Shown here one piece after another: positions 1 to 64,000 of a stretch of DNA of 64,000 nucleotides (its first letter is position 1; the number at the start of each line of letters is the position of its first letter). Origin of the DNA: Saprospiraceae bacterium (GTDB taxonomy: Bacteria > Bacteroidota > Bacteroidia > Chitinophagales > Saprospiraceae); NCBI GenBank assembly GCA_026982695.1, contig JALSGS010000007.1, positions 62,001-126,000 of the forward strand. Reading direction: 5' to 3'. The notes under the pieces are model-generated. The model did not search any database. It saw only the letters and a list, made by a program, of their open reading frames with translations, and was not told where the DNA came from. Both the position numbers and the translations under genes were made by a program.

Positions 1-262
1 TGGCACCACTAGTTTGCGAGATGGCTGCAGCGTTGTCGTCGCCCGATTGTTTCAAGTTTATCGTGTTGCCTTGGGCTTGGGTTTGTTTGATTACAGCCTG
101 ATTGCGGTCACCTGATTGCACCTGGTTGGCCGTATTGTTGCGCCCACTTTGCTCAATGGCGGCTTTGTTTTGGTCACCTGACTGTACGGTGTTATTGCGG
201 TTTTGGGCTTGGATGCCAGAAAGTACGAGGAAAAGTGTGGCAAGCAAAAGTAGCTTCTTCAT
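1..262 (-). CDS. Curlin-repeat (CsgA/CsgB-like) secreted protein, 5' part only
   Basis: The start codon is at 262 on the minus strand and the frame stays open to the window edge, giving 87 residues of a longer protein. Residues 1-20 are a signal peptide (MKKLLLLATLFLVLSG, cleavage after AQA/Q). The rest is made of Asn/Gln/Gly-rich units such as NKAAIEQSGRNNTANQ and NQAVIKQTQAQGN, matching the curlin pattern N-x-A-x-I-x-Q-x-G. In known curli systems such repeats stack into a beta-solenoid amyloid in the biofilm matrix, exported by CsgG. The rest of the gene and any csgEFG partners lie outside the window. Family assignment is from repeat pattern only. A terminator-like hairpin lies upstream at 478-509. 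Confidence 0.75.
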   Translation of the reverse strand, partial: MKKLLLLATLFLVLSGIQAQNRNNTVQSGDQNKAAIEQSGRNNTANQVQSGDRNQAVIKQTQAQGNTINLKQSGDDNAAAISQTSGA

Positions 263-477
263 GGTTAAAGGTTTGGTTAACAAAAGAATATAAAAAAGGG
301 CTTTGAGGCTGCAATTTCAGGGAAGCATTTTACATAGGGGGCAGAATTCGGACTTTGGCCTAAATAGCTCGGTAATTGCCCGAAAAGCAAGGGGAAATGG
401 AAAATGCTACTTCTACTGTACAACAAAAGAAAGGGGATAAAAGCAGTTTTGTCTGCTTAGGGAGGTGCGGTAAAGGT

Positions 478-509
478 AAAAAAAAGTCGCACCCTTTTCA
501 AGGTGCGAC
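478..509 (-). terminator. Rho-independent terminator, minus strand
   Basis: The hairpin arms GTCGCACC (486-493) and GGTGCGAC (502-509) pair perfectly over 8 bp with an 8-nt loop. Read on the minus strand, the stem is followed directly by eight T residues. It may end transcripts from the gene at 1122-4031 or a small RNA before the curlin gene. Confidence 0.65.
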
Positions 510-511
510 CG

Positions 512-555
512 AATGCTACTAACAAATTATAATCTCATGAAAAAAACGAATCCAA
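512..555 (+). repeat. 44-bp direct repeat, copy 1
   Basis: The repeat begins AATGCTACTAACAAATTATA and ends AACGAATCCAA. It matches copy 2 at 904-947 at 42 of 44 positions. It lies 2 bp after the hairpin at 486-509. It contains ATG at 537-539, opening a reading frame of only 18 codons (MKKTNPNSLTAIVCVCLK) that resembles the beginning of a signal peptide. It could be the fossil translation start of a secreted-protein gene or a regulatory leader. Confidence 0.8.
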
Positions 556-848
556 ACTCCTTAACGGCAATCGTCTGCGTTTGTTTGAAGTAACTGGCCA
601 AAAAGTTTGCCAAAAAAGGTTCTTAGATAAACTTTAACACATTTGTACCCTATTGATACTCAAAAAGAGTTTTTAAGGTTTCAAATTGTTTTGATAAATA
701 TTCCAGCTATCTTACAGCTACTCCTGTTACTTACAGATAATAAACGCAGACAAACCGTAAATATTTTGTGAATAGCTCTTTAGGCTAAGCAGTGGGCATA
801 CGCACGTTCGGAAAAGCTAGCCCAAAAGCAATTATCCCTTTATTTTAA

Positions 849-870
849 CGCCAGCTTTTGGCGGTTTTTT
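849..870 (+). terminator. Rho-independent terminator, plus strand
   Basis: Arms CGCCA (849-853) and TGGCG (859-863) flank a 5-nt loop and are followed by G and six T residues. No protein-coding gene precedes it on this strand, so it may end a small RNA transcribed from the 560-850 area. Confidence 0.5.
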
Positions 871-903
871 CAAAAGGCCGCATCCAGGTCAGGGATGCGG
901 CAA

Positions 904-947
904 AATGCTACTAACAAATTATAATCTCATAAAAAGAACGAATCCAA
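904..947 (+). repeat. 44-bp direct repeat, copy 2
   Basis: Second copy of the element at 512-555. It also follows a GC-rich hairpin (CCGCATCC 878-885, GGATGCGG 893-900), which shares shape but not sequence with the hairpin of copy 1. The ATG of copy 1 is ATA here, so no frame starts from it. Confidence 0.8.
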
Positions 948-1121
948 GTTTGGGTTCCCCCCTCAATGAGGGGGGATTTGGTTTTTTGGGCCCATGTGGA
1001 TTCATGGGAAAAAGTACCTGGTGGCCCTGGCGGCAACCAGGTACTGTAATCGGTTTTTGAGATGTAGACTGAACTTTTTCAGTCGCAGGTAGATTTGGAT
1101 ACATTCAAGGGATAATATGCC

Positions 1122-4031
1122 TTATTGGGCAATCATTTTTGCAGTGTACCATGTGTTCCCATTGGCATAGATGCGGAATAGATACATGCCTTTGGGCAAA
1201 TGCGTGGCATTTACTTTGGTTTGGCCATTTACAAATCGGCCTTGCAAGAGCGTACGTCCTGTGAGATCTGTGACTTCCCATTGTGCTTGCTGCCAGGGTG
1301 CGCCTTCGAGTTTTACTTCGCAAGTAGCCCTAAAAGGATTAGGCCACAAATGCACCTTCAAGCCGGGCAGGTTGGGTTGGCTTGTACTCGTAATGACGAG
1401 GAAGTCTGTTAATTCACCTCCTTCCACGATGTGTAGTGTCGTGGGAGTTTCTTGAGGTGGTTCGTATCCGACATAGGCAACAGCTCGGTTATAGATGTGG
1501 GTACCGGAAGGGTTAGCCGGTTTTTGGGATATGCGGAATTGCACAAATCCTCCCGAAGTACCTGAACCCGAGCCGTTGCTTGCCAGGATAATATCTTCGA
1601 TCACGATCTTCACAATCCCCTGATCGTACACGATTAAGTCATAGGGATGTGAGCTGGCTCCTTTCTCGATAGATTCTACAGATAGCCATGGCGAAAGCGT
1701 GTCCCGTATTACTATGCGTGTTACTGTATCTGATCCGTTATTGACAAAACGCACCACATAGTCGATATCGGTTGTTTGTGTGATGAACATGCTGTCACCA
1801 TAGCCTTTGGGATAGCCTCGCAGTAAGGGTGCGTCTTGTATTTGGGACACGCTTTCCTGTACATCGATGGCTTGAAAGATGTCCTTTTCGTCTTCAGGGT
1901 ATTGGGTAACCATGCCGGTTGAGAAGGGCATGCCAGCATCGGCACACCCTTCCACTGCGACAGTGGGGTAACTATTTCCTGGGTGGAAGGGTGATTGTTG
2001 TGCGACAATACGCCAGGTTGCACCATTGCGCGCGAATGCCCGCGTCATGCTCTGGCCACTTTGCATTTGGTGGCTTTCGTCGCTACGCAGAATGACATCT
2101 TCAATGACGATGTAGCGTAGCGGCTGACTGGCATCACCGCTACCCACATTTTCGATGGTAAAGCGCACCGAGTCAGTAGTACATTGGCCCGATACGCGTA
2201 TACTCGCACCGTCCCATGCAGGGTTTGCCGGAAGGCAAATGCTATCGGGATAGATGTGTGCCCATACAGAGACAGCTTGCTGGGGTTGAACAGTGCAGTC
2301 GAGGAAGGCGTCCATAGTCAGTCGCCCACAGTCGCCTGCAGGTATAGTGCCCAATTCGAAGACTATGAGGCTGTCTTGAATGAGTGTTGGGGGAACCGAG
2401 GCTGTTTCGAAAGTCAGTGCTTTGCTCAATATGAGCTCGATGCGTGCATTGAGGGCGTCGGTAGGCCCTTGATTGCAGTAGCTGATTGCCCAAGTATTGG
2501 TTTGGCAACTTACGGCAGCGGCTGTACTCACGTCTACTTGTAGGGCAGGGCAGGCCACTTGCTTGTGCACGGCAAAGTCGAAGAAGAGGCTGTCGTAATC
2601 GGCAGTGACGTGGATATTGTGGAATGTATCTACGCACGAGCTCCAGTATGGGTTACGTGGTACGAGCACCAGGTTGTAGGTGCCCATTTCGAGGCGCATG
2701 GAATAATTGCCTTGGGCATCGGTAGAGGCGTAAAAGGTGCCATTGGGCCCCGTGGCTTTGAGAATCCAGTCTTCTAAGCCGCGCTCGTTGGGGTCGAGAT
2801 TGCAATCCTGGTTAGTGTCAAAGAACACGTTGCCGAGGAAGTAGTTGGTGCGCACATTGCCTTGCAGATCTGCTTTGACCAAAGTCACGTCGTTGATAAA
2901 CACGGCAGCCAATGAGTTAATGCCTGCAATGGCAATGCTTCCGTCAGCGGTGAGGATGGCGTCGCTACCTTCGTCCCAATGGGTGTTGCGGCCTATGTGC
3001 CTTTCCCACAGAAGTTGTCCTGAAGATGAGGTGCGGAACAGATATATATCTGCATCAAAGGCATTGACTTCGGCGGTACCTACCACTACGAAGTCACCAC
3101 TTTCGAGTTGGTGTACGCTGCGACCAATTTCGGCAAAGGCGCCTCCGTAGGTTTCTATCCACTGCTGATTGCCATTGGCATCGGTTTTGAGCAGAAAAGC
3201 ATCGCTATTGTTGCCCCATAATCCGGTAATGATCAACCCGCCATCGGGTGTGGGAGCGATGCCTAAAGCCTCTTCGCGCACATTCGGTGCGCCATAGATG
3301 AAGTCTTGTATGAGTTGGCCATTGGCATCGAGCAGTAGTAACCATGCGTTGGGGCTGGGATCGCCAGGGACGTATTGTGCGGCAGCAATGGCAAACCCCC
3401 CATTGTGGGCAATCACGTCATTGGCTATCTCGTCATCGTCATCGCCATACACCTGATCCCATTGAAAGTTCCCTGCTGCATCGGTTTTGACGATGTAGAT
3501 ATCGTCTTCACCATTACTGAAGCTGTCGCTACGCCCTACCAACAGATAGCCACCATCAGGTGTGGCTGTGATTGCGAAAGCCTGTTCGGCGCCGTTGCCA
3601 CCAAATTGGCGTGTCCATAGTACGTTGCCGCCTTCGTCTATTTTAAGCATGTACATGTCCGAAGGCGTAAGTGCGTTGGTCGTAATGTCGCCTACGACGA
3701 TGTAACCGCCATCAGTGGCATGGATGATGTCGAAGGCATGTTCGATCCACCCTTCATCGATGACTTTCATCCATATGATTTCGCCATCTACGTCGGTACG
3801 GATCAGATAGACGTCTAAGTCGTTGTCGGTACCAAATGATTCACTGTAACCTGCGATAATGAAGCCGTGGTCTCGGGTTTGGACAATGCCTTCTGCATAA
3901 TCTTCTGCACTGCCGCCATAGTAAAGTTCCCATCCACCTTGAGCAACAAGTAGCCCGCTCAGGCACGCGAAAGCAACCACCATTGCTAGTGTAAGGGGTA
4001 AATGCTTTGTGATTGCATGCGTTTTTTTCAT
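1122..4031 (-). CDS. Secreted beta-propeller protein with type IX secretion sorting domain
   Basis: This protein of about 969 aa is predicted to be exported and anchored by the type IX secretion system. I place the start at 4031 because the residues from there (MKKTHAITKHLPLTLAMVVA) form a signal peptide; the longer open frame to 4226 adds a tail of no secretory character and would overlap the divergent gene. Roughly seven repeats of the type DGGYIVVGD...W..YGG fill the N-terminal 400 residues and probably fold as a propeller. Next comes an SdrD-B/Cna-B-like segment (GNVFFDTNQDCNLDPNERG), then DUF11-like beta domains, and last a sorting domain (LWPNPF... and ...LPKGMYLFRIYANG). The ligand is unknown. 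Such proteins are common surface proteins in Bacteroidota. Confidence 0.8.
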   Translation of the reverse strand: MKKTHAITKHLPLTLAMVVAFACLSGLLVAQGGWELYYGGSAEDYAEGIVQTRDHGFIIAGYSESFGTDNDLDVYLIRTDVDGEIIWMKVIDEGWIEHAFDIIHATDGGYIVVGDITTNALTPSDMYMLKIDEGGNVLWTRQFGGNGAEQAFAITATPDGGYLLVGRSDSFSNGEDDIYIVKTDAAGNFQWDQVYGDDDDEIANDVIAHNGGFAIAAAQYVPGDPSPNAWLLLLDANGQLIQDFIYGAPNVREEALGIAPTPDGGLIITGLWGNNSDAFLLKTDANGNQQWIETYGGAFAEIGRSVHQLESGDFVVVGTAEVNAFDADIYLFRTSSSGQLLWERHIGRNTHWDEGSDAILTADGSIAIAGINSLAAVFINDVTLVKADLQGNVRTNYFLGNVFFDTNQDCNLDPNERGLEDWILKATGPNGTFYASTDAQGNYSMRLEMGTYNLVLVPRNPYWSSCVDTFHNIHVTADYDSLFFDFAVHKQVACPALQVDVSTAAAVSCQTNTWAISYCNQGPTDALNARIELILSKALTFETASVPPTLIQDSLIVFELGTIPAGDCGRLTMDAFLDCTVQPQQAVSVWAHIYPDSICLPANPAWDGASIRVSGQCTTDSVRFTIENVGSGDASQPLRYIVIEDVILRSDESHQMQSGQSMTRAFARNGATWRIVAQQSPFHPGNSYPTVAVEGCADAGMPFSTGMVTQYPEDEKDIFQAIDVQESVSQIQDAPLLRGYPKGYGDSMFITQTTDIDYVVRFVNNGSDTVTRIVIRDTLSPWLSVESIEKGASSHPYDLIVYDQGIVKIVIEDIILASNGSGSGTSGGFVQFRISQKPANPSGTHIYNRAVAYVGYEPPQETPTTLHIVEGGELTDFLVITSTSQPNLPGLKVHLWPNPFRATCEVKLEGAPWQQAQWEVTDLTGRTLLQGRFVNGQTKVNATHLPKGMYLFRIYANGNTWYTAKMIAQ

Positions 4032-4250
4032 GATGGATGGGTAGTTGTTGTGTAGCTTGCTACTCATTGACGATACAAATGTGGCCATTACTTTTTCTCG
4101 TTTCAAAGACAAAAAACGGCAATTGTTGAGAAAAAAATAAAGGTTTTTACGTAGTGTGGATGAAATGTTTAATTTCAAGTTGTTGGTTTTTAGATGATTG
4201 TGCGTAATTTGCCGTCGGTGTTGCAATTGAACTTGTTGAACGATCTGCTC

Positions 4251-5663
4251 ATGTATCGAAGTAGGCTTGTCACTTTGTTGCGCACGCTAGACCAGAAGGA
4301 ATGGCGTGCCTTGCACAAATGGCTTGAATCTCCAGCGCACAATCAGCGTGAGGATGTGCGTCGGTTGGCACGTTATCTTTCGGAGAAGGGGCATTTGTCA
4401 CGACCTGATGCATTGCGTAAAGAAGCAGTATGGGAACAAATTTTCGGTACAGTGCCCTATGACGATGAACGCATGCGTCAAGTGATGCATTTCTTGCTTA
4501 AGGCTGTGGAGGACATGTTATTGTACCATACACTTATAGCCGATAGGGTGCGCACTATGACGACTTTGGCCAGTGTATTTCGTCGTAGGGGGTTGGATAA
4601 GCTCTTCGAATCGACGATGAAACAAGTGCGCAAGCTGCAGGCACGTCAGCCGTGGCGTAATGAGTTGTACTTTCGGAATCAGTACCTGATTGAGCAAGAA
4701 CAGTATAGCTATCAGAGTGGCTTCAGGCGATTGCACCTGAACTTACAGGAAATGTCCGATGCACTGGACTTGACGTATATCGTGGATAAGCTGCGCCAAA
4801 GCTGTTTGATGTTGGCTCATCAAACGGTATATCAGGCCGATTATCGCATTGGATTGATCGATGCTGTGCTGGCACATGTAGCGCAACACCACTTGTTATG
4901 CCATCCAGCCATTGCCATTTACTATCACATTTATCACACTTTAGCTGATCGCGAACAAGAGCGCCATTTTTTTGAACTACGGGCCCAAATTGAGCAGCAT
5001 CACGACAAGTTTCCACAAGCTGAGATGCGCGACATTTACTTGTTCGCCATTAACTATTGCATTGGGCGCATCAATGCAGGAAAGGAGTCTTTTATTCGAC
5101 AGGCTTTTGAGCTGTACCGGTCTGGCCTGGAACAGGGGCTACTCATAGAGTCTAGGGGTATTTCGGTGTGGACATTTCGAAACGTAGTCACTAATGGGGT
5201 GTATTTGGGGGAGTTTGAGTGGGTATCCCATTTTATTGATGAGTACCAGCATTTGTTAGAAGAGAAGTTTAGGCACAGTACAGTATTGTATTGCCGCGCG
5301 CAACTGCATTTTGCCAGAAAGGAATACGATGAGGCCATGCGCCTTTTGGCACAAAGCGATTTTGATGATATTCTGATCAATTTGAGGGCCAAGACGATGT
5401 TGGCACGTATGTATTTTGAGGAAGGAGAATTTGAAGCGCTGGAGTCCTTGTTGGAAAGTATGCGTACGTATATGCAGCGCAAAAAAGTCATGGGGTACCA
5501 TCGCGCAAATTTTCAAAACTTTCTCAAGCTGACGCGCCGTTTGGTGCGCCTTAATCCTTTTGACAAAGGCAAACGCGATGAGCTGAAAAGAGAGATCGAG
5601 TCTGCCCAGCCCATGACGTTATCGGAGAAGCAGTGGTTGCTCACCCAGCTTGAGCAAATGTGA
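4251..5663 (+). CDS. Uncharacterised helical-repeat protein
   Basis: I do not recognise a named family. The product is about 470 aa, soluble, without signal peptide or membrane segment, rich in Leu, Arg and Glu and with a helical-repeat look (for example ALESLLESMRTYMQRKK near the end), suggesting TPR-like helices. The frame is open from 4194, but the start at 4251 (MYRSRLVTLLRTLDQKEW) avoids a Leu/Asn-rich tail and begins at the first regular helix. It is divergent from the sorting-domain protein gene. Function unknown, probably a protein-interaction scaffold. Confidence 0.6.
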   Translation: MYRSRLVTLLRTLDQKEWRALHKWLESPAHNQREDVRRLARYLSEKGHLSRPDALRKEAVWEQIFGTVPYDDERMRQVMHFLLKAVEDMLLYHTLIADRVRTMTTLASVFRRRGLDKLFESTMKQVRKLQARQPWRNELYFRNQYLIEQEQYSYQSGFRRLHLNLQEMSDALDLTYIVDKLRQSCLMLAHQTVYQADYRIGLIDAVLAHVAQHHLLCHPAIAIYYHIYHTLADREQERHFFELRAQIEQHHDKFPQAEMRDIYLFAINYCIGRINAGKESFIRQAFELYRSGLEQGLLIESRGISVWTFRNVVTNGVYLGEFEWVSHFIDEYQHLLEEKFRHSTVLYCRAQLHFARKEYDEAMRLLAQSDFDDILINLRAKTMLARMYFEEGEFEALESLLESMRTYMQRKKVMGYHRANFQNFLKLTRRLVRLNPFDKGKRDELKREIESAQPMTLSEKQWLLTQLEQM

Positions 5664-5835
5664 TTGTGGATTTGGCTATCGCCATACACATATGTGTTTT
5701 TATTATACTGTTTTAAGGTGCATCTTTGCCTGCTATAGGCAGCGATTTACTTCGTAGAGCGTTCCTTATTGAGCTAAACGCTCGGTGTATATTTTTTAGT
5801 TACTCTTCATTGCCATTGCCAAATGCTGCGCTGAG

Positions 5836-6630
5836 ATGCCTGATGTGATGCTGCGATTGTATATATGGAGTTGTATTCTAGTGATGGCTGGGGCTTGTCG
5901 TAGTGGCGACGAGCCGCGGCCTATATATGTGGACTTGGAAGATGCGTTTCAGCTCGATCTATTCGAGTCGCTTGATTTTACTACGCGGCAGTTTCAGCTG
6001 TTATTAACTACGCTAGATCCTTTACCTTGTCAGAACTACGAGTTAGATTACGCTACATATCATACGGGTACTCAGTTGCAAATACAGTTGAACAGCCTCA
6101 TTCCACCTGAAGGTGAGTGTATTACTCCGCCTTCACCACTTACAGCAGCTATTGCTTTGGGATATCTCATCCCTAATGTGTATGAGCTGGATATACTTAT
6201 CCAGGATGTATTGGTTTATAGCGGAGTATTGGAAGTGCGTCCTGATAGGTATATGCTTTATTTTCCGAGTGGCCAGGGTATCAAATTGGTACATAAGGAG
6301 CTATACAGGATTCCCAATTATGCCATTTGGGGATATGTAGCTTATGATGAGCTCCAGCTTGAAGGGCCTGCGAATGACTTTTTGCAAGAGCTCGAGTCGA
6401 TTTCGGTTTCTTGGCAGGTGGTGGAAGGATATTATGGTTATTTTTCCATAGACACATTGGGGCAACCTGTGTTTGATCCGCCTGCTGATGCATTGTATGT
6501 GCGGCCTTTTTTCCGCATTTACGATGATGGGAGTCGTGAGGAGTTAATTCAGTTGCTTGGCGCATATCGCACCCAGTGGGGGAGTCAGCTAGATATAGTG
6601 CTATATACACATTGGGGCGAAAGGCTCTGA
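5836..6630 (+). CDS. Putative lipoprotein of unknown function
   Basis: The product has 264 aa. Residues 5-21 (MLRLYIWSCILVMAGAC) form a lipoprotein signal peptide with Cys21 as the acylated residue, so the protein is expected in the outer membrane or periplasm. The rest is rich in aromatic residues and beta-like, with no motif I recognise. A second ATG at 5848 is an equally good start. It converges on the histidine kinase gene with only 20 bp between the stops. Confidence 0.6.
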   Translation: MPDVMLRLYIWSCILVMAGACRSGDEPRPIYVDLEDAFQLDLFESLDFTTRQFQLLLTTLDPLPCQNYELDYATYHTGTQLQIQLNSLIPPEGECITPPSPLTAAIALGYLIPNVYELDILIQDVLVYSGVLEVRPDRYMLYFPSGQGIKLVHKELYRIPNYAIWGYVAYDELQLEGPANDFLQELESISVSWQVVEGYYGYFSIDTLGQPVFDPPADALYVRPFFRIYDDGSREELIQLLGAYRTQWGSQLDIVLYTHWGERL

Positions 6631-6650
6631 TGGGCTGCTGCGTTAGGTGC

Positions 6651-8090
6651 TTAGGCAGTAGCTACTTTGTTGGAGTTGCTGTGTAGGTAGTGGCTTACAA
6701 TGTGTTGGGTAGGTATCGTAAAGTAGAATGTAGTGCCTATTCCTTCTGTGGATTGCAGCCAGATTTTGCCACCTAAATTGGTGACAATTTTGCGCACTGT
6801 GGCCAGGCCAATGCCTGACCCGTCGTAGTCTGAGTGGTTGTGAAGGCGTTCAAAGATGCGGAACACGCGATCTTGTTGGTCTGTAGGGATGCCAATTCCG
6901 TTGTCTTTTACAGTAAAGAGGAAGTGTGTACCTTCATCAGTAGCAGTTATCGATATTTGAGGGGGTTCGTTGGGTTTGCGGAACTTTATGGCATTGGCCA
7001 GCAGGTTTTGGAAAAGTTGTACTAGCTCTGTAGCAGAGGCACGTACTATAGGTAGCAGATTAGTGCTGATGGATGCATTGCTTTCCTGCATGGCTACGGT
7101 TAAATTGTTGAGTACGATAAAGAGCAATTCATTGAGGTCGTTGTCTTGTATGTCGCTATGTCGGCCGGTACGGGAATACTGCAGCAGGTCGTCGAGCATG
7201 CGTTGCATTCGGGCAACACCATTGCGCACGTAGTGCATGAACTCTTTGGTATCGTCGTTGAGGTAGGCTTGGAGTTGTCTTTCGATCAATTGCGTGTACA
7301 TTCCGATCATGCGCAAGGGCTCTTTGAGGTCATGAGAGGCAGCGTAGGCAAATTGTTCGAGCTGGCCATTGATTTCTTCGATTTTTCGATGGGCTTCGCG
7401 TAACTCGTCCATCTGTCGGGATATCTGCATTTGCTGTTCTTGTAAAAGCTTTTTTTGCTTTTGCAATGCGTCGATGATCAACTCTTGTCCGCGTTCAAAT
7501 ATGTAGACTAGCCCTAGCAAAACGGCAAAAAAAAGCGTGAAACTCAAAAAGTAATACTCTGGGGAGAATTGTAGCAACAGTGCCTTGAACGAAGTGTCGT
7601 CGTAGAGATGATAGAAGAACAGCCCTATGCTAAACAAAAAGAGCACACTTGCCCAAAAAAAGCCCCACTTGCGCGCTGCAAAGAGTACAGCAATGGCTGG
7701 GGCCAATGCCAGCCATAGCATGTTGTCGGAATAGAGCCCTCCTGACTGCAGGATGGCTGGTACTAAGATAGCAAACCACCCTGCTGCTAAAAAATTGCCT
7801 GTAAACGCGAGGCTTCTTGTGGTCTTGAGCAAGACCAATGAAGAAATAAGTGTAATTAAAGCCCAATGAAGTGGTACATTTTTATTTTCTGGTGCAATGG
7901 TGAAGGTGAAAATGAACATGAGCACCACACTGGTAATTAGAAACAGGTGTACTTTAATTAGCGTTTCTGCCCGGCGATATTGTACTGTGTGCTCCTCTGA
8001 GTCGAGGTAGGGTGGCCTAAACCACGCCACGACATCGTCCAGCTTTTGCTTCATATGAGCGTATGTGCTATGCATGCGAATTGGTGGCAC
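6651..8090 (-). CDS. Membrane sensor histidine kinase
   Basis: The product has about 479 aa. Residues 45-200 hold five or six hydrophobic helices forming a membrane sensor; residues 205-245 are a coiled coil. The HisKA dimerisation domain carries the phospho-accepting His253 in YAASHDLKEP. An HATPase_c domain follows with N-box NLLANAIKF, DNGIGIP and GSGIGLATV. This layout resembles bacteriophytochrome-type and hybrid-less kinases that pass phosphate to a separate regulator. No response-regulator gene is adjacent, so its partner is unknown. Starts at 8075 or 8054 are possible alternatives. Confidence 0.85.
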   Translation of the reverse strand: MPPIRMHSTYAHMKQKLDDVVAWFRPPYLDSEEHTVQYRRAETLIKVHLFLITSVVLMFIFTFTIAPENKNVPLHWALITLISSLVLLKTTRSLAFTGNFLAAGWFAILVPAILQSGGLYSDNMLWLALAPAIAVLFAARKWGFFWASVLFLFSIGLFFYHLYDDTSFKALLLQFSPEYYFLSFTLFFAVLLGLVYIFERGQELIIDALQKQKKLLQEQQMQISRQMDELREAHRKIEEINGQLEQFAYAASHDLKEPLRMIGMYTQLIERQLQAYLNDDTKEFMHYVRNGVARMQRMLDDLLQYSRTGRHSDIQDNDLNELLFIVLNNLTVAMQESNASISTNLLPIVRASATELVQLFQNLLANAIKFRKPNEPPQISITATDEGTHFLFTVKDNGIGIPTDQQDRVFRIFERLHNHSDYDGSGIGLATVRKIVTNLGGKIWLQSTEGIGTTFYFTIPTQHIVSHYLHSNSNKVATA

Positions 8091-8179
8091 AATTGCTGAA
8101 ATTTGTAGTTGATTAGTAATGCAACAAGTAGGGAACCGGACTCTTGGGGGGACGTATACTCATTACAATTTTCGCTCCA

Positions 8180-8215
8180 AATCAAAAGGCGAATGGGTAC
8201 ATCATCCCATTCGCC
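8180..8215 (-). terminator. Rho-independent terminator of the spt-like gene
   Basis: A perfect 10-bp stem, GGCGAATGGG (8188-8197) with CCCATTCGCC (8206-8215), encloses an 8-nt loop. On the minus strand it is followed by TTTTGATTT and lies 45 bp beyond the stop codon of the gene at 8260-9573. Confidence 0.75.
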
Positions 8216-8259
8216 TAGACCCATAAATGGCTTATCGGTATCGTTACATGATTAGTAGC

Positions 8260-9573
8260 TCATCGTACTTTTGAATCTTTCTTGGGTATGGGCTTTATTT
8301 TGCTGAATGCTTGGTAGATTTCTTCGTACGCAAAATCTTCTTCTTGTAGGGCTTCGTCGATGGATTCTTTTAAGTGGTGGAGCATTTGTTCAATGTCGGC
8401 CAGGGTGTGGTGATTGGTCACGGTGAATCGCAGGCCTGTATTTTTTATCGGCACACTGGGATAAGTGGCAATATTGAGGTAGAACCCTCTGCGATGCATT
8501 TTTTGCACGACTTTGTAGCCCACTTGTGCTTTACTTACGCCAACGAAGAAAATAGGCGTGTGTTCAAATGCCATGAGTGGCAGTTCCAGTTCGCGTGCCA
8601 GTCGGTTGGTCTGTTCGATGCGTTGGTGTAGTCGATCCTGCAGCAAGGGTAGCTCGTCGCTCAAGTGTATGCGAGCAGATTGTACTCCTGCCCCCAACGA
8701 AGGATTGGGTATGGGGCCGGAAAAGAACATCGTACTGCCCGTATTATTGACGAAGTTGCGTAGTTCAATACTGGGAAAAATTAAAATACCCCCATATGAG
8801 CCGAAGCTTTTATGCATCGATCCAGCTACGACCATTTTTTCGTGATGGGGTACTTGAGTTAGTACGACGCCCTTGCCCTTTTCGCCATGCCAGCTCACCC
8901 CGTGGGCATCGTCAATATAGGTATAGAAGTTATCGTATTGGTCGAGCAGTTGCAATATACCATCGGTTGGGAGGGTATCGCCGAACATACTATAAACGCC
9001 ATCGGCACAATACCATATATTTCGATACTGCTTGCACAGTTTCTCAAGACGCCATTCGAGATTTTCCAAGTGGCTATGGCGAATCATTTCCACATGAGTG
9101 CCTGCCGATTTGGCGATGCGCACGGCATTTTGCACGCTGGCGTGCACTTGGTGATCCAAGATGACGGCGTCTTGTACGTCGATTAGAGAAGGAATAGCTG
9201 CGATATGCCCGAGCGTTGTGGTAGGGGCAATAATGAGTGGTAGGTCGAACATTTGCTCGAGCAGGCCCTGCAAGTCTCGATAAAGGGGTGAAGACAAAAA
9301 GGCGCGGGAAGAAGAAAAGGCAGGGCCATACTTTTGGGTAGCTTCAATGGCACCTTGCTTGAGGCGAGGGTCCAGCTCTAAGCCCAAGTAGCTACACGAG
9401 CCAAAGTTTTTGACTTTTTTACCTGCTACTGTGATTTCATTGCCTTTGAGGGCTTCATCTTCTAGTATGAGATAGCCGATGGAGTTGCGTGCGCAGTAGG
9501 TGGCTTCTTTGTGTAAGTCTTGCAATAAGCGTGCGGAGCTGTGCATGGGACCTTGAGGGGTAGTGCTGTCCAT
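8260..9573 (-). CDS. Alpha-oxoamine synthase, serine palmitoyltransferase-like
   Basis: This 437-aa PLP-dependent enzyme belongs to the alpha-oxoamine synthase family (with Spt, KBL and BioF), which joins an amino acid to an acyl thioester with loss of CO2. The Schiff-base lysine is Lys255 in GSMHKSFGSYGG; the cofactor-binding DDAHG lies at 221-225. In Bacteroidota, family members start sphingolipid or sulfonolipid synthesis, so serine or cysteate plus a fatty acyl donor are the likely substrates. Sequence reading alone cannot separate these. It is monocistronic, with its own terminator, and divergent from an Lrp-type regulator gene. Confidence 0.75.
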   Translation of the reverse strand: MDSTTPQGPMHSSARLLQDLHKEATYCARNSIGYLILEDEALKGNEITVAGKKVKNFGSCSYLGLELDPRLKQGAIEATQKYGPAFSSSRAFLSSPLYRDLQGLLEQMFDLPLIIAPTTTLGHIAAIPSLIDVQDAVILDHQVHASVQNAVRIAKSAGTHVEMIRHSHLENLEWRLEKLCKQYRNIWYCADGVYSMFGDTLPTDGILQLLDQYDNFYTYIDDAHGVSWHGEKGKGVVLTQVPHHEKMVVAGSMHKSFGSYGGILIFPSIELRNFVNNTGSTMFFSGPIPNPSLGAGVQSARIHLSDELPLLQDRLHQRIEQTNRLARELELPLMAFEHTPIFFVGVSKAQVGYKVVQKMHRRGFYLNIATYPSVPIKNTGLRFTVTNHHTLADIEQMLHHLKESIDEALQEEDFAYEEIYQAFSKIKPIPKKDSKVR

Positions 9574-10028
9574 AGCGTTTGTGTTTATTGTGCTTGTGAA
9601 AAAAAGTTGTGGGAAAGGATATTAGGTGTGCCGCAGAGGCAAAGAAAACCTACGTGCAGAGGTGCAGTAGGGCGAATCGGTGTGATGCTTGATGGTACAG
9701 TTCAGTACAACCACAGAAGTGGTTGTACTGTATGTCAAAAGTAAAGAAGCATTTTCGTCTGTACAACAGTGATAAAAATATTTTGGCATAACAATATGTG
9801 ATTCAATGTAAATGCAATTTTGAAAAAATCTTGAAATTGTTTTTTCAATTTTTGTACGCAGTATATGCTTGGAAGGTTACAAAGTGATCCAAATTTTATT
9901 ATTTCAAACAAGTAAAACAGGTGTCAAAATAAAATTATAGATGGATGGGATGGGATTTTCTTTTGATATTTTTGGGATCTAAACGTAACTTGTGCCCCGA
10001 TCCGCATTTTATTAAACATGAAAGATTT
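9574..10028. other. Divergent intergenic region, spt-like gene and lrp-like gene
   Basis: A region of 455 bp, very AT-rich in its right half (9780-9950), separates two divergent genes. It contains the strong hairpin or palindrome at 9703-9730 and no open frame with coding character. It probably holds both promoters, but I found no clear TAnnTTTG element. Confidence 0.5.
9703..9730. repeat. 12-bp perfect inverted repeat
   Basis: Arms CAGTACAACCAC (9703-9714) and GTGGTTGTACTG (9719-9730) are perfectly complementary and separated by AGAA. There is no T-run on either side, so a simple terminator is unlikely. It could be a regulator-binding palindrome or an RNA hairpin in the leader of the spt-like gene. 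Confidence 0.7.
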
Positions 10029-10502
10029 ATGTCGGACAAGTTGGACAAGATCGACTTGAAGATTTTGCGCATTCTCCAGGAAAACAGCAAGATCACGAAC
10101 TTGGAATTATCGCGCCGCATAGGGTTGTCTCCAGCGCCTACATTAGAGCGCGTGAAGAAATTGGAAGCCAACAAAGTAATCCTCAGCTACCATGCAGAGG
10201 TTAATCCACAGGCACTTGGCCTCAATGTGATGACCTTTGTATTGGTATCGTTGGCTTGGAAGAAGGAAGATGCGCTCAATCGCTTTTTAGAAAAGATTAA
10301 GACGATTGATGAGATTGTAGAGTGCTATATCATTACGGGAGAGGCTGACTTTTTGATCAAAGTCATTTGCAAGGACATTCCCACCTACGAGCAGTTGTTG
10401 TTCCGCTTGTCGCAAATTGATGAGATTGAGCGGCTCAAGACGTTGATGACTTTATCTACGGTGAAGAATTCCAAGATTCTCCCTTACGACTACGAGTCTT
10501 GA
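10029..10502 (+). CDS. Lrp/AsnC-family transcriptional regulator
   Basis: The product from the ATG at 10029 has 157 aa (MSDKLDKIDLKILRILQENS), the usual Lrp length; the frame is open from 9945 but that extension has no family counterpart. The N-terminal winged helix-turn-helix covers residues 5-55 (LELSRRIGLSPAPTLERVKKL). The C-terminal RAM ligand domain has the EIVECYIITGEADFLIKV motif near residues 95-115. Members bind amino acids and act as global or local regulators. The target is not evident; it may regulate the divergent spt-like gene or itself. The next gene follows after 18 bp. Confidence 0.88.
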   Translation: MSDKLDKIDLKILRILQENSKITNLELSRRIGLSPAPTLERVKKLEANKVILSYHAEVNPQALGLNVMTFVLVSLAWKKEDALNRFLEKIKTIDEIVECYIITGEADFLIKVICKDIPTYEQLLFRLSQIDEIERLKTLMTLSTVKNSKILPYDYES

Positions 10503-10520
10503 TGTAAAGTCGGTGGGCTA

Positions 10521-11342
10521 TTGACTACTAAGCGTGAAAGGCATACATTTCTGTGGAAGATAGAAGGAGCAGGTGAAGCTGCTCCTTCGTTTGTTTTGGG
10601 CACGATGCACTTGCCTGGATTGTCGCTTTTGCCCTGTGCAGCCCGCGTGCGTCAATTGATTGAGCAATGCGAGGTATTGGCCTGTGAGCTCGACTTAAGT
10701 GCGGCATTGCCTGTGCAGCCCTTGTGGCCTGGTATTGTGCAGTGGTCGTTGCGTGCAGCTATGCCAGCAGCTCACTACGAGAAACTACGGCGCATGTTGT
10801 ACAAGGCCTTTGGCGTCGACGTGCGGCAGTTCGATCATGTACCGCCGCTGTGGCTCATGGCGCTTTTATCACGGGTGGCACTGGATTTATCGGGGCGTTC
10901 GCTCGATGAGGAGTTGTGGCAGTTGGCTCAGGATCAGGGGAAAATGGTGATAGGGCTCGAGCAGCTTGAGACACAATGGGCCATTTTGCGTCAAATTCCA
11001 CTGAAACAACAACTGCGTGAATTGAAGCGCATTGCACGTCATCCAGCGGGTTTTCGCAGGCGTTTGCGCAAAAGACGAGCTTTGTATTTGGCAGGTGAGA
11101 TTCAATTGTTATACCGGCTAGTGCGCAAAGAGGCGGGGCGCTCCCGTCATGCCCTGATCGATGAGTACAATAAGCGAATGGCCGCATGCGCTTGGCCACT
11201 TATGCAGGGTAAGTCCGTTTTGATTGCAGTGGGTGCGGCCCATTTGCCCGGACATAATGGCTTGTTGCGCCTGTTTAAGCAGCGAGGGGCACACGTGGTG
11301 CCCTTGCCATGGCATGCGTGCGATATAGGCCCAGATGGCTAA
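10521..11342 (+). CDS. TraB/GumN-family protein
   Basis: The product has 273 aa with the two family motifs: GTMHLPG near residue 29 and AVGAAHLPGHNGL near residue 235. These motifs are shared with TraB/PrgY and Tiki-type proteins, some of which are metal-dependent proteases; no bacterial substrate is established for this branch. No signal peptide is visible, so it may be cytoplasmic. The start is a TTG at 10521, 18 bp after the lrp-like gene, because no ATG fits upstream of the first conserved residues. It is probably cotranscribed with the lrp-like gene. Confidence 0.7.
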   Translation: MTTKRERHTFLWKIEGAGEAAPSFVLGTMHLPGLSLLPCAARVRQLIEQCEVLACELDLSAALPVQPLWPGIVQWSLRAAMPAAHYEKLRRMLYKAFGVDVRQFDHVPPLWLMALLSRVALDLSGRSLDEELWQLAQDQGKMVIGLEQLETQWAILRQIPLKQQLRELKRIARHPAGFRRRLRKRRALYLAGEIQLLYRLVRKEAGRSRHALIDEYNKRMAACAWPLMQGKSVLIAVGAAHLPGHNGLLRLFKQRGAHVVPLPWHACDIGPDG

Positions 11343-11447
11343 TTGACGGGTTGAGGGGAGCGTCGTTGGAATCGGGGGCTTAGCAGGTCAAGCAAGGCAT
11401 TGCCTTTGCGCGATGTGTTATCTTCGCCCAACAAATACGCGAGCATC

Positions 11448-12902
11448 ATGGCGAGGCAAGGACAATGGGAGCTGATCATTGGGTTGGAAGTACACGTACA
11501 GCTCAATACGCGAAGCAAGGCCTTTTGTGGCGATGCTACTACTTTTGGTGCACCGCCTAATACACAGACCAGTCCAGTGTCGTTGGGGCACCCAGGTACT
11601 TTGCCGCGCCTTAATGAAGCACAGGTGCGTGCTGCAGTGAAGTTGGGGCTGGCTTTGGGGAGTACCATTGCAGTGCGCACTGCGTTTGATCGCAAGAATT
11701 ACTTTTACACAGATTTGCCGAAAGGCTATCAGATCACGCAAGATGCGGTTCCGATTTGTGGGGGAGGAGTGCTACCTATTAAGTTGGGGGATCAGTGGAA
11801 AGAAGTAGGCATCCATCACATTCATATGGAGGAAGATGCAGGTAAAAGTATCCACGATCAGGATCCCGAGCATTCACTTATCGATCTAAATCGGACTGGG
11901 GTGCCTTTGCTTGAGGTGGTCACGGAACCTGAGCTGCACAGTGCAGATGAGGTTGATGCTTTTATGAGTGCCATGCGCCAATTAGTGCGCTATCTGGGTA
12001 TTTCGGATGGTAACATGGAACAGGGAAGCTTGCGTTGTGATGTGAATATCTCGGTTCGGCCTAAGGGAAGCACTACTTATGGTACGCGTTGTGAAGTGAA
12101 AAACCTCAACTCGATGCGCCATGCCCGACGTGCCATTGCCTATGAGGCGAGTCGGCAAATAGCACTGCTCGAGAGTGGCCAGCCGGTAGGTCGCTATACT
12201 TTGCACTTCGATGCAGCTACAGGGCGCACCTCGCCTTTGCGCGATAAAGAGGCAGCACATGACTATCGCTATTTTCCCGAGCCTGATTTGCCACCTTTAG
12301 CGTTGTCTGCTTCTTTTATCGAATCGGTACGCGCTGAGTTGCCTCCTTTGCCTAAGGCGCTATATGAATGGATGCGCATCAGTTGTGGGTTGGGCGATTA
12401 TGAGGCTACTTTGCTAAGCGAACAGCTCGACACTGCGCTCTTTTTCCGTGCATTGACCCAACATACACCACACCATCACAAAGCAGCCAATTTGGTGATC
12501 AACAAAGTGCTGCCGTGGTGTAAGGCCAAGGGAATTACCCTGAGTGATTTCCCCGTGCCACAGACCAGCTTAGCCGAGCTAATAGAATTGGTTGTAGTAG
12601 GGGTGATATCGCACACTGTAGCTTGGCAAGAGTTATTCGAGTTGTTATGCGAGGCGCCACATCAGCATCCTAAAGACTTGGCCCAAGCACATGATCTGGT
12701 ACAGCAAAGCGATGGGGATGCATTAAAAGCCATTGCTACAGAGGTGTTGGCGGCTTGGCCAGATAAGGTAGTTGCTTATCAGAAGGGCAAAAAGGGTTTG
12801 ATAGGCTTTTTTATGGGTCAACTGATGCGCCGCATGCGGGGCAAGGCCGATCCCAAGCGGGCCAACCAAATTTTGCGTCAACTGCTTGAGAATTGCCAAT
12901 GA
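11448..12902 (+). CDS. gatB: Asp-tRNA(Asn)/Glu-tRNA(Gln) amidotransferase subunit B
   Basis: This 484-aa subunit of the GatCAB complex binds misacylated tRNA and phosphorylates it before amidation. Diagnostic segments are IIGLEVHVQLNT near the N terminus, YFYTDLPKGYQITQ, HMEEDAGKS, DLNRTGVPLLEVVTEPE and DYRYFPEPDLPP, with the YqeY-like helical tail at the end. The start at 11448 (MARQGQWELIIGLE) is preferred to the open-frame start at 11400. gatA and gatC are not adjacent; the amidase at 26587-28233 is not GatA. It converges with the OmpA-type gene, 28 bp apart. Confidence 0.95.
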   Translation: MARQGQWELIIGLEVHVQLNTRSKAFCGDATTFGAPPNTQTSPVSLGHPGTLPRLNEAQVRAAVKLGLALGSTIAVRTAFDRKNYFYTDLPKGYQITQDAVPICGGGVLPIKLGDQWKEVGIHHIHMEEDAGKSIHDQDPEHSLIDLNRTGVPLLEVVTEPELHSADEVDAFMSAMRQLVRYLGISDGNMEQGSLRCDVNISVRPKGSTTYGTRCEVKNLNSMRHARRAIAYEASRQIALLESGQPVGRYTLHFDAATGRTSPLRDKEAAHDYRYFPEPDLPPLALSASFIESVRAELPPLPKALYEWMRISCGLGDYEATLLSEQLDTALFFRALTQHTPHHHKAANLVINKVLPWCKAKGITLSDFPVPQTSLAELIELVVVGVISHTVAWQELFELLCEAPHQHPKDLAQAHDLVQQSDGDALKAIATEVLAAWPDKVVAYQKGKKGLIGFFMGQLMRRMRGKADPKRANQILRQLLENCQ

Positions 12903-12930
12903 TCTAGGCATCCATTTTTCTTCATTTTTG

Positions 12931-15153
12931 CTATAGCTTATACTGGTTCAGTTCTGGGTACTTTTTTCTGAGCACCTCGAGCTCGGCTGCTGTATCGATG
13001 CGGAAGGGGCCAATATAGGCTACCACACGAGCATCTCCGATTCCTTGCATTGCCAAATTGTCGGCAAGTACTTGAGCTGAGGCAAAGGTCTGATACAGGC
13101 CAACCATAAATGAATATTTGGGGGAATTGCCAATTCGTTCGACCATGCGGTGGGGGTAGGAAGCCAGCAAAGGACCTTGGTACATCTGCTCCAGTTGGGC
13201 AATCTGTACGCGGAAGTGGAGGTTTTTGGTGCTGTTTTCGAAGAATATGCCTGCAGGATCACGTTGGCTTTCGGGCACTTGCACTTCTTGATATCGGAGG
13301 CGCAACGGTAGCCCCTCGATGCTGTCCAGGGCAATGTCGATGCGGCGATTGAGGCGGCGATTGGCCTCAAGGTTTTTCCCTGTCACGTCGGTACGGGCCC
13401 ATGGGTACTGTTTGCCCAGGCCGATAAGGATGATTTGCTGAGGTTGGGCACCATTTTCTATCAAGTATTGCATGGCGCGTTCTGCTTGCTTGATGGCCAG
13501 AAAGATGTCGAGTGGAGCGGGAGTTGCGTCGTCGGTATGAGTAGCAAGGGCAATGCGCACTTGAGGGAAGGCTTTAGCAATGAAAGCCAGCTGGTCGAGC
13601 ATTTTGAGGTTGGCAGGCGAGGTGAGTAGATCGTTAGTGCTGTAGTATAGGGGGGCAATATTGAGATCCACAATCTCATCGGAGGAGTAAAGAGCAGGGT
13701 GCTGGCCTTCACCAGTGGAGGTATTTGCTGCTATGGTTTTGATACGTGGTACGTCGAGGAATGAAGGAGGATACGATTGGCTGAGCTGTTCTTCTCGTGC
13801 CTGATCGAAGTAGGCGATGTAGATGTCTCGTTGGCCCATGCCACTTTTGCGCGAGGAGCAGAAAAAGGCACGATAGCCATCGAGGGTAAGCCGAAAGGCA
13901 GCATCGTCGCCTGCGGAGTTGATGGGAAAGCCCATGTTTTGAGGCGTGCTCCAGCTTTCTGTCAGATCGTTGTAGGTGCTGCGCAATATGTCTAGCCCAC
14001 CCATGCTGCGCTGGCTATCGTTGGTGCTGAAGTACAGTGTACGGCCATCAATGGCGAGAAAGGGAGATCGTTCGTCGTAGGCTGAATTGATTGTGGGGCC
14101 CAGGTTTTTTGGGGCTGTCCATTGGCCTTGGCGATATTGGCTGATGTAGAGGTCGAGGCCGCCGTAACCGCCGGGGCGGCGGCTGGCAAATAGCAGCGTG
14201 GTATCGTTGAAGAAGAACAAGTCACAATCGCCTTCCCATGGGCGCATGGGGCCGTCGAAATGCACAGGGGTATAGTACTGTCGGGCCAGCGAGTTGCGGA
14301 AGGTGTCTACCATGATATCTCCGCTGAAGAGCGTTTGGCCGCGCCAGAAATACAGACGGCTGCCGTCGTCGCTGAAGTCGAGTGCGACTTCGTGTTGTGG
14401 GCTGTTGAGCAAATAGCTTAGTGGGGTGACGGCCGACCATTTGCCATTGAGTACAGTGGCTGAGAACATATCAGAGAAGAAGTGCCCTAGGGTGGGGTCA
14501 GGAATGCCGTCTTCGGTGCGCGCACCGCCTACATTGCCCGTGCGGATCGAGGAGAAGTAAATGCGATCGGCGTAATTGGGGCTAGGCATGGGTGCGAATT
14601 CGTCGTAAGGCGAATTGACTTCATCGCCCAGGCTTTCCACTACTGCGCGTTCGGGTTGCTCGATGAGCTGCATGCCCAAGGCACAGCGTCGGATCTCGTC
14701 TTTGACCATGTCGCGATATTCGTGATCTTTGGGGGCCAACCTGAGAAATTCTTTGTAGTAGTCGATAGCTTGTCGGAATTGGTGTTCGGCATGAGCTACC
14801 CGTGCTAAGAAGAACCATGCTTCGTGACGTGCCGCGATGTGTTGTTTAGACAGGAATAGGAGAATCTTTTTAGCTTCAGCCAAGCGGTTGAGCTGGTAAA
14901 GACAGATAGCGGCCTTAAGCTGAATTGCAAGGTCCTCGGGGTTGGCCAAAAGGTGTTGTTTAAACCCTTCGAGGGCTTCGGCATAATGGGCCGCTTCGAA
15001 CAAACGTTTTGCTTGCTCGAGTCGGTAGCGATCGACTGTTTGGGCTTGGCTCGTACAAGGGGTAGAACACCACATCCCTATACAGGTGATCCATGCCAAT
15101 ACTGATAGGAAAAATCTTTTTGCGTATGGGCAAATACGACGATTGCGATGCAT
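12931..15153 (-). CDS. TPR / PD40-propeller / OmpA-like envelope protein with SPOR-like tail
   Basis: The product has about 740 aa. Residues 1-37 contain a signal peptide (KRFFLSVLAWITCIGMW); the start at 15153 places it correctly, with 15180 as an alternative. TPR helices follow (about 40-150), then PD40/WD40-like repeats with motifs such as FASRRPGGYGGLDLY and PFLAIDGRTLYFSTN, then an OmpA-type peptidoglycan-binding region (RIALATHTDDATPAP ... GLGKQYPWARTD ... NRRLNRRIDI), and a C-terminal SPOR-like stretch (YSFMVGLYQTFASAQ). The TPR-propeller-OmpA order is seen in PorE-type type IX secretion proteins of Bacteroidota, so an envelope scaffold role is likely. The added SPOR-like end is unusual. 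Confidence 0.8.
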   Translation of the reverse strand: MHRNRRICPYAKRFFLSVLAWITCIGMWCSTPCTSQAQTVDRYRLEQAKRLFEAAHYAEALEGFKQHLLANPEDLAIQLKAAICLYQLNRLAEAKKILLFLSKQHIAARHEAWFFLARVAHAEHQFRQAIDYYKEFLRLAPKDHEYRDMVKDEIRRCALGMQLIEQPERAVVESLGDEVNSPYDEFAPMPSPNYADRIYFSSIRTGNVGGARTEDGIPDPTLGHFFSDMFSATVLNGKWSAVTPLSYLLNSPQHEVALDFSDDGSRLYFWRGQTLFSGDIMVDTFRNSLARQYYTPVHFDGPMRPWEGDCDLFFFNDTTLLFASRRPGGYGGLDLYISQYRQGQWTAPKNLGPTINSAYDERSPFLAIDGRTLYFSTNDSQRSMGGLDILRSTYNDLTESWSTPQNMGFPINSAGDDAAFRLTLDGYRAFFCSSRKSGMGQRDIYIAYFDQAREEQLSQSYPPSFLDVPRIKTIAANTSTGEGQHPALYSSDEIVDLNIAPLYYSTNDLLTSPANLKMLDQLAFIAKAFPQVRIALATHTDDATPAPLDIFLAIKQAERAMQYLIENGAQPQQIILIGLGKQYPWARTDVTGKNLEANRRLNRRIDIALDSIEGLPLRLRYQEVQVPESQRDPAGIFFENSTKNLHFRVQIAQLEQMYQGPLLASYPHRMVERIGNSPKYSFMVGLYQTFASAQVLADNLAMQGIGDARVVAYIGPFRIDTAAELEVLRKKYPELNQYKL

Positions 15154-15502
15154 TACCTCTAATCGGTTATGTAGACTCATGTCTGTTGAAACGAAAAGAA
15201 CTGCAGGGGGTTGCATCCCTGTGTGCTTAACGATATATGCCGTGGTCACATTGCCAATAGTGCCATTTCGGTTTAGGTTGGGCATTATATGTTATTATGG
15301 GCGCGTTGTAATCGGTGAATCTTGTAAGTGGCGCAATATCGCTTTTTTGCCTCATAGTGTATAGCATATGTATGCGGTGGAGGATATATCTGTAGGATGG
15401 GCTTTGAGGTCGGCTTTTATACGGTCTGAGGCTGGCCAAAACCATTGTACCTTTGCGACAGCACCATGAGAATTTATTTGGCTGTAGCCAAAACACAACA
15501 GT
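15154..15502. other. Divergent intergenic region, OmpA-type gene and pseudouridine synthase
   Basis: About 350 bp between divergent genes. Apart from the candidate -7 element at 15448-15455 for the plus-strand gene I see no structured element or coding frame. Confidence 0.5.
15448..15455 (+). promoter_or_regulatory. Candidate -7 promoter element
   Basis: TACCTTTG matches the Bacteroidota -7 consensus TAnnTTTG and lies 48 bp before the start of the pseudouridine synthase gene. No clear TTG is found at the -33 distance, so confidence is moderate. Confidence 0.4.
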
Positions 15503-16336
15503 ATGCCTATGCCCAAAAAACTGAGAAAGCTCCGTCGTAGCGTAGGTCGGAAATCGTTTCACAAAAGGCTCAAGCCGTATACGCCACCGGCTCAACCACC
15601 TTTCATCGAAAAGGAGGAAGTCTGGCCTATGCGCCTTAACAAGTATGTGGCATATTGTGGTATTGCAGCGCGCCGGCAAGCAGCTGAGTTGGTCAAGCGC
15701 GGCTTGGTACAGGTCAATGGGCAGATGGTGGATAATCCAGCACATCAGGTGCAGGCGGACGATGAAGTGAAATATAGGGGACGAGTCATCAAGCCCCAAA
15801 CCCATAAAGTGTACATCCTGATGAATAAACCCAAAGGAGTAATCACTACGGTACATGACGAAAAGGGGCGCAAAACGGTAATGGACTTGTTGGGGCCACA
15901 GGTGCAGGCACGCGTGTTTCCCGTGGGGCGGCTGGATCGCGACAGCACCGGCTTGCTATTGTTGACCAATGATGGAGCGCTGGCGCAAAAGCTGATGCAC
16001 CCCAGTAAGCGCGTACGCAAGGTATATCACGTGGTACTGGATAAGCCTTTAGTTGCAGCTGATCTGGATCGCATTCGCAAGGGATTGGAACTGGATGATG
16101 GCTTTATTCGAGTAGATGAAATTGATTACGTAGCAGGTAGGGGGAAGGATGAGTTGGGCATTGTCTTGCATTCGGGGCGCAATCGGATTATTCGCCGCAT
16201 TTTTCAACATTTGGGCTATGAGGTGAAGAAGTTAGATCGCACCTGGTTGGCAGGCCTGGACAAGCGCGGCCTACGTCGCGGGCATTGGCGCTATTTGAGC
16301 GAGCGCGAGGTGGTGATGCTCAAGCACTTTGTCTGA
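15503..16336 (+). CDS. rRNA pseudouridine synthase, RsuA/RluB family
   Basis: The product of 277 aa isomerises uridine in ribosomal RNA. After a basic N-terminal tail (about 45 residues, rich in Lys and Arg) comes an S4 RNA-binding domain (MRLNKYVAYCGIAARRQAAE). The catalytic domain contains VGRLDRDSTGLLLLTNDG, where the first Asp is the family's catalytic residue. The RsuA/RluB/RluE/RluF groups are close; RluB-like (23S rRNA) is the usual Bacteroidota type. The basic extension before the S4 domain is also typical of Bacteroidota copies. Confidence 0.88.
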   Translation: MPMPKKLRKLRRSVGRKSFHKRLKPYTPPAQPPFIEKEEVWPMRLNKYVAYCGIAARRQAAELVKRGLVQVNGQMVDNPAHQVQADDEVKYRGRVIKPQTHKVYILMNKPKGVITTVHDEKGRKTVMDLLGPQVQARVFPVGRLDRDSTGLLLLTNDGALAQKLMHPSKRVRKVYHVVLDKPLVAADLDRIRKGLELDDGFIRVDEIDYVAGRGKDELGIVLHSGRNRIIRRIFQHLGYEVKKLDRTWLAGLDKRGLRRGHWRYLSEREVVMLKHFV

Positions 16337-16350
16337 AGTGCAAGTGTGGC

Positions 16351-16698
16351 TCAGGAAGAGCGTTGGTCATGAGGGCGATAGCGGATCACTTGTATGCGTT
16401 CCATGGTGATAAGCCCTTCTTGTAGAGCTTCATCTAGAAAGGGCATGAGTTGTTGAATGCGGGCTTCTTCATCTACGATTTCTATCACTATGGGTAAGTC
16501 TTCCGACAGACGCAGCACTTTGGCCGTGTGTAGGCGGCTGTGGGCACCATAGCCCATAATGCCGCGCCACACGGTAGCTCCTGCCAAGTTGAGTGCACGC
16601 GCTTTATGTACGATGGCTTCGTAGAGTGGCCGGCCTTCGTAGCGATCTGACTCTCCGATGAAGATGCGCAGTAAGATACCTGATTGAGCGTGCTTCAT
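16351..16698 (-). CDS. DUF190 family protein
   Basis: The product has 115 aa from the ATG at 16698 (MKHAQSGILLRIFIGES). It fits DUF190 (ferredoxin-like fold, PII-like) by the LLRIFIGESDRYEGRPLYEA segment, GATVWRGIMGYG and LPIVIEIVDEE. The start lies 4 bp after the crcB stop, so the two genes are cotranscribed. DUF190 genes are often adjacent to crcB and are thought to modulate fluoride export, although direct evidence is limited. Confidence 0.82.
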   Translation of the reverse strand: MKHAQSGILLRIFIGESDRYEGRPLYEAIVHKARALNLAGATVWRGIMGYGAHSRLHTAKVLRLSEDLPIVIEIVDEEARIQQLMPFLDEALQEGLITMERIQVIRYRPHDQRSS

Positions 16699-16702
16699 GC
16701 TT

Positions 16703-17098
16703 TTAACCCATTTGCTTGATGAAGTAGCGCCCCAATCCAAAACCTATGGCTACAGCCAAAAGCCCCAACACTTGGCTGCTCATGATATTGGTAAGGGCCC
16801 ACCCATAATCGCGTGTACGCAGCAAGTGCAATGTCTCGAGTGAGAAAGAAGAAAAAGTGGTAAACCCACCCATGAGGCCTGTGAAGAAAAAAAGACGCCA
16901 ATTGGGCGAGAGATTGCTCTGTTCGAATAAGCTCCATAGCAAGCCGATGGCAAATGACCCCACTACATTGACGAACAGGGTGCCTACTGGAAAGGTAGTG
17001 TTCATGAGGCGATGCATCCAACATGCTGCCTGATAGCGCAATGCACTACCTATAGCACCTCCAGCCATTACAAAAAGCAATCGCGTCCACATAGTCAT
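16703..17098 (-). CDS. crcB: Fluoride channel CrcB (Fluc)
   Basis: A 131-aa protein with four hydrophobic helices that exports fluoride as a dual-topology dimer. Family motifs: GGAIGSALRYQAA at the N terminus, GTLFVNVVGSFAIG, and GLMGGFTTFSSFSLE with the conserved TTFSSF. A second ATG at 17092 has a GGAG sequence 6 nt ahead and may be the true start. I looked for a fluoride riboswitch in 17099-17220 and did not find a convincing one. Confidence 0.93.
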   Translation of the reverse strand: MTMWTRLLFVMAGGAIGSALRYQAACWMHRLMNTTFPVGTLFVNVVGSFAIGLLWSLFEQSNLSPNWRLFFFTGLMGGFTTFSSFSLETLHLLRTRDYGWALTNIMSSQVLGLLAVAIGFGLGRYFIKQMG

Positions 17099-17354
17099 CT
17101 CCAGGTATCGATAATTGATAGGGTGAAGCTACAGCAAACTTTGAAAAGTGCATGCCCGACAGGGGGCTTGGGGACACAGTATCTTGGTGCAAACTTGCCC
17201 AAGATTGTAGCTTAGCATAGCGGTTTTCAATTTTGTTGCGACTTCAAAATGACCAGGCGTGTTTCTGCTACTATGAGGTAAAGGCGGCAGTGACTGGCGT
17301 ATTTTTGCTATATCAGGTTATTGATATGGCATTTGTTGTAGTGATATGGCTGTG

Positions 17355-18959
17355 CTAAGGAAAGTGCAGGTAACCGAAGCGATAGCGGCGTCGCCGTTCG
17401 CCATATAATGCCATGTCGCGGGCACCTATTTGCCGACAGATTTTGGGCCTGACCATGACGTCGGCTTGTTGTGTTGAGGTGAGCGGCCAGACGTGGGTTG
17501 TGCCGTCTTTGCGTACTTCTGTTAAGGCGACTACGGACTTCGATCCTTTAAAGGTATAACGCCGTTTGCGCTTTTGGTCGAAGTTGCGTGGGTGGTCATT
17601 GAAAATGAAATAGAAGCGGTCCTGCACGGTGGCCATGGCGTAAGAGGAAAAGTAGCCGTGATCATTGGTTGTTATTTGTCGTTTGGGGATGCGGGCAGTC
17701 CACTCCAGTGATCCGTCGGGTCGGATATTGACCACGATGATATCGTTGTAGTGATACAGGAAGTCTCGGCGTATGTTATAGCCACGGCTATAGTTTCCGT
17801 AATAGGTAGTGCGCTCTTTCACATAGTATTGTTCAGCGATCAGCACGGCTCCTCCATCGCTGCGCAATATCAGGTGATTGAGTGCATATCGATATAGTTC
17901 TGGAGCGCGGAGTGTGTTTTGCTTAGCCTGTGCTTGGCGTGCGCGCTCGCGCTTCCGCGGAGTATAATAGGGTGTGAGAAATTCTAGTGAAAAGGGGGTC
18001 GCTTGCTGGGTTAACACGCACCATTGGCTGGGTTCTATGCGCAAGTAGCAAGTGCCTTTAATATTCCCGGGTCCCTTTTCTGAGTAAAAACCTGCACAAT
18101 TGATGATGCCATCTTTGCCGATTCGGAAAGTCAGGTCAGTGATGAATCGGTTGTCGAGCGAGATGGTGTATTGTTCCATGCGCTGACCATCGTCAAACCA
18201 AGCGAGGATTACGTATTGGTAGTCGGGTTGGCCAATACGTTGTTGAGCGATGTCATCTAAGAAGCGCACACCTAACAGATACACGTTGCCATGGCGGTCT
18301 ACTCGGTAAGATTTTACTTTAAACTGCTCGTCGGGCCAAGGTAGGCGAACATCGCGCGCCCATCGCAGCTCGAAGTTGGGTTTGAATACGTGAAAGGCGA
18401 ACTGTTCGGGCTGGCCTTTTTGGTAGGGCAGGGCGTTGTATATGAGCAGGTGGCTGCTGTCGGGCGGGATATAGTAGTTGAAATGGCCTTTACGCGTGAG
18501 TTTGGGTGCGGGGGTACGTGCTACCAGCCGCATGCTACGCGTATTCTGCCGCAAGCTGCGTCTGTGTATTTGTTGGCGGAACAAGTATACTTCCTTTTTG
18601 GCTTTGTTGTGGAAGGAAGTCAGTAGCCATAGCTTGCCACCCCAATGAAATAGCCCTTCAAAGTTTTGTATCTTGCTTTTGTATTTGAGTTCAATTGCTT
18701 GAGCGCGTTTTAAGCGCATGCGATGATCGTAGCGCTCAATCCAGTAGCGTTCAATGGCGTACAAGGCGGTCGTAGGGCGGTAGCGTAATGCCAAGAAGTC
18801 GTCTTTTGATATGTCTACGATTTGGCGCAGGCGGCTACCTCGAGGCTCTTTAAGCCGGGTGCCCCACCTGATGCGTTGTTGTTGAGCAATTGTATTTGCC
18901 GAGAGGCACATGAGCATTAGGAGCAAAAAGAGGTGGGATATGCGAGCAAGCATATTCAT
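17355..18959 (-). CDS. Unknown secreted protein, translationally coupled to porD
   Basis: The product has 534 aa with a signal peptide (residues 1-26, ending SANTIAQ). No named domain is recognised. Several segments look like propeller blades, for example VDRHGNVYLLGVRFLDD and DIIVVNIRPDGSLEWTA, so a periplasmic or surface beta-propeller is a reasonable guess. The start overlaps the porD stop in an ATGA, which implies coupled expression with the bamD-rpoZ-coaBC-porD operon. In many relatives recN follows porD, so this gene replaces it here. Confidence 0.65.
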   Translation of the reverse strand: MNMLARISHLFLLLMLMCLSANTIAQQQRIRWGTRLKEPRGSRLRQIVDISKDDFLALRYRPTTALYAIERYWIERYDHRMRLKRAQAIELKYKSKIQNFEGLFHWGGKLWLLTSFHNKAKKEVYLFRQQIHRRSLRQNTRSMRLVARTPAPKLTRKGHFNYYIPPDSSHLLIYNALPYQKGQPEQFAFHVFKPNFELRWARDVRLPWPDEQFKVKSYRVDRHGNVYLLGVRFLDDIAQQRIGQPDYQYVILAWFDDGQRMEQYTISLDNRFITDLTFRIGKDGIINCAGFYSEKGPGNIKGTCYLRIEPSQWCVLTQQATPFSLEFLTPYYTPRKRERARQAQAKQNTLRAPELYRYALNHLILRSDGGAVLIAEQYYVKERTTYYGNYSRGYNIRRDFLYHYNDIIVVNIRPDGSLEWTARIPKRQITTNDHGYFSSYAMATVQDRFYFIFNDHPRNFDQKRKRRYTFKGSKSVVALTEVRKDGTTHVWPLTSTQQADVMVRPKICRQIGARDMALYGERRRRYRFGYLHFP

Positions 18960-19858
18960 CTGAGATTTCGATATTTGGCGGCATTAGCAGGGTCGATACG
19001 AGTCATCACTTGGCGGAGAGTGACTTTTTCTGCAGGGGTAGCTGGCTTGAAAACTTCTACGATTTCATTGGATTTGGCATTGGCAAACATCTGGATAATC
19101 ATAGCATTGGGATAGGTGCGGGCAGCTTCTGAGATGCGCTGTAGTGCTTGGAGGATGACTCCTCGGGCTGCTATGACATCTTGGTGCATCATGTCGAGGC
19201 CAAGGCGGTGATAGTCGTACCAGGCTTGCCGAAAAGTTTTCATGCGTGGATTGAGGAGGTTTTCAATGATCCAATAGCGGTTGCGGTTGCCATCAAGCGA
19301 ACGCCAACCAGGATTAGAGGCTGCTATACCGGGAGGGATGGAGTTGAGAATGTCTTGGGCTTTTTGGTACCAGGGTTCACCACCAAAAGGAGCGAAGGAA
19401 TCTCCGTCGAGACCGAGGATAAGGTAGGCGTAGAAGGAGAGTATGGCCGACAAGTTGTCGTTAAAGCTATTTTGGCTGTATTGCAATGGTTGAAATTGCT
19501 CGTAGGTAAAGGTGACATCTTTATCCAGATGGGAGAGTAAAGGGGTTTGATAGGTGCTGCCATAGACGGGGCGGCTTGCTTGTATCGCCAACTCGGCTTT
19601 GAAGCTAGTAGCTGAGCGTTCTTCGCTGATGGTGAGTACTACATCGACTTGGATGCGCTCTTCTTCTTCATACACTTCATCAGTCCAACGCTCATTGTTG
19701 AGAAAGTCTCGGATAGTCTGCTCGAGGGTTTCGAATACAGCAGGATCTACGAGTTGGAGTTTGGGCGTATTAATTTTAACTGATACGTTGAGTTCTTGGG
19801 CTTGCATGCCTGGAAAGAAACCTATGAGGCAGAGTGCCCAAACGATACATCGCTTCAT
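18956..19858 (-). CDS. porD: PorD/DUF4835 family protein, type IX secretion associated
   Basis: The product has 300 aa from the ATG at 19858, which gives a proper signal peptide (MKRCIVWALCLIGFFPG, cleaved near MQAQ); the open frame to 19900 adds residues without function. The mature part begins ELNVSVKINTPKLQ and includes YAYLILGLDGDSFAPFGG, characteristic of DUF4835. The P. gingivalis member is called PorD and is linked to type IX secretion, though its role is not settled. The gene order with coaBC, rpoZ and bamD upstream supports the call. Confidence 0.85.
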   Translation of the reverse strand: MKRCIVWALCLIGFFPGMQAQELNVSVKINTPKLQLVDPAVFETLEQTIRDFLNNERWTDEVYEEEERIQVDVVLTISEERSATSFKAELAIQASRPVYGSTYQTPLLSHLDKDVTFTYEQFQPLQYSQNSFNDNLSAILSFYAYLILGLDGDSFAPFGGEPWYQKAQDILNSIPPGIAASNPGWRSLDGNRNRYWIIENLLNPRMKTFRQAWYDYHRLGLDMMHQDVIAARGVILQALQRISEAARTYPNAMIIQMFANAKSNEIVEVFKPATPAEKVTLRQVMTRIDPANAAKYRNLR

Positions 19859-20019
19859 GTGTCGCTGTTTTGCGGCTAAAATTTCTAATAAAATTTTCAA
19901 ACGGGGAAATGTAGGTAGCTATGTAAGTGCAGCGCAGCAGTGGGCTTGGCATTGTGTAGGCTTATAACTCGCTTTGTGGTACATTATTGCAGGTAGGGAA
20001 GGGATATTGGCACACTTGC

Positions 20020-21219
20020 TTAGGCGTGGGGTAGTAGTGATTCGAGCACGTCGACGATGTCTCGGGCTACTTCTGTTTTGGGTTTGAGGGGGAAGGCATG
20101 TGTTTGTCCTTCTTTGGTGAAGATGGTGATCTTATTGGTGTCGTGCGCGAATCCTGCGCCTTTTTCTCGTAAGGAGTTGAGCACGATCATATCGAGGTTT
20201 TTCGAGCGAAGTTTTTTGAGTGCATGCTGTTGCTCGTCGTGTGTTTCGAGGGCGAAGCCCACCAGTATTTGTTTGTCGGTTTTGCGTTTGCCGAGGGTTG
20301 CGGCAATATCTGGTGTGCGCACCAACCTGAGTTCGAGGGCTTGATCTGTTTTTTTGATTTTTTGATCGGCTATTTGTGCAGGGCGATAATCGGCCACTGC
20401 AGCGGCCAATATGGCTGCGTCGGCTTTGGGGAAGTGAGCAACAGCCGTGCGGTACATTTCTTCGGCTGTTTGTACAGTATTGACGACGACGTTGGGGTGG
20501 GTAGGGCGCAAATGAGTAGGTCCGAGGATGAGCTGGACGCGCGCACCGCGGCGTGCCAGTTCATCAGCCAGGGAGATACCCATTTTTCCCGTGGCGCGAT
20601 TGCCTATAAAGCGGACGGGATCAAGGGGCTCATAGGTAGGGCCTGCAGTGACCAACACGTAGCGGCCATTCAGACTTTGGCTGCTGTGGTGAAGTGCTTG
20701 TTCGAGAAAGGCAAAGATTTGTTGGGGCTCGGCCATGCGGCCAGGGCCGTGCAGTCCGCTGGCCAGTGCGCCTGTACCTACAGGTATGAGGCCTACGCCG
20801 TCGGCTTGCAGCGTAGATAGGTTGCGTCGGGTAGCGGGGTGTTGCCACATATCCAAGTCCATAGCTGGCGCCACCCATACAGGGCAGCGGGCCGACAGGT
20901 AGATGGCTGTAAGTAGATCATCGCACAGGCCGTGTGCCATGCGTGCGAGGGTATGTGCGGTGGCAGGTGCAATGACCATGGCATCGGCCCATAGGCCCAA
21001 GGCCACGTGGCTATGCCATGCACCGTGGTCGTGTATTTGCGTGAGCACCTCTTTTTGCGAAAGCGTAGCGAGTGTCAGTGGGCTGATAAAGTCGGTAGCG
21101 GTACGAGTCATCACTACTTGTACCTCTGCACCAGCCTTGATCAGTAAGCGCGTCAGTAGGGCACTTTTGTAGGCGGCAATACTGCCGGTAATGCCGAGAA
21201 TGATCTTTTTGCCTTTCAA
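20020..21219 (-). CDS. coaBC: Bifunctional phosphopantothenoylcysteine decarboxylase/synthetase
   Basis: The product has 399 aa and catalyses two steps of coenzyme A synthesis: CTP-dependent joining of 4'-phosphopantothenate with cysteine, and decarboxylation. The N-terminal FMN domain (1-185) starts KKIILGITGSIAAYKSA and holds APAMDLDMW. The C-terminal CoaB domain holds TAGPTYEPLDPVRFIGN (about 192-208) and RATGKMGISLADE; the final KNLDMIVLNSL is typical. It is the third gene of the bamD operon. Confidence 0.95.
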   Translation of the reverse strand: MKGKKIILGITGSIAAYKSALLTRLLIKAGAEVQVVMTRTATDFISPLTLATLSQKEVLTQIHDHGAWHSHVALGLWADAMVIAPATAHTLARMAHGLCDDLLTAIYLSARCPVWVAPAMDLDMWQHPATRRNLSTLQADGVGLIPVGTGALASGLHGPGRMAEPQQIFAFLEQALHHSSQSLNGRYVLVTAGPTYEPLDPVRFIGNRATGKMGISLADELARRGARVQLILGPTHLRPTHPNVVVNTVQTAEEMYRTAVAHFPKADAAILAAAVADYRPAQIADQKIKKTDQALELRLVRTPDIAATLGKRKTDKQILVGFALETHDEQQHALKKLRSKNLDMIVLNSLREKGAGFAHDTNKITIFTKEGQTHAFPLKPKTEVARDIVDVLESLLPHA

Positions 21220-21350
21220 AACAGATGAACCCTTTTTTGTTATGCCTGCGCAGAAGGCATGGCTTCAATAGGGGGTGCGGCCAACTAAAGGCATTTGCGA
21301 AAGGGCATAGCCCCAATCAATGCCTGATTGGGGCTATGACAAACGGCTCA

Positions 21351-21704
21351 TCAGGAATGCTCTTGGCGCTTGTGCTTTTTTTTGTTGGTGTAGCGCCAGT
21401 AGAGCTCATCGTTGAGAAACTCTTCAGTAGCAATGGTAGCCGGGTTGGGTAAACGCTCGTAGAAGCGCGAAATTTCAATTTGCTCTTTGTTTTCAGTGAC
21501 TTCTTCGATCGTTTCGGTAGGCACACTGAATTCTTCGAGCTTGTCCATCAACTCGCGTTTGATTTGGCGCGAGAGTTGATTGGCACGCTTGGCGATGATG
21601 TTGAGGGCTTCGTAGATGTTGCCCGTTTTTTCTACCAACTGGTTGACATCGCGCGCTTTGAGATCGGGGCAAATGTGCTGCGTCTTACTTTTGATATCTG
21701 TCAT
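21351..21704 (-). CDS. rpoZ: RNA polymerase omega subunit (RpoZ-like)
   Basis: The product has 117 aa (start MTDIKSKTQHICPD at 21704). The segment VNQLVEKTGNIYEALNIIAKRA resembles the omega-subunit helix that holds the beta-prime subunit. The Bacteroidota form is longer than the E. coli protein and is often annotated as an omega-family protein. The start overlaps the bamD coding end by 20 bp, so it is cotranscribed with bamD and coaBC. Confidence 0.8.
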   Translation of the reverse strand: MTDIKSKTQHICPDLKARDVNQLVEKTGNIYEALNIIAKRANQLSRQIKRELMDKLEEFSVPTETIEEVTENKEQIEISRFYERLPNPATIATEEFLNDELYWRYTNKKKHKRQEHS

Positions 21705-22512
21705 TAGCAAACTGTTTTATGGTGGCTTGTGCTCGTGCTGCGATTTCGCGTACTTCATTAGCATACGCGCTATCGCTGTATTTGTTCAAAAAATCGTTGG
21801 CAAATGTGATCGTTTGGTGGAATCGTTCTTCTTGCTTTTCGTAAATGCTGTTTTCGGCCATGAGAAAAGCCGATTTGACCAGCATGTAGCGCACGCGTTC
21901 GGCATTTCTCGTCTCGGGGAAGTCTTTCAATAGGTTTTCGAAACTGACGATGGCTGCTTGATAGTCGCGCAAGTTGAAGTATAGCTGGGCTGCATCGTAG
22001 GCCTTTTGCTCGAGCTTCAAGCGCATCTGATCCATCAGCCGGTTGCATTCAGGTACGCGCGGGCTACTGGGATAGGTGTTGACAAACAGCTGAAAGGCAT
22101 CGATGGCTTTCAGCGTATAGCTTTGGTCGAGTCGATAGGAAGGGGAAAGCTGGTAGAAACTATATGCTGCCATAAAATCGGCTTCTTCGCGTTTGTCGCT
22201 ATGGGGGAAGGTATTGGAAAAGTTGGAGAAATAGTAGTTGGCCAATACATATCGCCCCAAGTGATAGTATGTGTACGCATATTTAAAATACAGCTCTTCC
22301 AGCTCGGGCCGCCCCCTGAACGCACTGATCACCAGCTCGAAGAGTGTTTGTGCCCGCTGCCAATCTTCAGCATCGTAGTACTCCAGAGCTTTTTGATAAA
22401 TGAGTTCCGTGTCGCCACTGGCTCGGATCTGTTCAAATTCACTTTTACAGCTACTGCTGGATACAGCCACAGATATTGCCCATAGTACGTATGTCAAGAA
22501 CCTGATTTTCAT
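21685..22512 (-). CDS. bamD: Outer-membrane assembly lipoprotein BamD
   Basis: A 275-aa lipoprotein component of the BAM complex that inserts beta-barrels into the outer membrane. The signal peptide ends in SSSSC, so Cys22 is the lipid anchor. TPR units follow, e.g. YYDAEDWQRAQTLFELVISA and FKYAYTYYHLGRYVLANYYF, with the family segment DKREEADFMAAYSFYQLSP. It is the first gene of the bamD-rpoZ-coaBC-porD operon and has a promoter-like TATCTTTG at 22564-22571 on the minus strand. Confidence 0.92.
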   Translation of the reverse strand: MKIRFLTYVLWAISVAVSSSSCKSEFEQIRASGDTELIYQKALEYYDAEDWQRAQTLFELVISAFRGRPELEELYFKYAYTYYHLGRYVLANYYFSNFSNTFPHSDKREEADFMAAYSFYQLSPSYRLDQSYTLKAIDAFQLFVNTYPSSPRVPECNRLMDQMRLKLEQKAYDAAQLYFNLRDYQAAIVSFENLLKDFPETRNAERVRYMLVKSAFLMAENSIYEKQEERFHQTITFANDFLNKYSDSAYANEVREIAARAQATIKQFANDRYQK

Positions 22513-22563
22513 AGGGGTGCAAAGTTATGCTTTTTTGCTAAATGACCTGCTCTGTTGAGGCGG

Positions 22564-22571
22564 CAAAGATA
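22564..22571 (-). promoter_or_regulatory. Candidate -7 promoter element of bamD operon
   Basis: TATCTTTG on the minus strand matches TAnnTTTG and lies 52 bp ahead of the bamD start. A second match, TAACTTTG at 22520-22527, is too close to the start codon unless the mRNA is nearly leaderless. Confidence 0.5.
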
Positions 22572-22654
22572 AGCCAACGAATCGTGCCGAGCTCATTGTA
22601 TTTTATTCTGGATAAAGGGTGCTGAGGGAAGCTGGATGGTTGTATGCCATGCCA

Positions 22655-23779
22655 TCACCGAGCAAAATTGGTTGGCTCATGCTTGCCGCGTATTTTTACT
22701 TCTAACCACACGGGCTGATGATCGCTATATGCAAAATCCAGGTCGATGGTATGCACTTGCATGGGGCTGAGATTAGGCGATAGGAGATAAAAATCGATTA
22801 AAGTGACGAAGGTGGAATCAGGCTGGTAGGGATGGCGCACTTTGCGATTCGTGGGGGTAGTAGGGTCATAGGCCCATTGCCATCCGGGTGGCATAAAATC
22901 GCTTGGTAGGTTTAGCTGGGTGTATCCCTGTGTGCGTCCCGGCATAAAGTAATCGAAGGGAAAGTCGGGTGGGCATTGGTTCCAGTCGCCGCCAATGAGG
23001 ACGTAGCTGCCCCGCTCGTATTCAGCAAGGCATAACTCGCGCAAAAAGTCGTTTTGCATTTTTTTGATCTGGCCATCATCGTATGCCGAGTGGTGAATGT
23101 TCATGATCACCAGGTCGGGGCCAAAGCGCGTGCGTATGCGATGTAGCGATACGCAGCGGTCGAGCTGAAAGATGCGCGTGGGCCAGGCGAAGTTGCCAGG
23201 CAATTGGAAGCGAATCGATTCGTAGGGCTGCACTTCGAGAAACGTCGCTAAGCCAGCCTCGACGGGGCCATAAGCGCGCCAGGGCTCGGCCAGCGGTAAG
23301 GGCATGTACCATACTCGGTAGTTAGTGGCAAAGAAAGCGGCATAGTTACTCAAAGTGTCAGCAATCAGTGCAAATTCATCGACCCAATGGGAGCGTCGTG
23401 CAGCTCGATCCACCTCCTGTAACAGGTAGTAATCGGCCGGATGGGCTTTGAGTGTGTGCAAAATGCCGGCCATGTTGCGCTGTAGCTGTTGGCGCGTAGG
23501 ACGCACGTCGTGCCCACCACTAAAGAAATAATGCTTGCTGTCGAAAAAGAAGTCCGATTCGTGCCCTAGCCCGCCGTATCCGATGTTCCAAATCAGCGCA
23601 GTGAACGTGCTATCTTCTTGTAGGTGCTGATCTGTGGAGCGTATAGCTATCAGGGGGATGGTGTCATTTGGTTGATAGTCCGACAGCGTACCAATGACCA
23701 GTAATGCAAGTAAGTACAAGATCCATAGGCCCAATATTAGTGCTAATAGCCGGACTAAGGCATACAACCATTTCATCAA
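22655..23779 (-). CDS. Endonuclease/exonuclease/phosphatase family membrane-anchored protein
   Basis: The product has 374 aa with one N-terminal hydrophobic helix (about 4-32) that would anchor it in the inner membrane. The soluble domain has the EEP fold motifs: ALIWNIGYGG (Asn ligand), YYLLQEVDR (metal-binding Glu), IGGDWNQCP (catalytic Asp/Asn), and YSDHQPVW (final Asp-His). The substrate could be a nucleic acid, phospholipid or inositol phosphate; the sequence does not decide. A duplicated start (MM) is at 23779/23776. Confidence 0.8.
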   Translation of the reverse strand: MMKWLYALVRLLALILGLWILYLLALLVIGTLSDYQPNDTIPLIAIRSTDQHLQEDSTFTALIWNIGYGGLGHESDFFFDSKHYFFSGGHDVRPTRQQLQRNMAGILHTLKAHPADYYLLQEVDRAARRSHWVDEFALIADTLSNYAAFFATNYRVWYMPLPLAEPWRAYGPVEAGLATFLEVQPYESIRFQLPGNFAWPTRIFQLDRCVSLHRIRTRFGPDLVIMNIHHSAYDDGQIKKMQNDFLRELCLAEYERGSYVLIGGDWNQCPPDFPFDYFMPGRTQGYTQLNLPSDFMPPGWQWAYDPTTPTNRKVRHPYQPDSTFVTLIDFYLLSPNLSPMQVHTIDLDFAYSDHQPVWLEVKIRGKHEPTNFAR

Positions 23780-23902
23780 AAAGAGTAATTTTGTAAAAAA
23801 ACGATTGATCCCCCTGGGTTACCCAATGAGGCGTGAAGGTAACGTGTCTCCTTATTTATTATTTAATAAGGAACAGAAATAAAACCAATTGGACCACTAC
23901 AT

Positions 23903-24661
23903 ATGAATACGGATGATCCTCTTCCTACGTGGGATTTCCTCTCTGGTGAAATTCTCCTCGTTAACAAGCCTACAGGTTGGACTTCTTTTGATGTAGTCAA
24001 TAAGATCCGACACAAACTACGCAAGGTACTGTCTGTGCGCAAGATCAAGGTGGGGCATGCCGGTACGCTCGATCCTATAGCTACAGGCTTACTCATCATA
24101 GCCACGGGAAAGGCTACCAAGCAGTTGCATCAGCTGCAGGGCTTGCCCAAGGAGTACGAAGGCACGTTGGTACTAGGGGCCACTACTCCTTCCTATGATG
24201 CAGAAACGGAAATCGATCAGGAATACGATTGGGCGCATATCACACTTAAACAGTTGGAAGGGGCGCGCAAGCAGTTTATCGGTCAGATTGAACAAGTGCC
24301 CCCGCTGTTTTCGGCCATTAAAGTAGACGGACAACCCCTCTACAAACGGGCTCGTCGAGGCGAACAAGTCGAAGTGCAGCCCCGCCAGGTGACGATCTAC
24401 GAATTTGAACTGACGCGCCTGGCGTTGCCTGAGGTGTATTTCCGCGTAGTGTGTAGCAAAGGCACATACATACGTGCTTTAGCACATGACTTTGGGCGTG
24501 CACTTGGCAGTGGTGCCTATCTGCGTGCTTTGCGACGCACAGCAGTGGGGCCTTATCGCATTGAAAATGCGTGGCAGCTCGACACTTTGATAAATGCCCT
24601 CGACAGCTTGCGGGCTGATGCACTACCTTCCGAATACGAGCAAAAACATCGCAGTGTATGA
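23903..24661 (+). CDS. truB: tRNA pseudouridine(55) synthase
   Basis: This enzyme (252 aa) makes pseudouridine 55 in the T-loop of tRNA. It has ILLVNKPTGWTSFDVV, the catalytic motif VGHAGTLDPIATGLL with Asp at about residue 55, and the core segment VPPLFSAIKVDGQPLYKRAR. The length fits TruB enzymes that lack the full C-terminal PUA domain. An AT-rich inverted repeat CCTTATT...AATAAGG sits just upstream. The next gene overlaps by 4 bp (ATGA). Confidence 0.95.
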   Translation: MNTDDPLPTWDFLSGEILLVNKPTGWTSFDVVNKIRHKLRKVLSVRKIKVGHAGTLDPIATGLLIIATGKATKQLHQLQGLPKEYEGTLVLGATTPSYDAETEIDQEYDWAHITLKQLEGARKQFIGQIEQVPPLFSAIKVDGQPLYKRARRGEQVEVQPRQVTIYEFELTRLALPEVYFRVVCSKGTYIRALAHDFGRALGSGAYLRALRRTAVGPYRIENAWQLDTLINALDSLRADALPSEYEQKHRSV

Positions 24662-25329
24662 GTGCCGCTACAACAGATGAGTATCGTACTATAGCAGCGC
24701 CGTCTGAAGGCACTTTTCGCGATCGTGGTAGTAAGTTTATCGCTTATGCCTTTCCCGTTCAGGATGAAGTGCAAGCGATGGAGCAGGTGCAATCGGTGCG
24801 CAGGGCTCACCCCAAGGCACGTCACCATTGCTTTGCTTGGCGTTTGGAACATGGGGGCGATCGATTTCGCACCAACGACGACGGAGAGCCTTCAGGTACC
24901 GCAGGGCGGCCTATACTGGGCCAAATCGACAGCTTCGGTTTGACCAATGTCGTTGTAGTAGTGGTGCGCTACTTTGGTGGAACCTTATTGGGCACTTCAG
25001 GGCTTATTCGCGCTTATCGAGCGGCTACTGCCGAGGCGTTGCACCATGCACAGATCGTAGCACGCGTGCGCGAGCAACTCGTACAGCTCACTTTCGGCTA
25101 TCCATTGATGGGCCCCGTGATGCGCGCTATTGAACGTATAGGTTTATCTGTACGTACACAAAGTTTCGATCATCAAGGACAGCTGATCTTTGCCGTGCCA
25201 TTGAGTCGCCTCGATGAAGTGTTGATCCATCTGAAAGCTCATGTAGCTGGTGTGCCACTCGAACAAGCCCGGCAGATACGGGAAGTGCAAGGGCTGCATA
25301 TAGCACTGTTGACCGAAGCACAACGATAG
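24658..25329 (+). CDS. IMPACT/YigZ family protein
   Basis: The product has 223 aa. The N-terminal UPF0029 domain shows GTFRDRGSKFIAYAFPV, ARHHCFAWRL, NDDGEPSGTAGRPIL and VVVVRYFGGTLLGTSGLIRA. YigZ and eukaryotic IMPACT relate to translation control; the biochemical role in bacteria is not fixed. It starts within the truB stop (ATGA), so both are coupled, consistent with a translation-associated function. Confidence 0.88.
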   Translation: MSAATTDEYRTIAAPSEGTFRDRGSKFIAYAFPVQDEVQAMEQVQSVRRAHPKARHHCFAWRLEHGGDRFRTNDDGEPSGTAGRPILGQIDSFGLTNVVVVVVRYFGGTLLGTSGLIRAYRAATAEALHHAQIVARVREQLVQLTFGYPLMGPVMRAIERIGLSVRTQSFDHQGQLIFAVPLSRLDEVLIHLKAHVAGVPLEQARQIREVQGLHIALLTEAQR

Positions 25330-25373
25330 CTCGTATCTTGTGTTTTCTGAAAAAGCATAAAACCCAGCACCTC

Positions 25374-26519
25374 ATGAATTCACGGCTTAACTTAATGGCA
25401 TCGCTTTTTTTACTGATTACACTATCTGCCTGCCTCAAAGACAACGTACAACTCAAGTCCTATACTCAAGATGAGTTGAGTGTATTGCGTCAGTATCTCG
25501 ATTTGCCAGAGGAGGTATATAACTATGCACAGCCCCAGCTGCCCGAACACATGCAAAATGGCGGCTTTGGTGGTACGACTATTACCAACCATGGGGCTAC
25601 GCTTGGGCGCGTGCTGTTTTACGATATGCACCTGTCTGCCGACAATACCCGTGCCTGTGCCTCTTGCCATGTCCAGGCACATGCTATGGCCGACGTAAGC
25701 GCACGTAGTGAAGGTGTCAATGGCAACCAGACCGATCGCAATGCACTAGCTATAGGCAATGTGCGGTTCTATTATTTCGATCGGGGCTTCTTTTGGGACG
25801 AGCGTGCCAGCAGCGTGGAAGAGCAGATACGCATGACTATCAGCAACCACAAAGAGATGGGGGTAGACTTCGAGCTGCTTGCGCAAAAACTCGAAGCTTT
25901 GCCCTACTATCCCATATTGTTTGAGAAGGCTTTTGGCTCTAGCCAAATCACTTCCGAACGCATTGCCGATGCACTAGCTCAGTACGTGCGATCTATTGTC
26001 TCAGGGCATTCAAAACTGGACTATGCCATCGAGCAAGACTTGGCCAGCAAATGGTGGGAGCTCGAATCGGCGGACTTGCCCAGCTTAACAAGCCAAGAAA
26101 ACAGGGGCAAACAACTTTTCATGCAACACTGCAGCAGCTGCCACGGCAACCTCCTCTTTCTGGGTAAGCCTATTGCCAACAACGGTCTCGATATTGAGTA
26201 TACTGACCAAGGAGTAGGTGCGCTTACGGGTAACCCCAGCCAATTTGGACTGTTTAAAGTGCCTTTCTTGCGCAACATCGCACTGACGGCACCTTACATG
26301 CACGACGGACGCTTTCAAACCCTGGAAGAAGTGGTGGAACACTACAACTCGGGCATCCAGCCGCATCCCAACCTCGATCCCATCTTGAAGCGTGCCGATG
26401 GTACGCCCAAGCAGTTCAACTTGAGTGAAGAAGACAAGCAAGCTCTGGTGGCTTTTCTCTACACCCTTACGGATGATTCTTTCCTCAAAGACCCAGCATT
26501 TGCCAATCCTTTTAAATAG
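25374..26519 (+). CDS. Diheme cytochrome c peroxidase/MauG-type lipoprotein
   Basis: The product from the ATG at 25374 has 381 aa. Residues 1-20 are a lipoprotein signal (LFLLITLSAC, lipidated Cys20). It has two c-type heme motifs: CASCH at 95-99 and CSSCH at 253-257, the two-domain layout of bacterial cytochrome c peroxidases and MauG proteins. The segment LGRVLFYDMHLSADNTRACASC is typical, as is VPFLRNIALTAPYMHDG near the C terminus. It should act in the periplasm on hydrogen peroxide or as an oxidant of a partner protein. Confidence 0.88.
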   Translation: MNSRLNLMASLFLLITLSACLKDNVQLKSYTQDELSVLRQYLDLPEEVYNYAQPQLPEHMQNGGFGGTTITNHGATLGRVLFYDMHLSADNTRACASCHVQAHAMADVSARSEGVNGNQTDRNALAIGNVRFYYFDRGFFWDERASSVEEQIRMTISNHKEMGVDFELLAQKLEALPYYPILFEKAFGSSQITSERIADALAQYVRSIVSGHSKLDYAIEQDLASKWWELESADLPSLTSQENRGKQLFMQHCSSCHGNLLFLGKPIANNGLDIEYTDQGVGALTGNPSQFGLFKVPFLRNIALTAPYMHDGRFQTLEEVVEHYNSGIQPHPNLDPILKRADGTPKQFNLSEEDKQALVAFLYTLTDDSFLKDPAFANPFK

Positions 26520-26586
26520 AAGCCTTTCGGCAAATGCTATCTCTCCAAGCATCTGAGTTTTTACGGGTGCCTGGGGAGGTGAGCAG

Positions 26587-28233
26587 CTATTGCCCTACCA
26601 GCCACTGAGGATGTCGGAGATGGTGGTCTGTGACGCGCTGGAAGGCATGTGCCAGCTGTAATATTGTGGCTTCGTCGAGTAACTGACCGGTAAAAGTAAT
26701 ACTCACTGGTTTGCCATTGCGAAAGCCGGTAGGCACTACTACTGCCGGATGGCCAGTCAGGTTGGTGATGCGCAGATTAGACGAATGCCACGAAGGCGCC
26801 ACATAGGCTACGATGTCGTGCTGTTCGAACAGCTGTGCCATCTCTTCGATGAGTCGCGTGCGCAAGCGATTGGCCTGTATGTAGGCTACTGCAGGAATGA
26901 AGCGCGAAGCGCGAAACACGTTGGGCCAGGCATTGCGTATCTGGCGCACCAACAGGGTATCGCGATTGGTGCGCGTCAGCTCGTCAAAGGCAGCAGCGGC
27001 TTCCGCGTCGAGCACAAAGCGGATGGGGGGCAGCTCAGGCAAGGTGATAGGTACTAGCTCTACGCCGAGCTGGCGCAATGTCTCCAATGCCAGGCTGTCA
27101 TATGGCTTAAAAGGATAGGTGCGCGTGATCATGGCCGCCTCGTAGCCTACGCGCAGCCCCTCAAGTGGCTGTGTGGCATCGAAGGAAAAAGGTGCATCGT
27201 AAGTAGCTGCATCGGCTGGATCGCGACCGTGCAGCACATCGAAGACCAGCGCACAGTCTACTGCCGAGCGGCAGATGGGCCCCACTTTGTCCATGCTCCA
27301 GCTCAGAGCCATGGCGCCAGCTCTGCTCACGCGGCCAAAAGTAGGGCGTAGCCCCGTAGTGCCACATACAGTAGAGGGCGAAATGATTGATCCCAACGTT
27401 TCGGTGCCCAAGGCGAAGGGCAAGCAACCTGCTGCCACCGCCGAGGCCGAGCCGGCCGAAGAACCGCTCGAGCCCTCTTGAGGTGCCCATGGGTTGCGCG
27501 TCTTGCCACCAAACCACACATCGCCCCAAGCTAGTGCACCCATGCTGAGCTTGGCACACAGCACTGCCCCTGCCGAATCGAGCTTTTGTATTACGGTGGC
27601 GTCGTAGTCCAAGATTTGCTCTTTGTAGGGCATGGCTCCCCACGTGGTGGGATATCCCTTGGCAGCGAATAAGTCTTTGGCACCATAGGGGATGCCGTGT
27701 AAAGGCCCACGCCAAATGCCGCGTGCCAGCTCGGCGTCGGCGCGGCGCGCAGCGGCCAGTGCGCGCTCCTCAGTGAGCGTGACGACGAAGTGTAGGCTGT
27801 CGTCGTAGCGCTTGAGCCGGTCGAGGAAGAAGCGCGTCAGTGCTTCAGAGGTGATCTGACGGGTACGGATCAATTCGCTAAGTTGCATTACCGAGTAGAA
27901 AGCCAGCTCTTCGAGCTTTTCGGGTAAACGCACCTGCGGTGATGGCCCCCAATTGGGCGGTGGTGCTGCACGTGGCCATTCGAATTGGGCGGGAAATGGG
28001 CGAAATACGAGGCTGGGTGCCAACTCGTTGGGCAAAGTATGCGTGCGTAAGGATTCGTAGGCTTGTCGGTGCTGTTCGAGCTTGGGCAGCAATGAGTCGA
28101 TCTCTGTTAGCTCAAACTCTAACCCCAGTATTTTGGCGGCAGCCAATACGTCTGACCGCTCGATTTGCTGGCCCAGATAGGTGGTAGCAGCCCCCATACT
28201 GAAAACGACCACCCACCACAGTGCTTTTTTCAT
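26587..28233 (-). CDS. Amidase-signature family protein, membrane-anchored or exported
   Basis: The product has 548 aa. An N-terminal hydrophobic segment (KKALWWVVVFSMGAATTYL) suggests export or membrane anchoring, unlike GatA. The amidase signature is clear: GIPYGAKDLFAAKGYPTTWG with the catalytic Lys, and GSSGSSAGSASAVAAG containing the cis-Ser and nucleophile Ser, then GTETLGSIISPST. The substrate amide is unknown. It is the last gene of a minus-strand run starting with the GH13 glucosidase and lies 65 bp after the BNR lipoprotein gene. Confidence 0.85.
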   Translation of the reverse strand: MKKALWWVVVFSMGAATTYLGQQIERSDVLAAAKILGLEFELTEIDSLLPKLEQHRQAYESLRTHTLPNELAPSLVFRPFPAQFEWPRAAPPPNWGPSPQVRLPEKLEELAFYSVMQLSELIRTRQITSEALTRFFLDRLKRYDDSLHFVVTLTEERALAAARRADAELARGIWRGPLHGIPYGAKDLFAAKGYPTTWGAMPYKEQILDYDATVIQKLDSAGAVLCAKLSMGALAWGDVWFGGKTRNPWAPQEGSSGSSAGSASAVAAGCLPFALGTETLGSIISPSTVCGTTGLRPTFGRVSRAGAMALSWSMDKVGPICRSAVDCALVFDVLHGRDPADAATYDAPFSFDATQPLEGLRVGYEAAMITRTYPFKPYDSLALETLRQLGVELVPITLPELPPIRFVLDAEAAAAFDELTRTNRDTLLVRQIRNAWPNVFRASRFIPAVAYIQANRLRTRLIEEMAQLFEQHDIVAYVAPSWHSSNLRITNLTGHPAVVVPTGFRNGKPVSITFTGQLLDEATILQLAHAFQRVTDHHLRHPQWLVGQ

Positions 28234-28298
28234 AATCGATAGATTGTCGGGTGAAACGCGGTCTTAAAAATAGCGATCTGTGCCCACAAATTGCTGGC

Positions 28299-29528
28299 TT
28301 ACCGCAATTTTACCTTTGCAGTGCGCACTTGCGTGCCTTGATCCGTCACAGCTGTCCATGCCAGGTAGATGCGTTTGTCCACGCGTGCCAAGATGGGAAA
28401 CCCGCTTTGGCGCGAGGGATCGCTCTCGGCAAGTGCAAATAGTTCGCTCATATGACCTGAAGAGTCGAAAAAGCGAGCCATAATTTTGCCGCCAGGCGCT
28501 TCATCTTGGGCGTTGGGTACTTGTTGGAGCCAAGTAGCCATAGCACCTTGTCTATCGGGCAACCACACCACATCGACACGCCCCAAGGCCTGCCCCGTAT
28601 CGAGCCGCATTGGTTCGGACCATTGGCGACCTCCGTCTGATGAGAAGGCTGCCTGTACGCGTGCTTCGTTGTCGGCCATGGTGAACCAAACGATAACTAC
28701 TTGTTGGCCGTGAGCAGCCAAAGCGGGTCCATTGACGGGGCAGCCCGCGATGAGCCAGCCATCGTGATGAACCGCCAGTGGTTCGGCCCATCCTTGTGCA
28801 GTGTTGTAGCTGGTGAAGATATCTCTGATCTCCTCGGGCGAGCGGTCGCGCCAGGCGGCCAACGGCCCGGAGGACGTCCAAACAGCATCGGTTTGGCAGC
28901 AGTCGCAAGTGCGCGAATCGACAAGCGCTTCTTCGCTGAGGCGCCCTAAGCTGTCGAAGACAGCTGTGCGCACCGTCATAGGCCCACCATCGGGCGTCTG
29001 GCGGCCGTCGAGCCAAAAAGCCTGCATCTGGTTGTCGGGGCGAGGGAGTAAGGTGACAAAGCCGTGTTCGGCGGCAATACTGTCGCGATGAGGTACGAAC
29101 TCGATGGGCCAGCTGTGGCCACCATCATGAGAAATAGCTATGTGGACGTCGTATTCGTAGGTGCCTTCGCCGTGCATCTGTAGCCAGTGGGCAGCCATGG
29201 TATGCCCATCAGCGAACACGGCCAGCGAGGGAAAGTCGGCCCAGTTGACAAACCAGTTGTGACCGCGGGTCACCTCGCGTGGCTGTGCCCACTGGTTTTC
29301 CGACTCGAGCTGGGTCCACATGAGGACATCGGTAGTGTCGTTGAGGTATTCGACCCACGATAGATAGAGCTGGTCGTGGTGTGCGAAGAGGTTGGGTTGG
29401 CCGCCAGCATCGGAGGGAACTGTAATGGGGGTAAGCCCTTCAAAGTGAGGGAAAGAAGGTTGTGGAGTGCAGCTAGCCAGTAGCATAGATGCTATGGTGC
29501 TTGAGATTAAACATAAGTGTCTGTACAT
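28299..29528 (-). CDS. BNR/sialidase-like propeller lipoprotein
   Basis: The product has 409 aa; from the ATG at 29528 the signal peptide ends SMLLASC, so the mature protein is a lipoprotein. Asp-box (BNR) repeats are visible as SHDGGHSW and SSDGGRQWSEP, which mark a sialidase-type six-bladed propeller. I do not see enough of the sialidase arginine triad to claim the enzyme activity. It follows the TPR gene by 2 bp and is likely cotranscribed. Confidence 0.75.
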   Translation of the reverse strand: MYRHLCLISSTIASMLLASCTPQPSFPHFEGLTPITVPSDAGGQPNLFAHHDQLYLSWVEYLNDTTDVLMWTQLESENQWAQPREVTRGHNWFVNWADFPSLAVFADGHTMAAHWLQMHGEGTYEYDVHIAISHDGGHSWPIEFVPHRDSIAAEHGFVTLLPRPDNQMQAFWLDGRQTPDGGPMTVRTAVFDSLGRLSEEALVDSRTCDCCQTDAVWTSSGPLAAWRDRSPEEIRDIFTSYNTAQGWAEPLAVHHDGWLIAGCPVNGPALAAHGQQVVIVWFTMADNEARVQAAFSSDGGRQWSEPMRLDTGQALGRVDVVWLPDRQGAMATWLQQVPNAQDEAPGGKIMARFFDSSGHMSELFALAESDPSRQSGFPILARVDKRIYLAWTAVTDQGTQVRTAKVKLR

Positions 29529-29530
29529 CA

Positions 29531-29884
29531 TTATTCTTCAATTTGGAGGTTCATCTTGGCATTTTGCAATTCGGCAAGGGCGTGCGTGTCACCAGCGGCA
29601 CGCGCCTGTGCGATACCTCGATCGTACAGAGCCAGCGCTTCCTCTTTTCGTCCCTGACGGGCTACGAGGGCGGCGTAGTGGTACCACAGGCCTACGTAGT
29701 CAGGATGAGTTTTGGCCAGCTTGCTGTACCATTCCTCAGCTTTTGCGTCATTGCCGATGCGTTCGTACTCTTTGGCAATGGCAAAGAGCACAAAGGGGTC
29801 ATTGGATTGTTGATCGTAGAGTGTGAGCAAGTGTTCGAGCCGATTCATGAGCGATTTGGGTTTTTGCTTGCGCAAAACGATCAT
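29531..29884 (-). CDS. Small TPR-repeat protein
   Basis: The product of 117 aa begins with the ATG at 29884, which overlaps the stop of the upstream amidohydrolase gene as ATGA. Two to three tetratricopeptide repeats fill it (FVLFAIAKEYERIGNDAKAE, GLWYHYAALVARQGRKEEAL). There is no signal peptide. It is expected to mediate protein contacts in the cytoplasm. Coupled translation ties it to the propeller-amidohydrolase. Confidence 0.8.
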   Translation of the reverse strand: MIVLRKQKPKSLMNRLEHLLTLYDQQSNDPFVLFAIAKEYERIGNDAKAEEWYSKLAKTHPDYVGLWYHYAALVARQGRKEEALALYDRGIAQARAAGDTHALAELQNAKMNLQIEE

Positions 29885-32800
29885 TTGCCGCAGCTGCATT
29901 GGCTATGGGTATGGGTTTTGCCATAGCCCAAAAAGCTGCCATTGTAGCCGGGTATTTCGAAGTAAAAGCGCGTGCGTGGCCGATCGTAGTTGCCTATTTC
30001 GTTCATGGTGGCGGCATCGTACAGGCGGCCATTAATCATCGTGTAGCGCACGTACTCGCTGTGGTGGATGTCTTCGAGTGGGTTTTTGTCCAACACGATG
30101 AGATCGGCCAATTTACCGGGTTCCAGCGAGCCAATTTGGTGGTCCATGCCCAGGTAGCGGGCGCCATTGAGGGTGGCACAGCGCAAGGCCTCCATATTGC
30201 TCATGCCACCTTGTTGGAGCATCCACAGCTCCCAGTGGGCGCCCAACCCTTGCAGCTGGCCATGAGCCCCCAGATTGATGCGGATGCCGCGATCCAACAT
30301 CTTTTTGAGCTGGCGAGAGGTGAGGATATGCCCATTTTCGTATTCCTCTTCTGGGATCATAGTGCGGTGGCGGCTGCGTGCATCGACGATCTGACGGGGT
30401 GTAAAAGTCAGCAAGCGCTCTTTCTCCCATACATTGGTGTGCTGATACCAGTAGTATTCGCCACTGATCGACCCGTAGTTGACGATGAGAGTAGGTGTAT
30501 TGTGGGCGTCGGTATGTCGCCACAATTCGATGACGTCTTTGAACAGCGGCACTACAGGGATGTTGTGTTCGACGCCTGTATGACCATCTACGATCTGGGT
30601 CATGTTGTGGTAGAAAGTCGAGCCACCTTCGGGTACGACTAACATGCCCAACTCGCGTGCTGCTTGAATGACTTGCTGGCGCTGGTTGCGGCGCGGTTGG
30701 TTGTAGCTCTTGACCGAGAAGGCACCAAAGGCTTTGGTACGGCGTAGTGCTGAGCGGGCATCTTCCAGCGAGTTAATCACTGCCTTGAAGTCGCCATCAG
30801 CGCCGTAAAGGATGACGCCTGTACTGAAGAGGCGAGGTCCTACCATGTGACCTGCTTTAATCATTTCGCTTTGGCTAAAAATCATCTCAGAGTTAGAAGA
30901 TGGGTCGTGTGCAGTAGTGACGCCATAGGCCAGATTAGCATAGTATTCCCATTGTTTTTGTGGGCTGAGGCCATAGCGGAAGTTGCCCACGTGGGCGTGT
31001 ACATCGACTAGGCCAGGCATGATGGTTTTACCCGTGCAATTGATGATAGTAGCGCGCTTGGGAATGCGCACTTTTTCAGTGGGCCCCACCGCCACAATGC
31101 GGTTGCCTTCAACAACGAGCGTGCCTTCTTCGATGATTTCATCGCCGCGCATGGTGATGATGTGCGCGTGGGTAAAAGCAATGATGCCTTCAGGTTGGTC
31201 GGCAGGCAATATCAGGTGAACTTTGAGGCCGGTGCTGTCCATGGGGGGTACTGTGTCGCGTGCTCCTTGCAAGAAGCGGAAGCGCTCGCTGAGCTCGTCG
31301 TTAAAGTATTCGTTGCCCAGCGTCCAAAATAGCTTGCGGCTATCGGCTGACCAGTGGATGTTGTATCCGGCATCTCGTGCTACTTGTGCGATGGGTACGG
31401 CTTTGCTCTTTGACGACAGCTCGATGGGGTGCCCCGTTTTGGGAAATGGTGCCACATAGACCTTGTACAGTTCGGACCAGGCGATCCACTGGTTGTCGGG
31501 GCTGATAACAAAGCGCTGGGCGTATTTGCCTTGTGCGTGTTTGCGCTTATCGCTACCATCTAGCTTGACGCTGTAATACGATTTGGTGAGCTTGCCAAAC
31601 AGATAGCCTCCGGTCTGGTAGAATATGCGTTGACCGTCGGCACTAAACACAGGCCAGATGCCTTCTTCGCTCACCAATTTTGGGCTACCTCCTTCGACAG
31701 GTATGATGTAGATGCCTGGGTGCTCGCAGTAGGTATATCCTTGATGGGCATTGCCTCTTTCTTTTTGGTAGACAAGCCATTTGCCGTCAGGTGAGAAAGC
31801 AGGTGTGCGAAAGATACCCTTCTCAGTAGTGAGCTTGCGGGTGTGGCCTGTTGTCCAGTCCATCAGCATGATGGCGCCGGTGTGTTCGTCGTTCCAGGTG
31901 ACGTAGGCTAATGTTTTGCCATCAGGCGAAAAGGCGGGCTCAAACTCCAGATCAGTACCATGGGTGAGGCGCTGGGGCTGGCCATCGGGTAGATGTTTTT
32001 TCCACAGATATCCCGCTGCGTTGAACACAATCCATTGCTGGTCGGGAGAGGTGATGAGGTGGCGCAATACGTGCACTTCGAACGAGTCTCGGAAGGCATC
32101 GTTGCGGAAGCGCAGCGTCTGGGCTACTTGGGTGCGCACATCGACTTCAAAGGGGATGAGTTCATCTTTGCCGGTAGCCACCTCGATTTTGTGCAGCTTG
32201 CCATCCGACCAGATCACGATGTGCTGGCCGTCGGGTGTCCAGTCGAAGCCGGGAAAGGTGCCAAAGATAGCCCATGCCTCTTGTTGGTCTTTACTGAGGC
32301 GATCGTACACAGGCGTTTGTATGCCACTATATAGGTCATGTACGAACAGGACGGTGCGAGTGCGCACGCGGCGGATAAAGGCGAGCTTCTTGCCGTCAGG
32401 CGAGATCTGGGGGCGGCTAGCACTGCCCGGGCCCGTGATGATGTTTTTCACTTCACCTTTTTGCCGATCGTAGCGGCGCACTACGTAGATCTGTTTGTTG
32501 GGGTTTTTGTTGTATTGAAAGTGGCCGCCTGGATACATGTCTTCGCTGAAGTAGATATAGCGGCCATCTGGGTTGACAGTGGGCTCATTGACATCCTGTT
32601 GGTCGTTTTTGCGCTTGGTGAGCTGCAGTCCACTCCCTCCGCTGATGTGGTATAACCAAATTTCGCCAGCACCGAGCGAGCGCGTCGAGGTGAAGTGTTT
32701 GCGTGCCACGAAGTACTGGCCGTCAGGCATCCATTCGGCATTGTTCAACAGCCGAAAATCTTCGCGAGTTACTTGGCGGGGTTGGCTGCCGTCGGCATTC

Positions 32801-33156
32801 ATCACCCAGATATTGTCGGCACCACCAGCGTCGCTGGTGAAGAGGATTTTAGTGCCATCGGGCGAGAAGCGAGGCTGTACTTCCCAGGCGATGCCAGTGC
32901 GTAAGGGCGTCGCTTTACCGCCAGTTATGGGCATGGTGTAGATATCACCCAACAAGTCGAAGACTAGTGTTTGCCCATCAGGACTGACGTCCACATTCAT
33001 CCAGGTGCCTTCGTCGGTGGTAAAGGCTACTTTTTTCCAGTTCCAGCCTTCACCGGGTGGGTTGGTGATGTCCCATTCTTGTGCTTTGTCGCTTTGTGCG
33101 CTAAGTGCAGCAAGATGTAATAATATGAGTGCTAGGAGCAGAAATGTGCGATTCAT
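29881..33156 (-). CDS. PD40-propeller / amidohydrolase fusion protein
   Basis: The product has 1091 aa with a signal peptide from the ATG at 33156 (MNRTFLLLALILLHLAAL). Residues 40-640 carry TolB-like PD40 repeats, e.g. DVSPDGQTLVFDLLGDIY and FSPDGTKILFTSDAGG, forming one or two propellers. Residues 680-1060 are an M38-type metal-dependent amidohydrolase with PGLVDVHAHVGN (HxH metal ligands), GVTTAHDPSSN and the closing GSLEPGKLADLIVLDKNP. Fusions of this kind are known in Bacteroidota as imidazolonepropionase-like or peptidase-like hydrolases, with substrate unproven. It probably acts in the periplasm. Confidence 0.85.
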   Translation of the reverse strand: MNRTFLLLALILLHLAALSAQSDKAQEWDITNPPGEGWNWKKVAFTTDEGTWMNVDVSPDGQTLVFDLLGDIYTMPITGGKATPLRTGIAWEVQPRFSPDGTKILFTSDAGGADNIWVMNADGSQPRQVTREDFRLLNNAEWMPDGQYFVARKHFTSTRSLGAGEIWLYHISGGSGLQLTKRKNDQQDVNEPTVNPDGRYIYFSEDMYPGGHFQYNKNPNKQIYVVRRYDRQKGEVKNIITGPGSASRPQISPDGKKLAFIRRVRTRTVLFVHDLYSGIQTPVYDRLSKDQQEAWAIFGTFPGFDWTPDGQHIVIWSDGKLHKIEVATGKDELIPFEVDVRTQVAQTLRFRNDAFRDSFEVHVLRHLITSPDQQWIVFNAAGYLWKKHLPDGQPQRLTHGTDLEFEPAFSPDGKTLAYVTWNDEHTGAIMLMDWTTGHTRKLTTEKGIFRTPAFSPDGKWLVYQKERGNAHQGYTYCEHPGIYIIPVEGGSPKLVSEEGIWPVFSADGQRIFYQTGGYLFGKLTKSYYSVKLDGSDKRKHAQGKYAQRFVISPDNQWIAWSELYKVYVAPFPKTGHPIELSSKSKAVPIAQVARDAGYNIHWSADSRKLFWTLGNEYFNDELSERFRFLQGARDTVPPMDSTGLKVHLILPADQPEGIIAFTHAHIITMRGDEIIEEGTLVVEGNRIVAVGPTEKVRIPKRATIINCTGKTIMPGLVDVHAHVGNFRYGLSPQKQWEYYANLAYGVTTAHDPSSNSEMIFSQSEMIKAGHMVGPRLFSTGVILYGADGDFKAVINSLEDARSALRRTKAFGAFSVKSYNQPRRNQRQQVIQAARELGMLVVPEGGSTFYHNMTQIVDGHTGVEHNIPVVPLFKDVIELWRHTDAHNTPTLIVNYGSISGEYYWYQHTNVWEKERLLTFTPRQIVDARSRHRTMIPEEEYENGHILTSRQLKKMLDRGIRINLGAHGQLQGLGAHWELWMLQQGGMSNMEALRCATLNGARYLGMDHQIGSLEPGKLADLIVLDKNPLEDIHHSEYVRYTMINGRLYDAATMNEIGNYDRPRTRFYFEIPGYNGSFLGYGKTHTHSQCSCGK

Positions 33157-33236
33157 ACAGGATTTAGTTTTAAATGGTCGGATCGGGTGATAGCGCCTTG
33201 TCCGGGCGAAGGTAACATGGATTGTGAAAGAATCCA

Positions 33237-34886
33237 TTACGAGGCGATTTCCAACAGGCGTGCTTCCCAGGGGCGTAGTTCATCGCGTGCATCGGGTGGC
33301 ATGGGATAGTTGCCCAAGAGCCATCGGTACTCAGCAGGTACTAAGTCGGCTACTTCGCAAGGCGTACTGCTAAAGTTGAGCAGCACCAGATAGTGCCCAT
33401 CGGCATCGGCGCGCTCGTAGGCAAAGAGCTGTGCGTCGTGAGCGCGCAAAGGCAGGTAGTCTCCGTAGATAAGTGTGGGGTGGCTCTTGCGCAAGGCGAG
33501 CAGGTGGCGGTAGTAGTGAAAGATGGAATCGGAATCGGCTAGGGCCTTTTGCGCATTGAGGGTAGGGTAGTTTTCATGAACTTTGATCCATGGCGTGCCA
33601 GTGGTAAAGCCTGCGGCATGGGCATCAGACCACTGCATGGGCGTGCGCGCATTGTCGCGGCCATTGACTGCTGCGGCTTGTAGAAAGGCATCCAACGTGC
33701 CGCCCTGTTGCTGCCAGGCTTTCCACGCATTGTGAGCTTCGATGTCGCGCAACTCGTCGAGGCTATGCCAGGTAGCGTTGGTCATGCCCAGCTCGCTACC
33801 TTGATAGATACAGGGCGTGCCACGCATGGTGAGCAAGAGCGTAGCCAGAAGTTTGGCGGAAGCTTGATGGTAGGCACCGTCGTCGCCAAAGCGCGATACC
33901 ATGCGCGGAAAATCGTGATTGTCCAGTACGATGTTGATCCATCCCTGTTGGCCGATGGCTTGGTCCCAGCGATGGAATATGGCCTTGAAATCGGTCAGTT
34001 GCCATTGTATGGGATCAAAACGGCCGCCGGGCCCGAAATTGAGAAACATATGGTCGAAGTGGTAGAGTAGGTGCAGCTCATGCCGATCTTGGCCGACGTA
34101 GTCGAGACAATTTTTCGGGCTGATACCAATGCCTTCACCCAACGCCAACGCATCGTAATGGGCGAATACTTCCCGATGCATTTCCTGCAGATATTCGTGT
34201 ACGTGCGGACCATTGGCATATACTTCGCAAATAGTGCGCATCAGGTCATTGGCATCGCCATTTGGCCAGTCGGTACGCTTGGATATGAGCGGGATAACGT
34301 CGAGCCGAAAGCCATCCACGCCTTTGTCGAGCCAAAAGCGCATCGTGCGAAATATTTCGCGGCGGACCTGGGGGTTTTCCCAATTCAGGTCGGGCTGCTT
34401 GCGCGAAAAAAGATGTAGATAGTACTCGTCGGTTAGGGGATCGTGTTGCCAGGCACTACCACCGAAAAACGACTGCCAGTTGTTGGGTGGAGTAGGCTGC
34501 CAGAAGTAGAAATTGCGATAGGGATTGTCTTTGCTGCTACGGCTATGGACAAACCAGGGGTGTTCATCGGAGGTGTGGTTGACCACGATATCGAGCAATA
34601 CTTTTAGCCCGCATTGGTGCGCTTCGTGCAAAAGGCGCTCGAAGTCGGCCATAGTGCCGTATTCGGGCAAGATTTGCCGATAGTCAGAGATATCGTAGCC
34701 GTTGTCGTCGTTAGGCGATTGGAAAATGGGGCTGAGCCATAATACATCGACGCCCAGATAGACTAGGTAGTCCAGTTGGCTGATGATGCCTGGCAGGTCA
34801 CCAATGCCATCACCGTTGCTATCCATAAAGCTGCGCGGATAGATCTGGTAGATCACGGCTTCTTTCCACCACGTGCGGTTCATCAT
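33237..34886 (-). CDS. GH13 alpha-glucosidase / oligo-1,6-glucosidase
   Basis: A 549-aa cytoplasmic-type enzyme of glycoside hydrolase family 13 (subfamily 31/23-like). Motifs: WWKEAVIYQIYPRSFMDSNG, DIVVNHTSDEHPWF, GFRLDVIPL with the nucleophile Asp, LGEGIGI with the acid/base Glu, and VLDNHDFPRM with the transition-state Asp. It hydrolyses alpha-1,4 or alpha-1,6 bonds of small oligosaccharides. No signal peptide is seen. It is divergent from the Calvin-cycle operon across 658 bp and heads the run towards the amidohydrolase. Confidence 0.9.
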   Translation of the reverse strand: MMNRTWWKEAVIYQIYPRSFMDSNGDGIGDLPGIISQLDYLVYLGVDVLWLSPIFQSPNDDNGYDISDYRQILPEYGTMADFERLLHEAHQCGLKVLLDIVVNHTSDEHPWFVHSRSSKDNPYRNFYFWQPTPPNNWQSFFGGSAWQHDPLTDEYYLHLFSRKQPDLNWENPQVRREIFRTMRFWLDKGVDGFRLDVIPLISKRTDWPNGDANDLMRTICEVYANGPHVHEYLQEMHREVFAHYDALALGEGIGISPKNCLDYVGQDRHELHLLYHFDHMFLNFGPGGRFDPIQWQLTDFKAIFHRWDQAIGQQGWINIVLDNHDFPRMVSRFGDDGAYHQASAKLLATLLLTMRGTPCIYQGSELGMTNATWHSLDELRDIEAHNAWKAWQQQGGTLDAFLQAAAVNGRDNARTPMQWSDAHAAGFTTGTPWIKVHENYPTLNAQKALADSDSIFHYYRHLLALRKSHPTLIYGDYLPLRAHDAQLFAYERADADGHYLVLLNFSSTPCEVADLVPAEYRWLLGNYPMPPDARDELRPWEARLLEIAS

Positions 34887-34971
34887 TTCGTTTTCTGCTA
34901 CACGATTTGCTGGAAAGCGAAAATGATAAAATTGAATAAAATGTGAGTTGGAGTCAAAAATTTAGGTTGAT

Positions 34972-34988
34972 CACATTTGAGCAATGTG
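34972..34988. repeat. Palindrome in CBB upstream region
   Basis: CACATT and AATGTG are exact inverted repeats of 6 bp with TGAGC between. The size fits a dimeric regulator operator; it lies nearer to the GH13 gene (84 bp) than to the CBB operon (556 bp), so it may serve the glucosidase. Confidence 0.55.
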
Positions 34989-35375
34989 TCATATTGTGGG
35001 CGCCTGTACGCTGACTGAAGGTGTAGTTTGAAAGTCAGATTAGGGCACAGTCAGATGGCAAGCGAGTGTGTCGTCTATTGCTCATATGCCCGACGTACTC
35101 ATTGCTTTGTTCGCTTTTGTTGTTGGTGGTGATGGTGTGTTTGGTATTGATTGTCAAATTGTAGTGTGATTTTGTGCTAAACGATTAGGCGCAAATCACG
35201 TGGCGTTTAGTTAATTAATGTAAAGTGTGACTGTTTTGACATATTTCTTGTGTTTTAACTATTCGACAGATTATTGTCTCGGCAAAATTGTGACAGAATT
35301 GTTCACGGTAAATAACTTATATACAACCTATTAAATATAGGTGTCAAAGCTTTTCAGGGCAAGTTGAGTACAAAG

Positions 35376-35393
35376 TGTGTCACTTGTGTCACT
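35376..35393. repeat. Tandem 9-bp repeat upstream of cbbY-cbbL
   Basis: TGTGTCACT occurs twice head to tail with no gap, about 150 bp before the first operon gene. The spacing and position fit an activator site bound far upstream, as with sigma-54 activators, but this is an inference. Confidence 0.55.
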
Positions 35394-35544
35394 ATTTTGA
35401 CGCGTAAATAAGTGGTTTCTTTTTTTTTGTATTTTCTTTTCTTGTTGATCATCAGTTGATTACATGTGGTATTGGTATGATGAAGGAGAAAGTTGTGGCC
35501 TTCAGGGCATGGCTTTTGGCCCTTAAGAGGCAAATGCAAACGGC

Positions 35545-36258
35545 ATGGCAGCAGCTTTGAAAATGTTGGTTTGGGATGTAGATGGTACGATAGCGGACAC
35601 GGAGCGCTATGGACATCTACCAGCAGCCAACGAGGCGATGGCACAATTAGGACTCGACATCGAATGGAGCTGGGCAGAATTTCGCCGCATGATTGGTACT
35701 ATTCCTGGTAATGCCAACCGTTTGCGCCATGCACTGACCGAACGCGGTATGGGTGCCCGAGATATTGAAGAATACGTCAAGCGTTTTGAACCGCTGAAAA
35801 GAGAGCTGTATATCAACAAGTACTTGTATCGTGTAAAGCTGAGAGCTGGCGTGCGCGCATTGGTCGAGCAAGTGGTAAAGAGTGGCCTTCGGCTAGCTAT
35901 CATTTCTACATCGTATGAGTCGCAGATTGAGGCTTTGCTACAGGCGCTTTTGGCGGAGTTTCGCGAGCATTTTGAATACGTACTGGGTAAAGAGCACGGT
36001 TCGAAGACTAGGAGCAACGGCTTACTGCATCGGATGCTATTGGAGCGTACGGCTCTACTACCAAAAGAATTGATGATGATAGAAGATGCTGCTGACGGGC
36101 TGGAGGCAGCTGTAACCGCCCAAATACCAACGCTTGTGTGCTACAACGACTATACCAAAGGACATGACTTCCGTACCGCCTTGGCGGTAGTTCCTACACT
36201 CGAATCAATGACGCTGGACCAATTATTTACATTTCATCAAACCACTCAACAATTGTAA
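35545..36258 (+). CDS. cbbY: CbbY-like HAD phosphatase (xylulose-1,5-bisphosphate phosphatase)
   Basis: This 237-aa HAD hydrolase is the first gene of the CBB operon, ending 2 bp before cbbL. The catalytic motif [11 protein letters not shown] carries the nucleophile Asp11 and acid Asp13; IISTS is motif II, the Lys of [10 protein letters not shown] motif III, and EDAADGLEA motif IV. The ending YTKGHDF matches the CbbY signature YTxxxDF rather than phosphoglycolate phosphatases. CbbY removes xylulose-1,5-bisphosphate, a misfire product that inhibits RuBisCO. Tight coupling with cbbL fits this role. Activity is inferred from sequence and context. Confidence 0.82.
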
Positions 36259-36260
36259 AC

Positions 36261-37694
36261 ATGGCCAAGAACAATGGAAAAAACACCACGCACTTCGAAG
36301 CCGGTGTGAAAGATTATAGCGCTGCTGGCCGGCATTATTACAGCCCAGGTTATGAGCCCAAGGATACAGAAGTGCTTGCCGCTTTTCGCATTACACCACA
36401 ACCCGGTGTGCCTTTTGAGGAGGCCGCTGCTGCAGTAGCAGCCGAGTCATCTTCAGGTACTTGGACTACTGTGTGGTCGGATCATTTAGTAGATGGTGCT
36501 CGTTATGCGGGGCGAACGTATCACATTGAGACGATTCCCGACCGCGATGATCAGTTTATTGCTTATATCGCTTACCCACTAGATCTGTTTGAGGAAGGCT
36601 CGATGCCCAACTTGATGTCTTCGATTGTAGGTAATGTATTTGGCTTTAAGGCCATTCGTGCTTTGCGCCTTGAAGATCTCCGCATTCCTCCTGTATTGCT
36701 CAAGACCTTTCAGGGGCCGCCGCATGGTATCCAGAGCGAGCGTGACCGCCTCAACAAATACGGGCGTCCTTTTTTGGGAGCTACGATGAAGCCCAAATTA
36801 GGTCTGAGTGGAAAGAACTATGGCCGCGTTGTTTATGAAGCTCTGAAGGGAGGTCTGGACTTTACCAAGGACGACGAAAACATTACCTCACAGCCCTTCA
36901 TGCGCTGGACGGATCGCTATCTGTTCGTTATGGAAGCAGTGAACAAGGCAGAAGCTGAAACTGGTGAGCGCAAAGGACACTACCTCAACGTGACGGCTGG
37001 CGACATGGAAGAGATGTACAAGCGGGCTGAATTTGCTAAGCAGCTGGGCAGTCGTATCATTATGGTAGACTATCTGACGGTGGGCTTCACGGCCTTTGCT
37101 TCGCTATCGAAGTGGTGCCGCGATAATGGTATGTTGTTGCATGCTCACCGTGCCATGCATGCAGTTATTGATCGCCAGCCCAATCACGGCATTCACTGGC
37201 GCGTATTGGCCAAGTGGTGTCGCATCGTAGGTGCCGATCATGTACATAACGGAACGGTTGTCGGCAAGCTCGAAGGCGATCGTGCAGCTACCTTGGGTAC
37301 CAATGATTTGTTGCGCGAAAATTACGTCAAGCGAGATCTGTCTCGAGGTATTTACTTTGATCAAGATTGGGTGAGTATGCCAGCAGTTATGCCTGTGGCA
37401 TCGGGTGGCATCCACGTATGGCACATGCCCGAGCTGGTCAACATCTTTGGCGACGATGTCGTCTTGCAGTTCGGTGGTGGTACGCTGGGGCACCCATGGG
37501 GTAGCGAAGCTGGTGCTACAGCTAACCGCGTTGCACTTGAAGCTTGCATCAAAGCACGCAATGAAGGGCGCGACTTGCTGCGTGAGGGAGGCAACATTTT
37601 GCGCGAAGCGGCCAAGCATTCGCCCGAGCTCGACATGGCACTGCAAACTTGGAAGGAGATCAAGTTTGAGTTCGATACTGTCGATAAGCTTTAA
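36261..37694 (+). CDS. cbbL: RuBisCO form I large subunit
   Basis: The 477-aa subunit carboxylates ribulose-1,5-bisphosphate. Active-site residues are all present: Lys177 in TMKPKLG, carbamylation Lys203 with Asp205 and Glu206 in DFTKDDE, His296 and Arg297 in HAHRAMHA, His329, loop-6 Lys336 in VVGKLEG, Ser381 in SGGIHVWH, and GGGT at 406-409. So it is a true RuBisCO, not a RuBisCO-like protein. The N-terminal half ([20 protein letters not shown]) and end ([12 protein letters not shown]) look green-type; the centre ([47 protein letters not shown]) looks red-type. Residue 330 is Asn where the green type has Ser. It starts 2 bp after cbbY. Confidence 0.97.
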
Positions 37695-37950
37695 TAATGC
37701 AGTGTAAAGAATAAAGTAAAGATCGGATCGGATTTCCTAAATGCCTTGTCTATGCGCGGAGGTAGGTTAGCTACTACTTGATTTCATGGCAAGGCCAAGG
37801 GGGCAGGCAACCTGAAACAGAAATCTTTCAATATCATCAAAAGGATTTGGTTGGTTCGTTTTGGTTTCCTGTTCATCAGCCACGCTCGTCTCAGGACCTG
37901 CCCCTTTTTTCAAAAACCCAACCTCCTTTTGTGTCAAAAAAAAGTGAATT
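37695..37950 (+). other. cbbL-cbbS intergenic region with possible RNA structure
   Basis: A 256-bp noncoding gap separates the two RuBisCO genes, longer than the gaps between most other genes of the operon. GGGGCAGG (37800-37807) is complementary to CCTGCCCC (37897-37904), which is followed by six T residues (37905-37910). This could be a long-range stem acting as partial terminator, processing site or stabiliser. No small open frame of coding character is seen. Confidence 0.45.
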
Positions 37951-38256
37951 ATGTATACCGAAACATTTTCCTATCTGCCTCAGATGACTGAAGAGGAGAT
38001 TCGCAAGCAGGTAGATTACATCATCGAAAAGGGGTATATACCCGGTATTGAATACACTTATAAGCTGGGACCCAAAAACTCTTATTGGAACTTTTGGAAG
38101 CTTCCCTTCTTTGTCGAGCGCAACGCCGACACAGTGATGAATGAGTTGGGAGTTTGCCGGCAAAAGCATCCCAATGCCTGGATCAAGATAACGGGATATG
38201 ACAACAAAAGACAATGCCAGGTACTAGCCTTTGTGGTACATACACCTCAGAACTGA
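37951..38256 (+). CDS. cbbS: RuBisCO form I small subunit
   Basis: The product has 101 aa. The family pattern is clear: ETFSYLPQMTEEEIRKQVDY at the N terminus, YWNFWKLPFF in the middle, and GYDNKRQCQVLAFVVHTP at the end. It lacks the C-terminal beta-hairpin extension of red-type (IC/ID) small subunits and resembles the short green-type form. It should assemble with CbbL in an L8S8 hexadecamer. It lies 256 bp behind cbbL and 267 bp before prk. Confidence 0.95.
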   Translation: MYTETFSYLPQMTEEEIRKQVDYIIEKGYIPGIEYTYKLGPKNSYWNFWKLPFFVERNADTVMNELGVCRQKHPNAWIKITGYDNKRQCQVLAFVVHTPQN

Positions 38257-38523
38257 GACACTACCCAATTGATTTTGCGTGGCTTTGCTTTTTGCTCCAA
38301 AATACCACGTGGACTAATATAGTTGCTCATTCTGCTTTGCCCATTCGGTGTCTGAGCCTCCCCTTAGTGGAGGTCAGGCACATGGGGCGGAAGGTAGAGT
38401 CGTGCGCTGTATCTCACCAAAACAAGTAAAAAGGTAGCATTTCACGTAAACGTAGTTACTGCCCAATAGGCTTGGACTGCCTAGCAAGCAGTCGTATTCT
38501 TTTCGTCCGTCAAATAGAGAACA

Positions 38524-39501
38524 ATGGACAAGAAGTGCATTCTTTTAGGCATCGTTGGTGATAGTGCTACGGGCAAGACTACTCTGACCCGTGGAATTGT
38601 CAATTTGTTAGGGCCCGAAAATGTCACGGCAATTTGTACTGACGACTATCACAAATACAATCGAAAGCAGCGCAAGGAGCTGGGGATTACCGCTTTGCAC
38701 CCAGACTGTAATTACATCGACATCATGGAGCAACATCTGCACGATTTGCGCGCTGGCCGGCCTATTCTCAAACCCAATTACAATCATTCCACGGGTGATT
38801 TCGACCCACCTACTTACATTAAGCCTGCTAGATTCGTCATTGTAGAAGGGTTGTTAGGATATCACACGCGCATTTTACGCGATCAGTTTGACGTCAAAGT
38901 ATATTTGGACCCCCCCGAGTCCTTGCGCCGGCAGTGGAAAGTGCAACGCGATACGAGCAAACGGGGCTATACTCCGGAGCAAGTTTTAGCTGCATTGGAT
39001 GCGCGAGAAGCTGACTCAGAGGCATTTATCCGGCCGCAGAAGAAATATGCCGACATCGTCGTGCGCTTTTACCCCAAGCAAAAGGCAAGTGTCGACGATC
39101 GCCTCAACGCAAAAATAGGACTGAGCCCTACACGGCCCTGTGAACGACTCAGTGCCATCATAGAGCAAATCGCGGATGAGTTCAAAGATTACCCCTGTGA
39201 GCGCAGTAGTGGTACGCCTTGCCTGCACATGTCGTTAGAGAAATGGAATGGGCGGCCCTTTGAGGTGATAGACATACATGGCGAAATTGACGAAAAGCAG
39301 ACAGAGGTGCTGAAGATGCGCCTGGGCAACTTGATTCGCGAACGCAATTTTGACCTCAACTTGGACGAAGTAGGGCTTTTTCAAAAAGGAGACGAAACGC
39401 TCATTTCATATCCTTTGGCTTTGGCCCAGTTGGTCATTTCCTATTTCATGATTAATAGCATGGATGTGCGTATGCGTACCTCGATGGCTACCTCTGCCTG
39501 A
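38524..39501 (+). CDS. prk: Phosphoribulokinase
   Basis: The 325-aa kinase makes ribulose-1,5-bisphosphate from ribulose-5-phosphate and ATP. The P-loop GDSATGKT is at 12-19; TDDYHKYNRKQRKELGITAL (39-58) and KPNYNHSTGDFDPP bind substrate; VIVEGLLGYH follows Walker B. The sequence follows the class II form of cyanobacteria and plants rather than the proteobacterial class I form (shorter, SSGAGTT loop). Light-regulatory cysteines of the plant enzyme at the P-loop are absent. With RuBisCO this enzyme is diagnostic of the Calvin cycle. Confidence 0.95.
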   Translation: MDKKCILLGIVGDSATGKTTLTRGIVNLLGPENVTAICTDDYHKYNRKQRKELGITALHPDCNYIDIMEQHLHDLRAGRPILKPNYNHSTGDFDPPTYIKPARFVIVEGLLGYHTRILRDQFDVKVYLDPPESLRRQWKVQRDTSKRGYTPEQVLAALDAREADSEAFIRPQKKYADIVVRFYPKQKASVDDRLNAKIGLSPTRPCERLSAIIEQIADEFKDYPCERSSGTPCLHMSLEKWNGRPFEVIDIHGEIDEKQTEVLKMRLGNLIRERNFDLNLDEVGLFQKGDETLISYPLALAQLVISYFMINSMDVRMRTSMATSA

Positions 39502-39547
39502 GCGATCTACTTTGTTTGCGCACTACACTACTACCAAATGAAAAGAC

Positions 39548-41596
39548 ATGGTTCAGATTCAGAACACTCAACCTTCTCAGGCGGTACGCAAGCCGTTTCG
39601 CCAACTCGATGCCGATACGCTTGCCCTTTTGGCCAATACCATTAGAGGTCTGGCCATGGATGCAGTGCAGCAGGCCAATTCAGGCCACCCGGGCATGCCT
39701 ATGGGCATGGCTGATGTAGCTGCCGTGCTTTGGGGAGAATGGCTGCGCCACAACCCTGTCAACCCCGATTGGTTCAATCGCGATCGCTTTGTGTTGTCGG
39801 GGGGGCATGGCAGCATGTTGATCTATAGTTTGCTCCATCTCTTTGGTTACGACTTGCCGCTCGAAGAGCTCAAGCAGTTCAGGCAATGGGGCAGCCGCAC
39901 GCCGGGCCATCCGGAAAACTTTGTGACCAAAGGCGTAGAGACCACTACAGGCCCTTTGGGTCAGGGCATTGCCAATGCCGTAGGTATGGCTATTGCCGAA
40001 CGGCATTTAGCTGCGCGTTACAACTTGCCTCAACTGCCTTTGTGCGATCATTACACCTATGTGTTCGCAGGTGATGGCGACATGGAGGAAGGCATCAGCC
40101 ATGAGGCTTGCTCGTTGGCCGGCCACTTGAGGCTGGGGCGGCTTATCGTTCTGTACGACGACAACAACATCACGATTGATGGTCATACGGACTTATCATT
40201 TAGTGAAGATGTGCGCTTGCGCTTCGAGGCCTATGGCTGGCAGGTGCTTAGCGTCAATGGGCACGACTTTCGGAGTATCCGCCAAGTACTGAAAGCTGCA
40301 CATGCCGATACCCAGCGTCCTACGCTGATAGCTTGCCGCACCGTTATTGGTCAAGGCAGCCCCAACAAAGCCAATACACACGAAGTGCATGGAGCGCCTC
40401 TTGGCGAAGAGGAAGTGGTGTTAGCCAAGCGCAATTTGGGTTTGCCCGAAGAGCAGACTTTTTATGTGCCTAAGTCCATTACTCAAGCCATTACCCAGGA
40501 AGCGCGGGTGTGGGGCAAAAAGTGGGAGCATCAATGGGAAAAAGTTGCCGAACAGGTACAGCACCAGGATCCAGACTTGTGGGCCGAATTTTCTGATAGA
40601 CTCAATGGTGTAGTGCCTGCCCGTGCTTTGGATATACCTGCTATATCGGTAGGTAAACCCATTGCTACGCGTGCAGCTTCCGGTCAGGTACTCAATCATC
40701 TGGCACCTCTTGTACCTCAGCTCATGGGAGGCTCGGCCGATTTGACGCCTTCCAATAACACATTCCCTAAAGGAGAAACTGCTTTTTCTGCCACCAACCC
40801 CACAGGGCGATATATTCACTATGGTGTGCGTGAACATGCCATGGGGGCCATTATGAATGGGATGGCATTACATGGGGGCATTTTGCCTTATGCGGGCACT
40901 TTCTTTGTGTTCACGGACTACATGCGCCCTGCCATGCGAATGGCTGCCCTGATGAAGCTGCCCGTCATCTATGTGCTGACGCACGACAGCATTGGGTTGG
41001 GTGAGGATGGCCCGACTCATCAGCCTGTTGAGCATTTGAGCTCATTGCGTGCCATGCCGCATATGACCGTGATTCGACCGATGGATGCAGCTGAAACAGC
41101 AGTAGCTTGGCGCGTGGCCTTGACTCATAAAGATGGGCCGGTAGCTTTAGTGCTCAGCCGGCAGAAGCTGCCCAATCCCGATCGCCAGGCCGAAGGATTG
41201 GCCCCTGCCAGTGGGCTCGAGCGGGGAGGATACGTGTTATGCGAAGATAAAGGCTTTGATACCATCATTATAGCTACTGGTTCGGAAGTAGCCTTGGCCT
41301 TATCGGCCAAAAAGCAACTCAATGACAAAGGTGTAAACGTGCGCATCGTGTCGATGCCTAGTGTAGAGCTTTTTGAGGCCCAGCCCGAGGAATATCAAGA
41401 ACAAGTGCTACCTACTGCTATTACGCGGAGGGTAGCAGTGGAGGCAGGTGCCACGTTATCGTGGTATCCGTGGGTAGGCTGTAAAGGCAAGATTGTAGGG
41501 TTGGATCGCTTTGGCGCCTCGGCACCTGGTCAAGTCCTATTTGAAAAGCTCGGCCTTACTGCTTCAGCTGTAGTGGAAGCTGTACAGGCGTTATGA
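39548..41596 (+). CDS. tkt: Transketolase
   Basis: The 682-aa thiamine-diphosphate enzyme moves two-carbon units among sugar phosphates. It shows [16 protein letters not shown] near residue 43, [14 protein letters not shown], the ThDP motif [13 protein letters not shown] ending in DDNNITIDG, and in the second half [15 protein letters not shown] and the catalytic PYR-domain region. The length is standard for bacterial single-chain transketolase. Its location between prk and fba indicates a Calvin-cycle role; the cell may have a second copy elsewhere. Confidence 0.96.
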
Positions 41597-41641
41597 GTTT
41601 CTGATCCGTTTTATTGCATTCACTAAAAAAAGCGCTGCAAA

Positions 41642-42604
41642 ATGATTGTCACTACTGCAGACTTGTTCAAAGTAGCTTATGGCAAATTTGCCGTAGGCGC
41701 ATACAATATCAACAACATGGAGCAAGCTTTGGGCTTGTTCGAAGGGCATGCTCGTGCTGAAGCGCCCTTTATCATTCAGATTTCGCGAGGTGCTCGGGCC
41801 TATGCGGGCGTGAAGATGTTGGAGAACATCATTAAGGCTGCCGAAGAGATGTATCCCGAGGCCATCTTTGCCGTTCATCTCGATCACGGCACAGAAGAGG
41901 TGTGCTATGAGTGCATCGACAGTGGTTTTTATAGCTCGGTTATGATCGATGCTTCACATGAGCCTTTTGAAGAAAATATTGCCATCACGCGCAGGGTCGT
42001 GGAGCGCGCGCACGCCAAGGGAGTGAGTGTAGAAGCAGAATTGGGCATGTTAGGGGGTGTAGAAGAAGACATCGAGGTGGATGAAAAGCATGCCATGCTG
42101 ACCGACCCCGACGAGGCTAAAGAATTTGTCACGCGTACGGGTTGTGACTCCTTGGCGGTCGCTATTGGTACCAGTCATGGTGCCTACAAGTTCAAGGGCA
42201 ACCAATCTTTGCATTTTGATCGCATTGCTGCTATCCAGCAGCGATTGCCGGGCTTCCCACTGGTCATGCATGGATCCAGTTCGGTCCCTCCAGAGGAGGT
42301 GCGCCGCATCAATGAGGCTGGTGGAAAATTAGATCCATCTGCACGCGGTGTCGATGCCAATGAGTTTGCCAAAGCAATTCCCTTGGGCGTCACTAAAGTC
42401 AATATTGATACAGATGGTCGCTTGGTATGGATGCGGGTGCATCGCGAGCATTTCCGCGACCATCCTGAAAACTTCGACTTCCGCAAGCCCGGCAAAGTAT
42501 TCATCGACGAGTATGCCAAGTTTATTGAGCACAAATCGGAGAAGCTGCTCAGTAAGGGTAAATTACAGATGGTACGCGAAGCACTTGCCAAACAAGCGGT
42601 GTGA
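41642..42604 (+). CDS. fba: Class II fructose-bisphosphate aldolase
   Basis: The 320-aa zinc-dependent aldolase condenses dihydroxyacetone phosphate with glyceraldehyde-3-phosphate, or with erythrose-4-phosphate to give sedoheptulose-1,7-bisphosphate. Zinc-binding and catalytic residues appear in AVHLDHGTEE, VEAELGMLGGVEED, GTSHGAYKF, HGSSSVPPE and KVNIDTDGRL. It lies 45 bp behind tkt. It is the class found in Calvin-cycle operons of proteobacteria. Confidence 0.96.
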   Translation: MIVTTADLFKVAYGKFAVGAYNINNMEQALGLFEGHARAEAPFIIQISRGARAYAGVKMLENIIKAAEEMYPEAIFAVHLDHGTEEVCYECIDSGFYSSVMIDASHEPFEENIAITRRVVERAHAKGVSVEAELGMLGGVEEDIEVDEKHAMLTDPDEAKEFVTRTGCDSLAVAIGTSHGAYKFKGNQSLHFDRIAAIQQRLPGFPLVMHGSSSVPPEEVRRINEAGGKLDPSARGVDANEFAKAIPLGVTKVNIDTDGRLVWMRVHREHFRDHPENFDFRKPGKVFIDEYAKFIEHKSEKLLSKGKLQMVREALAKQAV

Positions 42605-42711
42605 GTTTTCTGGTAGGTAGTGATAGATCACTACTTATTTCCCCCTTTTTTCCTACACGAGTGGTTGAAAGTGAGTGCTTTTGCCAAAAGGCCTAACCAA
42701 TTTTTGCTTTT

Positions 42712-43740
42712 ATGAAAGATCAGGTACAGGTAGCTCAACCAGATAGAAACTTGGCCATGGAACTGGTACGCGTCACAGAAGCTGCAGCCATTTCGGCAGC
42801 TCGCTTTATGGGGCGCGGTGATAAAGACGGCGGAGACCGAGCTGCGGTCAATGCCATGCGCGCCTTTCTGAAGACTGTGGACATGGATGGCGTAGTAGTC
42901 ATCGGTGAAGGCGAAAAGGACGAAGCACCTATGCTTTACAATGGCGAGCGTGTGGGCTCGGGTCGTGGCCCAAAAGTCGATATCGCCGTGGATCCCGTAG
43001 AAGGAACGCGATTGTTGGCCTATGGGCGACCCAACTCCATTGCCGTGATTGGCGCAGCGGAAGCGGGCAGTATGTGGCGGCCAGGAAACTCCTTTTACAT
43101 GGACAAGCTAGTAGTAGAGCCCGCTGCACGTGAGGCCATTGATATCAACGATACGCCTACGCATAACCTTCAGCGTATTGCCGAGGCCTTAGGCCGAAAA
43201 GTGGAAGATCTTACGGTTTTTGTGTTGGACAAGCCTCGCCACCAAGCGCTTATCGCGGAAATTCGGCGGGCAGGTGCGCGCATTACCCTGCATACCGATG
43301 GCGATGTCATGGGTGCCCTTATGGCTGCCATACCAGGTACGGGCGTGGATGTGTTGATGGGTATAGGCGGCACACCTGAAGGTGTGTTGGCTGCTTGTGC
43401 TGTCAAGGCTTTAGGTGGAGGCATGCAGGGCAAACGCGCACCCCAAAAAGACATAGAGAAAGAGCGATTAGCAGCCGATGGGGTCGATTTAGATGAAGTG
43501 CTCACACTCGACGACCTGGTGCGCTCAGATAATACCTTCTTTGCCGCCACAGCCATCACTGAGGGCAGCTTCTTAGAAGGGGTGCGCTTCGATCAAGGGC
43601 GGGGGATCGTCACCACTGAGAGTGTGGTGATCCGCTCGCGATCGGGATCTATGCGCTATATCAAAGGAGTGCATCAGTTCAAGCGAAAATTTGATTTTGA
43701 AAAAATAGACAGAGAGGCCGCTGCCTTGGCTCAGCAGTAA
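42712..43740 (+). CDS. glpX: Class II fructose-1,6/sedoheptulose-1,7-bisphosphatase (GlpX type)
   Basis: The 342-aa metal-dependent phosphatase has GDKDGGDRAAVNAMR near residue 35, VVIGEGEKDEAPML, the catalytic DIAVDPVEGTRLLAYGRPN and GIGGTPEGVLAACA. In cyanobacteria, this type acts on both fructose and sedoheptulose bisphosphates, so one enzyme can serve both Calvin-cycle steps. The operon carries no other bisphosphatase, which supports dual function here, although that needs assay. The gap to fba is 107 bp. Confidence 0.93.
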   Translation: MKDQVQVAQPDRNLAMELVRVTEAAAISAARFMGRGDKDGGDRAAVNAMRAFLKTVDMDGVVVIGEGEKDEAPMLYNGERVGSGRGPKVDIAVDPVEGTRLLAYGRPNSIAVIGAAEAGSMWRPGNSFYMDKLVVEPAAREAIDINDTPTHNLQRIAEALGRKVEDLTVFVLDKPRHQALIAEIRRAGARITLHTDGDVMGALMAAIPGTGVDVLMGIGGTPEGVLAACAVKALGGGMQGKRAPQKDIEKERLAADGVDLDEVLTLDDLVRSDNTFFAATAITEGSFLEGVRFDQGRGIVTTESVVIRSRSGSMRYIKGVHQFKRKFDFEKIDREAAALAQQ

Positions 43741-43778
43741 CCTTGATATGTGGCAGCAGCTTTCGCAAAAAAAGGCTT

Positions 43779-44465
43779 ATGTATCAGATTGCACCTTCGT
43801 TACTTTCCGCCGACTTTGTCAACCTGGAGCGCGACATACGCATGGTGGAGCAAGCCGGAGCCCATATGTTGCACATCGACGTGATGGATGGCCGTTTTGT
43901 GCCCAATATTACCATCGGTGTGCCGGTGGTGCGAGCCATTAAGCGCGTGGCGACTACGCCTTGCGATGTGCACCTGATGATTGTAGAGCCAGAAAAATTT
44001 ATAGATGCTTTTTGCAATGCGGGGGCCGACATTCTCACTGTTCATGTGGAAGCCACGCCCCACGTCCATCGCGCCCTGCAAGCCATTCGCCAAAGAGGCG
44101 TCAAAGCGGGCCTTGCACTCAATCCACACACACCGCTGTCGGTGCTCGACGAGCTATGGAGTGATGTCGATCTCATTCTCATCATGTCGGTCAATCCAGG
44201 ATTTGGCGGTCAGGCTTTTATTGAGCAGACACTTGACAAACTGCAGCGCCTGCGGCAAATGCTCGAGTCAAGGGGCTTAGCCGATAAAGTGATGGTAGAA
44301 GTAGATGGAGGTGTGAAACTCGACAACATCGATCAGGTTGCTGCAGCGGGTGCCAACGTATTGGTTTCTGGATCGGGTATATTCAAAGCAGCGCATCCGC
44401 CGCAGATGATTCGCGATATGAACGACAAGCTCAAGGCACTACATCCATCGCAAGCGGTGCCTTGA
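43779..44465 (+). CDS. rpe: Ribulose-phosphate 3-epimerase
   Basis: The 228-aa TIM-barrel enzyme converts xylulose-5-phosphate to ribulose-5-phosphate, feeding PRK. I take the ATG at 43779 (MYQIAPSLLSADFVNLE), the family's universal start, over the TTG at 43743. Metal-binding and catalytic residues lie in HIDVMDGRFVPNITIG, CDVHLMI, MSVNPGFGGQ and EVDGGVKLDN. It is the last gene of the CBB operon, followed by a terminator. Confidence 0.96.
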   Translation: MYQIAPSLLSADFVNLERDIRMVEQAGAHMLHIDVMDGRFVPNITIGVPVVRAIKRVATTPCDVHLMIVEPEKFIDAFCNAGADILTVHVEATPHVHRALQAIRQRGVKAGLALNPHTPLSVLDELWSDVDLILIMSVNPGFGGQAFIEQTLDKLQRLRQMLESRGLADKVMVEVDGGVKLDNIDQVAAAGANVLVSGSGIFKAAHPPQMIRDMNDKLKALHPSQAVP

Positions 44466-44507
44466 TAGCGATGAAAATACATGGCATGGACTTTTATTTG
44501 GTAGGGC

Positions 44508-44537
44508 TGCAAGTCGGAAATGCCATTTCCACTTGCA
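44508..44537. repeat. Strong hairpin after rpe
   Basis: TGCAAGT-C-GGAAATG-C-CATTTCC-ACTTGCA folds into a stem of 14 bp with one bulged C and a one-base turn. It is probably an mRNA 3'-end structure or DNA palindrome between convergent genes. Confidence 0.65.
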
Positions 44538-44547
44538 AACGCAAGGG

Positions 44548-44576
44548 CCTCACAGAAAGCTGTGGGGTCTTTTTTT
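44548..44576 (+). terminator. Rho-independent terminator of the CBB operon
   Basis: CCTCACAG (44548-44555) pairs with CTGTGGGG (44560-44567) through one G-T pair around the AAAG loop; TCTTTTTTT follows. It lies 82 bp after rpe. Confidence 0.8.
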
Positions 44577-44775
44577 GTCCATTGAGGCGTGTTGGGGGGC
44601 CACATTGTCGGTAAGCAGTATTGATACAATGCATATTTGTGTTCAGCATAGATAAATCGAGCGGTGTATGCCTTTCAGCATTCACGAACAGAGGAGTAAT
44701 ACCCAACCTTTTTCGGAACGGAAAAAAGCACAGAGGTAGGAACAATGGGGCATATGGCTGCCCACGAAAGAGGCA

Positions 44776-45432
44776 TTAGTTGGCGACAGGAGCTAATTGG
44801 AGCACCTCGCGCAAATCGTCAATTACCCAGTCCGCGCCAGCTTGGCGCAACAGCTTGGCAGGTCGATAGCCATAAGTGACGGCGCAAGTATGAATGCCTG
44901 CTGCATGTCCGGCTTCGATGTCGTGAGTCGAATCACCGATGATGATGGCGTGTTGGGGAGACACGTTGAGTTGCTCGAGAATGAGCTTGATAGCATCTGG
45001 AGCTGGCTTGAGGCGATAGCGTTCGGGTTGTGCGCCCAACACGATATCGAAGTAAGGTGCCAAACCCAATGCCTTGATAATGCCTTTTGTGAAATCGTGG
45101 TGCTTGTTGGAACACACAGCCTTATGGGCCCACGAGAGTGCTTCGAGCACTTCGACTACGCCTTCGTAAGGCCGCGTTTTACGCGTGTAGTGCTTGTGAT
45201 AGTAGGCGTCGAAGTGGCGTCTGGATTGTGCCACTAGTTGGGGATCGTCGGTGCACAACACGCGCTCCAGCAGCCGTGTAATACCTTCACCCAGTAGGGC
45301 TGGCATTTGGCTAATGTCGATCAGGGGGCGCCCCAGTTGGCTGAGGGCATGATTGACGGCATCGCACAGGTCATATTGCGAATTGACTAGTGTGCCGTCC
45401 AGGTCGAAAATGTACAGCTCAAAGTTCTTCAT
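44776..45432 (-). CDS. gph: Phosphoglycolate phosphatase, HAD family
   Basis: The 218-aa enzyme starts at 45432 (MKNFELYIFDLDGTLVNSQY), inside the end of the sigma-54 regulator gene (14-bp overlap). Asp10 and Asp12 in FDLDGTL are the catalytic pair; VCSNKHHDF, the Lys of YRLKPAPDA and GDSTHDIEAGHAAG are the other HAD motifs. Phosphoglycolate is formed when RuBisCO reacts with oxygen, so a gph beside a Calvin operon suggests a photorespiratory salvage role, although some phosphatases of this type act on other small substrates. It converges on rpe. Confidence 0.83.
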   Translation of the reverse strand: MKNFELYIFDLDGTLVNSQYDLCDAVNHALSQLGRPLIDISQMPALLGEGITRLLERVLCTDDPQLVAQSRRHFDAYYHKHYTRKTRPYEGVVEVLEALSWAHKAVCSNKHHDFTKGIIKALGLAPYFDIVLGAQPERYRLKPAPDAIKLILEQLNVSPQHAIIIGDSTHDIEAGHAAGIHTCAVTYGYRPAKLLRQAGADWVIDDLREVLQLAPVAN

Positions 45433-46795
45433 ACGTACTTTTATTAATTTGATGTTTTTCCATAAGCCGATAAAAAGATCGACGTGGCATGCGTGCCATG
45501 CGCGCCGCTTTGCTGATATTGCCTTTTGCTTCGCGTAGATAGTACTGGATGGCCTGCACTTCAAACTGGGCCAACACGCGCTCGCGCGCCGGTATGAGCC
45601 CTTTGTCCAGCTGCCAGCTGTGTTGCTTGCTTTGCAAGTTGTGGGGTAAGTGTTCGGGCTCGATTTGGGTGCCTTTGCACAAGATCACAGCCCGTTCGAT
45701 GATGCTCTGTAACTCGCGCAAATTGCCCGGATAGTCGTACTGCATAAGGCATGATATGGCTGCCTGACTAATGGATCCCACCTTTTTGTTGATGCGCATT
45801 TCTGCCTGCTTGAGAAAGTGATAGGCCAATAGTGGTAAGTCTTCTTTTCTTTCGCGTAGGGGGGGCAAGTGAATGACAAAAGAGTTGAGCCGGTAGTACA
45901 AGTCGGCTCGGAACTTTTCTTCTTTGATCATCTGTTCCAGATTGCGATTGGTGGCAGCGATGATGCGGGCGCGCACAGTACGCGTCTCTGTACTGCCTAC
46001 AGGTCGGATTTCGCCAAACTGTAGAAAGCGCAGCATTTTTACTTGCATCTCGGGGGTGATGTCGCCAATTTCATCTAAGAAAATCGTGCCGCCATCGCCT
46101 TTTTCCAGAAGGCCTGGCTTGTCTTTTACCGCGCCAGTAAAGGCTCCCTTTTTGTAGCCAAACAGTTCGCTTTCCAGTAGATGGGGTGCAAAGGCAGTAC
46201 AGTTGATTTTGAGAAAGGGCTTGTGCTTAAGGTGACTCAGCTGCTGAATAGTGCGGGCAATCATTTCTTTGCCCGTACCCGTCTCGCCTGTGATCAAGAC
46301 TGTGGCTGGTGTGGGGGCCACCTGCAAGATCATTTCGCGAACTTCTTGCATTACGGGGTTGTGCCCAAAGATGAGTTCTTCGCCACTTTCTTTGTGCAAT
46401 GACGCTTTGAGAGTGGCTACCTCTTCTTGCAACGACTCATTGGTGCGGTAGGCCTCGATGAGTGCCCAGACAAATTTGGCGGCAGCCCCACCAATCATAC
46501 GCGTGTTGGGGTGTTTGATATGCTGGAGGTGGCGTCGGACGTTTTCGTTACCCGTCACGTCGATGAGGATGTCGATATGGCGATCGGGATGGCGCAGAAA
46601 GTTTTCCGCTTTCTTGGCAGTGGGAATACCTAATTTGCGCGCTAAGCGCATGCCCGGTGCATCGGGGTTGATATCTACTACCCCGAGAATGTGGGTGGAT
46701 GGGTCGCGATGGAGAATCTCCAGCAGGGCGGTACCGCCCTTGCCGGCCCCCACAATGATTACTGTGGTAGGCGGTCGTTCTTTTGTGCTTTCCAT
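45419..46795 (-). CDS. Sigma-54-dependent activator with N-terminal Rossmann domain
   Basis: The 458-aa protein has three parts. Residues 10-118 form a Rossmann-type domain with a dinucleotide loop (VIIVGAGKGGTALLEIL) and VVDINPDAPG after the second strand, as in NAD(P)-binding sensor domains. Residues 140-370 are an AAA+ sigma-54 interaction domain: Walker A GETGTGKE (170-177), GAFTGA (217-222), Walker B TIFLDE (237-242). A Fis-type helix-turn-helix closes it (GNISKAARMARMPRRSFYRL). GAFTGA shows it can remodel sigma-54 polymerase. It is followed by gph in overlap and faces the CBB operon; redox control of carbon fixation is a plausible inference. Confidence 0.9.
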   Translation of the reverse strand: MESTKERPPTTVIIVGAGKGGTALLEILHRDPSTHILGVVDINPDAPGMRLARKLGIPTAKKAENFLRHPDRHIDILIDVTGNENVRRHLQHIKHPNTRMIGGAAAKFVWALIEAYRTNESLQEEVATLKASLHKESGEELIFGHNPVMQEVREMILQVAPTPATVLITGETGTGKEMIARTIQQLSHLKHKPFLKINCTAFAPHLLESELFGYKKGAFTGAVKDKPGLLEKGDGGTIFLDEIGDITPEMQVKMLRFLQFGEIRPVGSTETRTVRARIIAATNRNLEQMIKEEKFRADLYYRLNSFVIHLPPLRERKEDLPLLAYHFLKQAEMRINKKVGSISQAAISCLMQYDYPGNLRELQSIIERAVILCKGTQIEPEHLPHNLQSKQHSWQLDKGLIPARERVLAQFEVQAIQYYLREAKGNISKAARMARMPRRSFYRLMEKHQINKSTYEEL

Positions 46796-46852
46796 CGTGC
46801 GTGTTTTGGCTTATTGCTTGCGCAAAAAATGGGCGGAGGAAGGATCGCACAG

Positions 46853-46884
46853 CAAACTTACGCAATAGATAGTAGCACCTGCAA
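46853..46884 (-). promoter_or_regulatory. Candidate promoter of regulator-gph operon
   Basis: On the minus strand TTG (46882-46884) is followed after 21 nt by TAAGTTTG (46853-46860), close to the Bacteroidota -33/-7 pattern. It lies 57 bp ahead of the regulator start. Confidence 0.45.
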
Positions 46885-46941
46885 CACGCAGCTCGTGTGC
46901 AGTACGACTTTCAAAGTGCAATGAATCATTTGGTAGGGCTA

Positions 46942-48273
46942 TTATTTATTCAATTGGACTTGTGCAGCTATGCGGGCTTGGAAGAATCGCGCTTGGGCAG
47001 GTGCCCATAGAGCTGTGGCGTTGTCTACAAAAGCGACCACTTGAGTAGGCCCCAGTTTAGCTGTAGCTGAAAGGCCTATGGTGACAGGCTGGCCTTGATT
47101 GCGTATGTTGAGCGCTGCACCTACTTGTACGAGCTGGCCCAGTTTCATGCGCCCTTGCAAGGACCAGGTGTGGAAGCTACGCCCCTGCAGCTGACTAGCT
47201 GCCCATACGACGCCTATGCGTACCAACTGATTAAGGTGAAAATAGCCACTCAGATAGTATTGGCTAGGCAGCTGAGTTTGAAAGTTTCGGGCTTGTGGCT
47301 GTAGCTCGAGCAGTTGACGCAGGGTGTCCAATGCATTGCCCAGCATTACCGAGTCACCTGTAAGTGCTGCAGAAATATCTACTCCTTGCCATGTACGGCT
47401 GCCTTGCGTGGTGTAAGCTGTGGCTTGTGTCTGCCAATTGATGGTGCCTTTCCAATCTATGATGCTGGCATTCAGTTCGAGTTGCTTAGTCTGATATGAG
47501 ATTCCTAAATCTATAGCAAAGCCACCATTGCGCGAAAAAAGCTGCAGATTAGATAGCGACGCGGAAGGCAGGTTGATCGTGAAATCTTGCAGTGATTGGT
47601 ACGAGAAGCTGCCTGCGCTGAGTATCTCATAATCGGTTTCGATTGTAATGGCGTAGTCGATCTCGTTGGTGGTGAGCGATAGGTGATTGCGCGTTGTGCG
47701 CAATGCCTGAATGCCATTTAGCCATTTTAGGCGGGTGCCCACAGAAAGATGTCCTAAGCGTACAGTACCCCAAGCGGCCCATTCGTGAAAAGAAAAGAAT
47801 TCGACCTGATGGTCTAACTCGACAGTTTGCCCCACAAACTGACTGTTGCCTTGCCAGATGAGCTGTGGCAAAGTGCGTGGATAGCTGCCAAAAGCATGTA
47901 GCCGCAATTGGCTGCTTATGCCCGCAGCCACAATAGGAGTGGTCATAGCTGCTGCTAGCAACGGGATATCTGTCTGCTGTAGTAGCATGTTTTGCGGTTG
48001 CATTTGTGCAATGGCATGATTGATGGTCAATACCCGTTGCCCACCTTGTTTGGATACAAAATCGCCGTAGGTAGGCCCTTCAAACCAGGTCTGTGTACCA
48101 AAGGCTGGCAGCTGAATGAGCAGCCCCACTCCTTTTTTTGTAGGCCACTGAGCTGGATTGATGCGCGTACTCATCCAGCTGTGGCTCAAGTTGGCTAGTG
48201 TAGGTTGTGTTTGGCTTTTGCCGTAAGGTGCCAGGCAGCTAAGTCCACACAACAAGATCAAAAAGCACCTCAT
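46942..48273 (-). CDS. Putative outer-membrane beta-barrel protein (DUF5723-like)
   Basis: The product has 443 aa from the ATG at 48273, which gives a signal peptide (MRCFLILLCGLSCLAPYGKS). The mature part alternates hydrophobic and polar residues in many short strands (e.g. WAAWGTVRLGHLSVGTRLKW), as in outer-membrane barrels, and begins with the SHSWMSTRINPAQWPTKK motif of DUF5723-type proteins. The cargo is unknown. It is upstream of the regulator gene on the same strand, 146 bp away. Confidence 0.65.
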   Translation of the reverse strand: MRCFLILLCGLSCLAPYGKSQTQPTLANLSHSWMSTRINPAQWPTKKGVGLLIQLPAFGTQTWFEGPTYGDFVSKQGGQRVLTINHAIAQMQPQNMLLQQTDIPLLAAAMTTPIVAAGISSQLRLHAFGSYPRTLPQLIWQGNSQFVGQTVELDHQVEFFSFHEWAAWGTVRLGHLSVGTRLKWLNGIQALRTTRNHLSLTTNEIDYAITIETDYEILSAGSFSYQSLQDFTINLPSASLSNLQLFSRNGGFAIDLGISYQTKQLELNASIIDWKGTINWQTQATAYTTQGSRTWQGVDISAALTGDSVMLGNALDTLRQLLELQPQARNFQTQLPSQYYLSGYFHLNQLVRIGVVWAASQLQGRSFHTWSLQGRMKLGQLVQVGAALNIRNQGQPVTIGLSATAKLGPTQVVAFVDNATALWAPAQARFFQARIAAQVQLNK

Positions 48274-48448
48274 GTAGTTATTTGGGTTTTGTGTGAAACA
48301 TTTGCGTGCAAAAAAACGGACACAAGGTACCAAAGCTGGAACATGTATGATATGGTAGGGTACATCCTTTATGTCTGCCTTTCGGCAAAACGGATAAAAG
48401 TACAGATAAGCGGAGCGTATTGAGTCAGAAAATGTAAAAGTGAGTGAC

Positions 48449-48889
48449 TCAAGAGCCAGAACGGCTGATGAAGTTGCGATGGGCAGTGCGCTGGTGCCAG
48501 TAGTCCAAATAACTAGGCGTAGTGATTTCGGGAAGACCTGTAGGATCTAATGCATATTCGTACAACCAGCAAGCTATGCGCTTGCCGTGCCACAAGACAG
48601 GCTTAATGACGCGTCGGTATTCGTGAGGTGGTGGCGAATGAGGTGAGATGCCTTCATAGTCGTCGAGCTGGAGCAACACTTTTTCAGCATTTACCAATTC
48701 GAAAATGTGACCGAGAATGAGCCGCTCAGACTGCTCGTCGTATACTAATCCAGGATAATTGCCCAAATCGTACAACTTGCCTGGCACGTAGCCCTCGCCA
48801 ATAAAGGCGCCGTTTTGTTCCAAGTAGTTGCCAAAGCGGGAAGGAATACCGCGCATCAGGGTGCCATATGTGAAAATCCAATTTAGCAT
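48449..48889 (-). CDS. Gamma-glutamylcyclotransferase-like (AIG2/GGCT) protein
   Basis: The 146-aa product, taken from the ATG at 48889 (MLNWIFTYGTLMRG), has the fold's YGTLMRG loop, GYVPGKLYDLGNYPGLVYD, HIFELVNAEKVLLQLDDYEG with the catalytic Glu, and the VLWHGKRIACWLYEY end. Family members cyclise gamma-glutamyl amines. The substrate is not fixed by sequence. Confidence 0.85.
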   Translation of the reverse strand: MLNWIFTYGTLMRGIPSRFGNYLEQNGAFIGEGYVPGKLYDLGNYPGLVYDEQSERLILGHIFELVNAEKVLLQLDDYEGISPHSPPPHEYRRVIKPVLWHGKRIACWLYEYALDPTGLPEITTPSYLDYWHQRTAHRNFISRSGS

Positions 48890-48970
48890 AGCAAACACAA
48901 AAAAAGAATAAACAGAAGGTGCGCCATTGCACAAGGCAGCACCTTCTGTGACTGGGGGCTGGTTGTGTTT

Positions 48971-51574
48971 TTAAAATTTTATAGAAATGCCGGCCAACAG
49001 GTTTCTGGGCGCCTGTGGATAATAACCGGTCAGATTATACTGATTATCGCGTTCCAAGCGCGCATAGGGGTTGTCTGCTCGTGCATCGTAATCGGCAGAA
49101 ATGTAACGGTATACCCAGCCATTCGTTACGTACAAATTGTCAAATAAATTGCGGACAGCCAATGTTATGGCCACCTGCATGCCGTTTTGCGTTGGCCACT
49201 CATAGCGTGCGTTCAGGTCGCTATAGGTATAAGGATCGATGGTAGCAACTTCATTGGAGGTGTTGTCCAGATATTGCTTGCCTACATATTTGGTAGCCAA
49301 ACTCAATGTGAGTTGTTTGTCAGAGGCTTGTTCATGAGCTTTGGGCCATGCTTGCCAACTCAATATGGCGTGGCCGATGAGTGCTGGTGAAAAGGCTAGA
49401 TCGGTATTTTGATGGACGACCACTTCCTGTTGGCCTGTGTCCCAGTTGTCGATGTACTCGACAAAGGTTTTGACCTTGTTGCGGCTGGCTGTGAGGGATG
49501 CATCTAAGCGCCATCGTTGAGCCAATTGAGCACCGCCATTGAGCTCGATACCTACGCGATAAGATTGTGGTATATTGACCCGGGTGAGCTCTCCTACGTC
49601 GTTGATCTGGCCAGTGAGCGCCAATTGGTCTTTGTAATACATGTAATACCCATTGATGGCAAAGGCGAATTGTTGTGCCTGCCGGCGCCATCCGATTTCC
49701 ACATTGTAGAGGCGTTCGGGACGAGGGCGACTTTGCGGCGAAGATTCAGTGTAGTCGTTGCGATTGGGTTCGCGGTTGGCTACAGCAAAGGAAGCATATG
49801 CATGCGTATGGGAATCGAGCTCCCATGTGAGGCCTACTTTGGGGTTGAAAAAGCCAAGCTGTACTTGCTGCGGTACATTTTGCCCTTGGGCATTGAAACC
49901 CAAAAATTTATAGCTAATAGTCCGATACTGAAAATCTACGTAGGCATGTAGTTTCCACGTCAGGTCATAGTCCAATTTGACAAATGTGTTCCAATCGGTT
50001 TTCGTGGCGTCGTTGTCGTAATAACGGTGTCCTTTTTCGGCTGAACTCATAGTGCGTGCCCAGATCACCTCGCCAAAGTGCGCACCTTGATATTGATTCC
50101 ATGCTCCGCCCCAAATGGCTTGCAGGCGTTTGCCATTTTGTGTGTAGTGTATATTCCAGATACCACCATAGAAATGATTGTCTAGCCAGCGTCGGCGGAT
50201 CAAATCGGTGCGATCGATAATGTAGCGCGCTTCCCATACAGAGTCTTGGCTTGCTGGATCCGTCGTAAGCGACGTATAGACTGATAGTCCTGGGGCTTGG
50301 AGGAAGTTGGCAATTTGTTGGGCATCGGCATCGAGGGGCCACAAGCGCGTGTGCAGCACTATGGGTGTGAGGCCGTAGTTGCTGAAAGGCTCATCGGCTT
50401 TATACTGCTCGTAAAAGCCAAAGCCTCGGGTATAGTGCATGGCCAAGTTGAGATCCCAATTGCGGTTGAGTGCCTGTGAGTAGTGGAGTTGCAGGTGGGT
50501 TTGCGTGTAGTTGTCCACTTCTTGGTCGTAGGGAGTACCTGCTTTTTCTGTACCAGCACTGTTGTATCGGCGCAAGTCTGGATCGTCGATGTATTGTACA
50601 GGTACTCCATTCCATGCTTGATAAGTGATCTCATGCCCTGAAAAGGCCGTGAGGCGCAATGTACTTTGGTCAGTGATGCGCGCAGCCGATAAGTAGAATG
50701 ATTTGAGGTTGGCAGAAGCTCGTTCGATATATCCATCAGATTGGATGGCCGACAGTCGCCCTTCCACGATGTAGCGGTCGTGGATCAGTCCCGTGCCAAA
50801 GCGCACGTTGCCGCGCAAAGTGCTATAGGAACCAGCACCTAAATTGAGTTGGCCATATGATTCTTTTTCCAGCTTTAGGGTGTTGAGGTTGATGGTGGCG
50901 CCAAAGGCGCCTGCACCGTTAGTGGATGTGCCTACCCCACGTTGTATTTGGATGTTGTCTGTAGAGCTGGCAAAATCAGGCAGGTCTACCCAATACACTC
51001 CTTGCGATTCGGCATCGTTGAGTGGAATGCCATTGATGGTCACATTGATACGCGTCGGATCGGCACCTCGTATCCACATGCCCGTGTAGCCGATACCTGT
51101 GCCTGCATCGGAAGTGACTACTGCAGAGGGTGTCCACTGCAGCAGAAAGGGCACATCGACACCGAGGTTGTGTGCTTCGAGTTGCTCGCGCTGCAAATTG
51201 ACATAGGTGAACGGTGCATGAGTGCCGGCACGCGTGCCCTTTACCACCAGCTCCTCGAGTTCAAAGGTGCGGCGCTGCATCTGAATGTGGACCATGGCTC
51301 GACCTACGTGTTCGGGGATACGCGTTTGGGCCCATTCGTCCTCGTATCCCACAAATGAAGCGCGAAGGCGATAAGCGCCTGGGGGTACATCCGTAAATCG
51401 AAACTTTCCTTGTGCATCAGTAGCTGTAGCTTCATCGAGTTCGATCACCACTACGTGTGCAGCAGGGAGTGGTTGGCCTTGCTCATCGAGTACGCGCCCT
51501 GTCAGTTCGGCTTGGGCCAAAAGCGACAAGCCTGCCCAGATGAGCATAGCCGTCATGCATACAGACTTGTACAT
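48971..51574 (-). CDS. TonB-dependent receptor, probably for thiamin
   Basis: The 867-aa receptor starts at 51574 (MYKSVCMTAMLIWAGLSLLA), the signal peptide; the N-terminal carboxypeptidase-regulatory-like domain (ELTGRVLDEQGQPLPAAHVV) precedes a plug (MWIRGADPTRINVTINGIP) and a beta-barrel ending in LLAGISIKF. A TPP riboswitch is directly upstream, and in Bacteroidota such receptors import thiamin or its derivatives. Ligand choice is therefore inferred from regulation, not from the barrel. No cytoplasmic-membrane thiamin transporter follows. Confidence 0.85.
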   Translation of the reverse strand: MYKSVCMTAMLIWAGLSLLAQAELTGRVLDEQGQPLPAAHVVVIELDEATATDAQGKFRFTDVPPGAYRLRASFVGYEDEWAQTRIPEHVGRAMVHIQMQRRTFELEELVVKGTRAGTHAPFTYVNLQREQLEAHNLGVDVPFLLQWTPSAVVTSDAGTGIGYTGMWIRGADPTRINVTINGIPLNDAESQGVYWVDLPDFASSTDNIQIQRGVGTSTNGAGAFGATINLNTLKLEKESYGQLNLGAGSYSTLRGNVRFGTGLIHDRYIVEGRLSAIQSDGYIERASANLKSFYLSAARITDQSTLRLTAFSGHEITYQAWNGVPVQYIDDPDLRRYNSAGTEKAGTPYDQEVDNYTQTHLQLHYSQALNRNWDLNLAMHYTRGFGFYEQYKADEPFSNYGLTPIVLHTRLWPLDADAQQIANFLQAPGLSVYTSLTTDPASQDSVWEARYIIDRTDLIRRRWLDNHFYGGIWNIHYTQNGKRLQAIWGGAWNQYQGAHFGEVIWARTMSSAEKGHRYYDNDATKTDWNTFVKLDYDLTWKLHAYVDFQYRTISYKFLGFNAQGQNVPQQVQLGFFNPKVGLTWELDSHTHAYASFAVANREPNRNDYTESSPQSRPRPERLYNVEIGWRRQAQQFAFAINGYYMYYKDQLALTGQINDVGELTRVNIPQSYRVGIELNGGAQLAQRWRLDASLTASRNKVKTFVEYIDNWDTGQQEVVVHQNTDLAFSPALIGHAILSWQAWPKAHEQASDKQLTLSLATKYVGKQYLDNTSNEVATIDPYTYSDLNARYEWPTQNGMQVAITLAVRNLFDNLYVTNGWVYRYISADYDARADNPYARLERDNQYNLTGYYPQAPRNLLAGISIKF

Positions 51575-51679
51575 AAGTGGGAAAAGTTGAAAAGGTGAAA
51601 CAATACGCACTCCCAGGGGCTAGGAGGCGCTTTGCCACCATCCAGATAGCTACTTCGGAGATGTATTGGCTACCTGGTC

Positions 51680-51756
51680 CTCATTCCCTTCCCGGCATTA
51701 CCCGGGCAGGTTCAAAGGGTGTTCTCTCAGCCGCCGATAGGCAGCACCCCTATGAG
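51680..51756 (-). ncRNA. TPP riboswitch (THI element)
   Basis: Read on the minus strand, P1 arms CTCAT (51756-51752) and ATGAG (51684-51680) enclose GGGGTGCTGCC, GGCTGAGA, ACCCTTTGAACCTG and TAATGCCGGGAAGGGAA: the conserved core of the thiamin-pyrophosphate riboswitch, in order and spacing. Downstream, CTCC...GGAG near the start can form a stem that may occlude translation when TPP is bound. It controls the TonB receptor gene. Confidence 0.93.
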
Positions 51757-51763
51757 ATTGTTG

Positions 51764-51793
51764 CAAAGATAGACAAGCTATACCAAATGGCAA
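51764..51793 (-). promoter_or_regulatory. Promoter of riboswitch-TonB receptor transcript
   Basis: On the minus strand TTG (51793-51791) lies 19 nt ahead of TATCTTTG (51771-51764). The implied transcription start falls at or next to the first base of the riboswitch (about 51757). Confidence 0.7.
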
Positions 51794-51806
51794 TCGCTCA
51801 ACGCAC

Positions 51807-52910
51807 CTACCTGCGGCTACCCATAATGATGCCACCACCGATGACGTCGCCATTTTCTTCGTAAAACACGGCAGATTGGCCGGGGGCTACACCACGTACG
51901 TTGGCAAAGAAGGATACCTCCACTGTGTGGCCTTCTTGCCGCAGTGCGGACCATGTGCCTCGGTCTTTATACCGAATGCGCGTGATGGCTTCTATTCCTT
52001 CTTCGGGGATACGTTCGTATTTCTGTAGGTTGAGTTTGCCCACCGTCATGCCATTGCGGATCAGCTCATCCATTGTGCCCAATACAACTGTATTGGTTTC
52101 GGGAATGATTTCAGTGACATACATGGGCTGGCCCAATGCAATGCCAAGCCCTTTGCGTTGGCCAATGGTGTAAAAGGGGTAGCCCTTGTGGTGGCCCAGG
52201 ACATTGCCTTGTGTGTCGACAAACACGCCACCCGCTACCCGCTGGGCCAAGTCGGGTACGCGTCGTTTCAGGAAGCTGCGATAGTCGTTGTCGGGTACGA
52301 AGCATATTTCGTAGCTCTCTGCCTTTTTCGACAGCTCCTCGTATCCCCATTCGGCAGCTAGCTGCCGCACTTGGGGTTTTGTGTAGTCGCCCAAGGGGAA
52401 GCGAGTACGGCGCAGGCACTCCTGACTCAGCCCCCACAATACATAAGATTGGTCTTTATGGGGGTCTTGCCCTTTAGCGATGTAATACCGTCCTTGGTGC
52501 ATCCTGATACGCGCATAGTGCCCCGTGGCGATAAACTCGCAATCCAGCGCATCGGCGCGGCGCAACAGGGCATCCCATTTGATGTGCGTGTTACACAGCA
52601 CACAGGGATTAGGCGTGCGCCCTGCCAGGTACTCATCCACAAAATTGTCGATGACGTAGTCGCCAAACTCTTCTCTAATATCGATGATAAAATGTGGGAA
52701 GCCTTTATCGACAGCCACTTTGCGGGCATCGTTGATCGAGTCAAGACTACAACAGCCCGTTTCTTTTCGGCTACCACCTGAATTGGCATAGTCCCACGTT
52801 TTCATCGTGATGCCGATCACTTCGTATCCTTCTTCGTGGAGCATCATGGCTGTGACCGTGCTGTCAATGCCACCACTCATGGCCACTAAGACCCGTCCGT
52901 GCTTACTCAT
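51807..52910 (-). CDS. mnmA: tRNA 2-thiouridine(34) synthase
   Basis: The 367-aa enzyme thiolates U34 of tRNA. I place the start at 52910 (MSKHGRVLVAMSGGIDSTV) because the PP-loop SGGIDS begins at residue 12. The catalytic Cys103 is in NPCVLCNTHIKW, GHYARI follows, and the second catalytic Cys is in YEICFVPDNDYRSFL. The C-terminal beta-barrel domain ends GGGIIMGSRR. A short, separate promoter TACCTTTG is at 53069-53076. Confidence 0.95.
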   Translation of the reverse strand: MSKHGRVLVAMSGGIDSTVTAMMLHEEGYEVIGITMKTWDYANSGGSRKETGCCSLDSINDARKVAVDKGFPHFIIDIREEFGDYVIDNFVDEYLAGRTPNPCVLCNTHIKWDALLRRADALDCEFIATGHYARIRMHQGRYYIAKGQDPHKDQSYVLWGLSQECLRRTRFPLGDYTKPQVRQLAAEWGYEELSKKAESYEICFVPDNDYRSFLKRRVPDLAQRVAGGVFVDTQGNVLGHHKGYPFYTIGQRKGLGIALGQPMYVTEIIPETNTVVLGTMDELIRNGMTVGKLNLQKYERIPEEGIEAITRIRYKDRGTWSALRQEGHTVEVSFFANVRGVAPGQSAVFYEENGDVIGGGIIMGSRR

Positions 52911-53237
52911 GCTATATCGGTTTGCAATAGTTTTCGCGTGGCGAAACATTTGTTTGCCCTGTAAATAAGTCTCATTTGCGTAGTGCAAAAGTTGTTTATT
53001 TGAGCTTTAGGCTGCATCTTGCATACGCACACTCCCCACCAATACACGTACTTTGCCAAAAAGGTTTGCAAAGGTAAGACACCCAATCGTTTTGCAGTTG
53101 TTAGCTATATTTCAGCATGGGGCATGCTATTTTGTTGAGTCAAAGCGCTAGAGTCTTGTCAATTTAAGGCATGTGGTAAGTTGGTGCAACTGTTACGTGC
53201 TTTGCCTTTTAGCTCATTAAAACCAAAAGAAAAAGTC
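52911..53237. other. Divergent intergenic region, mnmA and rlpA-like gene
   Basis: This 327-bp stretch holds the mnmA promoter candidate and no evident RNA element or coding frame. Confidence 0.5.
53069..53076 (-). promoter_or_regulatory. Candidate -7 element of mnmA
   Basis: TACCTTTG on the minus strand matches TAnnTTTG. It would leave a leader of about 150 nt. Confidence 0.4.
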
Positions 53238-54110
53238 ATGAAAAAGTTGCTTTTATTGATTGTCGCATGTACGTGGTATGCACTTAGCTCATCTGCTCAG
53301 GAAGTGGAGTATGGCTTGGCTTCGTACTATGCCGATCGCTTTGAAGGCAAGCCCACTGCTAGTGGCGAACCGTATGATCCGACCAAGATGACAGCTGCGC
53401 ACAAGACATATCCGTTTGGCACGATCATTAGGGTCACGCGCTTGGACAATGGCAAGTCGGTAGAGGTACGCGTGAACGATCGCGGCCCCTACGTAGCAGG
53501 TAGAGTGGTGGACGTATCGCGTGCAGCAGCCAAGCGGCTAGGGCTCATTGAGGTAGGCAGAGCCCGCGTCAAAGTAGAGCTGGTGCGCCTACCAGGCGAG
53601 ACAGCCCGGCGCGTGGAAAAACAGCAGAAGCCCAAGCCGAAGCCCGAACCCAAACAACAAGAGGTGACTACCTACGAGGAGCTCACCTCATCACCAGTCA
53701 ATCCTTCCCCCCGGCCAACTAAGTCCAAAGCGCAGCCCGTTAAGCCGGTCACTTCGACTAATGCGGTTGTGCCCCGAAAGGAGAAAGTGGTTGCCAAGGG
53801 CGGGCTGGTGCGTCAGTTTAAGCCATCGGGATTGTATCGCATTCGGTTAGAGCATCCTGGCCAAACGGGTTTCGGCGTACAGATCGCGTCGCTGACCACT
53901 ACAGAGAGTGTACTCAAACACGTTGCTGAGCTACAAGACAAGTGGTTCGACAACATCTTGCTCGGTATTGAAAACACGCCTACGGGCAAACCCATTTACA
54001 AGATTGTCTTGGGTCCTTTTGCGACGCGTCAAAAAGCAGAGGCCTATAAAGAAAGCCTCAAGAAAAAGTACAAGATAGAGGGTTTTGTAGTCGATCTTCA
54101 GCAATTGTGA
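53238..54110 (+). CDS. RlpA-like septal ring protein with SPOR domain
   Basis: The 290-aa product, from the ATG at 53238, has a signal peptide (MKKLLLLIVACTWYALSSSA). The RlpA double-psi beta-barrel follows (YGLASYYADRFEGKPTASGE ... GTIIRVTRLDNGKSV ... VNDRGPYVAGRVVDVSRAAA) with the catalytic Asp in NDRGPY. A Pro/Lys-rich linker leads to a C-terminal SPOR domain (FGVQIASLTTTESVLKHV). RlpA acts on glycan strands lacking peptide at the septum. Domain order is standard. Confidence 0.88.
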   Translation: MKKLLLLIVACTWYALSSSAQEVEYGLASYYADRFEGKPTASGEPYDPTKMTAAHKTYPFGTIIRVTRLDNGKSVEVRVNDRGPYVAGRVVDVSRAAAKRLGLIEVGRARVKVELVRLPGETARRVEKQQKPKPKPEPKQQEVTTYEELTSSPVNPSPRPTKSKAQPVKPVTSTNAVVPRKEKVVAKGGLVRQFKPSGLYRIRLEHPGQTGFGVQIASLTTTESVLKHVAELQDKWFDNILLGIENTPTGKPIYKIVLGPFATRQKAEAYKESLKKKYKIEGFVVDLQQL

Positions 54111-54149
54111 TGTGACGACACAGCAAATGCACGGTTGGTTATTAGGGGC

Positions 54150-55217
54150 TCAGGCTTTTTTCAAGGTAAAGCCAAAGGTGGAACCTATGCCTACGGTGCT
54201 GCGCACGTTGATCGTCTGTTGGTGTGCTTCGATGATGTGTTTGACGATGGAAAGGCCTAACCCTGAGCCGCCACGTTCGCGCGATCGGCTCTTGTCCACC
54301 CGATAGAAGCGGTCGAAGACGTGGTTGATGTGCTCGGGCGGGATGCCAATGCCGTTGTCGGCTACTTCTACAAGTACCAACGATTCCATGTCGTAGAAGG
54401 CTACCTTTGTATGGCCACCCTCTTTGCCGTACTTGATCGAATTGGAGATGAGATTGATGAGTACTTGACGAATACTTTCTCGGTCGGCCAGCACCTGAAA
54501 GTGTTGGTGAGCGCCTTCTTTGAACAAGAGCTGGATGTGGCGCCGCCGTGCTTTCATTTCCAGCTCTTCAAATACCTCTTCTACTAGCTTTCGAATATTG
54601 AATTGCTGCATGTCGAGGATGAGTTCGCCCGATTCGAGACGTGAGATGGCTTCTAAATCTTCTACGATTGTCAACAGGCGTTCTACGTTTTTCGAAGCGC
54701 GTTCCAGATAGTTGCGGTTGATTTGTGGATCTTCCATTCCACCGTCTATGAGGGTCTCTAAATAACCTTGAATATTAAAAATGGGGGTTTTCAGCTCGTG
54801 CGATACATCACCAATGAAGCGGCGCCGATATTCCTGCCATTTTTTGAGCTCAGCAATTTCCCGTGCCTGAGCATCGGCCCACTGAGTCACTTCTTTCTCT
54901 ACGTCTTCGATGATGGGTGTGTCGATATTAATAGAGCTCTGCTTTTCCTCGGGTGACATCTTGTGTTTGTGTATGCTCTTGTATATGAGCTTGATTTTTC
55001 TGTAAATGTATCGCTTCAGAAAGTTGACAAATACGAAGTAGCTCCAGGCAAATACGAGTAAGGAGGTGTACAACACCACGATCCAGTTGAACAATTGTAT
55101 TTGGAACAGATGAGCTACCAACAACGACAGGCCAAACCCCAAAGTAGTGTAAATGGCACTGGCTACGGCGATTTGTCGAGGTGTGGGGTTTTTGAGTTCG
55201 GGAAAGAGTTTTATCAT
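54150..55217 (-). CDS. Sensor histidine kinase, PhoR-like
   Basis: The 355-aa kinase starts at 55217 (MIKLFPELKNPTPRQ); longer frames to 55361 cross into the upstream regulator. Two TM helices fall at about 16-38 and 43-68. HisKA has the phospho-acceptor His140 in DVSHELKTP; HATPase_c shows NLISNSIKYGKEGG, DNGIGIP and GGSGLGLSIV. It follows the OmpR-type regulator by 37 bp and pairs with it. PhoR-like by domain order; whether it senses phosphate is unproven. Confidence 0.88.
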   Translation of the reverse strand: MIKLFPELKNPTPRQIAVASAIYTTLGFGLSLLVAHLFQIQLFNWIVVLYTSLLVFAWSYFVFVNFLKRYIYRKIKLIYKSIHKHKMSPEEKQSSINIDTPIIEDVEKEVTQWADAQAREIAELKKWQEYRRRFIGDVSHELKTPIFNIQGYLETLIDGGMEDPQINRNYLERASKNVERLLTIVEDLEAISRLESGELILDMQQFNIRKLVEEVFEELEMKARRRHIQLLFKEGAHQHFQVLADRESIRQVLINLISNSIKYGKEGGHTKVAFYDMESLVLVEVADNGIGIPPEHINHVFDRFYRVDKSRSRERGGSGLGLSIVKHIIEAHQQTINVRSTVGIGSTFGFTLKKA

Positions 55218-55254
55218 CGCTTCGGATACGTTTGCAGCAAACAGATGCTGGCCA

Positions 55255-55938
55255 TTAAAAATCAAACTTATAGCCCATGCCTTTGATTGTTTTGATGTAT
55301 TTGTCGCCCAGCTTTTCTCGCAACTTGCGGATGTGTACGTCGATGGTGCGATTGCCCACAATTACTTGTGTGCCCCATATTTTTCGGTAAATTTCGTCGC
55401 GTGAGAACACCTTGCCCGGCTTGCTGGCCAACAACGATAGGAGCTCGAACTCCTTTTTGGCTAAGGTAATTTCTCGATCGCCTTTGAATACCAATACGCG
55501 TTCTTTGTCGATTTTGAGATCGCCAGCTTCTATAATAGGTCTTTCTTCAGGTGCAAGTGCTCGTGTCTTGCGGCGCAACAATGCCTTGATGCGACTGATG
55601 AGCACACGTGGCCGGATGGGCTTGGTGATGTAGTCATCACCCCCTACGTCGAGTGCAGCAATTTGACTGTAATCTTCATTGCGTGCAGTGAGAAAAGCAA
55701 TGAGGGTGTCCTTAAATTGGGGTATTTGGCGCAAGCTCCGACACACTTCTACGCCATCGAGCTTGGGCATCATGATGTCGAGTAGAATGATGTCGGGTTG
55801 AAATTGCTGTGCACGAGCTAGGGCCTCTTCGCCATCTTGTGCTATAGCTACCTCAAAGCCTTCTTTGCGCAGGTTGTACGACAAGAATTCGACGATGTCG
55901 GGCTCATCATCTACTACCAAAATTTTGACTTGCTCCAT
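55255..55938 (-). CDS. Response regulator, OmpR/PhoB family
   Basis: The 227-aa regulator has a receiver domain with phospho-acceptor Asp54 in ILLDIMMPK and switch Lys in DDYITKPIRP, then a winged-helix DNA-binding domain (VFSRDEIYRKIWGTQVIVGN, then IRKLREKLGD). It heads a two-gene operon with the kinase. TAACTTTG at 56018-56025 on the minus strand fits a promoter -7 element. Confidence 0.92.
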   Translation of the reverse strand: MEQVKILVVDDEPDIVEFLSYNLRKEGFEVAIAQDGEEALARAQQFQPDIILLDIMMPKLDGVEVCRSLRQIPQFKDTLIAFLTARNEDYSQIAALDVGGDDYITKPIRPRVLISRIKALLRRKTRALAPEERPIIEAGDLKIDKERVLVFKGDREITLAKKEFELLSLLASKPGKVFSRDEIYRKIWGTQVIVGNRTIDVHIRKLREKLGDKYIKTIKGMGYKFDF

Positions 55939-56017
55939 CTCGTATGTAGTGTTAGTCGGTACAAGGATGTCAGCACTGTATTGCTTAGCAAGGGGTACGG
56001 CTTGCCATTGGTGATGG

Positions 56018-56025
56018 CAAAGTTA
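56018..56025 (-). promoter_or_regulatory. Candidate -7 element of regulator-kinase operon
   Basis: TAACTTTG on the minus strand matches TAnnTTTG and sits 79 bp ahead of the regulator start. No strong -33 TTG was identified. Confidence 0.4.
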
Positions 56026-56086
56026 CGCGCTTCAGGCCTCCATTGCTTTTAAGCTATTGTTAAGCATAAGGTCAAATAGTCTGTTT

Positions 56087-56479
56087 CTACCTTTGGGGTG
56101 GTATGGTTTGTGGTGTGTAGTGTGTGCCTGTGCGAAAACTATCTAGGCGTGCCATCACCTCCCCGTATATTTCGTCGAGCTGTTCGGGTTGTTGGCGCAT
56201 TTGGTCGTAAGTGTATTCGAAGTCTTCTTTGCGCACGCCATGGATGGCAAATATCTGCTCGTAGTACAATATGGCTAGTGAGTCGCGTTTGCTACCATGA
56301 TAGTTTTGGAGGGCTGCTTCTGCCAAATGGGCGTCGGCCAGTACTTTAATCATCACTTCTTTGGGCAGTATTTGGGCTTGTGTTTCTTTTTCTTCTGGAT
56401 TGCAACTCCCAAAAAGGCAGCAACTACAGAGGGTTCCGCCCAACAAGAGTGAGTGTAAAATACTAATTGAGCACTTCAT
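56087..56479 (-). CDS. DUF4296 lipoprotein
   Basis: The 130-aa product has a lipoprotein signal peptide with several Cys residues near LCSCCLFGSC; the last is the likely lipid site. VMIKVLADAHLAEAALQNY is typical of DUF4296, a Bacteroidota family of unknown function. It lies directly behind the SixA-like gene (0 bp gap), so the two are cotranscribed. Confidence 0.8.
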   Translation of the reverse strand: MKCSISILHSLLLGGTLCSCCLFGSCNPEEKETQAQILPKEVMIKVLADAHLAEAALQNYHGSKRDSLAILYYEQIFAIHGVRKEDFEYTYDQMRQQPEQLDEIYGEVMARLDSFRTGTHYTPQTIPPQR

Positions 56480-56977
56480 TTAGGTGAAGTATTGTTTGGG
56501 ATACAAAAACTCAACCATACGGGCATCTGTCTTAGAGAAGTTGCTCCACGTAGTGTGAGGACTGTCAATACGGACGATGCCACAGGTAGGTACATTGGAG
56601 ATGTATGTTTGTGAAAATCGGTTGGCCAGCGCTGTCAATACGGGGTTGTGCCCAAACAGTAGTACTGTGTGGTAGCGGTCGTCGAGCTGGCGCACGTATT
56701 GGAGGACGTCTTCCTCACCGCCGTGATATATGGTGGGCACTACGCGAATGGCCTCAGCGGGATAGTCTAGTGCTTCAGCAAAATATACTGCTGTGCTATA
56801 GGCACGAGTGGCAGGGCTGCTGACCAATAAGTCGGGTTGTACGCCTTTGCCTTTGAGCAGTGAGGCCATGAAGGGCGCATCGCGCCGGCCGCGCTTGTTG
56901 AGTGGGCGTTCCACGTCGCGCAGCTCGGGATAGTCCCAGCTCGATTTGGCATGTCGGATCAGGTAGAGCGTGTTCAT
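56480..56977 (-). CDS. SixA-like histidine phosphatase
   Basis: The 165-aa product has the RHG-type motif LIRHAKSSWDYPELRDVERP with the catalytic His in RHAKS, NKRGRRDAPFMA, the second basic site VSSPATRAYSTA and FGHNPVL. SixA enzymes remove phosphate from phosphohistidine proteins; other small phosphatases of the same fold are possible. Stop and DUF4296 start are contiguous. Confidence 0.88.
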   Translation of the reverse strand: MNTLYLIRHAKSSWDYPELRDVERPLNKRGRRDAPFMASLLKGKGVQPDLLVSSPATRAYSTAVYFAEALDYPAEAIRVVPTIYHGGEEDVLQYVRQLDDRYHTVLLFGHNPVLTALANRFSQTYISNVPTCGIVRIDSPHTTWSNFSKTDARMVEFLYPKQYFT

Positions 56978-57035
56978 ACAGCAAGTTTAGGCAATAATTG
57001 TATGCGATATGCGGTCAAATGGTTGCATACGAGCA

Positions 57036-57068
57036 TAAAAAAAGCCGCCCCGAAAATCAGGACGGCTA
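57036..57068 (-). terminator. Rho-independent terminator of tRNA-His
   Basis: On the minus strand AGCCGTCCTG and CGGGGCGGCT pair with a T-rich loop and are followed by seven T residues. It lies a few bases after the tRNA 3' end. Confidence 0.8.
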
Positions 57069-57072
57069 TACA

Positions 57073-57150
57073 TGGGGTGGATGACCGGATTTGAACCGGC
57101 GACCTCCAGAGCCACAATCTGGCGCTCTAACCAGCTGAGCTACACCCACC
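57073..57150 (-). tRNA. tRNA-His (anticodon GTG)
   Basis: The cloverleaf is complete on the minus strand: G-1, acceptor GTGGGTG/CATCCAC with one G-T pair, D stem GCTC/GAGC, anticodon stem CCAGA/TCTGG around TTGTGGC with GTG, T arm GCCGG-TTCAAAT-CCGGT, discriminator C, and an encoded CCA. The extra 5' G opposite C73 is the identity element of tRNA-His. Confidence 0.96.
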
Positions 57151-57213
57151 GTGTGATCTTACTGATCGTCGAGGTACTTGCTTGGGGAAGCCCCCCCGAC
57201 TTTAAAAGCGCGG

Positions 57214-57244
57214 CAAAGATAAGAAAGTTGCACTTTTGTGCCAA
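57214..57244 (-). promoter_or_regulatory. Promoter of tRNA-His
   Basis: On the minus strand TTG (57244-57242) is followed after 20 nt by TATCTTTG (57221-57214), an exact -33/-7 arrangement. The start would fall about 57 nt before the tRNA. Confidence 0.65.
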
Positions 57245-57291
57245 GTCGGATGGGCAAAATATCGGCTACGTGAGGTGGAGGTAAAGAGTAA

Positions 57292-57335
57292 AGTGCAGCG
57301 CTAGTGCACTAGCACTGCACTTCGCATTTTTTTTT
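57292..57335 (+). terminator. Bidirectional-type hairpin beside T-run
   Basis: AGTGCA (57292-57297) and TGCACT (57316-57321) flank a 14-bp perfect palindrome GCTAGTGCACTAGC. Nine T residues follow on the plus strand at 57327-57335; on the minus strand TTTACTCTTT follows, so it can terminate the lipoprotein gene at 57334-58164. Confidence 0.65.
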
Positions 57336-58164
57336 ACTGTACTTGAGGCGTGTTGTCTGGCTTGAGCGTAAAGACGCGTTCTACGGGGTTGAGTGGGGCA
57401 TCGACGGGTTGGCCGTCCTTATCTAGTAGTGTTAGGCGTATTTTGTTGTCGCCCATGGGTAGGCCTTCGATAAAATAAGGGGCCCACTTGTCCAGTATGG
57501 TCGTGAATTGCCCATCATTTACATCCACTTTCACTTTGTAGCTATCAGGACCTAACTCAGCATTGATGATGTAGAAATCGAGCAAGAGTTTTTTAGTGTC
57601 ATCACCTACATAGGTGCCTTTTGGGCGGCTGTAAAATAACATTGGCCCTTCGATGTCTTCCGCCTTGACTACTGAGCCATCCTTGACCGTAATTTTTTGG
57701 GCCACGTGCGCTTGTGGCGTCTTGAGACTTTCGTGATAGGATCGCGACAGGAACGCCAACATATAGTGTTCGCCATTTTCGATTTCATAGGCAAACTCCG
57801 GTTCGTACTTGGCTGCATAGGGCTTGTTGTCGATGATCAGATGGATGTGTTGCCCTTTGGCCGAGTTGGCACACATGCGCTGAGGTGCGTCGGGAGTTTG
57901 CACGCCCAATTGATAGGACTCACCTCCAATGACAAACTTAAAGGTGCCGTCCTTGTATTCCCACGACTCGATGTGCGCATCGGGAAACTCTTGGCTGGGC
58001 GGCGCTTCGTAAATTTTGATCTGTGCTGTAGGGAAATCTGTTTCCAGTGCAGCGGTACTGGCATCATCTGTGCCTGCTGCAGACTGATCGGTATGGGTGC
58101 CACAGCTCCAAATGAACATGATTGCCATGGCCCACAGGCCAAATAAGTTTTTCATTTGCTTCAT
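57334..58164 (-). CDS. Lipoprotein of unknown function
   Basis: The 276-aa product starts at 58164 (or 58155) with MKQMKNLFGLWAMAIMFIWSC, a lipoprotein signal ending at IWSC; the open frame to 58371 has no such feature. The mature chain has a Ser/Thr/Asp-rich linker, then a beta-rich domain with HIHLIIDNKPYAAKYEPEF and KVDVNDGQFTTILDKWAPYF. No family name is recognised. It is divergent from copA across 259 bp. Confidence 0.65.
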   Translation of the reverse strand: MKQMKNLFGLWAMAIMFIWSCGTHTDQSAAGTDDASTAALETDFPTAQIKIYEAPPSQEFPDAHIESWEYKDGTFKFVIGGESYQLGVQTPDAPQRMCANSAKGQHIHLIIDNKPYAAKYEPEFAYEIENGEHYMLAFLSRSYHESLKTPQAHVAQKITVKDGSVVKAEDIEGPMLFYSRPKGTYVGDDTKKLLLDFYIINAELGPDSYKVKVDVNDGQFTTILDKWAPYFIEGLPMGDNKIRLTLLDKDGQPVDAPLNPVERVFTLKPDNTPQVQ

Positions 58165-58385
58165 GATATGGTCGGTTTTTTGAAAAATACAGTTCAACAA
58201 ATAGGGAACGGAGCAAAACCAAAGGTGCAAATTAGAGTTAATATGGCATTGCACTGTATTGTGAGCTAATGGTCCTATAGCAAATGAGCTTGCCAAGAAA
58301 AACAGTAGCAGATATGAACAAAGGTCGCTAACTGAGCTTTGGATCGCAAATGCTTTTTGCCACCATGGCACATAATTTCGTGCTT

Positions 58386-58393
58386 TATTTTTG
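58386..58393 (+). promoter_or_regulatory. Candidate -7 element of copper ATPase gene
   Basis: TATTTTTG matches TAnnTTTG and lies 31 bp ahead of the ATG at 58424. A -33 TTG is not evident. Confidence 0.3.
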
Positions 58394-58423
58394 CAGCAAC
58401 TTTGATTAAAATTCAGGTGTGTG

Positions 58424-60622
58424 ATGCATCAAACGTCAACAGCGAGCAAAGTGGCATCTTCTTCTGTTGTGCAAAAAAAGGATGCATCTGATGTGTCCTG
58501 GACTGTAGAAGGAATGACATGTGCCAACTGCGCAGCTAATATCAATCGCTATTTGGAGAAAGGAGGCCTTCAGGACGTTCAGGTCAATTTTTCCACTAAA
58601 GAAGTGCGCTTTCGCATCCCTGATGGGCAGCAGATCGACCTGGCTGGCATCGAGTCGGGATTGAGCGAAATGGGCTATCGGGTAGTACACGATGAAGATT
58701 CCGCTGCAAAGCCTTTTTGGACGCTCGAGCGCAAGCTCTTGTTCGGTGCTTTGCTTACCGCACCACTATTGGGCAATCACTTGCTGATGATGGTCGGCCT
58801 ATCTATCGAGGCACTCGATCAGCCTTGGGTGCAGCTTCTGTTGTGTTTGCCCGTGTATGTATTGGGCTTTGTGCATTTTGGGCGCAGTGCTTGGGGTTCT
58901 CTCAAGGGGGGCGTGCCCAATATGGATGTGCTCATTTTTATTGGTAGCACGGCAGCTTTCGTTTACAGCCTTATTGGCACTTTTTGGGGCAACCCAGATT
59001 ACATTTTTTACGAAACGGCTGCCACCATCATCACACTCGTATTGGCGGGCAACTACATGGAGCATAAAGCTGTGCAGCAGACCACCTCAGCCATTATGGA
59101 ACTGAGCAGCTTGCAGGTGGAAAAGGCGCGCAAGCTGATGCCTTCGGGTGCGGTGGTTACACTACTCCACGATGAGGTGCAGGTGGGTGATGTATTGCTG
59201 GTCAATGAAGGAGACCGCATCCCCACGGATGGCGAAGTACTCGAAGGCGAAGTGTTGGTCGATGAGTCGATGCTGACGGGCGAGAGCGTGCCCGTGCTCA
59301 AGCGCCTAGGCGATCGTCTCATCGGTGGTTCAATTGTGGTAGAGGGGCAGCTCAAGATGGTGGCCAAGGCGGTGGGCAAAGACACTGTGCTGGCGCGGAT
59401 GATCGAGCTAGTCAAAACAGCGCAACAGGAAAAACCTTCTATTCAGCGGTTGGCCGATCGCATCAGTGCTGTATTTGTACCAGTAGTAGTGACTATTGCG
59501 GCGCTTACGTTTTTCGGTGGTTGGCTCGTGTTTAGTTTGTCAGCCCCCCAGGCGTTGATGAACGCTATTGCTGTGCTCGTTATTTCTTGCCCTTGCGCCA
59601 TGGGGCTGGCTACACCTACTGCTGTGATGGTAGGCGTGGGCCGTATGGCACGGAGCGGTATACTGGTCAAGGGCGGAGCTACGGTAGAGACCTTTGCGCA
59701 TGTACGTCAACTTGTTTTTGACAAGACTGGTACGCTTACCACTGGTAAGTTTCGCGTGGCTCAGGTGTCTGTATTTGACCACAGGCTTGATGAAGACCAG
59801 GTGCTTAATCTCATCTATCAGCTCGAGCAGCGCAGTAGTCATCCAATTGCCCGCTCATTGGTAGCGGAGCTGGCCCCGCGCGTTTCGGGAAGTAATCACT
59901 TGTTCGAGTGGGTCGATGAACAGCGGGGCTTGGGCTTGGTGGCTAAAGGCACCGACGGACACACCTATCGCTTGGGATCCGCTGCGTTGGTAGCTCAAAG
60001 TGGTAGTAAGCTCCCTGTAGGATACAGCATTTATTTGCTACAGGATGCCACCCTGATTGCTGCTTTGCGCATAGAAGATGAACTGAAGCCCGATGCGATG
60101 TCGGTAGTGCGTTGGCTTAAGGCGCATGATCGCAAACCCATCTTGTTGAGTGGCGATCGCCGAGAAAAGGTCGAAGCCATAGCGCGCCAGCTGGGCATAG
60201 AAGAGTGGTATGCCGAGCAGCTGCCCGAACAGAAACTACAGCTCATTGAGCAGCTTTCTGCACAGCAGCCTACTGCTATGGTGGGCGATGGTATCAACGA
60301 TGCACCTGCATTGGCGCGCGCCACTGTCGGTGTATCCCTTTCTGATGGCTCAAATGCGGCGATTGAGTCGGCACAAATTGTATTGCTCAAAGGCCAACTG
60401 CGTCACTTAGTAAGTGCTATTCAATTAGCTGAGCTTACCTTGCGCACCATCAAGGAAAACCTGTTTTGGGCCTTTGCCTATAACGTAGTGGCTATACCTA
60501 TAGCGGCTATGGGCTATCTCAACCCCATGTGGGGCGCTTTGTTTATGGCTTTTTCTGATGTAGTGGTTATTGGCAACTCAATTCGCTTGCGCAAGCGGAC
60601 ACCGCCGCCGGCGCTGCGCTGA
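58424..60622 (+). CDS. copA: Copper-translocating P-type ATPase
   Basis: The 732-aa pump exports Cu(I). One N-terminal HMA domain holds CANC at residues 33-36. The membrane domain has the metal-site CPC at 389-391, the phosphorylated Asp is in FDKTGTLTTGK (Asp433), and MLTGESVP (actuator) and GDGINDAPALA (hinge) are intact. I prefer ATG at 58424 over GTG at 58421. It may be cotranscribed with the ABC exporter behind it (28 bp). Confidence 0.93.
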   Translation: MHQTSTASKVASSSVVQKKDASDVSWTVEGMTCANCAANINRYLEKGGLQDVQVNFSTKEVRFRIPDGQQIDLAGIESGLSEMGYRVVHDEDSAAKPFWTLERKLLFGALLTAPLLGNHLLMMVGLSIEALDQPWVQLLLCLPVYVLGFVHFGRSAWGSLKGGVPNMDVLIFIGSTAAFVYSLIGTFWGNPDYIFYETAATIITLVLAGNYMEHKAVQQTTSAIMELSSLQVEKARKLMPSGAVVTLLHDEVQVGDVLLVNEGDRIPTDGEVLEGEVLVDESMLTGESVPVLKRLGDRLIGGSIVVEGQLKMVAKAVGKDTVLARMIELVKTAQQEKPSIQRLADRISAVFVPVVVTIAALTFFGGWLVFSLSAPQALMNAIAVLVISCPCAMGLATPTAVMVGVGRMARSGILVKGGATVETFAHVRQLVFDKTGTLTTGKFRVAQVSVFDHRLDEDQVLNLIYQLEQRSSHPIARSLVAELAPRVSGSNHLFEWVDEQRGLGLVAKGTDGHTYRLGSAALVAQSGSKLPVGYSIYLLQDATLIAALRIEDELKPDAMSVVRWLKAHDRKPILLSGDRREKVEAIARQLGIEEWYAEQLPEQKLQLIEQLSAQQPTAMVGDGINDAPALARATVGVSLSDGSNAAIESAQIVLLKGQLRHLVSAIQLAELTLRTIKENLFWAFAYNVVAIPIAAMGYLNPMWGALFMAFSDVVVIGNSIRLRKRTPPPALR

Positions 60623-60650
60623 TGATATAGCACGCCTCTTTTACACTTAA

Positions 60651-62471
60651 ATGGAGAGACTAAACACCATGGGAAGGAGAAAACATTTTGATGGAAAAGA
60701 CCAACCTTTGGGGCTATTGACAAAAGACAAACTGCGTCAAGCCTTGTACATGTTCCAGTTTGTACGGCCTTATCGTTGGTCGCTAATCATCGGCTTGGTA
60801 CTGTTGTTTTTGTCCAGCTTGGTGTTTATGGCTTTCCCCTATCTGTCGGGGCTGATGATCGATATAGCTCAGGGCAAATCCAAGTTCGAATGGACATTGG
60901 CCGATGCAGGACTGATATTACTTTTAGTATTGCTCGTACAGGGGGGAATTTCCTATAGTCGGGTGATGCTCTTTTCGCGGGTCAGTGAGCTGGGTATTGC
61001 CGATGTGCGCAAGGCTGTATTTAGCAAGTTGATCACCATGCCGATGGTGTTTTTCGAAAAATCGCGTACGGGGGAGTTGGTTAGTCGCCTCACTTCTGAT
61101 GTAGAGCGCTTGTACAACGCTTTTTCTATCACTTTGGCCGAGTTTATCCGGCAGATTATCATTCTCCTTTCAGGTATTGTTTTCTTGGCATTGACCACGC
61201 CGCGTCTGGCACTGATTATGCTGGCTACTTTTCCCGTTATTGTGGTATTAGCCATGGTATTTGGTCGGTTCATTCGTCGCTTGAGTCGGGAGCGGCAAAA
61301 GGAATTGGCGCAGGCCAACAATATTGTGAGTGAGGCCATGCAAGCCATCCAGGCGGTGAAGGCATTTACCAATGAGTGGTACGAAACGCTGCGTTATGGC
61401 AAGACGATTGATCGGGTAGTACGTGTTTCTCTGCGCTATGCCCATGGACGTGCGCTTTTTGGAGTGTTTATCATTACGGTGTTATTTGGCGGCTTGTTCT
61501 TTATCATATGGGAAGGGGCACGCATGCTGCAGCATGGTGAAATCACGGCTGGCCAACTGGTGTCTTTTGTTTCCTATACGGCGATTATCGGTGGGGCTAT
61601 AGCCGGCTTGGGCAACTTTTATACGGAGTTGCTGGGCGCCATTGGCGCTACTGAGCGCATTCGGGAAATCTTACAAGCAGAGGGCGAAGTAGCCCTTAAA
61701 CGGCCCAGCGCACAACCCCAGATCCAGTTGCAGGGCCGTATTGCTTACGAGCAGGTGCACTTTCGCTATCCCACGCGTCCCGATGTGGAAGTGTTAAAAG
61801 GCATCAGCTTTCAAGTGGAGGCCGGACAGAAAGTGGCGCTAGTAGGCCCTTCGGGAGCGGGCAAATCGACCATTGTCCAGTTGTTGCTGAAGTTTCATAA
61901 ACCTACGCAAGGGGTAATTCGCGTCGATGGGCACGACATTTTCTCCATCGATACTACCGAATATCGGCGCCATATTGCCATTGTGCCACAGGAGGTATTG
62001 CTTTTTGGCGGCACCATTCGGGAAAACATCCAATATGGGCGCCCTGATGCGACGGAAGGGGAAATTGTGGAGGCGGCCAAAAAAGCCAACGCATGGGAAT
62101 TTATTTCCCACTTTCCTGATGGCCTGGATACCATTGTAGGAGAGCGGGGCGTGAAACTGTCTGGAGGGCAACGCCAGCGCATTGCCATTGCGCGTGCTAT
62201 TTTGAAAGATCCTGCGATCTTGTTGCTCGACGAGGCCACCTCTTCATTGGATGCCGAGTCGGAAAAGGTCGTACAAGAAGCGCTCAACAATCTCATGCAG
62301 GGGCGTACCAGCATCATCATTGCGCACAGGTTGGCTACCATTCGCGAAGCGGATCAAATTTTTGTCATCGACGATGGGCGCATCGTCGAGCAAGGTACGC
62401 ACGAGTCGCTTGCGCAAATACCCAATGGCATGTACAACTCACTTGCCCGATTGCAATTCGAGTCGGTGTAG
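60651..62471 (+). CDS. MsbA-like ABC exporter (permease-ATPase)
   Basis: The 606-aa half-transporter carries a six-helix permease (about 35-325) and an ATPase domain with Walker A GPSGAGKST, Q-loop PQEVLLFGG, signature LSGGQRQRIAIARA and Walker B ILLLDEATSSLD. It would work as a homodimer. MsbA-type members flip lipid A core or other lipids; multidrug export is the alternative. Substrate is not fixed. It starts 28 bp after copA on the same strand. Confidence 0.9.
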   Translation: MERLNTMGRRKHFDGKDQPLGLLTKDKLRQALYMFQFVRPYRWSLIIGLVLLFLSSLVFMAFPYLSGLMIDIAQGKSKFEWTLADAGLILLLVLLVQGGISYSRVMLFSRVSELGIADVRKAVFSKLITMPMVFFEKSRTGELVSRLTSDVERLYNAFSITLAEFIRQIIILLSGIVFLALTTPRLALIMLATFPVIVVLAMVFGRFIRRLSRERQKELAQANNIVSEAMQAIQAVKAFTNEWYETLRYGKTIDRVVRVSLRYAHGRALFGVFIITVLFGGLFFIIWEGARMLQHGEITAGQLVSFVSYTAIIGGAIAGLGNFYTELLGAIGATERIREILQAEGEVALKRPSAQPQIQLQGRIAYEQVHFRYPTRPDVEVLKGISFQVEAGQKVALVGPSGAGKSTIVQLLLKFHKPTQGVIRVDGHDIFSIDTTEYRRHIAIVPQEVLLFGGTIRENIQYGRPDATEGEIVEAAKKANAWEFISHFPDGLDTIVGERGVKLSGGQRQRIAIARAILKDPAILLLDEATSSLDAESEKVVQEALNNLMQGRTSIIIAHRLATIREADQIFVIDDGRIVEQGTHESLAQIPNGMYNSLARLQFESV

Positions 62472-62491
62472 AAAATATTTGGATAGCTGTC

Positions 62492-63241
62492 TTATAGGAG
62501 TGCTTGTTCGCGGGGGGTGAGAATACCGAGTTTTTCGAGTGCTTTGCCTGAAGCGATCTGCTCTGCGCTGCGTTTGTTGAAGTCGTCGGCAGTGGCCAAC
62601 TTTTTGCCATCGACCAACACCGCTACTTTGAAGCGGTCGCGCTTTTCATACTTGTAGCGGGCAATGAGCTTGTAAGAGACGCTTTTTCCGTGCTTCTGAC
62701 ACCACTCCAAGAGCTGGCTTTTGTAGTTGTCGTCGTAGTGTTCGAGCTCTTCGACGTTGACGAACTTTTGCAAGATTTCGCGAATGACGAATTGTTTAGT
62801 GCCCTCATAACCTAAGTCCAGGTATACGGCGCCTACTAGTGCTTCTACTGCATTGCCATACATCGAGCGACTCAGGCGCGTGTTGCTATGTTCACTTAGC
62901 AACACATCCAGCCCCATCTTGTCGCCAATAGTGTTGAGTGCTTTTCGTTTGACGATTTTGGAGCGCATCTTGGTTAAGAAGCCCTCGTTGGCATTGGGAT
63001 ATTTTTTGAACAGGTATTCTGCTACAATGGTGCCCAGTACTGCATCGCCCAGGTACTCTAGGCGTTCATTGTTTTGCAAGGCGTACTCCTTGTCATTGGC
63101 ACCATTGGATCGGTGGGAAAAGGCAATGCGAAAGATGTCGAGATTGACGGGCGTGAAGCCCAGTAGATTAGTCAGGCGGCGTGCAAACTCCTTGTCGGAT
63201 GACAAGAAGTAGTTGTAGAGTCTTAAGATTTGTTGTAGCAT
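62492..63241 (-). CDS. rnc: Ribonuclease III
   Basis: The 249-aa enzyme cuts double-stranded RNA, including rRNA precursors. From the ATG at 63241, the signature NERLEYLGDAVLG spans 58-70 and the second metal site is in EALVGAVYLDLGYEG. A dsRNA-binding domain closes it (KSQLLEWCQKHGKSVSYKLI ... ADDFNKRSAEQIASGKALE). In Bacteroidota it usually follows fabF, as here. Confidence 0.95.
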   Translation of the reverse strand: MLQQILRLYNYFLSSDKEFARRLTNLLGFTPVNLDIFRIAFSHRSNGANDKEYALQNNERLEYLGDAVLGTIVAEYLFKKYPNANEGFLTKMRSKIVKRKALNTIGDKMGLDVLLSEHSNTRLSRSMYGNAVEALVGAVYLDLGYEGTKQFVIREILQKFVNVEELEHYDDNYKSQLLEWCQKHGKSVSYKLIARYKYEKRDRFKVAVLVDGKKLATADDFNKRSAEQIASGKALEKLGILTPREQALL

Positions 63242-63821
63242 CGCGTACTGTTGGTTTCGCGTGATCAAAAACTACATCCCGCACATACACTTAGCTACTC
63301 AGCGAATCACTTCAAGAGGTGCGATGCAAATGCTGCAATTTAATAGACGTACTTGTTCATGCAGCGATTGCGGCATTTGCACAAAAATGACCTAAGATGA
63401 TCTGGGGTAGCGTGTATGCGCAAGTAAAACTAAAAAGGGCACCCCCCTTTCATATTCGTTCACTTTGTGTGTGTACTGATCACAAAACTCTTTGATTTTT
63501 TTTTACATTATGTGGCAATCAGTGCCTATAGGGAATTAGGAAGCGGTTAAGCGGCAACTTGATCTTGACGCGAAAAAGAGCATTGAATGCCCCTCGTGGC
63601 TTTCATTTACTTGTAGTGTTAGGTTTTGTACTACTTGAGCACTTTATTACGCATGCTTCGTTGCCTCAGCTTGTTGCAAAAATGCGCAAATTTTATTTGT
63701 GTACGCAATTTTATACGAGCTAACTGCATCGTTTTGGCGCAAAAGCGCCTCATCATGCGATTTTTGGGTAAGAAATACAGTGGAGCACCAGAATAGCAAG
63801 TGTGCTCCACTGCAAAAGAGG
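63242..63821. other. Noncoding gap between fabF and rnc
   Basis: 580 bp with no convincing coding frame. It contains the terminator hairpin at 63778-63812 and a small hairpin GGCGC-AAAA-GCGCC (63736-63749). The rest (63260-63700) shows no element I recognise; an rnc promoter must lie here if transcripts stop after fabF. Confidence 0.5.
63778..63812 (-). terminator. Terminator-like hairpin after fabF
   Basis: CAGTGGAGCAC (63778-63788) and GTGCTCCACTG (63802-63812) pair perfectly over 11 bp around 13 nt. On the minus strand the following T-run is short and broken, so termination strength is uncertain. Confidence 0.6.
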
Positions 63822-64000
63822 TCATCCTTCAAACTTTTTGAGTACTACGCTGGCATTGTGACCGCCAAAACCAAATGTATTGCTCAGCGCTACGCGTACC
63901 TTCCGATCTTGAGCTTCATTAAACGTGAGATTTAGCTTGGGGTCGATGTTGGGGTCGTCAGTAAAGTGGTTGATCGTGGGTGGTACAAAGTTTTCCCGGA
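63822..64000 (-). CDS. fabF: Beta-ketoacyl-ACP synthase II, C-terminal end only
   Basis: Read on the minus strand, the last 58 codons run from the window edge to TGA at 63824-63822. The end VALSNTFGFGGHNASVVLKK is the C-terminal signature of FabF-type condensing enzymes (GFGGHN). The gene starts outside the window. Adjacent rnc supports the identity. The enzyme elongates acyl chains in fatty-acid synthesis. Confidence 0.92.
   Translation of the reverse strand, partial: RENFVPPTINHFTDDPNIDPKLNLTFNEAQDRKVRVALSNTFGFGGHNASVVLKKFEG

Follow-up and report, generated by a model that had tools for sequence, protein, structure and literature searches.

The window, by which the whole analysed stretch of 64,000 nucleotides is meant, lies on a contig (JALSGS010000007.1) of a Saprospiraceae bacterium genome of 3.84 Mb, with a listed completeness of 100% and a listed contamination of 0%. 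It carries an eight-gene Calvin operon on one strand, in which genes for a HAD phosphatase, the large and small subunits of RuBisCO (cbbL and cbbS), phosphoribulokinase (PRK), transketolase, aldolase, GlpX and an epimerase follow one another, and beyond which two further genes lie on the opposite strand:

35545..36258 (+): HAD-family phosphatase, directly 5' of cbbL (HAD_2, 58.5 bits)
36261..37694 (+): cbbL, form I RuBisCO large subunit, 477 aa; Ala295, Trp313 and Asn330 equal spinach positions 293, 311 and 328
37951..38256 (+): cbbS, RuBisCO small subunit, 101 aa, short (Pfam RuBisCO_small, PF00101, 125 bits; alignment with green and red small subunits)
38524..39501 (+): PRK, 325 aa (PF00485; NF005655, 370 bits, cut-off 236)
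39548..41596 (+): transketolase (Pfam)
41642..42604 (+): class II fructose-bisphosphate aldolase (Pfam; 86% identity to the aldolase of Chloroflexota locus L003)
42712..43740 (+): GlpX-type fructose-1,6-bisphosphatase (Pfam)
43743..44465 (+): ribulose-phosphate 3-epimerase (Pfam)
44776..45564 (-): HAD-family phosphatase, phosphoglycolate-phosphatase-like (best such model 174 bits, under its cut-off of 225)
45419..46795 (-): sigma-54-type transcription activator with a Rossmann-like N-terminal part (Pfam/NCBIfam scan; homologue near cbb genes in three other Saprospiraceae contigs)

An earlier, sequence-only reading had placed cbbL at 36261-37694 on the forward strand, and these coordinates are exact, enclosing one open frame of 477 aa. 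The product belongs to form I by its large-subunit match (PF00016, 452 bits), by its agreement with spinach at 20 of 20 checked positions that we take to be catalytic, and by the adjacent small subunit gene (PF00101, 125 bits), which begins 256 bp 3' of cbbL. Since RuBisCO and PRK are both encoded, the operon is assigned to the Calvin cycle; the enzyme is predicted to assemble as L8S8 and to act as a carboxylase, and would fix CO2 using ribulose bisphosphate supplied by the neighbouring PRK. The intervals between cbbL and cbbS (37695-37950, 256 bp) and between cbbS and PRK (38257-38523, 267 bp) are long; in L002 and L162, two shorter Saprospiraceae contigs, a few to some tens of bases separate the same open frames.

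The HAD phosphatase directly before cbbL reached the cut-off of none of the 17 listed NCBIfam families; it may be a sugar-bisphosphate phosphatase of the CbbY kind. A Pfam scan of 30 window proteins gave no LysR-type CbbR, and the sigma-54 activator at 45419-46795 (-) may regulate the cbb operon instead. A scan for sigma-54 promoters gave 405 near-matches (up to three mismatches), spread throughout the window, from which no promoter is called. As regards activases, the window genome had no match to CbbQ_C and matched CbbX only below the cut-off, which was exceeded in one of eight genomes (G1119).

Position of the large subunit in the form I tree

From 159 extracted large-subunit-like frames, those of less than 45% identity, those shorter than 400 aa and identical duplicates were excluded; the remaining 117, together with one typed reference, gave 118 aligned large subunits, on which the residue and motif counts below are based. 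Sixty-two of these entered the main tree, and a second tree of 58 rows was obtained by removing seven, among them two of the three long outgroup rows, and adding three plasmid anchors for Thermaceae, IE (Mycobacterium) and IC (Cupriavidus). In the main tree the window sequence, its genus-mate G828, three further Saprospiraceae (G880, G1117 and L002) and four Chloroflexota MAGs (L003, L004, L005, titled Anaerolineales, and L123; 75-77% identity to the window CbbL) group at 100/99. Next to join these nine are L008 and L124, also Chloroflexota (98/88), and then L031, a Dormibacterota MAG (97/86), completing a 12-member clade supported at 97/86 in the main tree and at 99/86 in the second. Monophyly of the Saprospiraceae members is weak (97/62 and 93/60) and is missing from a tree of the N-terminal part.

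The sequence-only reading had suggested that cbbL stands for a separate or deep form I lineage, and this finds support in the whole-protein trees, in which the 12-member clade is sister to IA+IB (92/87 and 95/83). That reading had set against it a firm placement inside IA/IB or IC/ID, and none was found: in the main and second trees, respectively, the red clade forms without the window clade at 100/100 and 100/99, and IA+IB does so at 100/99 in both, with the window sequence nested in neither. An account of the window CbbL as merely a divergent IA or IB member draws on its best solved-structure matches, namely 7qsw, which we take to be a reconstructed ancestor, followed by entries that are presumably green-type, and on approximately unbiased (AU) tests in which forcing the Saprospiraceae and the four Chloroflexota with IB (p = 0.117) or with IA (p = 0.107) was not formally rejected. 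Forms IA and IB also resemble the window enzyme in their short small subunit, and IA does so in its C-terminal motif, in addition to their being its sister group in the best whole-protein trees. They nevertheless exclude it at 100/99, the forced joins cost 29-31 log units, and Trp311 and Asn328, where IA and IB carry Phe and Ser/Thr, occur in none of 74 IA and IB sequences; we therefore regard this account as improbable.

Placement of the whole clade on the red side instead, as sister of IC/ID/IE/Thermus, is more of a contender, although still unlikely. Holding the clade with the red forms costs only 1.26 log units and is not rejected (AU p = 0.485), the deep order is open in the N-part tree, and another deep clade, form I-Anaero, has been placed on the red side, with positional instability (accessible text of PMC12999727). 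Against this stand the green-side support in the whole-protein trees cited above and in a C-part tree (96/88), an excess of green over red states (30 vs 6) at 49 diagnostic sites, and a 101-aa small subunit that, in alignment with green and red small subunits, is free of the red-type C-terminal extension, together with the absence of an above-cut-off CbbX in the window genome. Given the AU result for the red side and the open N-part order, the safe statement is that the window RuBisCO is a deep branch near the green/red split, the green side being the more likely one. A constraint holding only the Saprospiraceae with red was rejected (AU p = 0.014); it also detaches them from the Chloroflexota.

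The small subunit gene adjoins the large one in all 12 clade members, which separates the clade from two kinds of form I enzyme described without one. Form I' (6ura), which presumably has the same form I fold and catalytic residues, shares 57% identity with the window CbbL and sits on a long branch outside all small-subunit-bearing rows; no small-subunit match was found within about 1.5 kb on either side of the I' row (L147) or of the distant rows L148 and L149, so that the window CbbL, having a small subunit and not grouping with 6ura, falls outside I'. Form I-Anaero has been described as a deep form I clade of unstable tree position (Schulz et al., 2022, via the accessible text of PMC12999727) that is devoid of rbcS, a description that is not fully clear, as PMC12999727 also makes a comparison with an RbcS tree; by this description the window clade, with rbcS adjacent in 12 of 12, is set apart.

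Two other rows merit mention in this context. A Chloroflexota form I-like large subunit (L125/L180; G690:C1:2375001-2395000, CbbL at about 9199-10623, minus strand) is sister to the red forms and has PRK and transketolase genes nearby, but 20 kb around it yielded no match to a small subunit (best E 0.21); it is a candidate form I-Anaero member that fits the published description better than the window clade does. L009, from a MAG titled Thermaerobacter, encodes a large subunit (3920-5350) together with a small subunit. In the whole-protein trees and the C-part tree it lies below every other row that has a small subunit (91/82, 97/57 and 96/85), though in the N-part tree it stands beside IA+IB.

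Mixed motifs and marker residues

The sequence-only reading had described the protein as having green ends and a red core, and had offered a recombinant gene as one explanation. All strings quoted in its support were located in CbbL, but by mean match across the 118 aligned sequences the description is only partly right. Of the green ends, the C-terminal dozen residues are IA-like (0.95, vs 0.24 for red), and PLDLFEEGS is greener as well (IB 0.99, vs red 0.82). The red core fared less well. Only one of the two 18-residue strings leans red, and weakly so (0.85, vs 0.77 for IA and 0.78 for IB); the other matches IA (0.80) and red (0.78) about equally, one 11-residue string is equal in IA, IB and red (0.85-0.89), and the other is likewise similar in all three (0.89-0.99).

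A recombinant of green-type and red-type large subunits could be argued from these mixed motifs, from the red lean of residues 181-198, from a C-terminal dozen identical to the IA consensus, unlike that of the Chloroflexota relatives (0.42), and from an identity profile in which the window sequence is nearer to Chloroflexota up to about residue 311 and beyond that as near or nearer to IA/IB. Nevertheless, trees of the N part (residues 12-311) and the C part (312-477) keep the same nine Saprospiraceae and Chloroflexota rows together (100/100 and 99/89), and the C-part tree recovers the 12-member clade (90/81), still as sister to IA+IB, despite the IA-like end. In the N-part tree the 12-member clade is not recovered, L031 and L008/L124 falling into an open fork, and the window sequence and G828 sit weakly with Chloroflexota (81/25), away from the other Saprospiraceae. 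Of the 49 sites that discriminate between IA+IB and red, the window sequence is green at 30, red at 6 and in some other state at 13, and its green and red sites show no positional clustering (runs test, P = 0.20). Its red states also recur in Chloroflexota (all six in L005, three of six in L003 and three of six in L008), and L005, which served as a control, also diverges over this C-terminal stretch. Recombination was thus rejected on the N and C trees, the runs test and the identity profile, and is regarded as very improbable; judging from the aligned sequences, the mixed residues are largely states common to the relatives of the window enzyme.

Two residues had been singled out as unusual, Asn330, beside His329 (spinach His327), and Ala295. 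Each is indeed found in none of the 100 IA, IB and red sequences, yet neither is peculiar to this gene: because Asn330 is clade-wide (12 of 12) and Ala295 occurs in nine of 12 members, both are lineage features rather than oddities of the window sequence. Position 330 is occupied elsewhere by Ser (6) or Thr (4) in IA, by Thr (43), Ser (19) or Ala (2) in IB, and by Ala (24) or Ser (2) in red. Trp at position 313 is equally constant in the clade (12 of 12), vs Phe in 100 of 100 IA, IB and red rows; Asn330 and Trp313 together therefore mark the 12-member clade. At position 295, Ala is shared by the five Saprospiraceae and Chloroflexota L003, L004, L005 and L123, and the remaining members carry Leu (L008 and L124) or Cys (L031); outside the clade, IA has Ile or Val, IB has Ile and red has Leu or Met, and Ala recurs in the two distant rows L148 and L149. 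The four Chloroflexota hence share the full Ala293/Trp311/Asn328 set (spinach numbering), as well as the adjacent small subunit, with the window enzyme.

An AlphaFold model of CbbL (mean pLDDT 77.5, with values below 50 in loops 298-305 and 333-338), used for secondary structure only, places residue 295 in a strand (292-296), residue 313 at the start of a helix (313-323) and residue 330 in a further strand (327-331); the corresponding spinach positions 293, 311 and 328 sit on barrel strand 5, helix 5 and strand 6, respectively. As His296 and His329 presumably face the active site, their strand neighbours should face the helix layer, which makes a packing cluster plausible. Asn328 and Trp311, joined by Ala293 in the nearest relatives, may accordingly have changed as a co-adapted set in the packing behind His294 and His327. 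In plants, site 328 has been found to be under differential C3/C4 selection (accessible text of PMC5809049).

Spread of the operon and a putative hydrogen supply

Close form I RuBisCO is rare in the phylum. In a draw of 395 Bacteroidota genomes it was found in the window genome alone, the other 121 matching genomes showing 24-36% identity, and draws at the order and family levels gave three of 396 and three of 150 genomes, respectively. A family draw around the genome of L002 gave five of 198, of which four are of the window type (85-95% identity) and one, G1119 (L156 and L164), lies at 60%. The RuBisCO of G1119 is of the red IC type with CbbX beside it, which points to an independent acquisition. 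Its locus (L164, G1119:C84:1-19200; CbbL at 6098-7579) constitutes a second Calvin operon in the family, in a genome that also has a group 2a hydrogenase.

The gene order of the whole operon is kept in the genus-mate G828 (L160), and shorter contigs preserve part of it, with cbbL, cbbS, PRK, transketolase, aldolase and GlpX in L162, the same series up to the aldolase in L002, and up to transketolase in L163; a sigma-54 activator lies near the cbb genes in L160, L162 and L163. This recurrence bears on a more trivial explanation, in which the operon is a Chloroflexota contig contaminating the assembly, as might be suspected from the closest non-Saprospiraceae relatives of CbbL in the tree being Chloroflexota. 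Contamination is exceedingly improbable: the cbb genes keep their order in four further Saprospiraceae assemblies, three of which also have the sigma-54 gene alongside (the contig of the fourth being only 6 kb), the window itself encodes a TonB receptor and a protein with a T9SS sorting tail, GC content is 51.0% in the operon vs 50.4% in the window, and the contamination figure is 0.

Unlike the window, the Chloroflexota loci L003, L005 and L165 (the last from the L123 genome) have their aldolase and GlpX genes 5' of cbbL. The window PRK has 44-56% identity to those of six Chloroflexota loci, vs 86% for the aldolase and that of L003, so that the window operon does not simply duplicate any single Chloroflexota operon known. 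The direction of transfer is inferred from the rarity of the enzyme in Bacteroidota and the wider spread of its clade among Chloroflexota; a few Saprospiraceae would thus have gained RuBisCO within a Calvin operon from, or shared it with, Chloroflexota. In viral contigs, two stretches matched a pattern, and neither was a relative.

A possible source of energy is encoded on another contig of the window genome, where a single frame matches the [NiFe] hydrogenase large subunit family. Over nearly its whole length it scores 692 bits to 7uus/8dqv, vs no more than 198.5 for any other listed chain; 7uus and 7utd/8dqv we take to be Huc, the group 2a [NiFe] hydrogenase of Mycobacterium, and the frame is accordingly assigned to group 2a. 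Genes for a maturation protease, HypB, HypF and HypD lie beside it, and, as a difference from Huc, two successive small-subunit-like frames (below cut-off) precede the one large subunit (L169, G000:C14:72001-92000, 7306-9569). Twenty of 150 family genomes had a close homologue, namely all three with form I RuBisCO and 17 of the 147 without it (hypergeometric P = 0.002, a value that ignores kinship, two of the three RuBisCO genomes sharing a genus); the RuBisCO and hydrogenase draws comprised the same genome handles where listed. The hydrogenase was also found in all five other RuBisCO-bearing Saprospiraceae checked, including G1117, G395 and G1119, with that of G880 split over two contigs. Of six Chloroflexota-side genomes, five had no group 2a match and one had a weak match (34%); among the L003, L004, L005 and L123 genomes, three of the four were checked, two having no group 2a match and one the weak match (34%, two stops).

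It follows as a proposal that the Huc-like hydrogenase would supply electrons and ATP by oxidising H2 aerobically, and that H2 probably powers CO2 fixation in this lineage. Relatives are mostly known as heterotrophs, which counts toward a different role for the RuBisCO, as an electron sink or a means of carbon salvage in a heterotroph rather than a basis of autotrophic growth. In the same direction, chemoorganoheterotrophy has been predicted for marine Bacteroidota that carry group 2a hydrogenase (accessible text of PMC10305171). That the operon joins RuBisCO with genes for PRK, transketolase, aldolase, bisphosphatase and epimerase argues otherwise, and the heterotrophic role is considered unlikely; these sequences are best read as a Calvin cycle that was acquired laterally in Bacteroidota and is powered by hydrogen.

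The cbbL gene is, then, intact and situated in an operon, groups with Saprospiraceae and Chloroflexota homologues, is rare in its phylum, shows no sign of recombination between forms and shares its genome with a hydrogenase gene. Taken together, we consider it quite probable that the locus encodes an L8S8 form I RuBisCO of a distinct small-subunit-bearing clade near the green/red split, most likely the sister of IA+IB, which was acquired with its Calvin operon and is probably powered by H2. A broader proposal, to which we give somewhat less than even weight, is that the 12 sequences constitute a third main small-subunit-bearing form I lineage, neither green nor red and marked by Trp311 and Asn328, and that Bacteroidota gained the Calvin cycle at least twice (with this enzyme and with the IC type), each time in lineages already oxidising H2 with group 2a hydrogenase.

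The clade is little-described. The accessible text of a 2025 kinetic survey names seven bacterial phyla as form I sources, with Bacteroidota absent (PMC12663927), and no report of form I RuBisCO in Bacteroidota was found in the accessible portions of the open-licence literature (PMC9802188, PMC12663927, PMC10972752, PMC5809049, PMC9561532, PMC12999727, PMC10305171 and PMC13019369), nor, in open-licence literature, anything combining Saprospiraceae, hydrogenase, carbon fixation and RuBisCO, a scope that makes for weak evidence of novelty. As the point of the green/red split and the earliest small-subunit-bearing enzymes are an open question, a living clade near that split, with a short small subunit and, near active-site histidines, two residues (Trp311 and Asn328) that are absent from all sampled IA, IB and red sequences, provides enzymes to measure. 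The locus also extends the range of form I Calvin operons to Bacteroidota, here complete and with a plausible hydrogen supply, in a host group known mainly for living on organic matter. Elsewhere in the window, a TPP riboswitch (51668-51761, minus strand) lies just 5' of a TonB-dependent receptor gene (48971-51610), an arrangement that suggests thiamine uptake.
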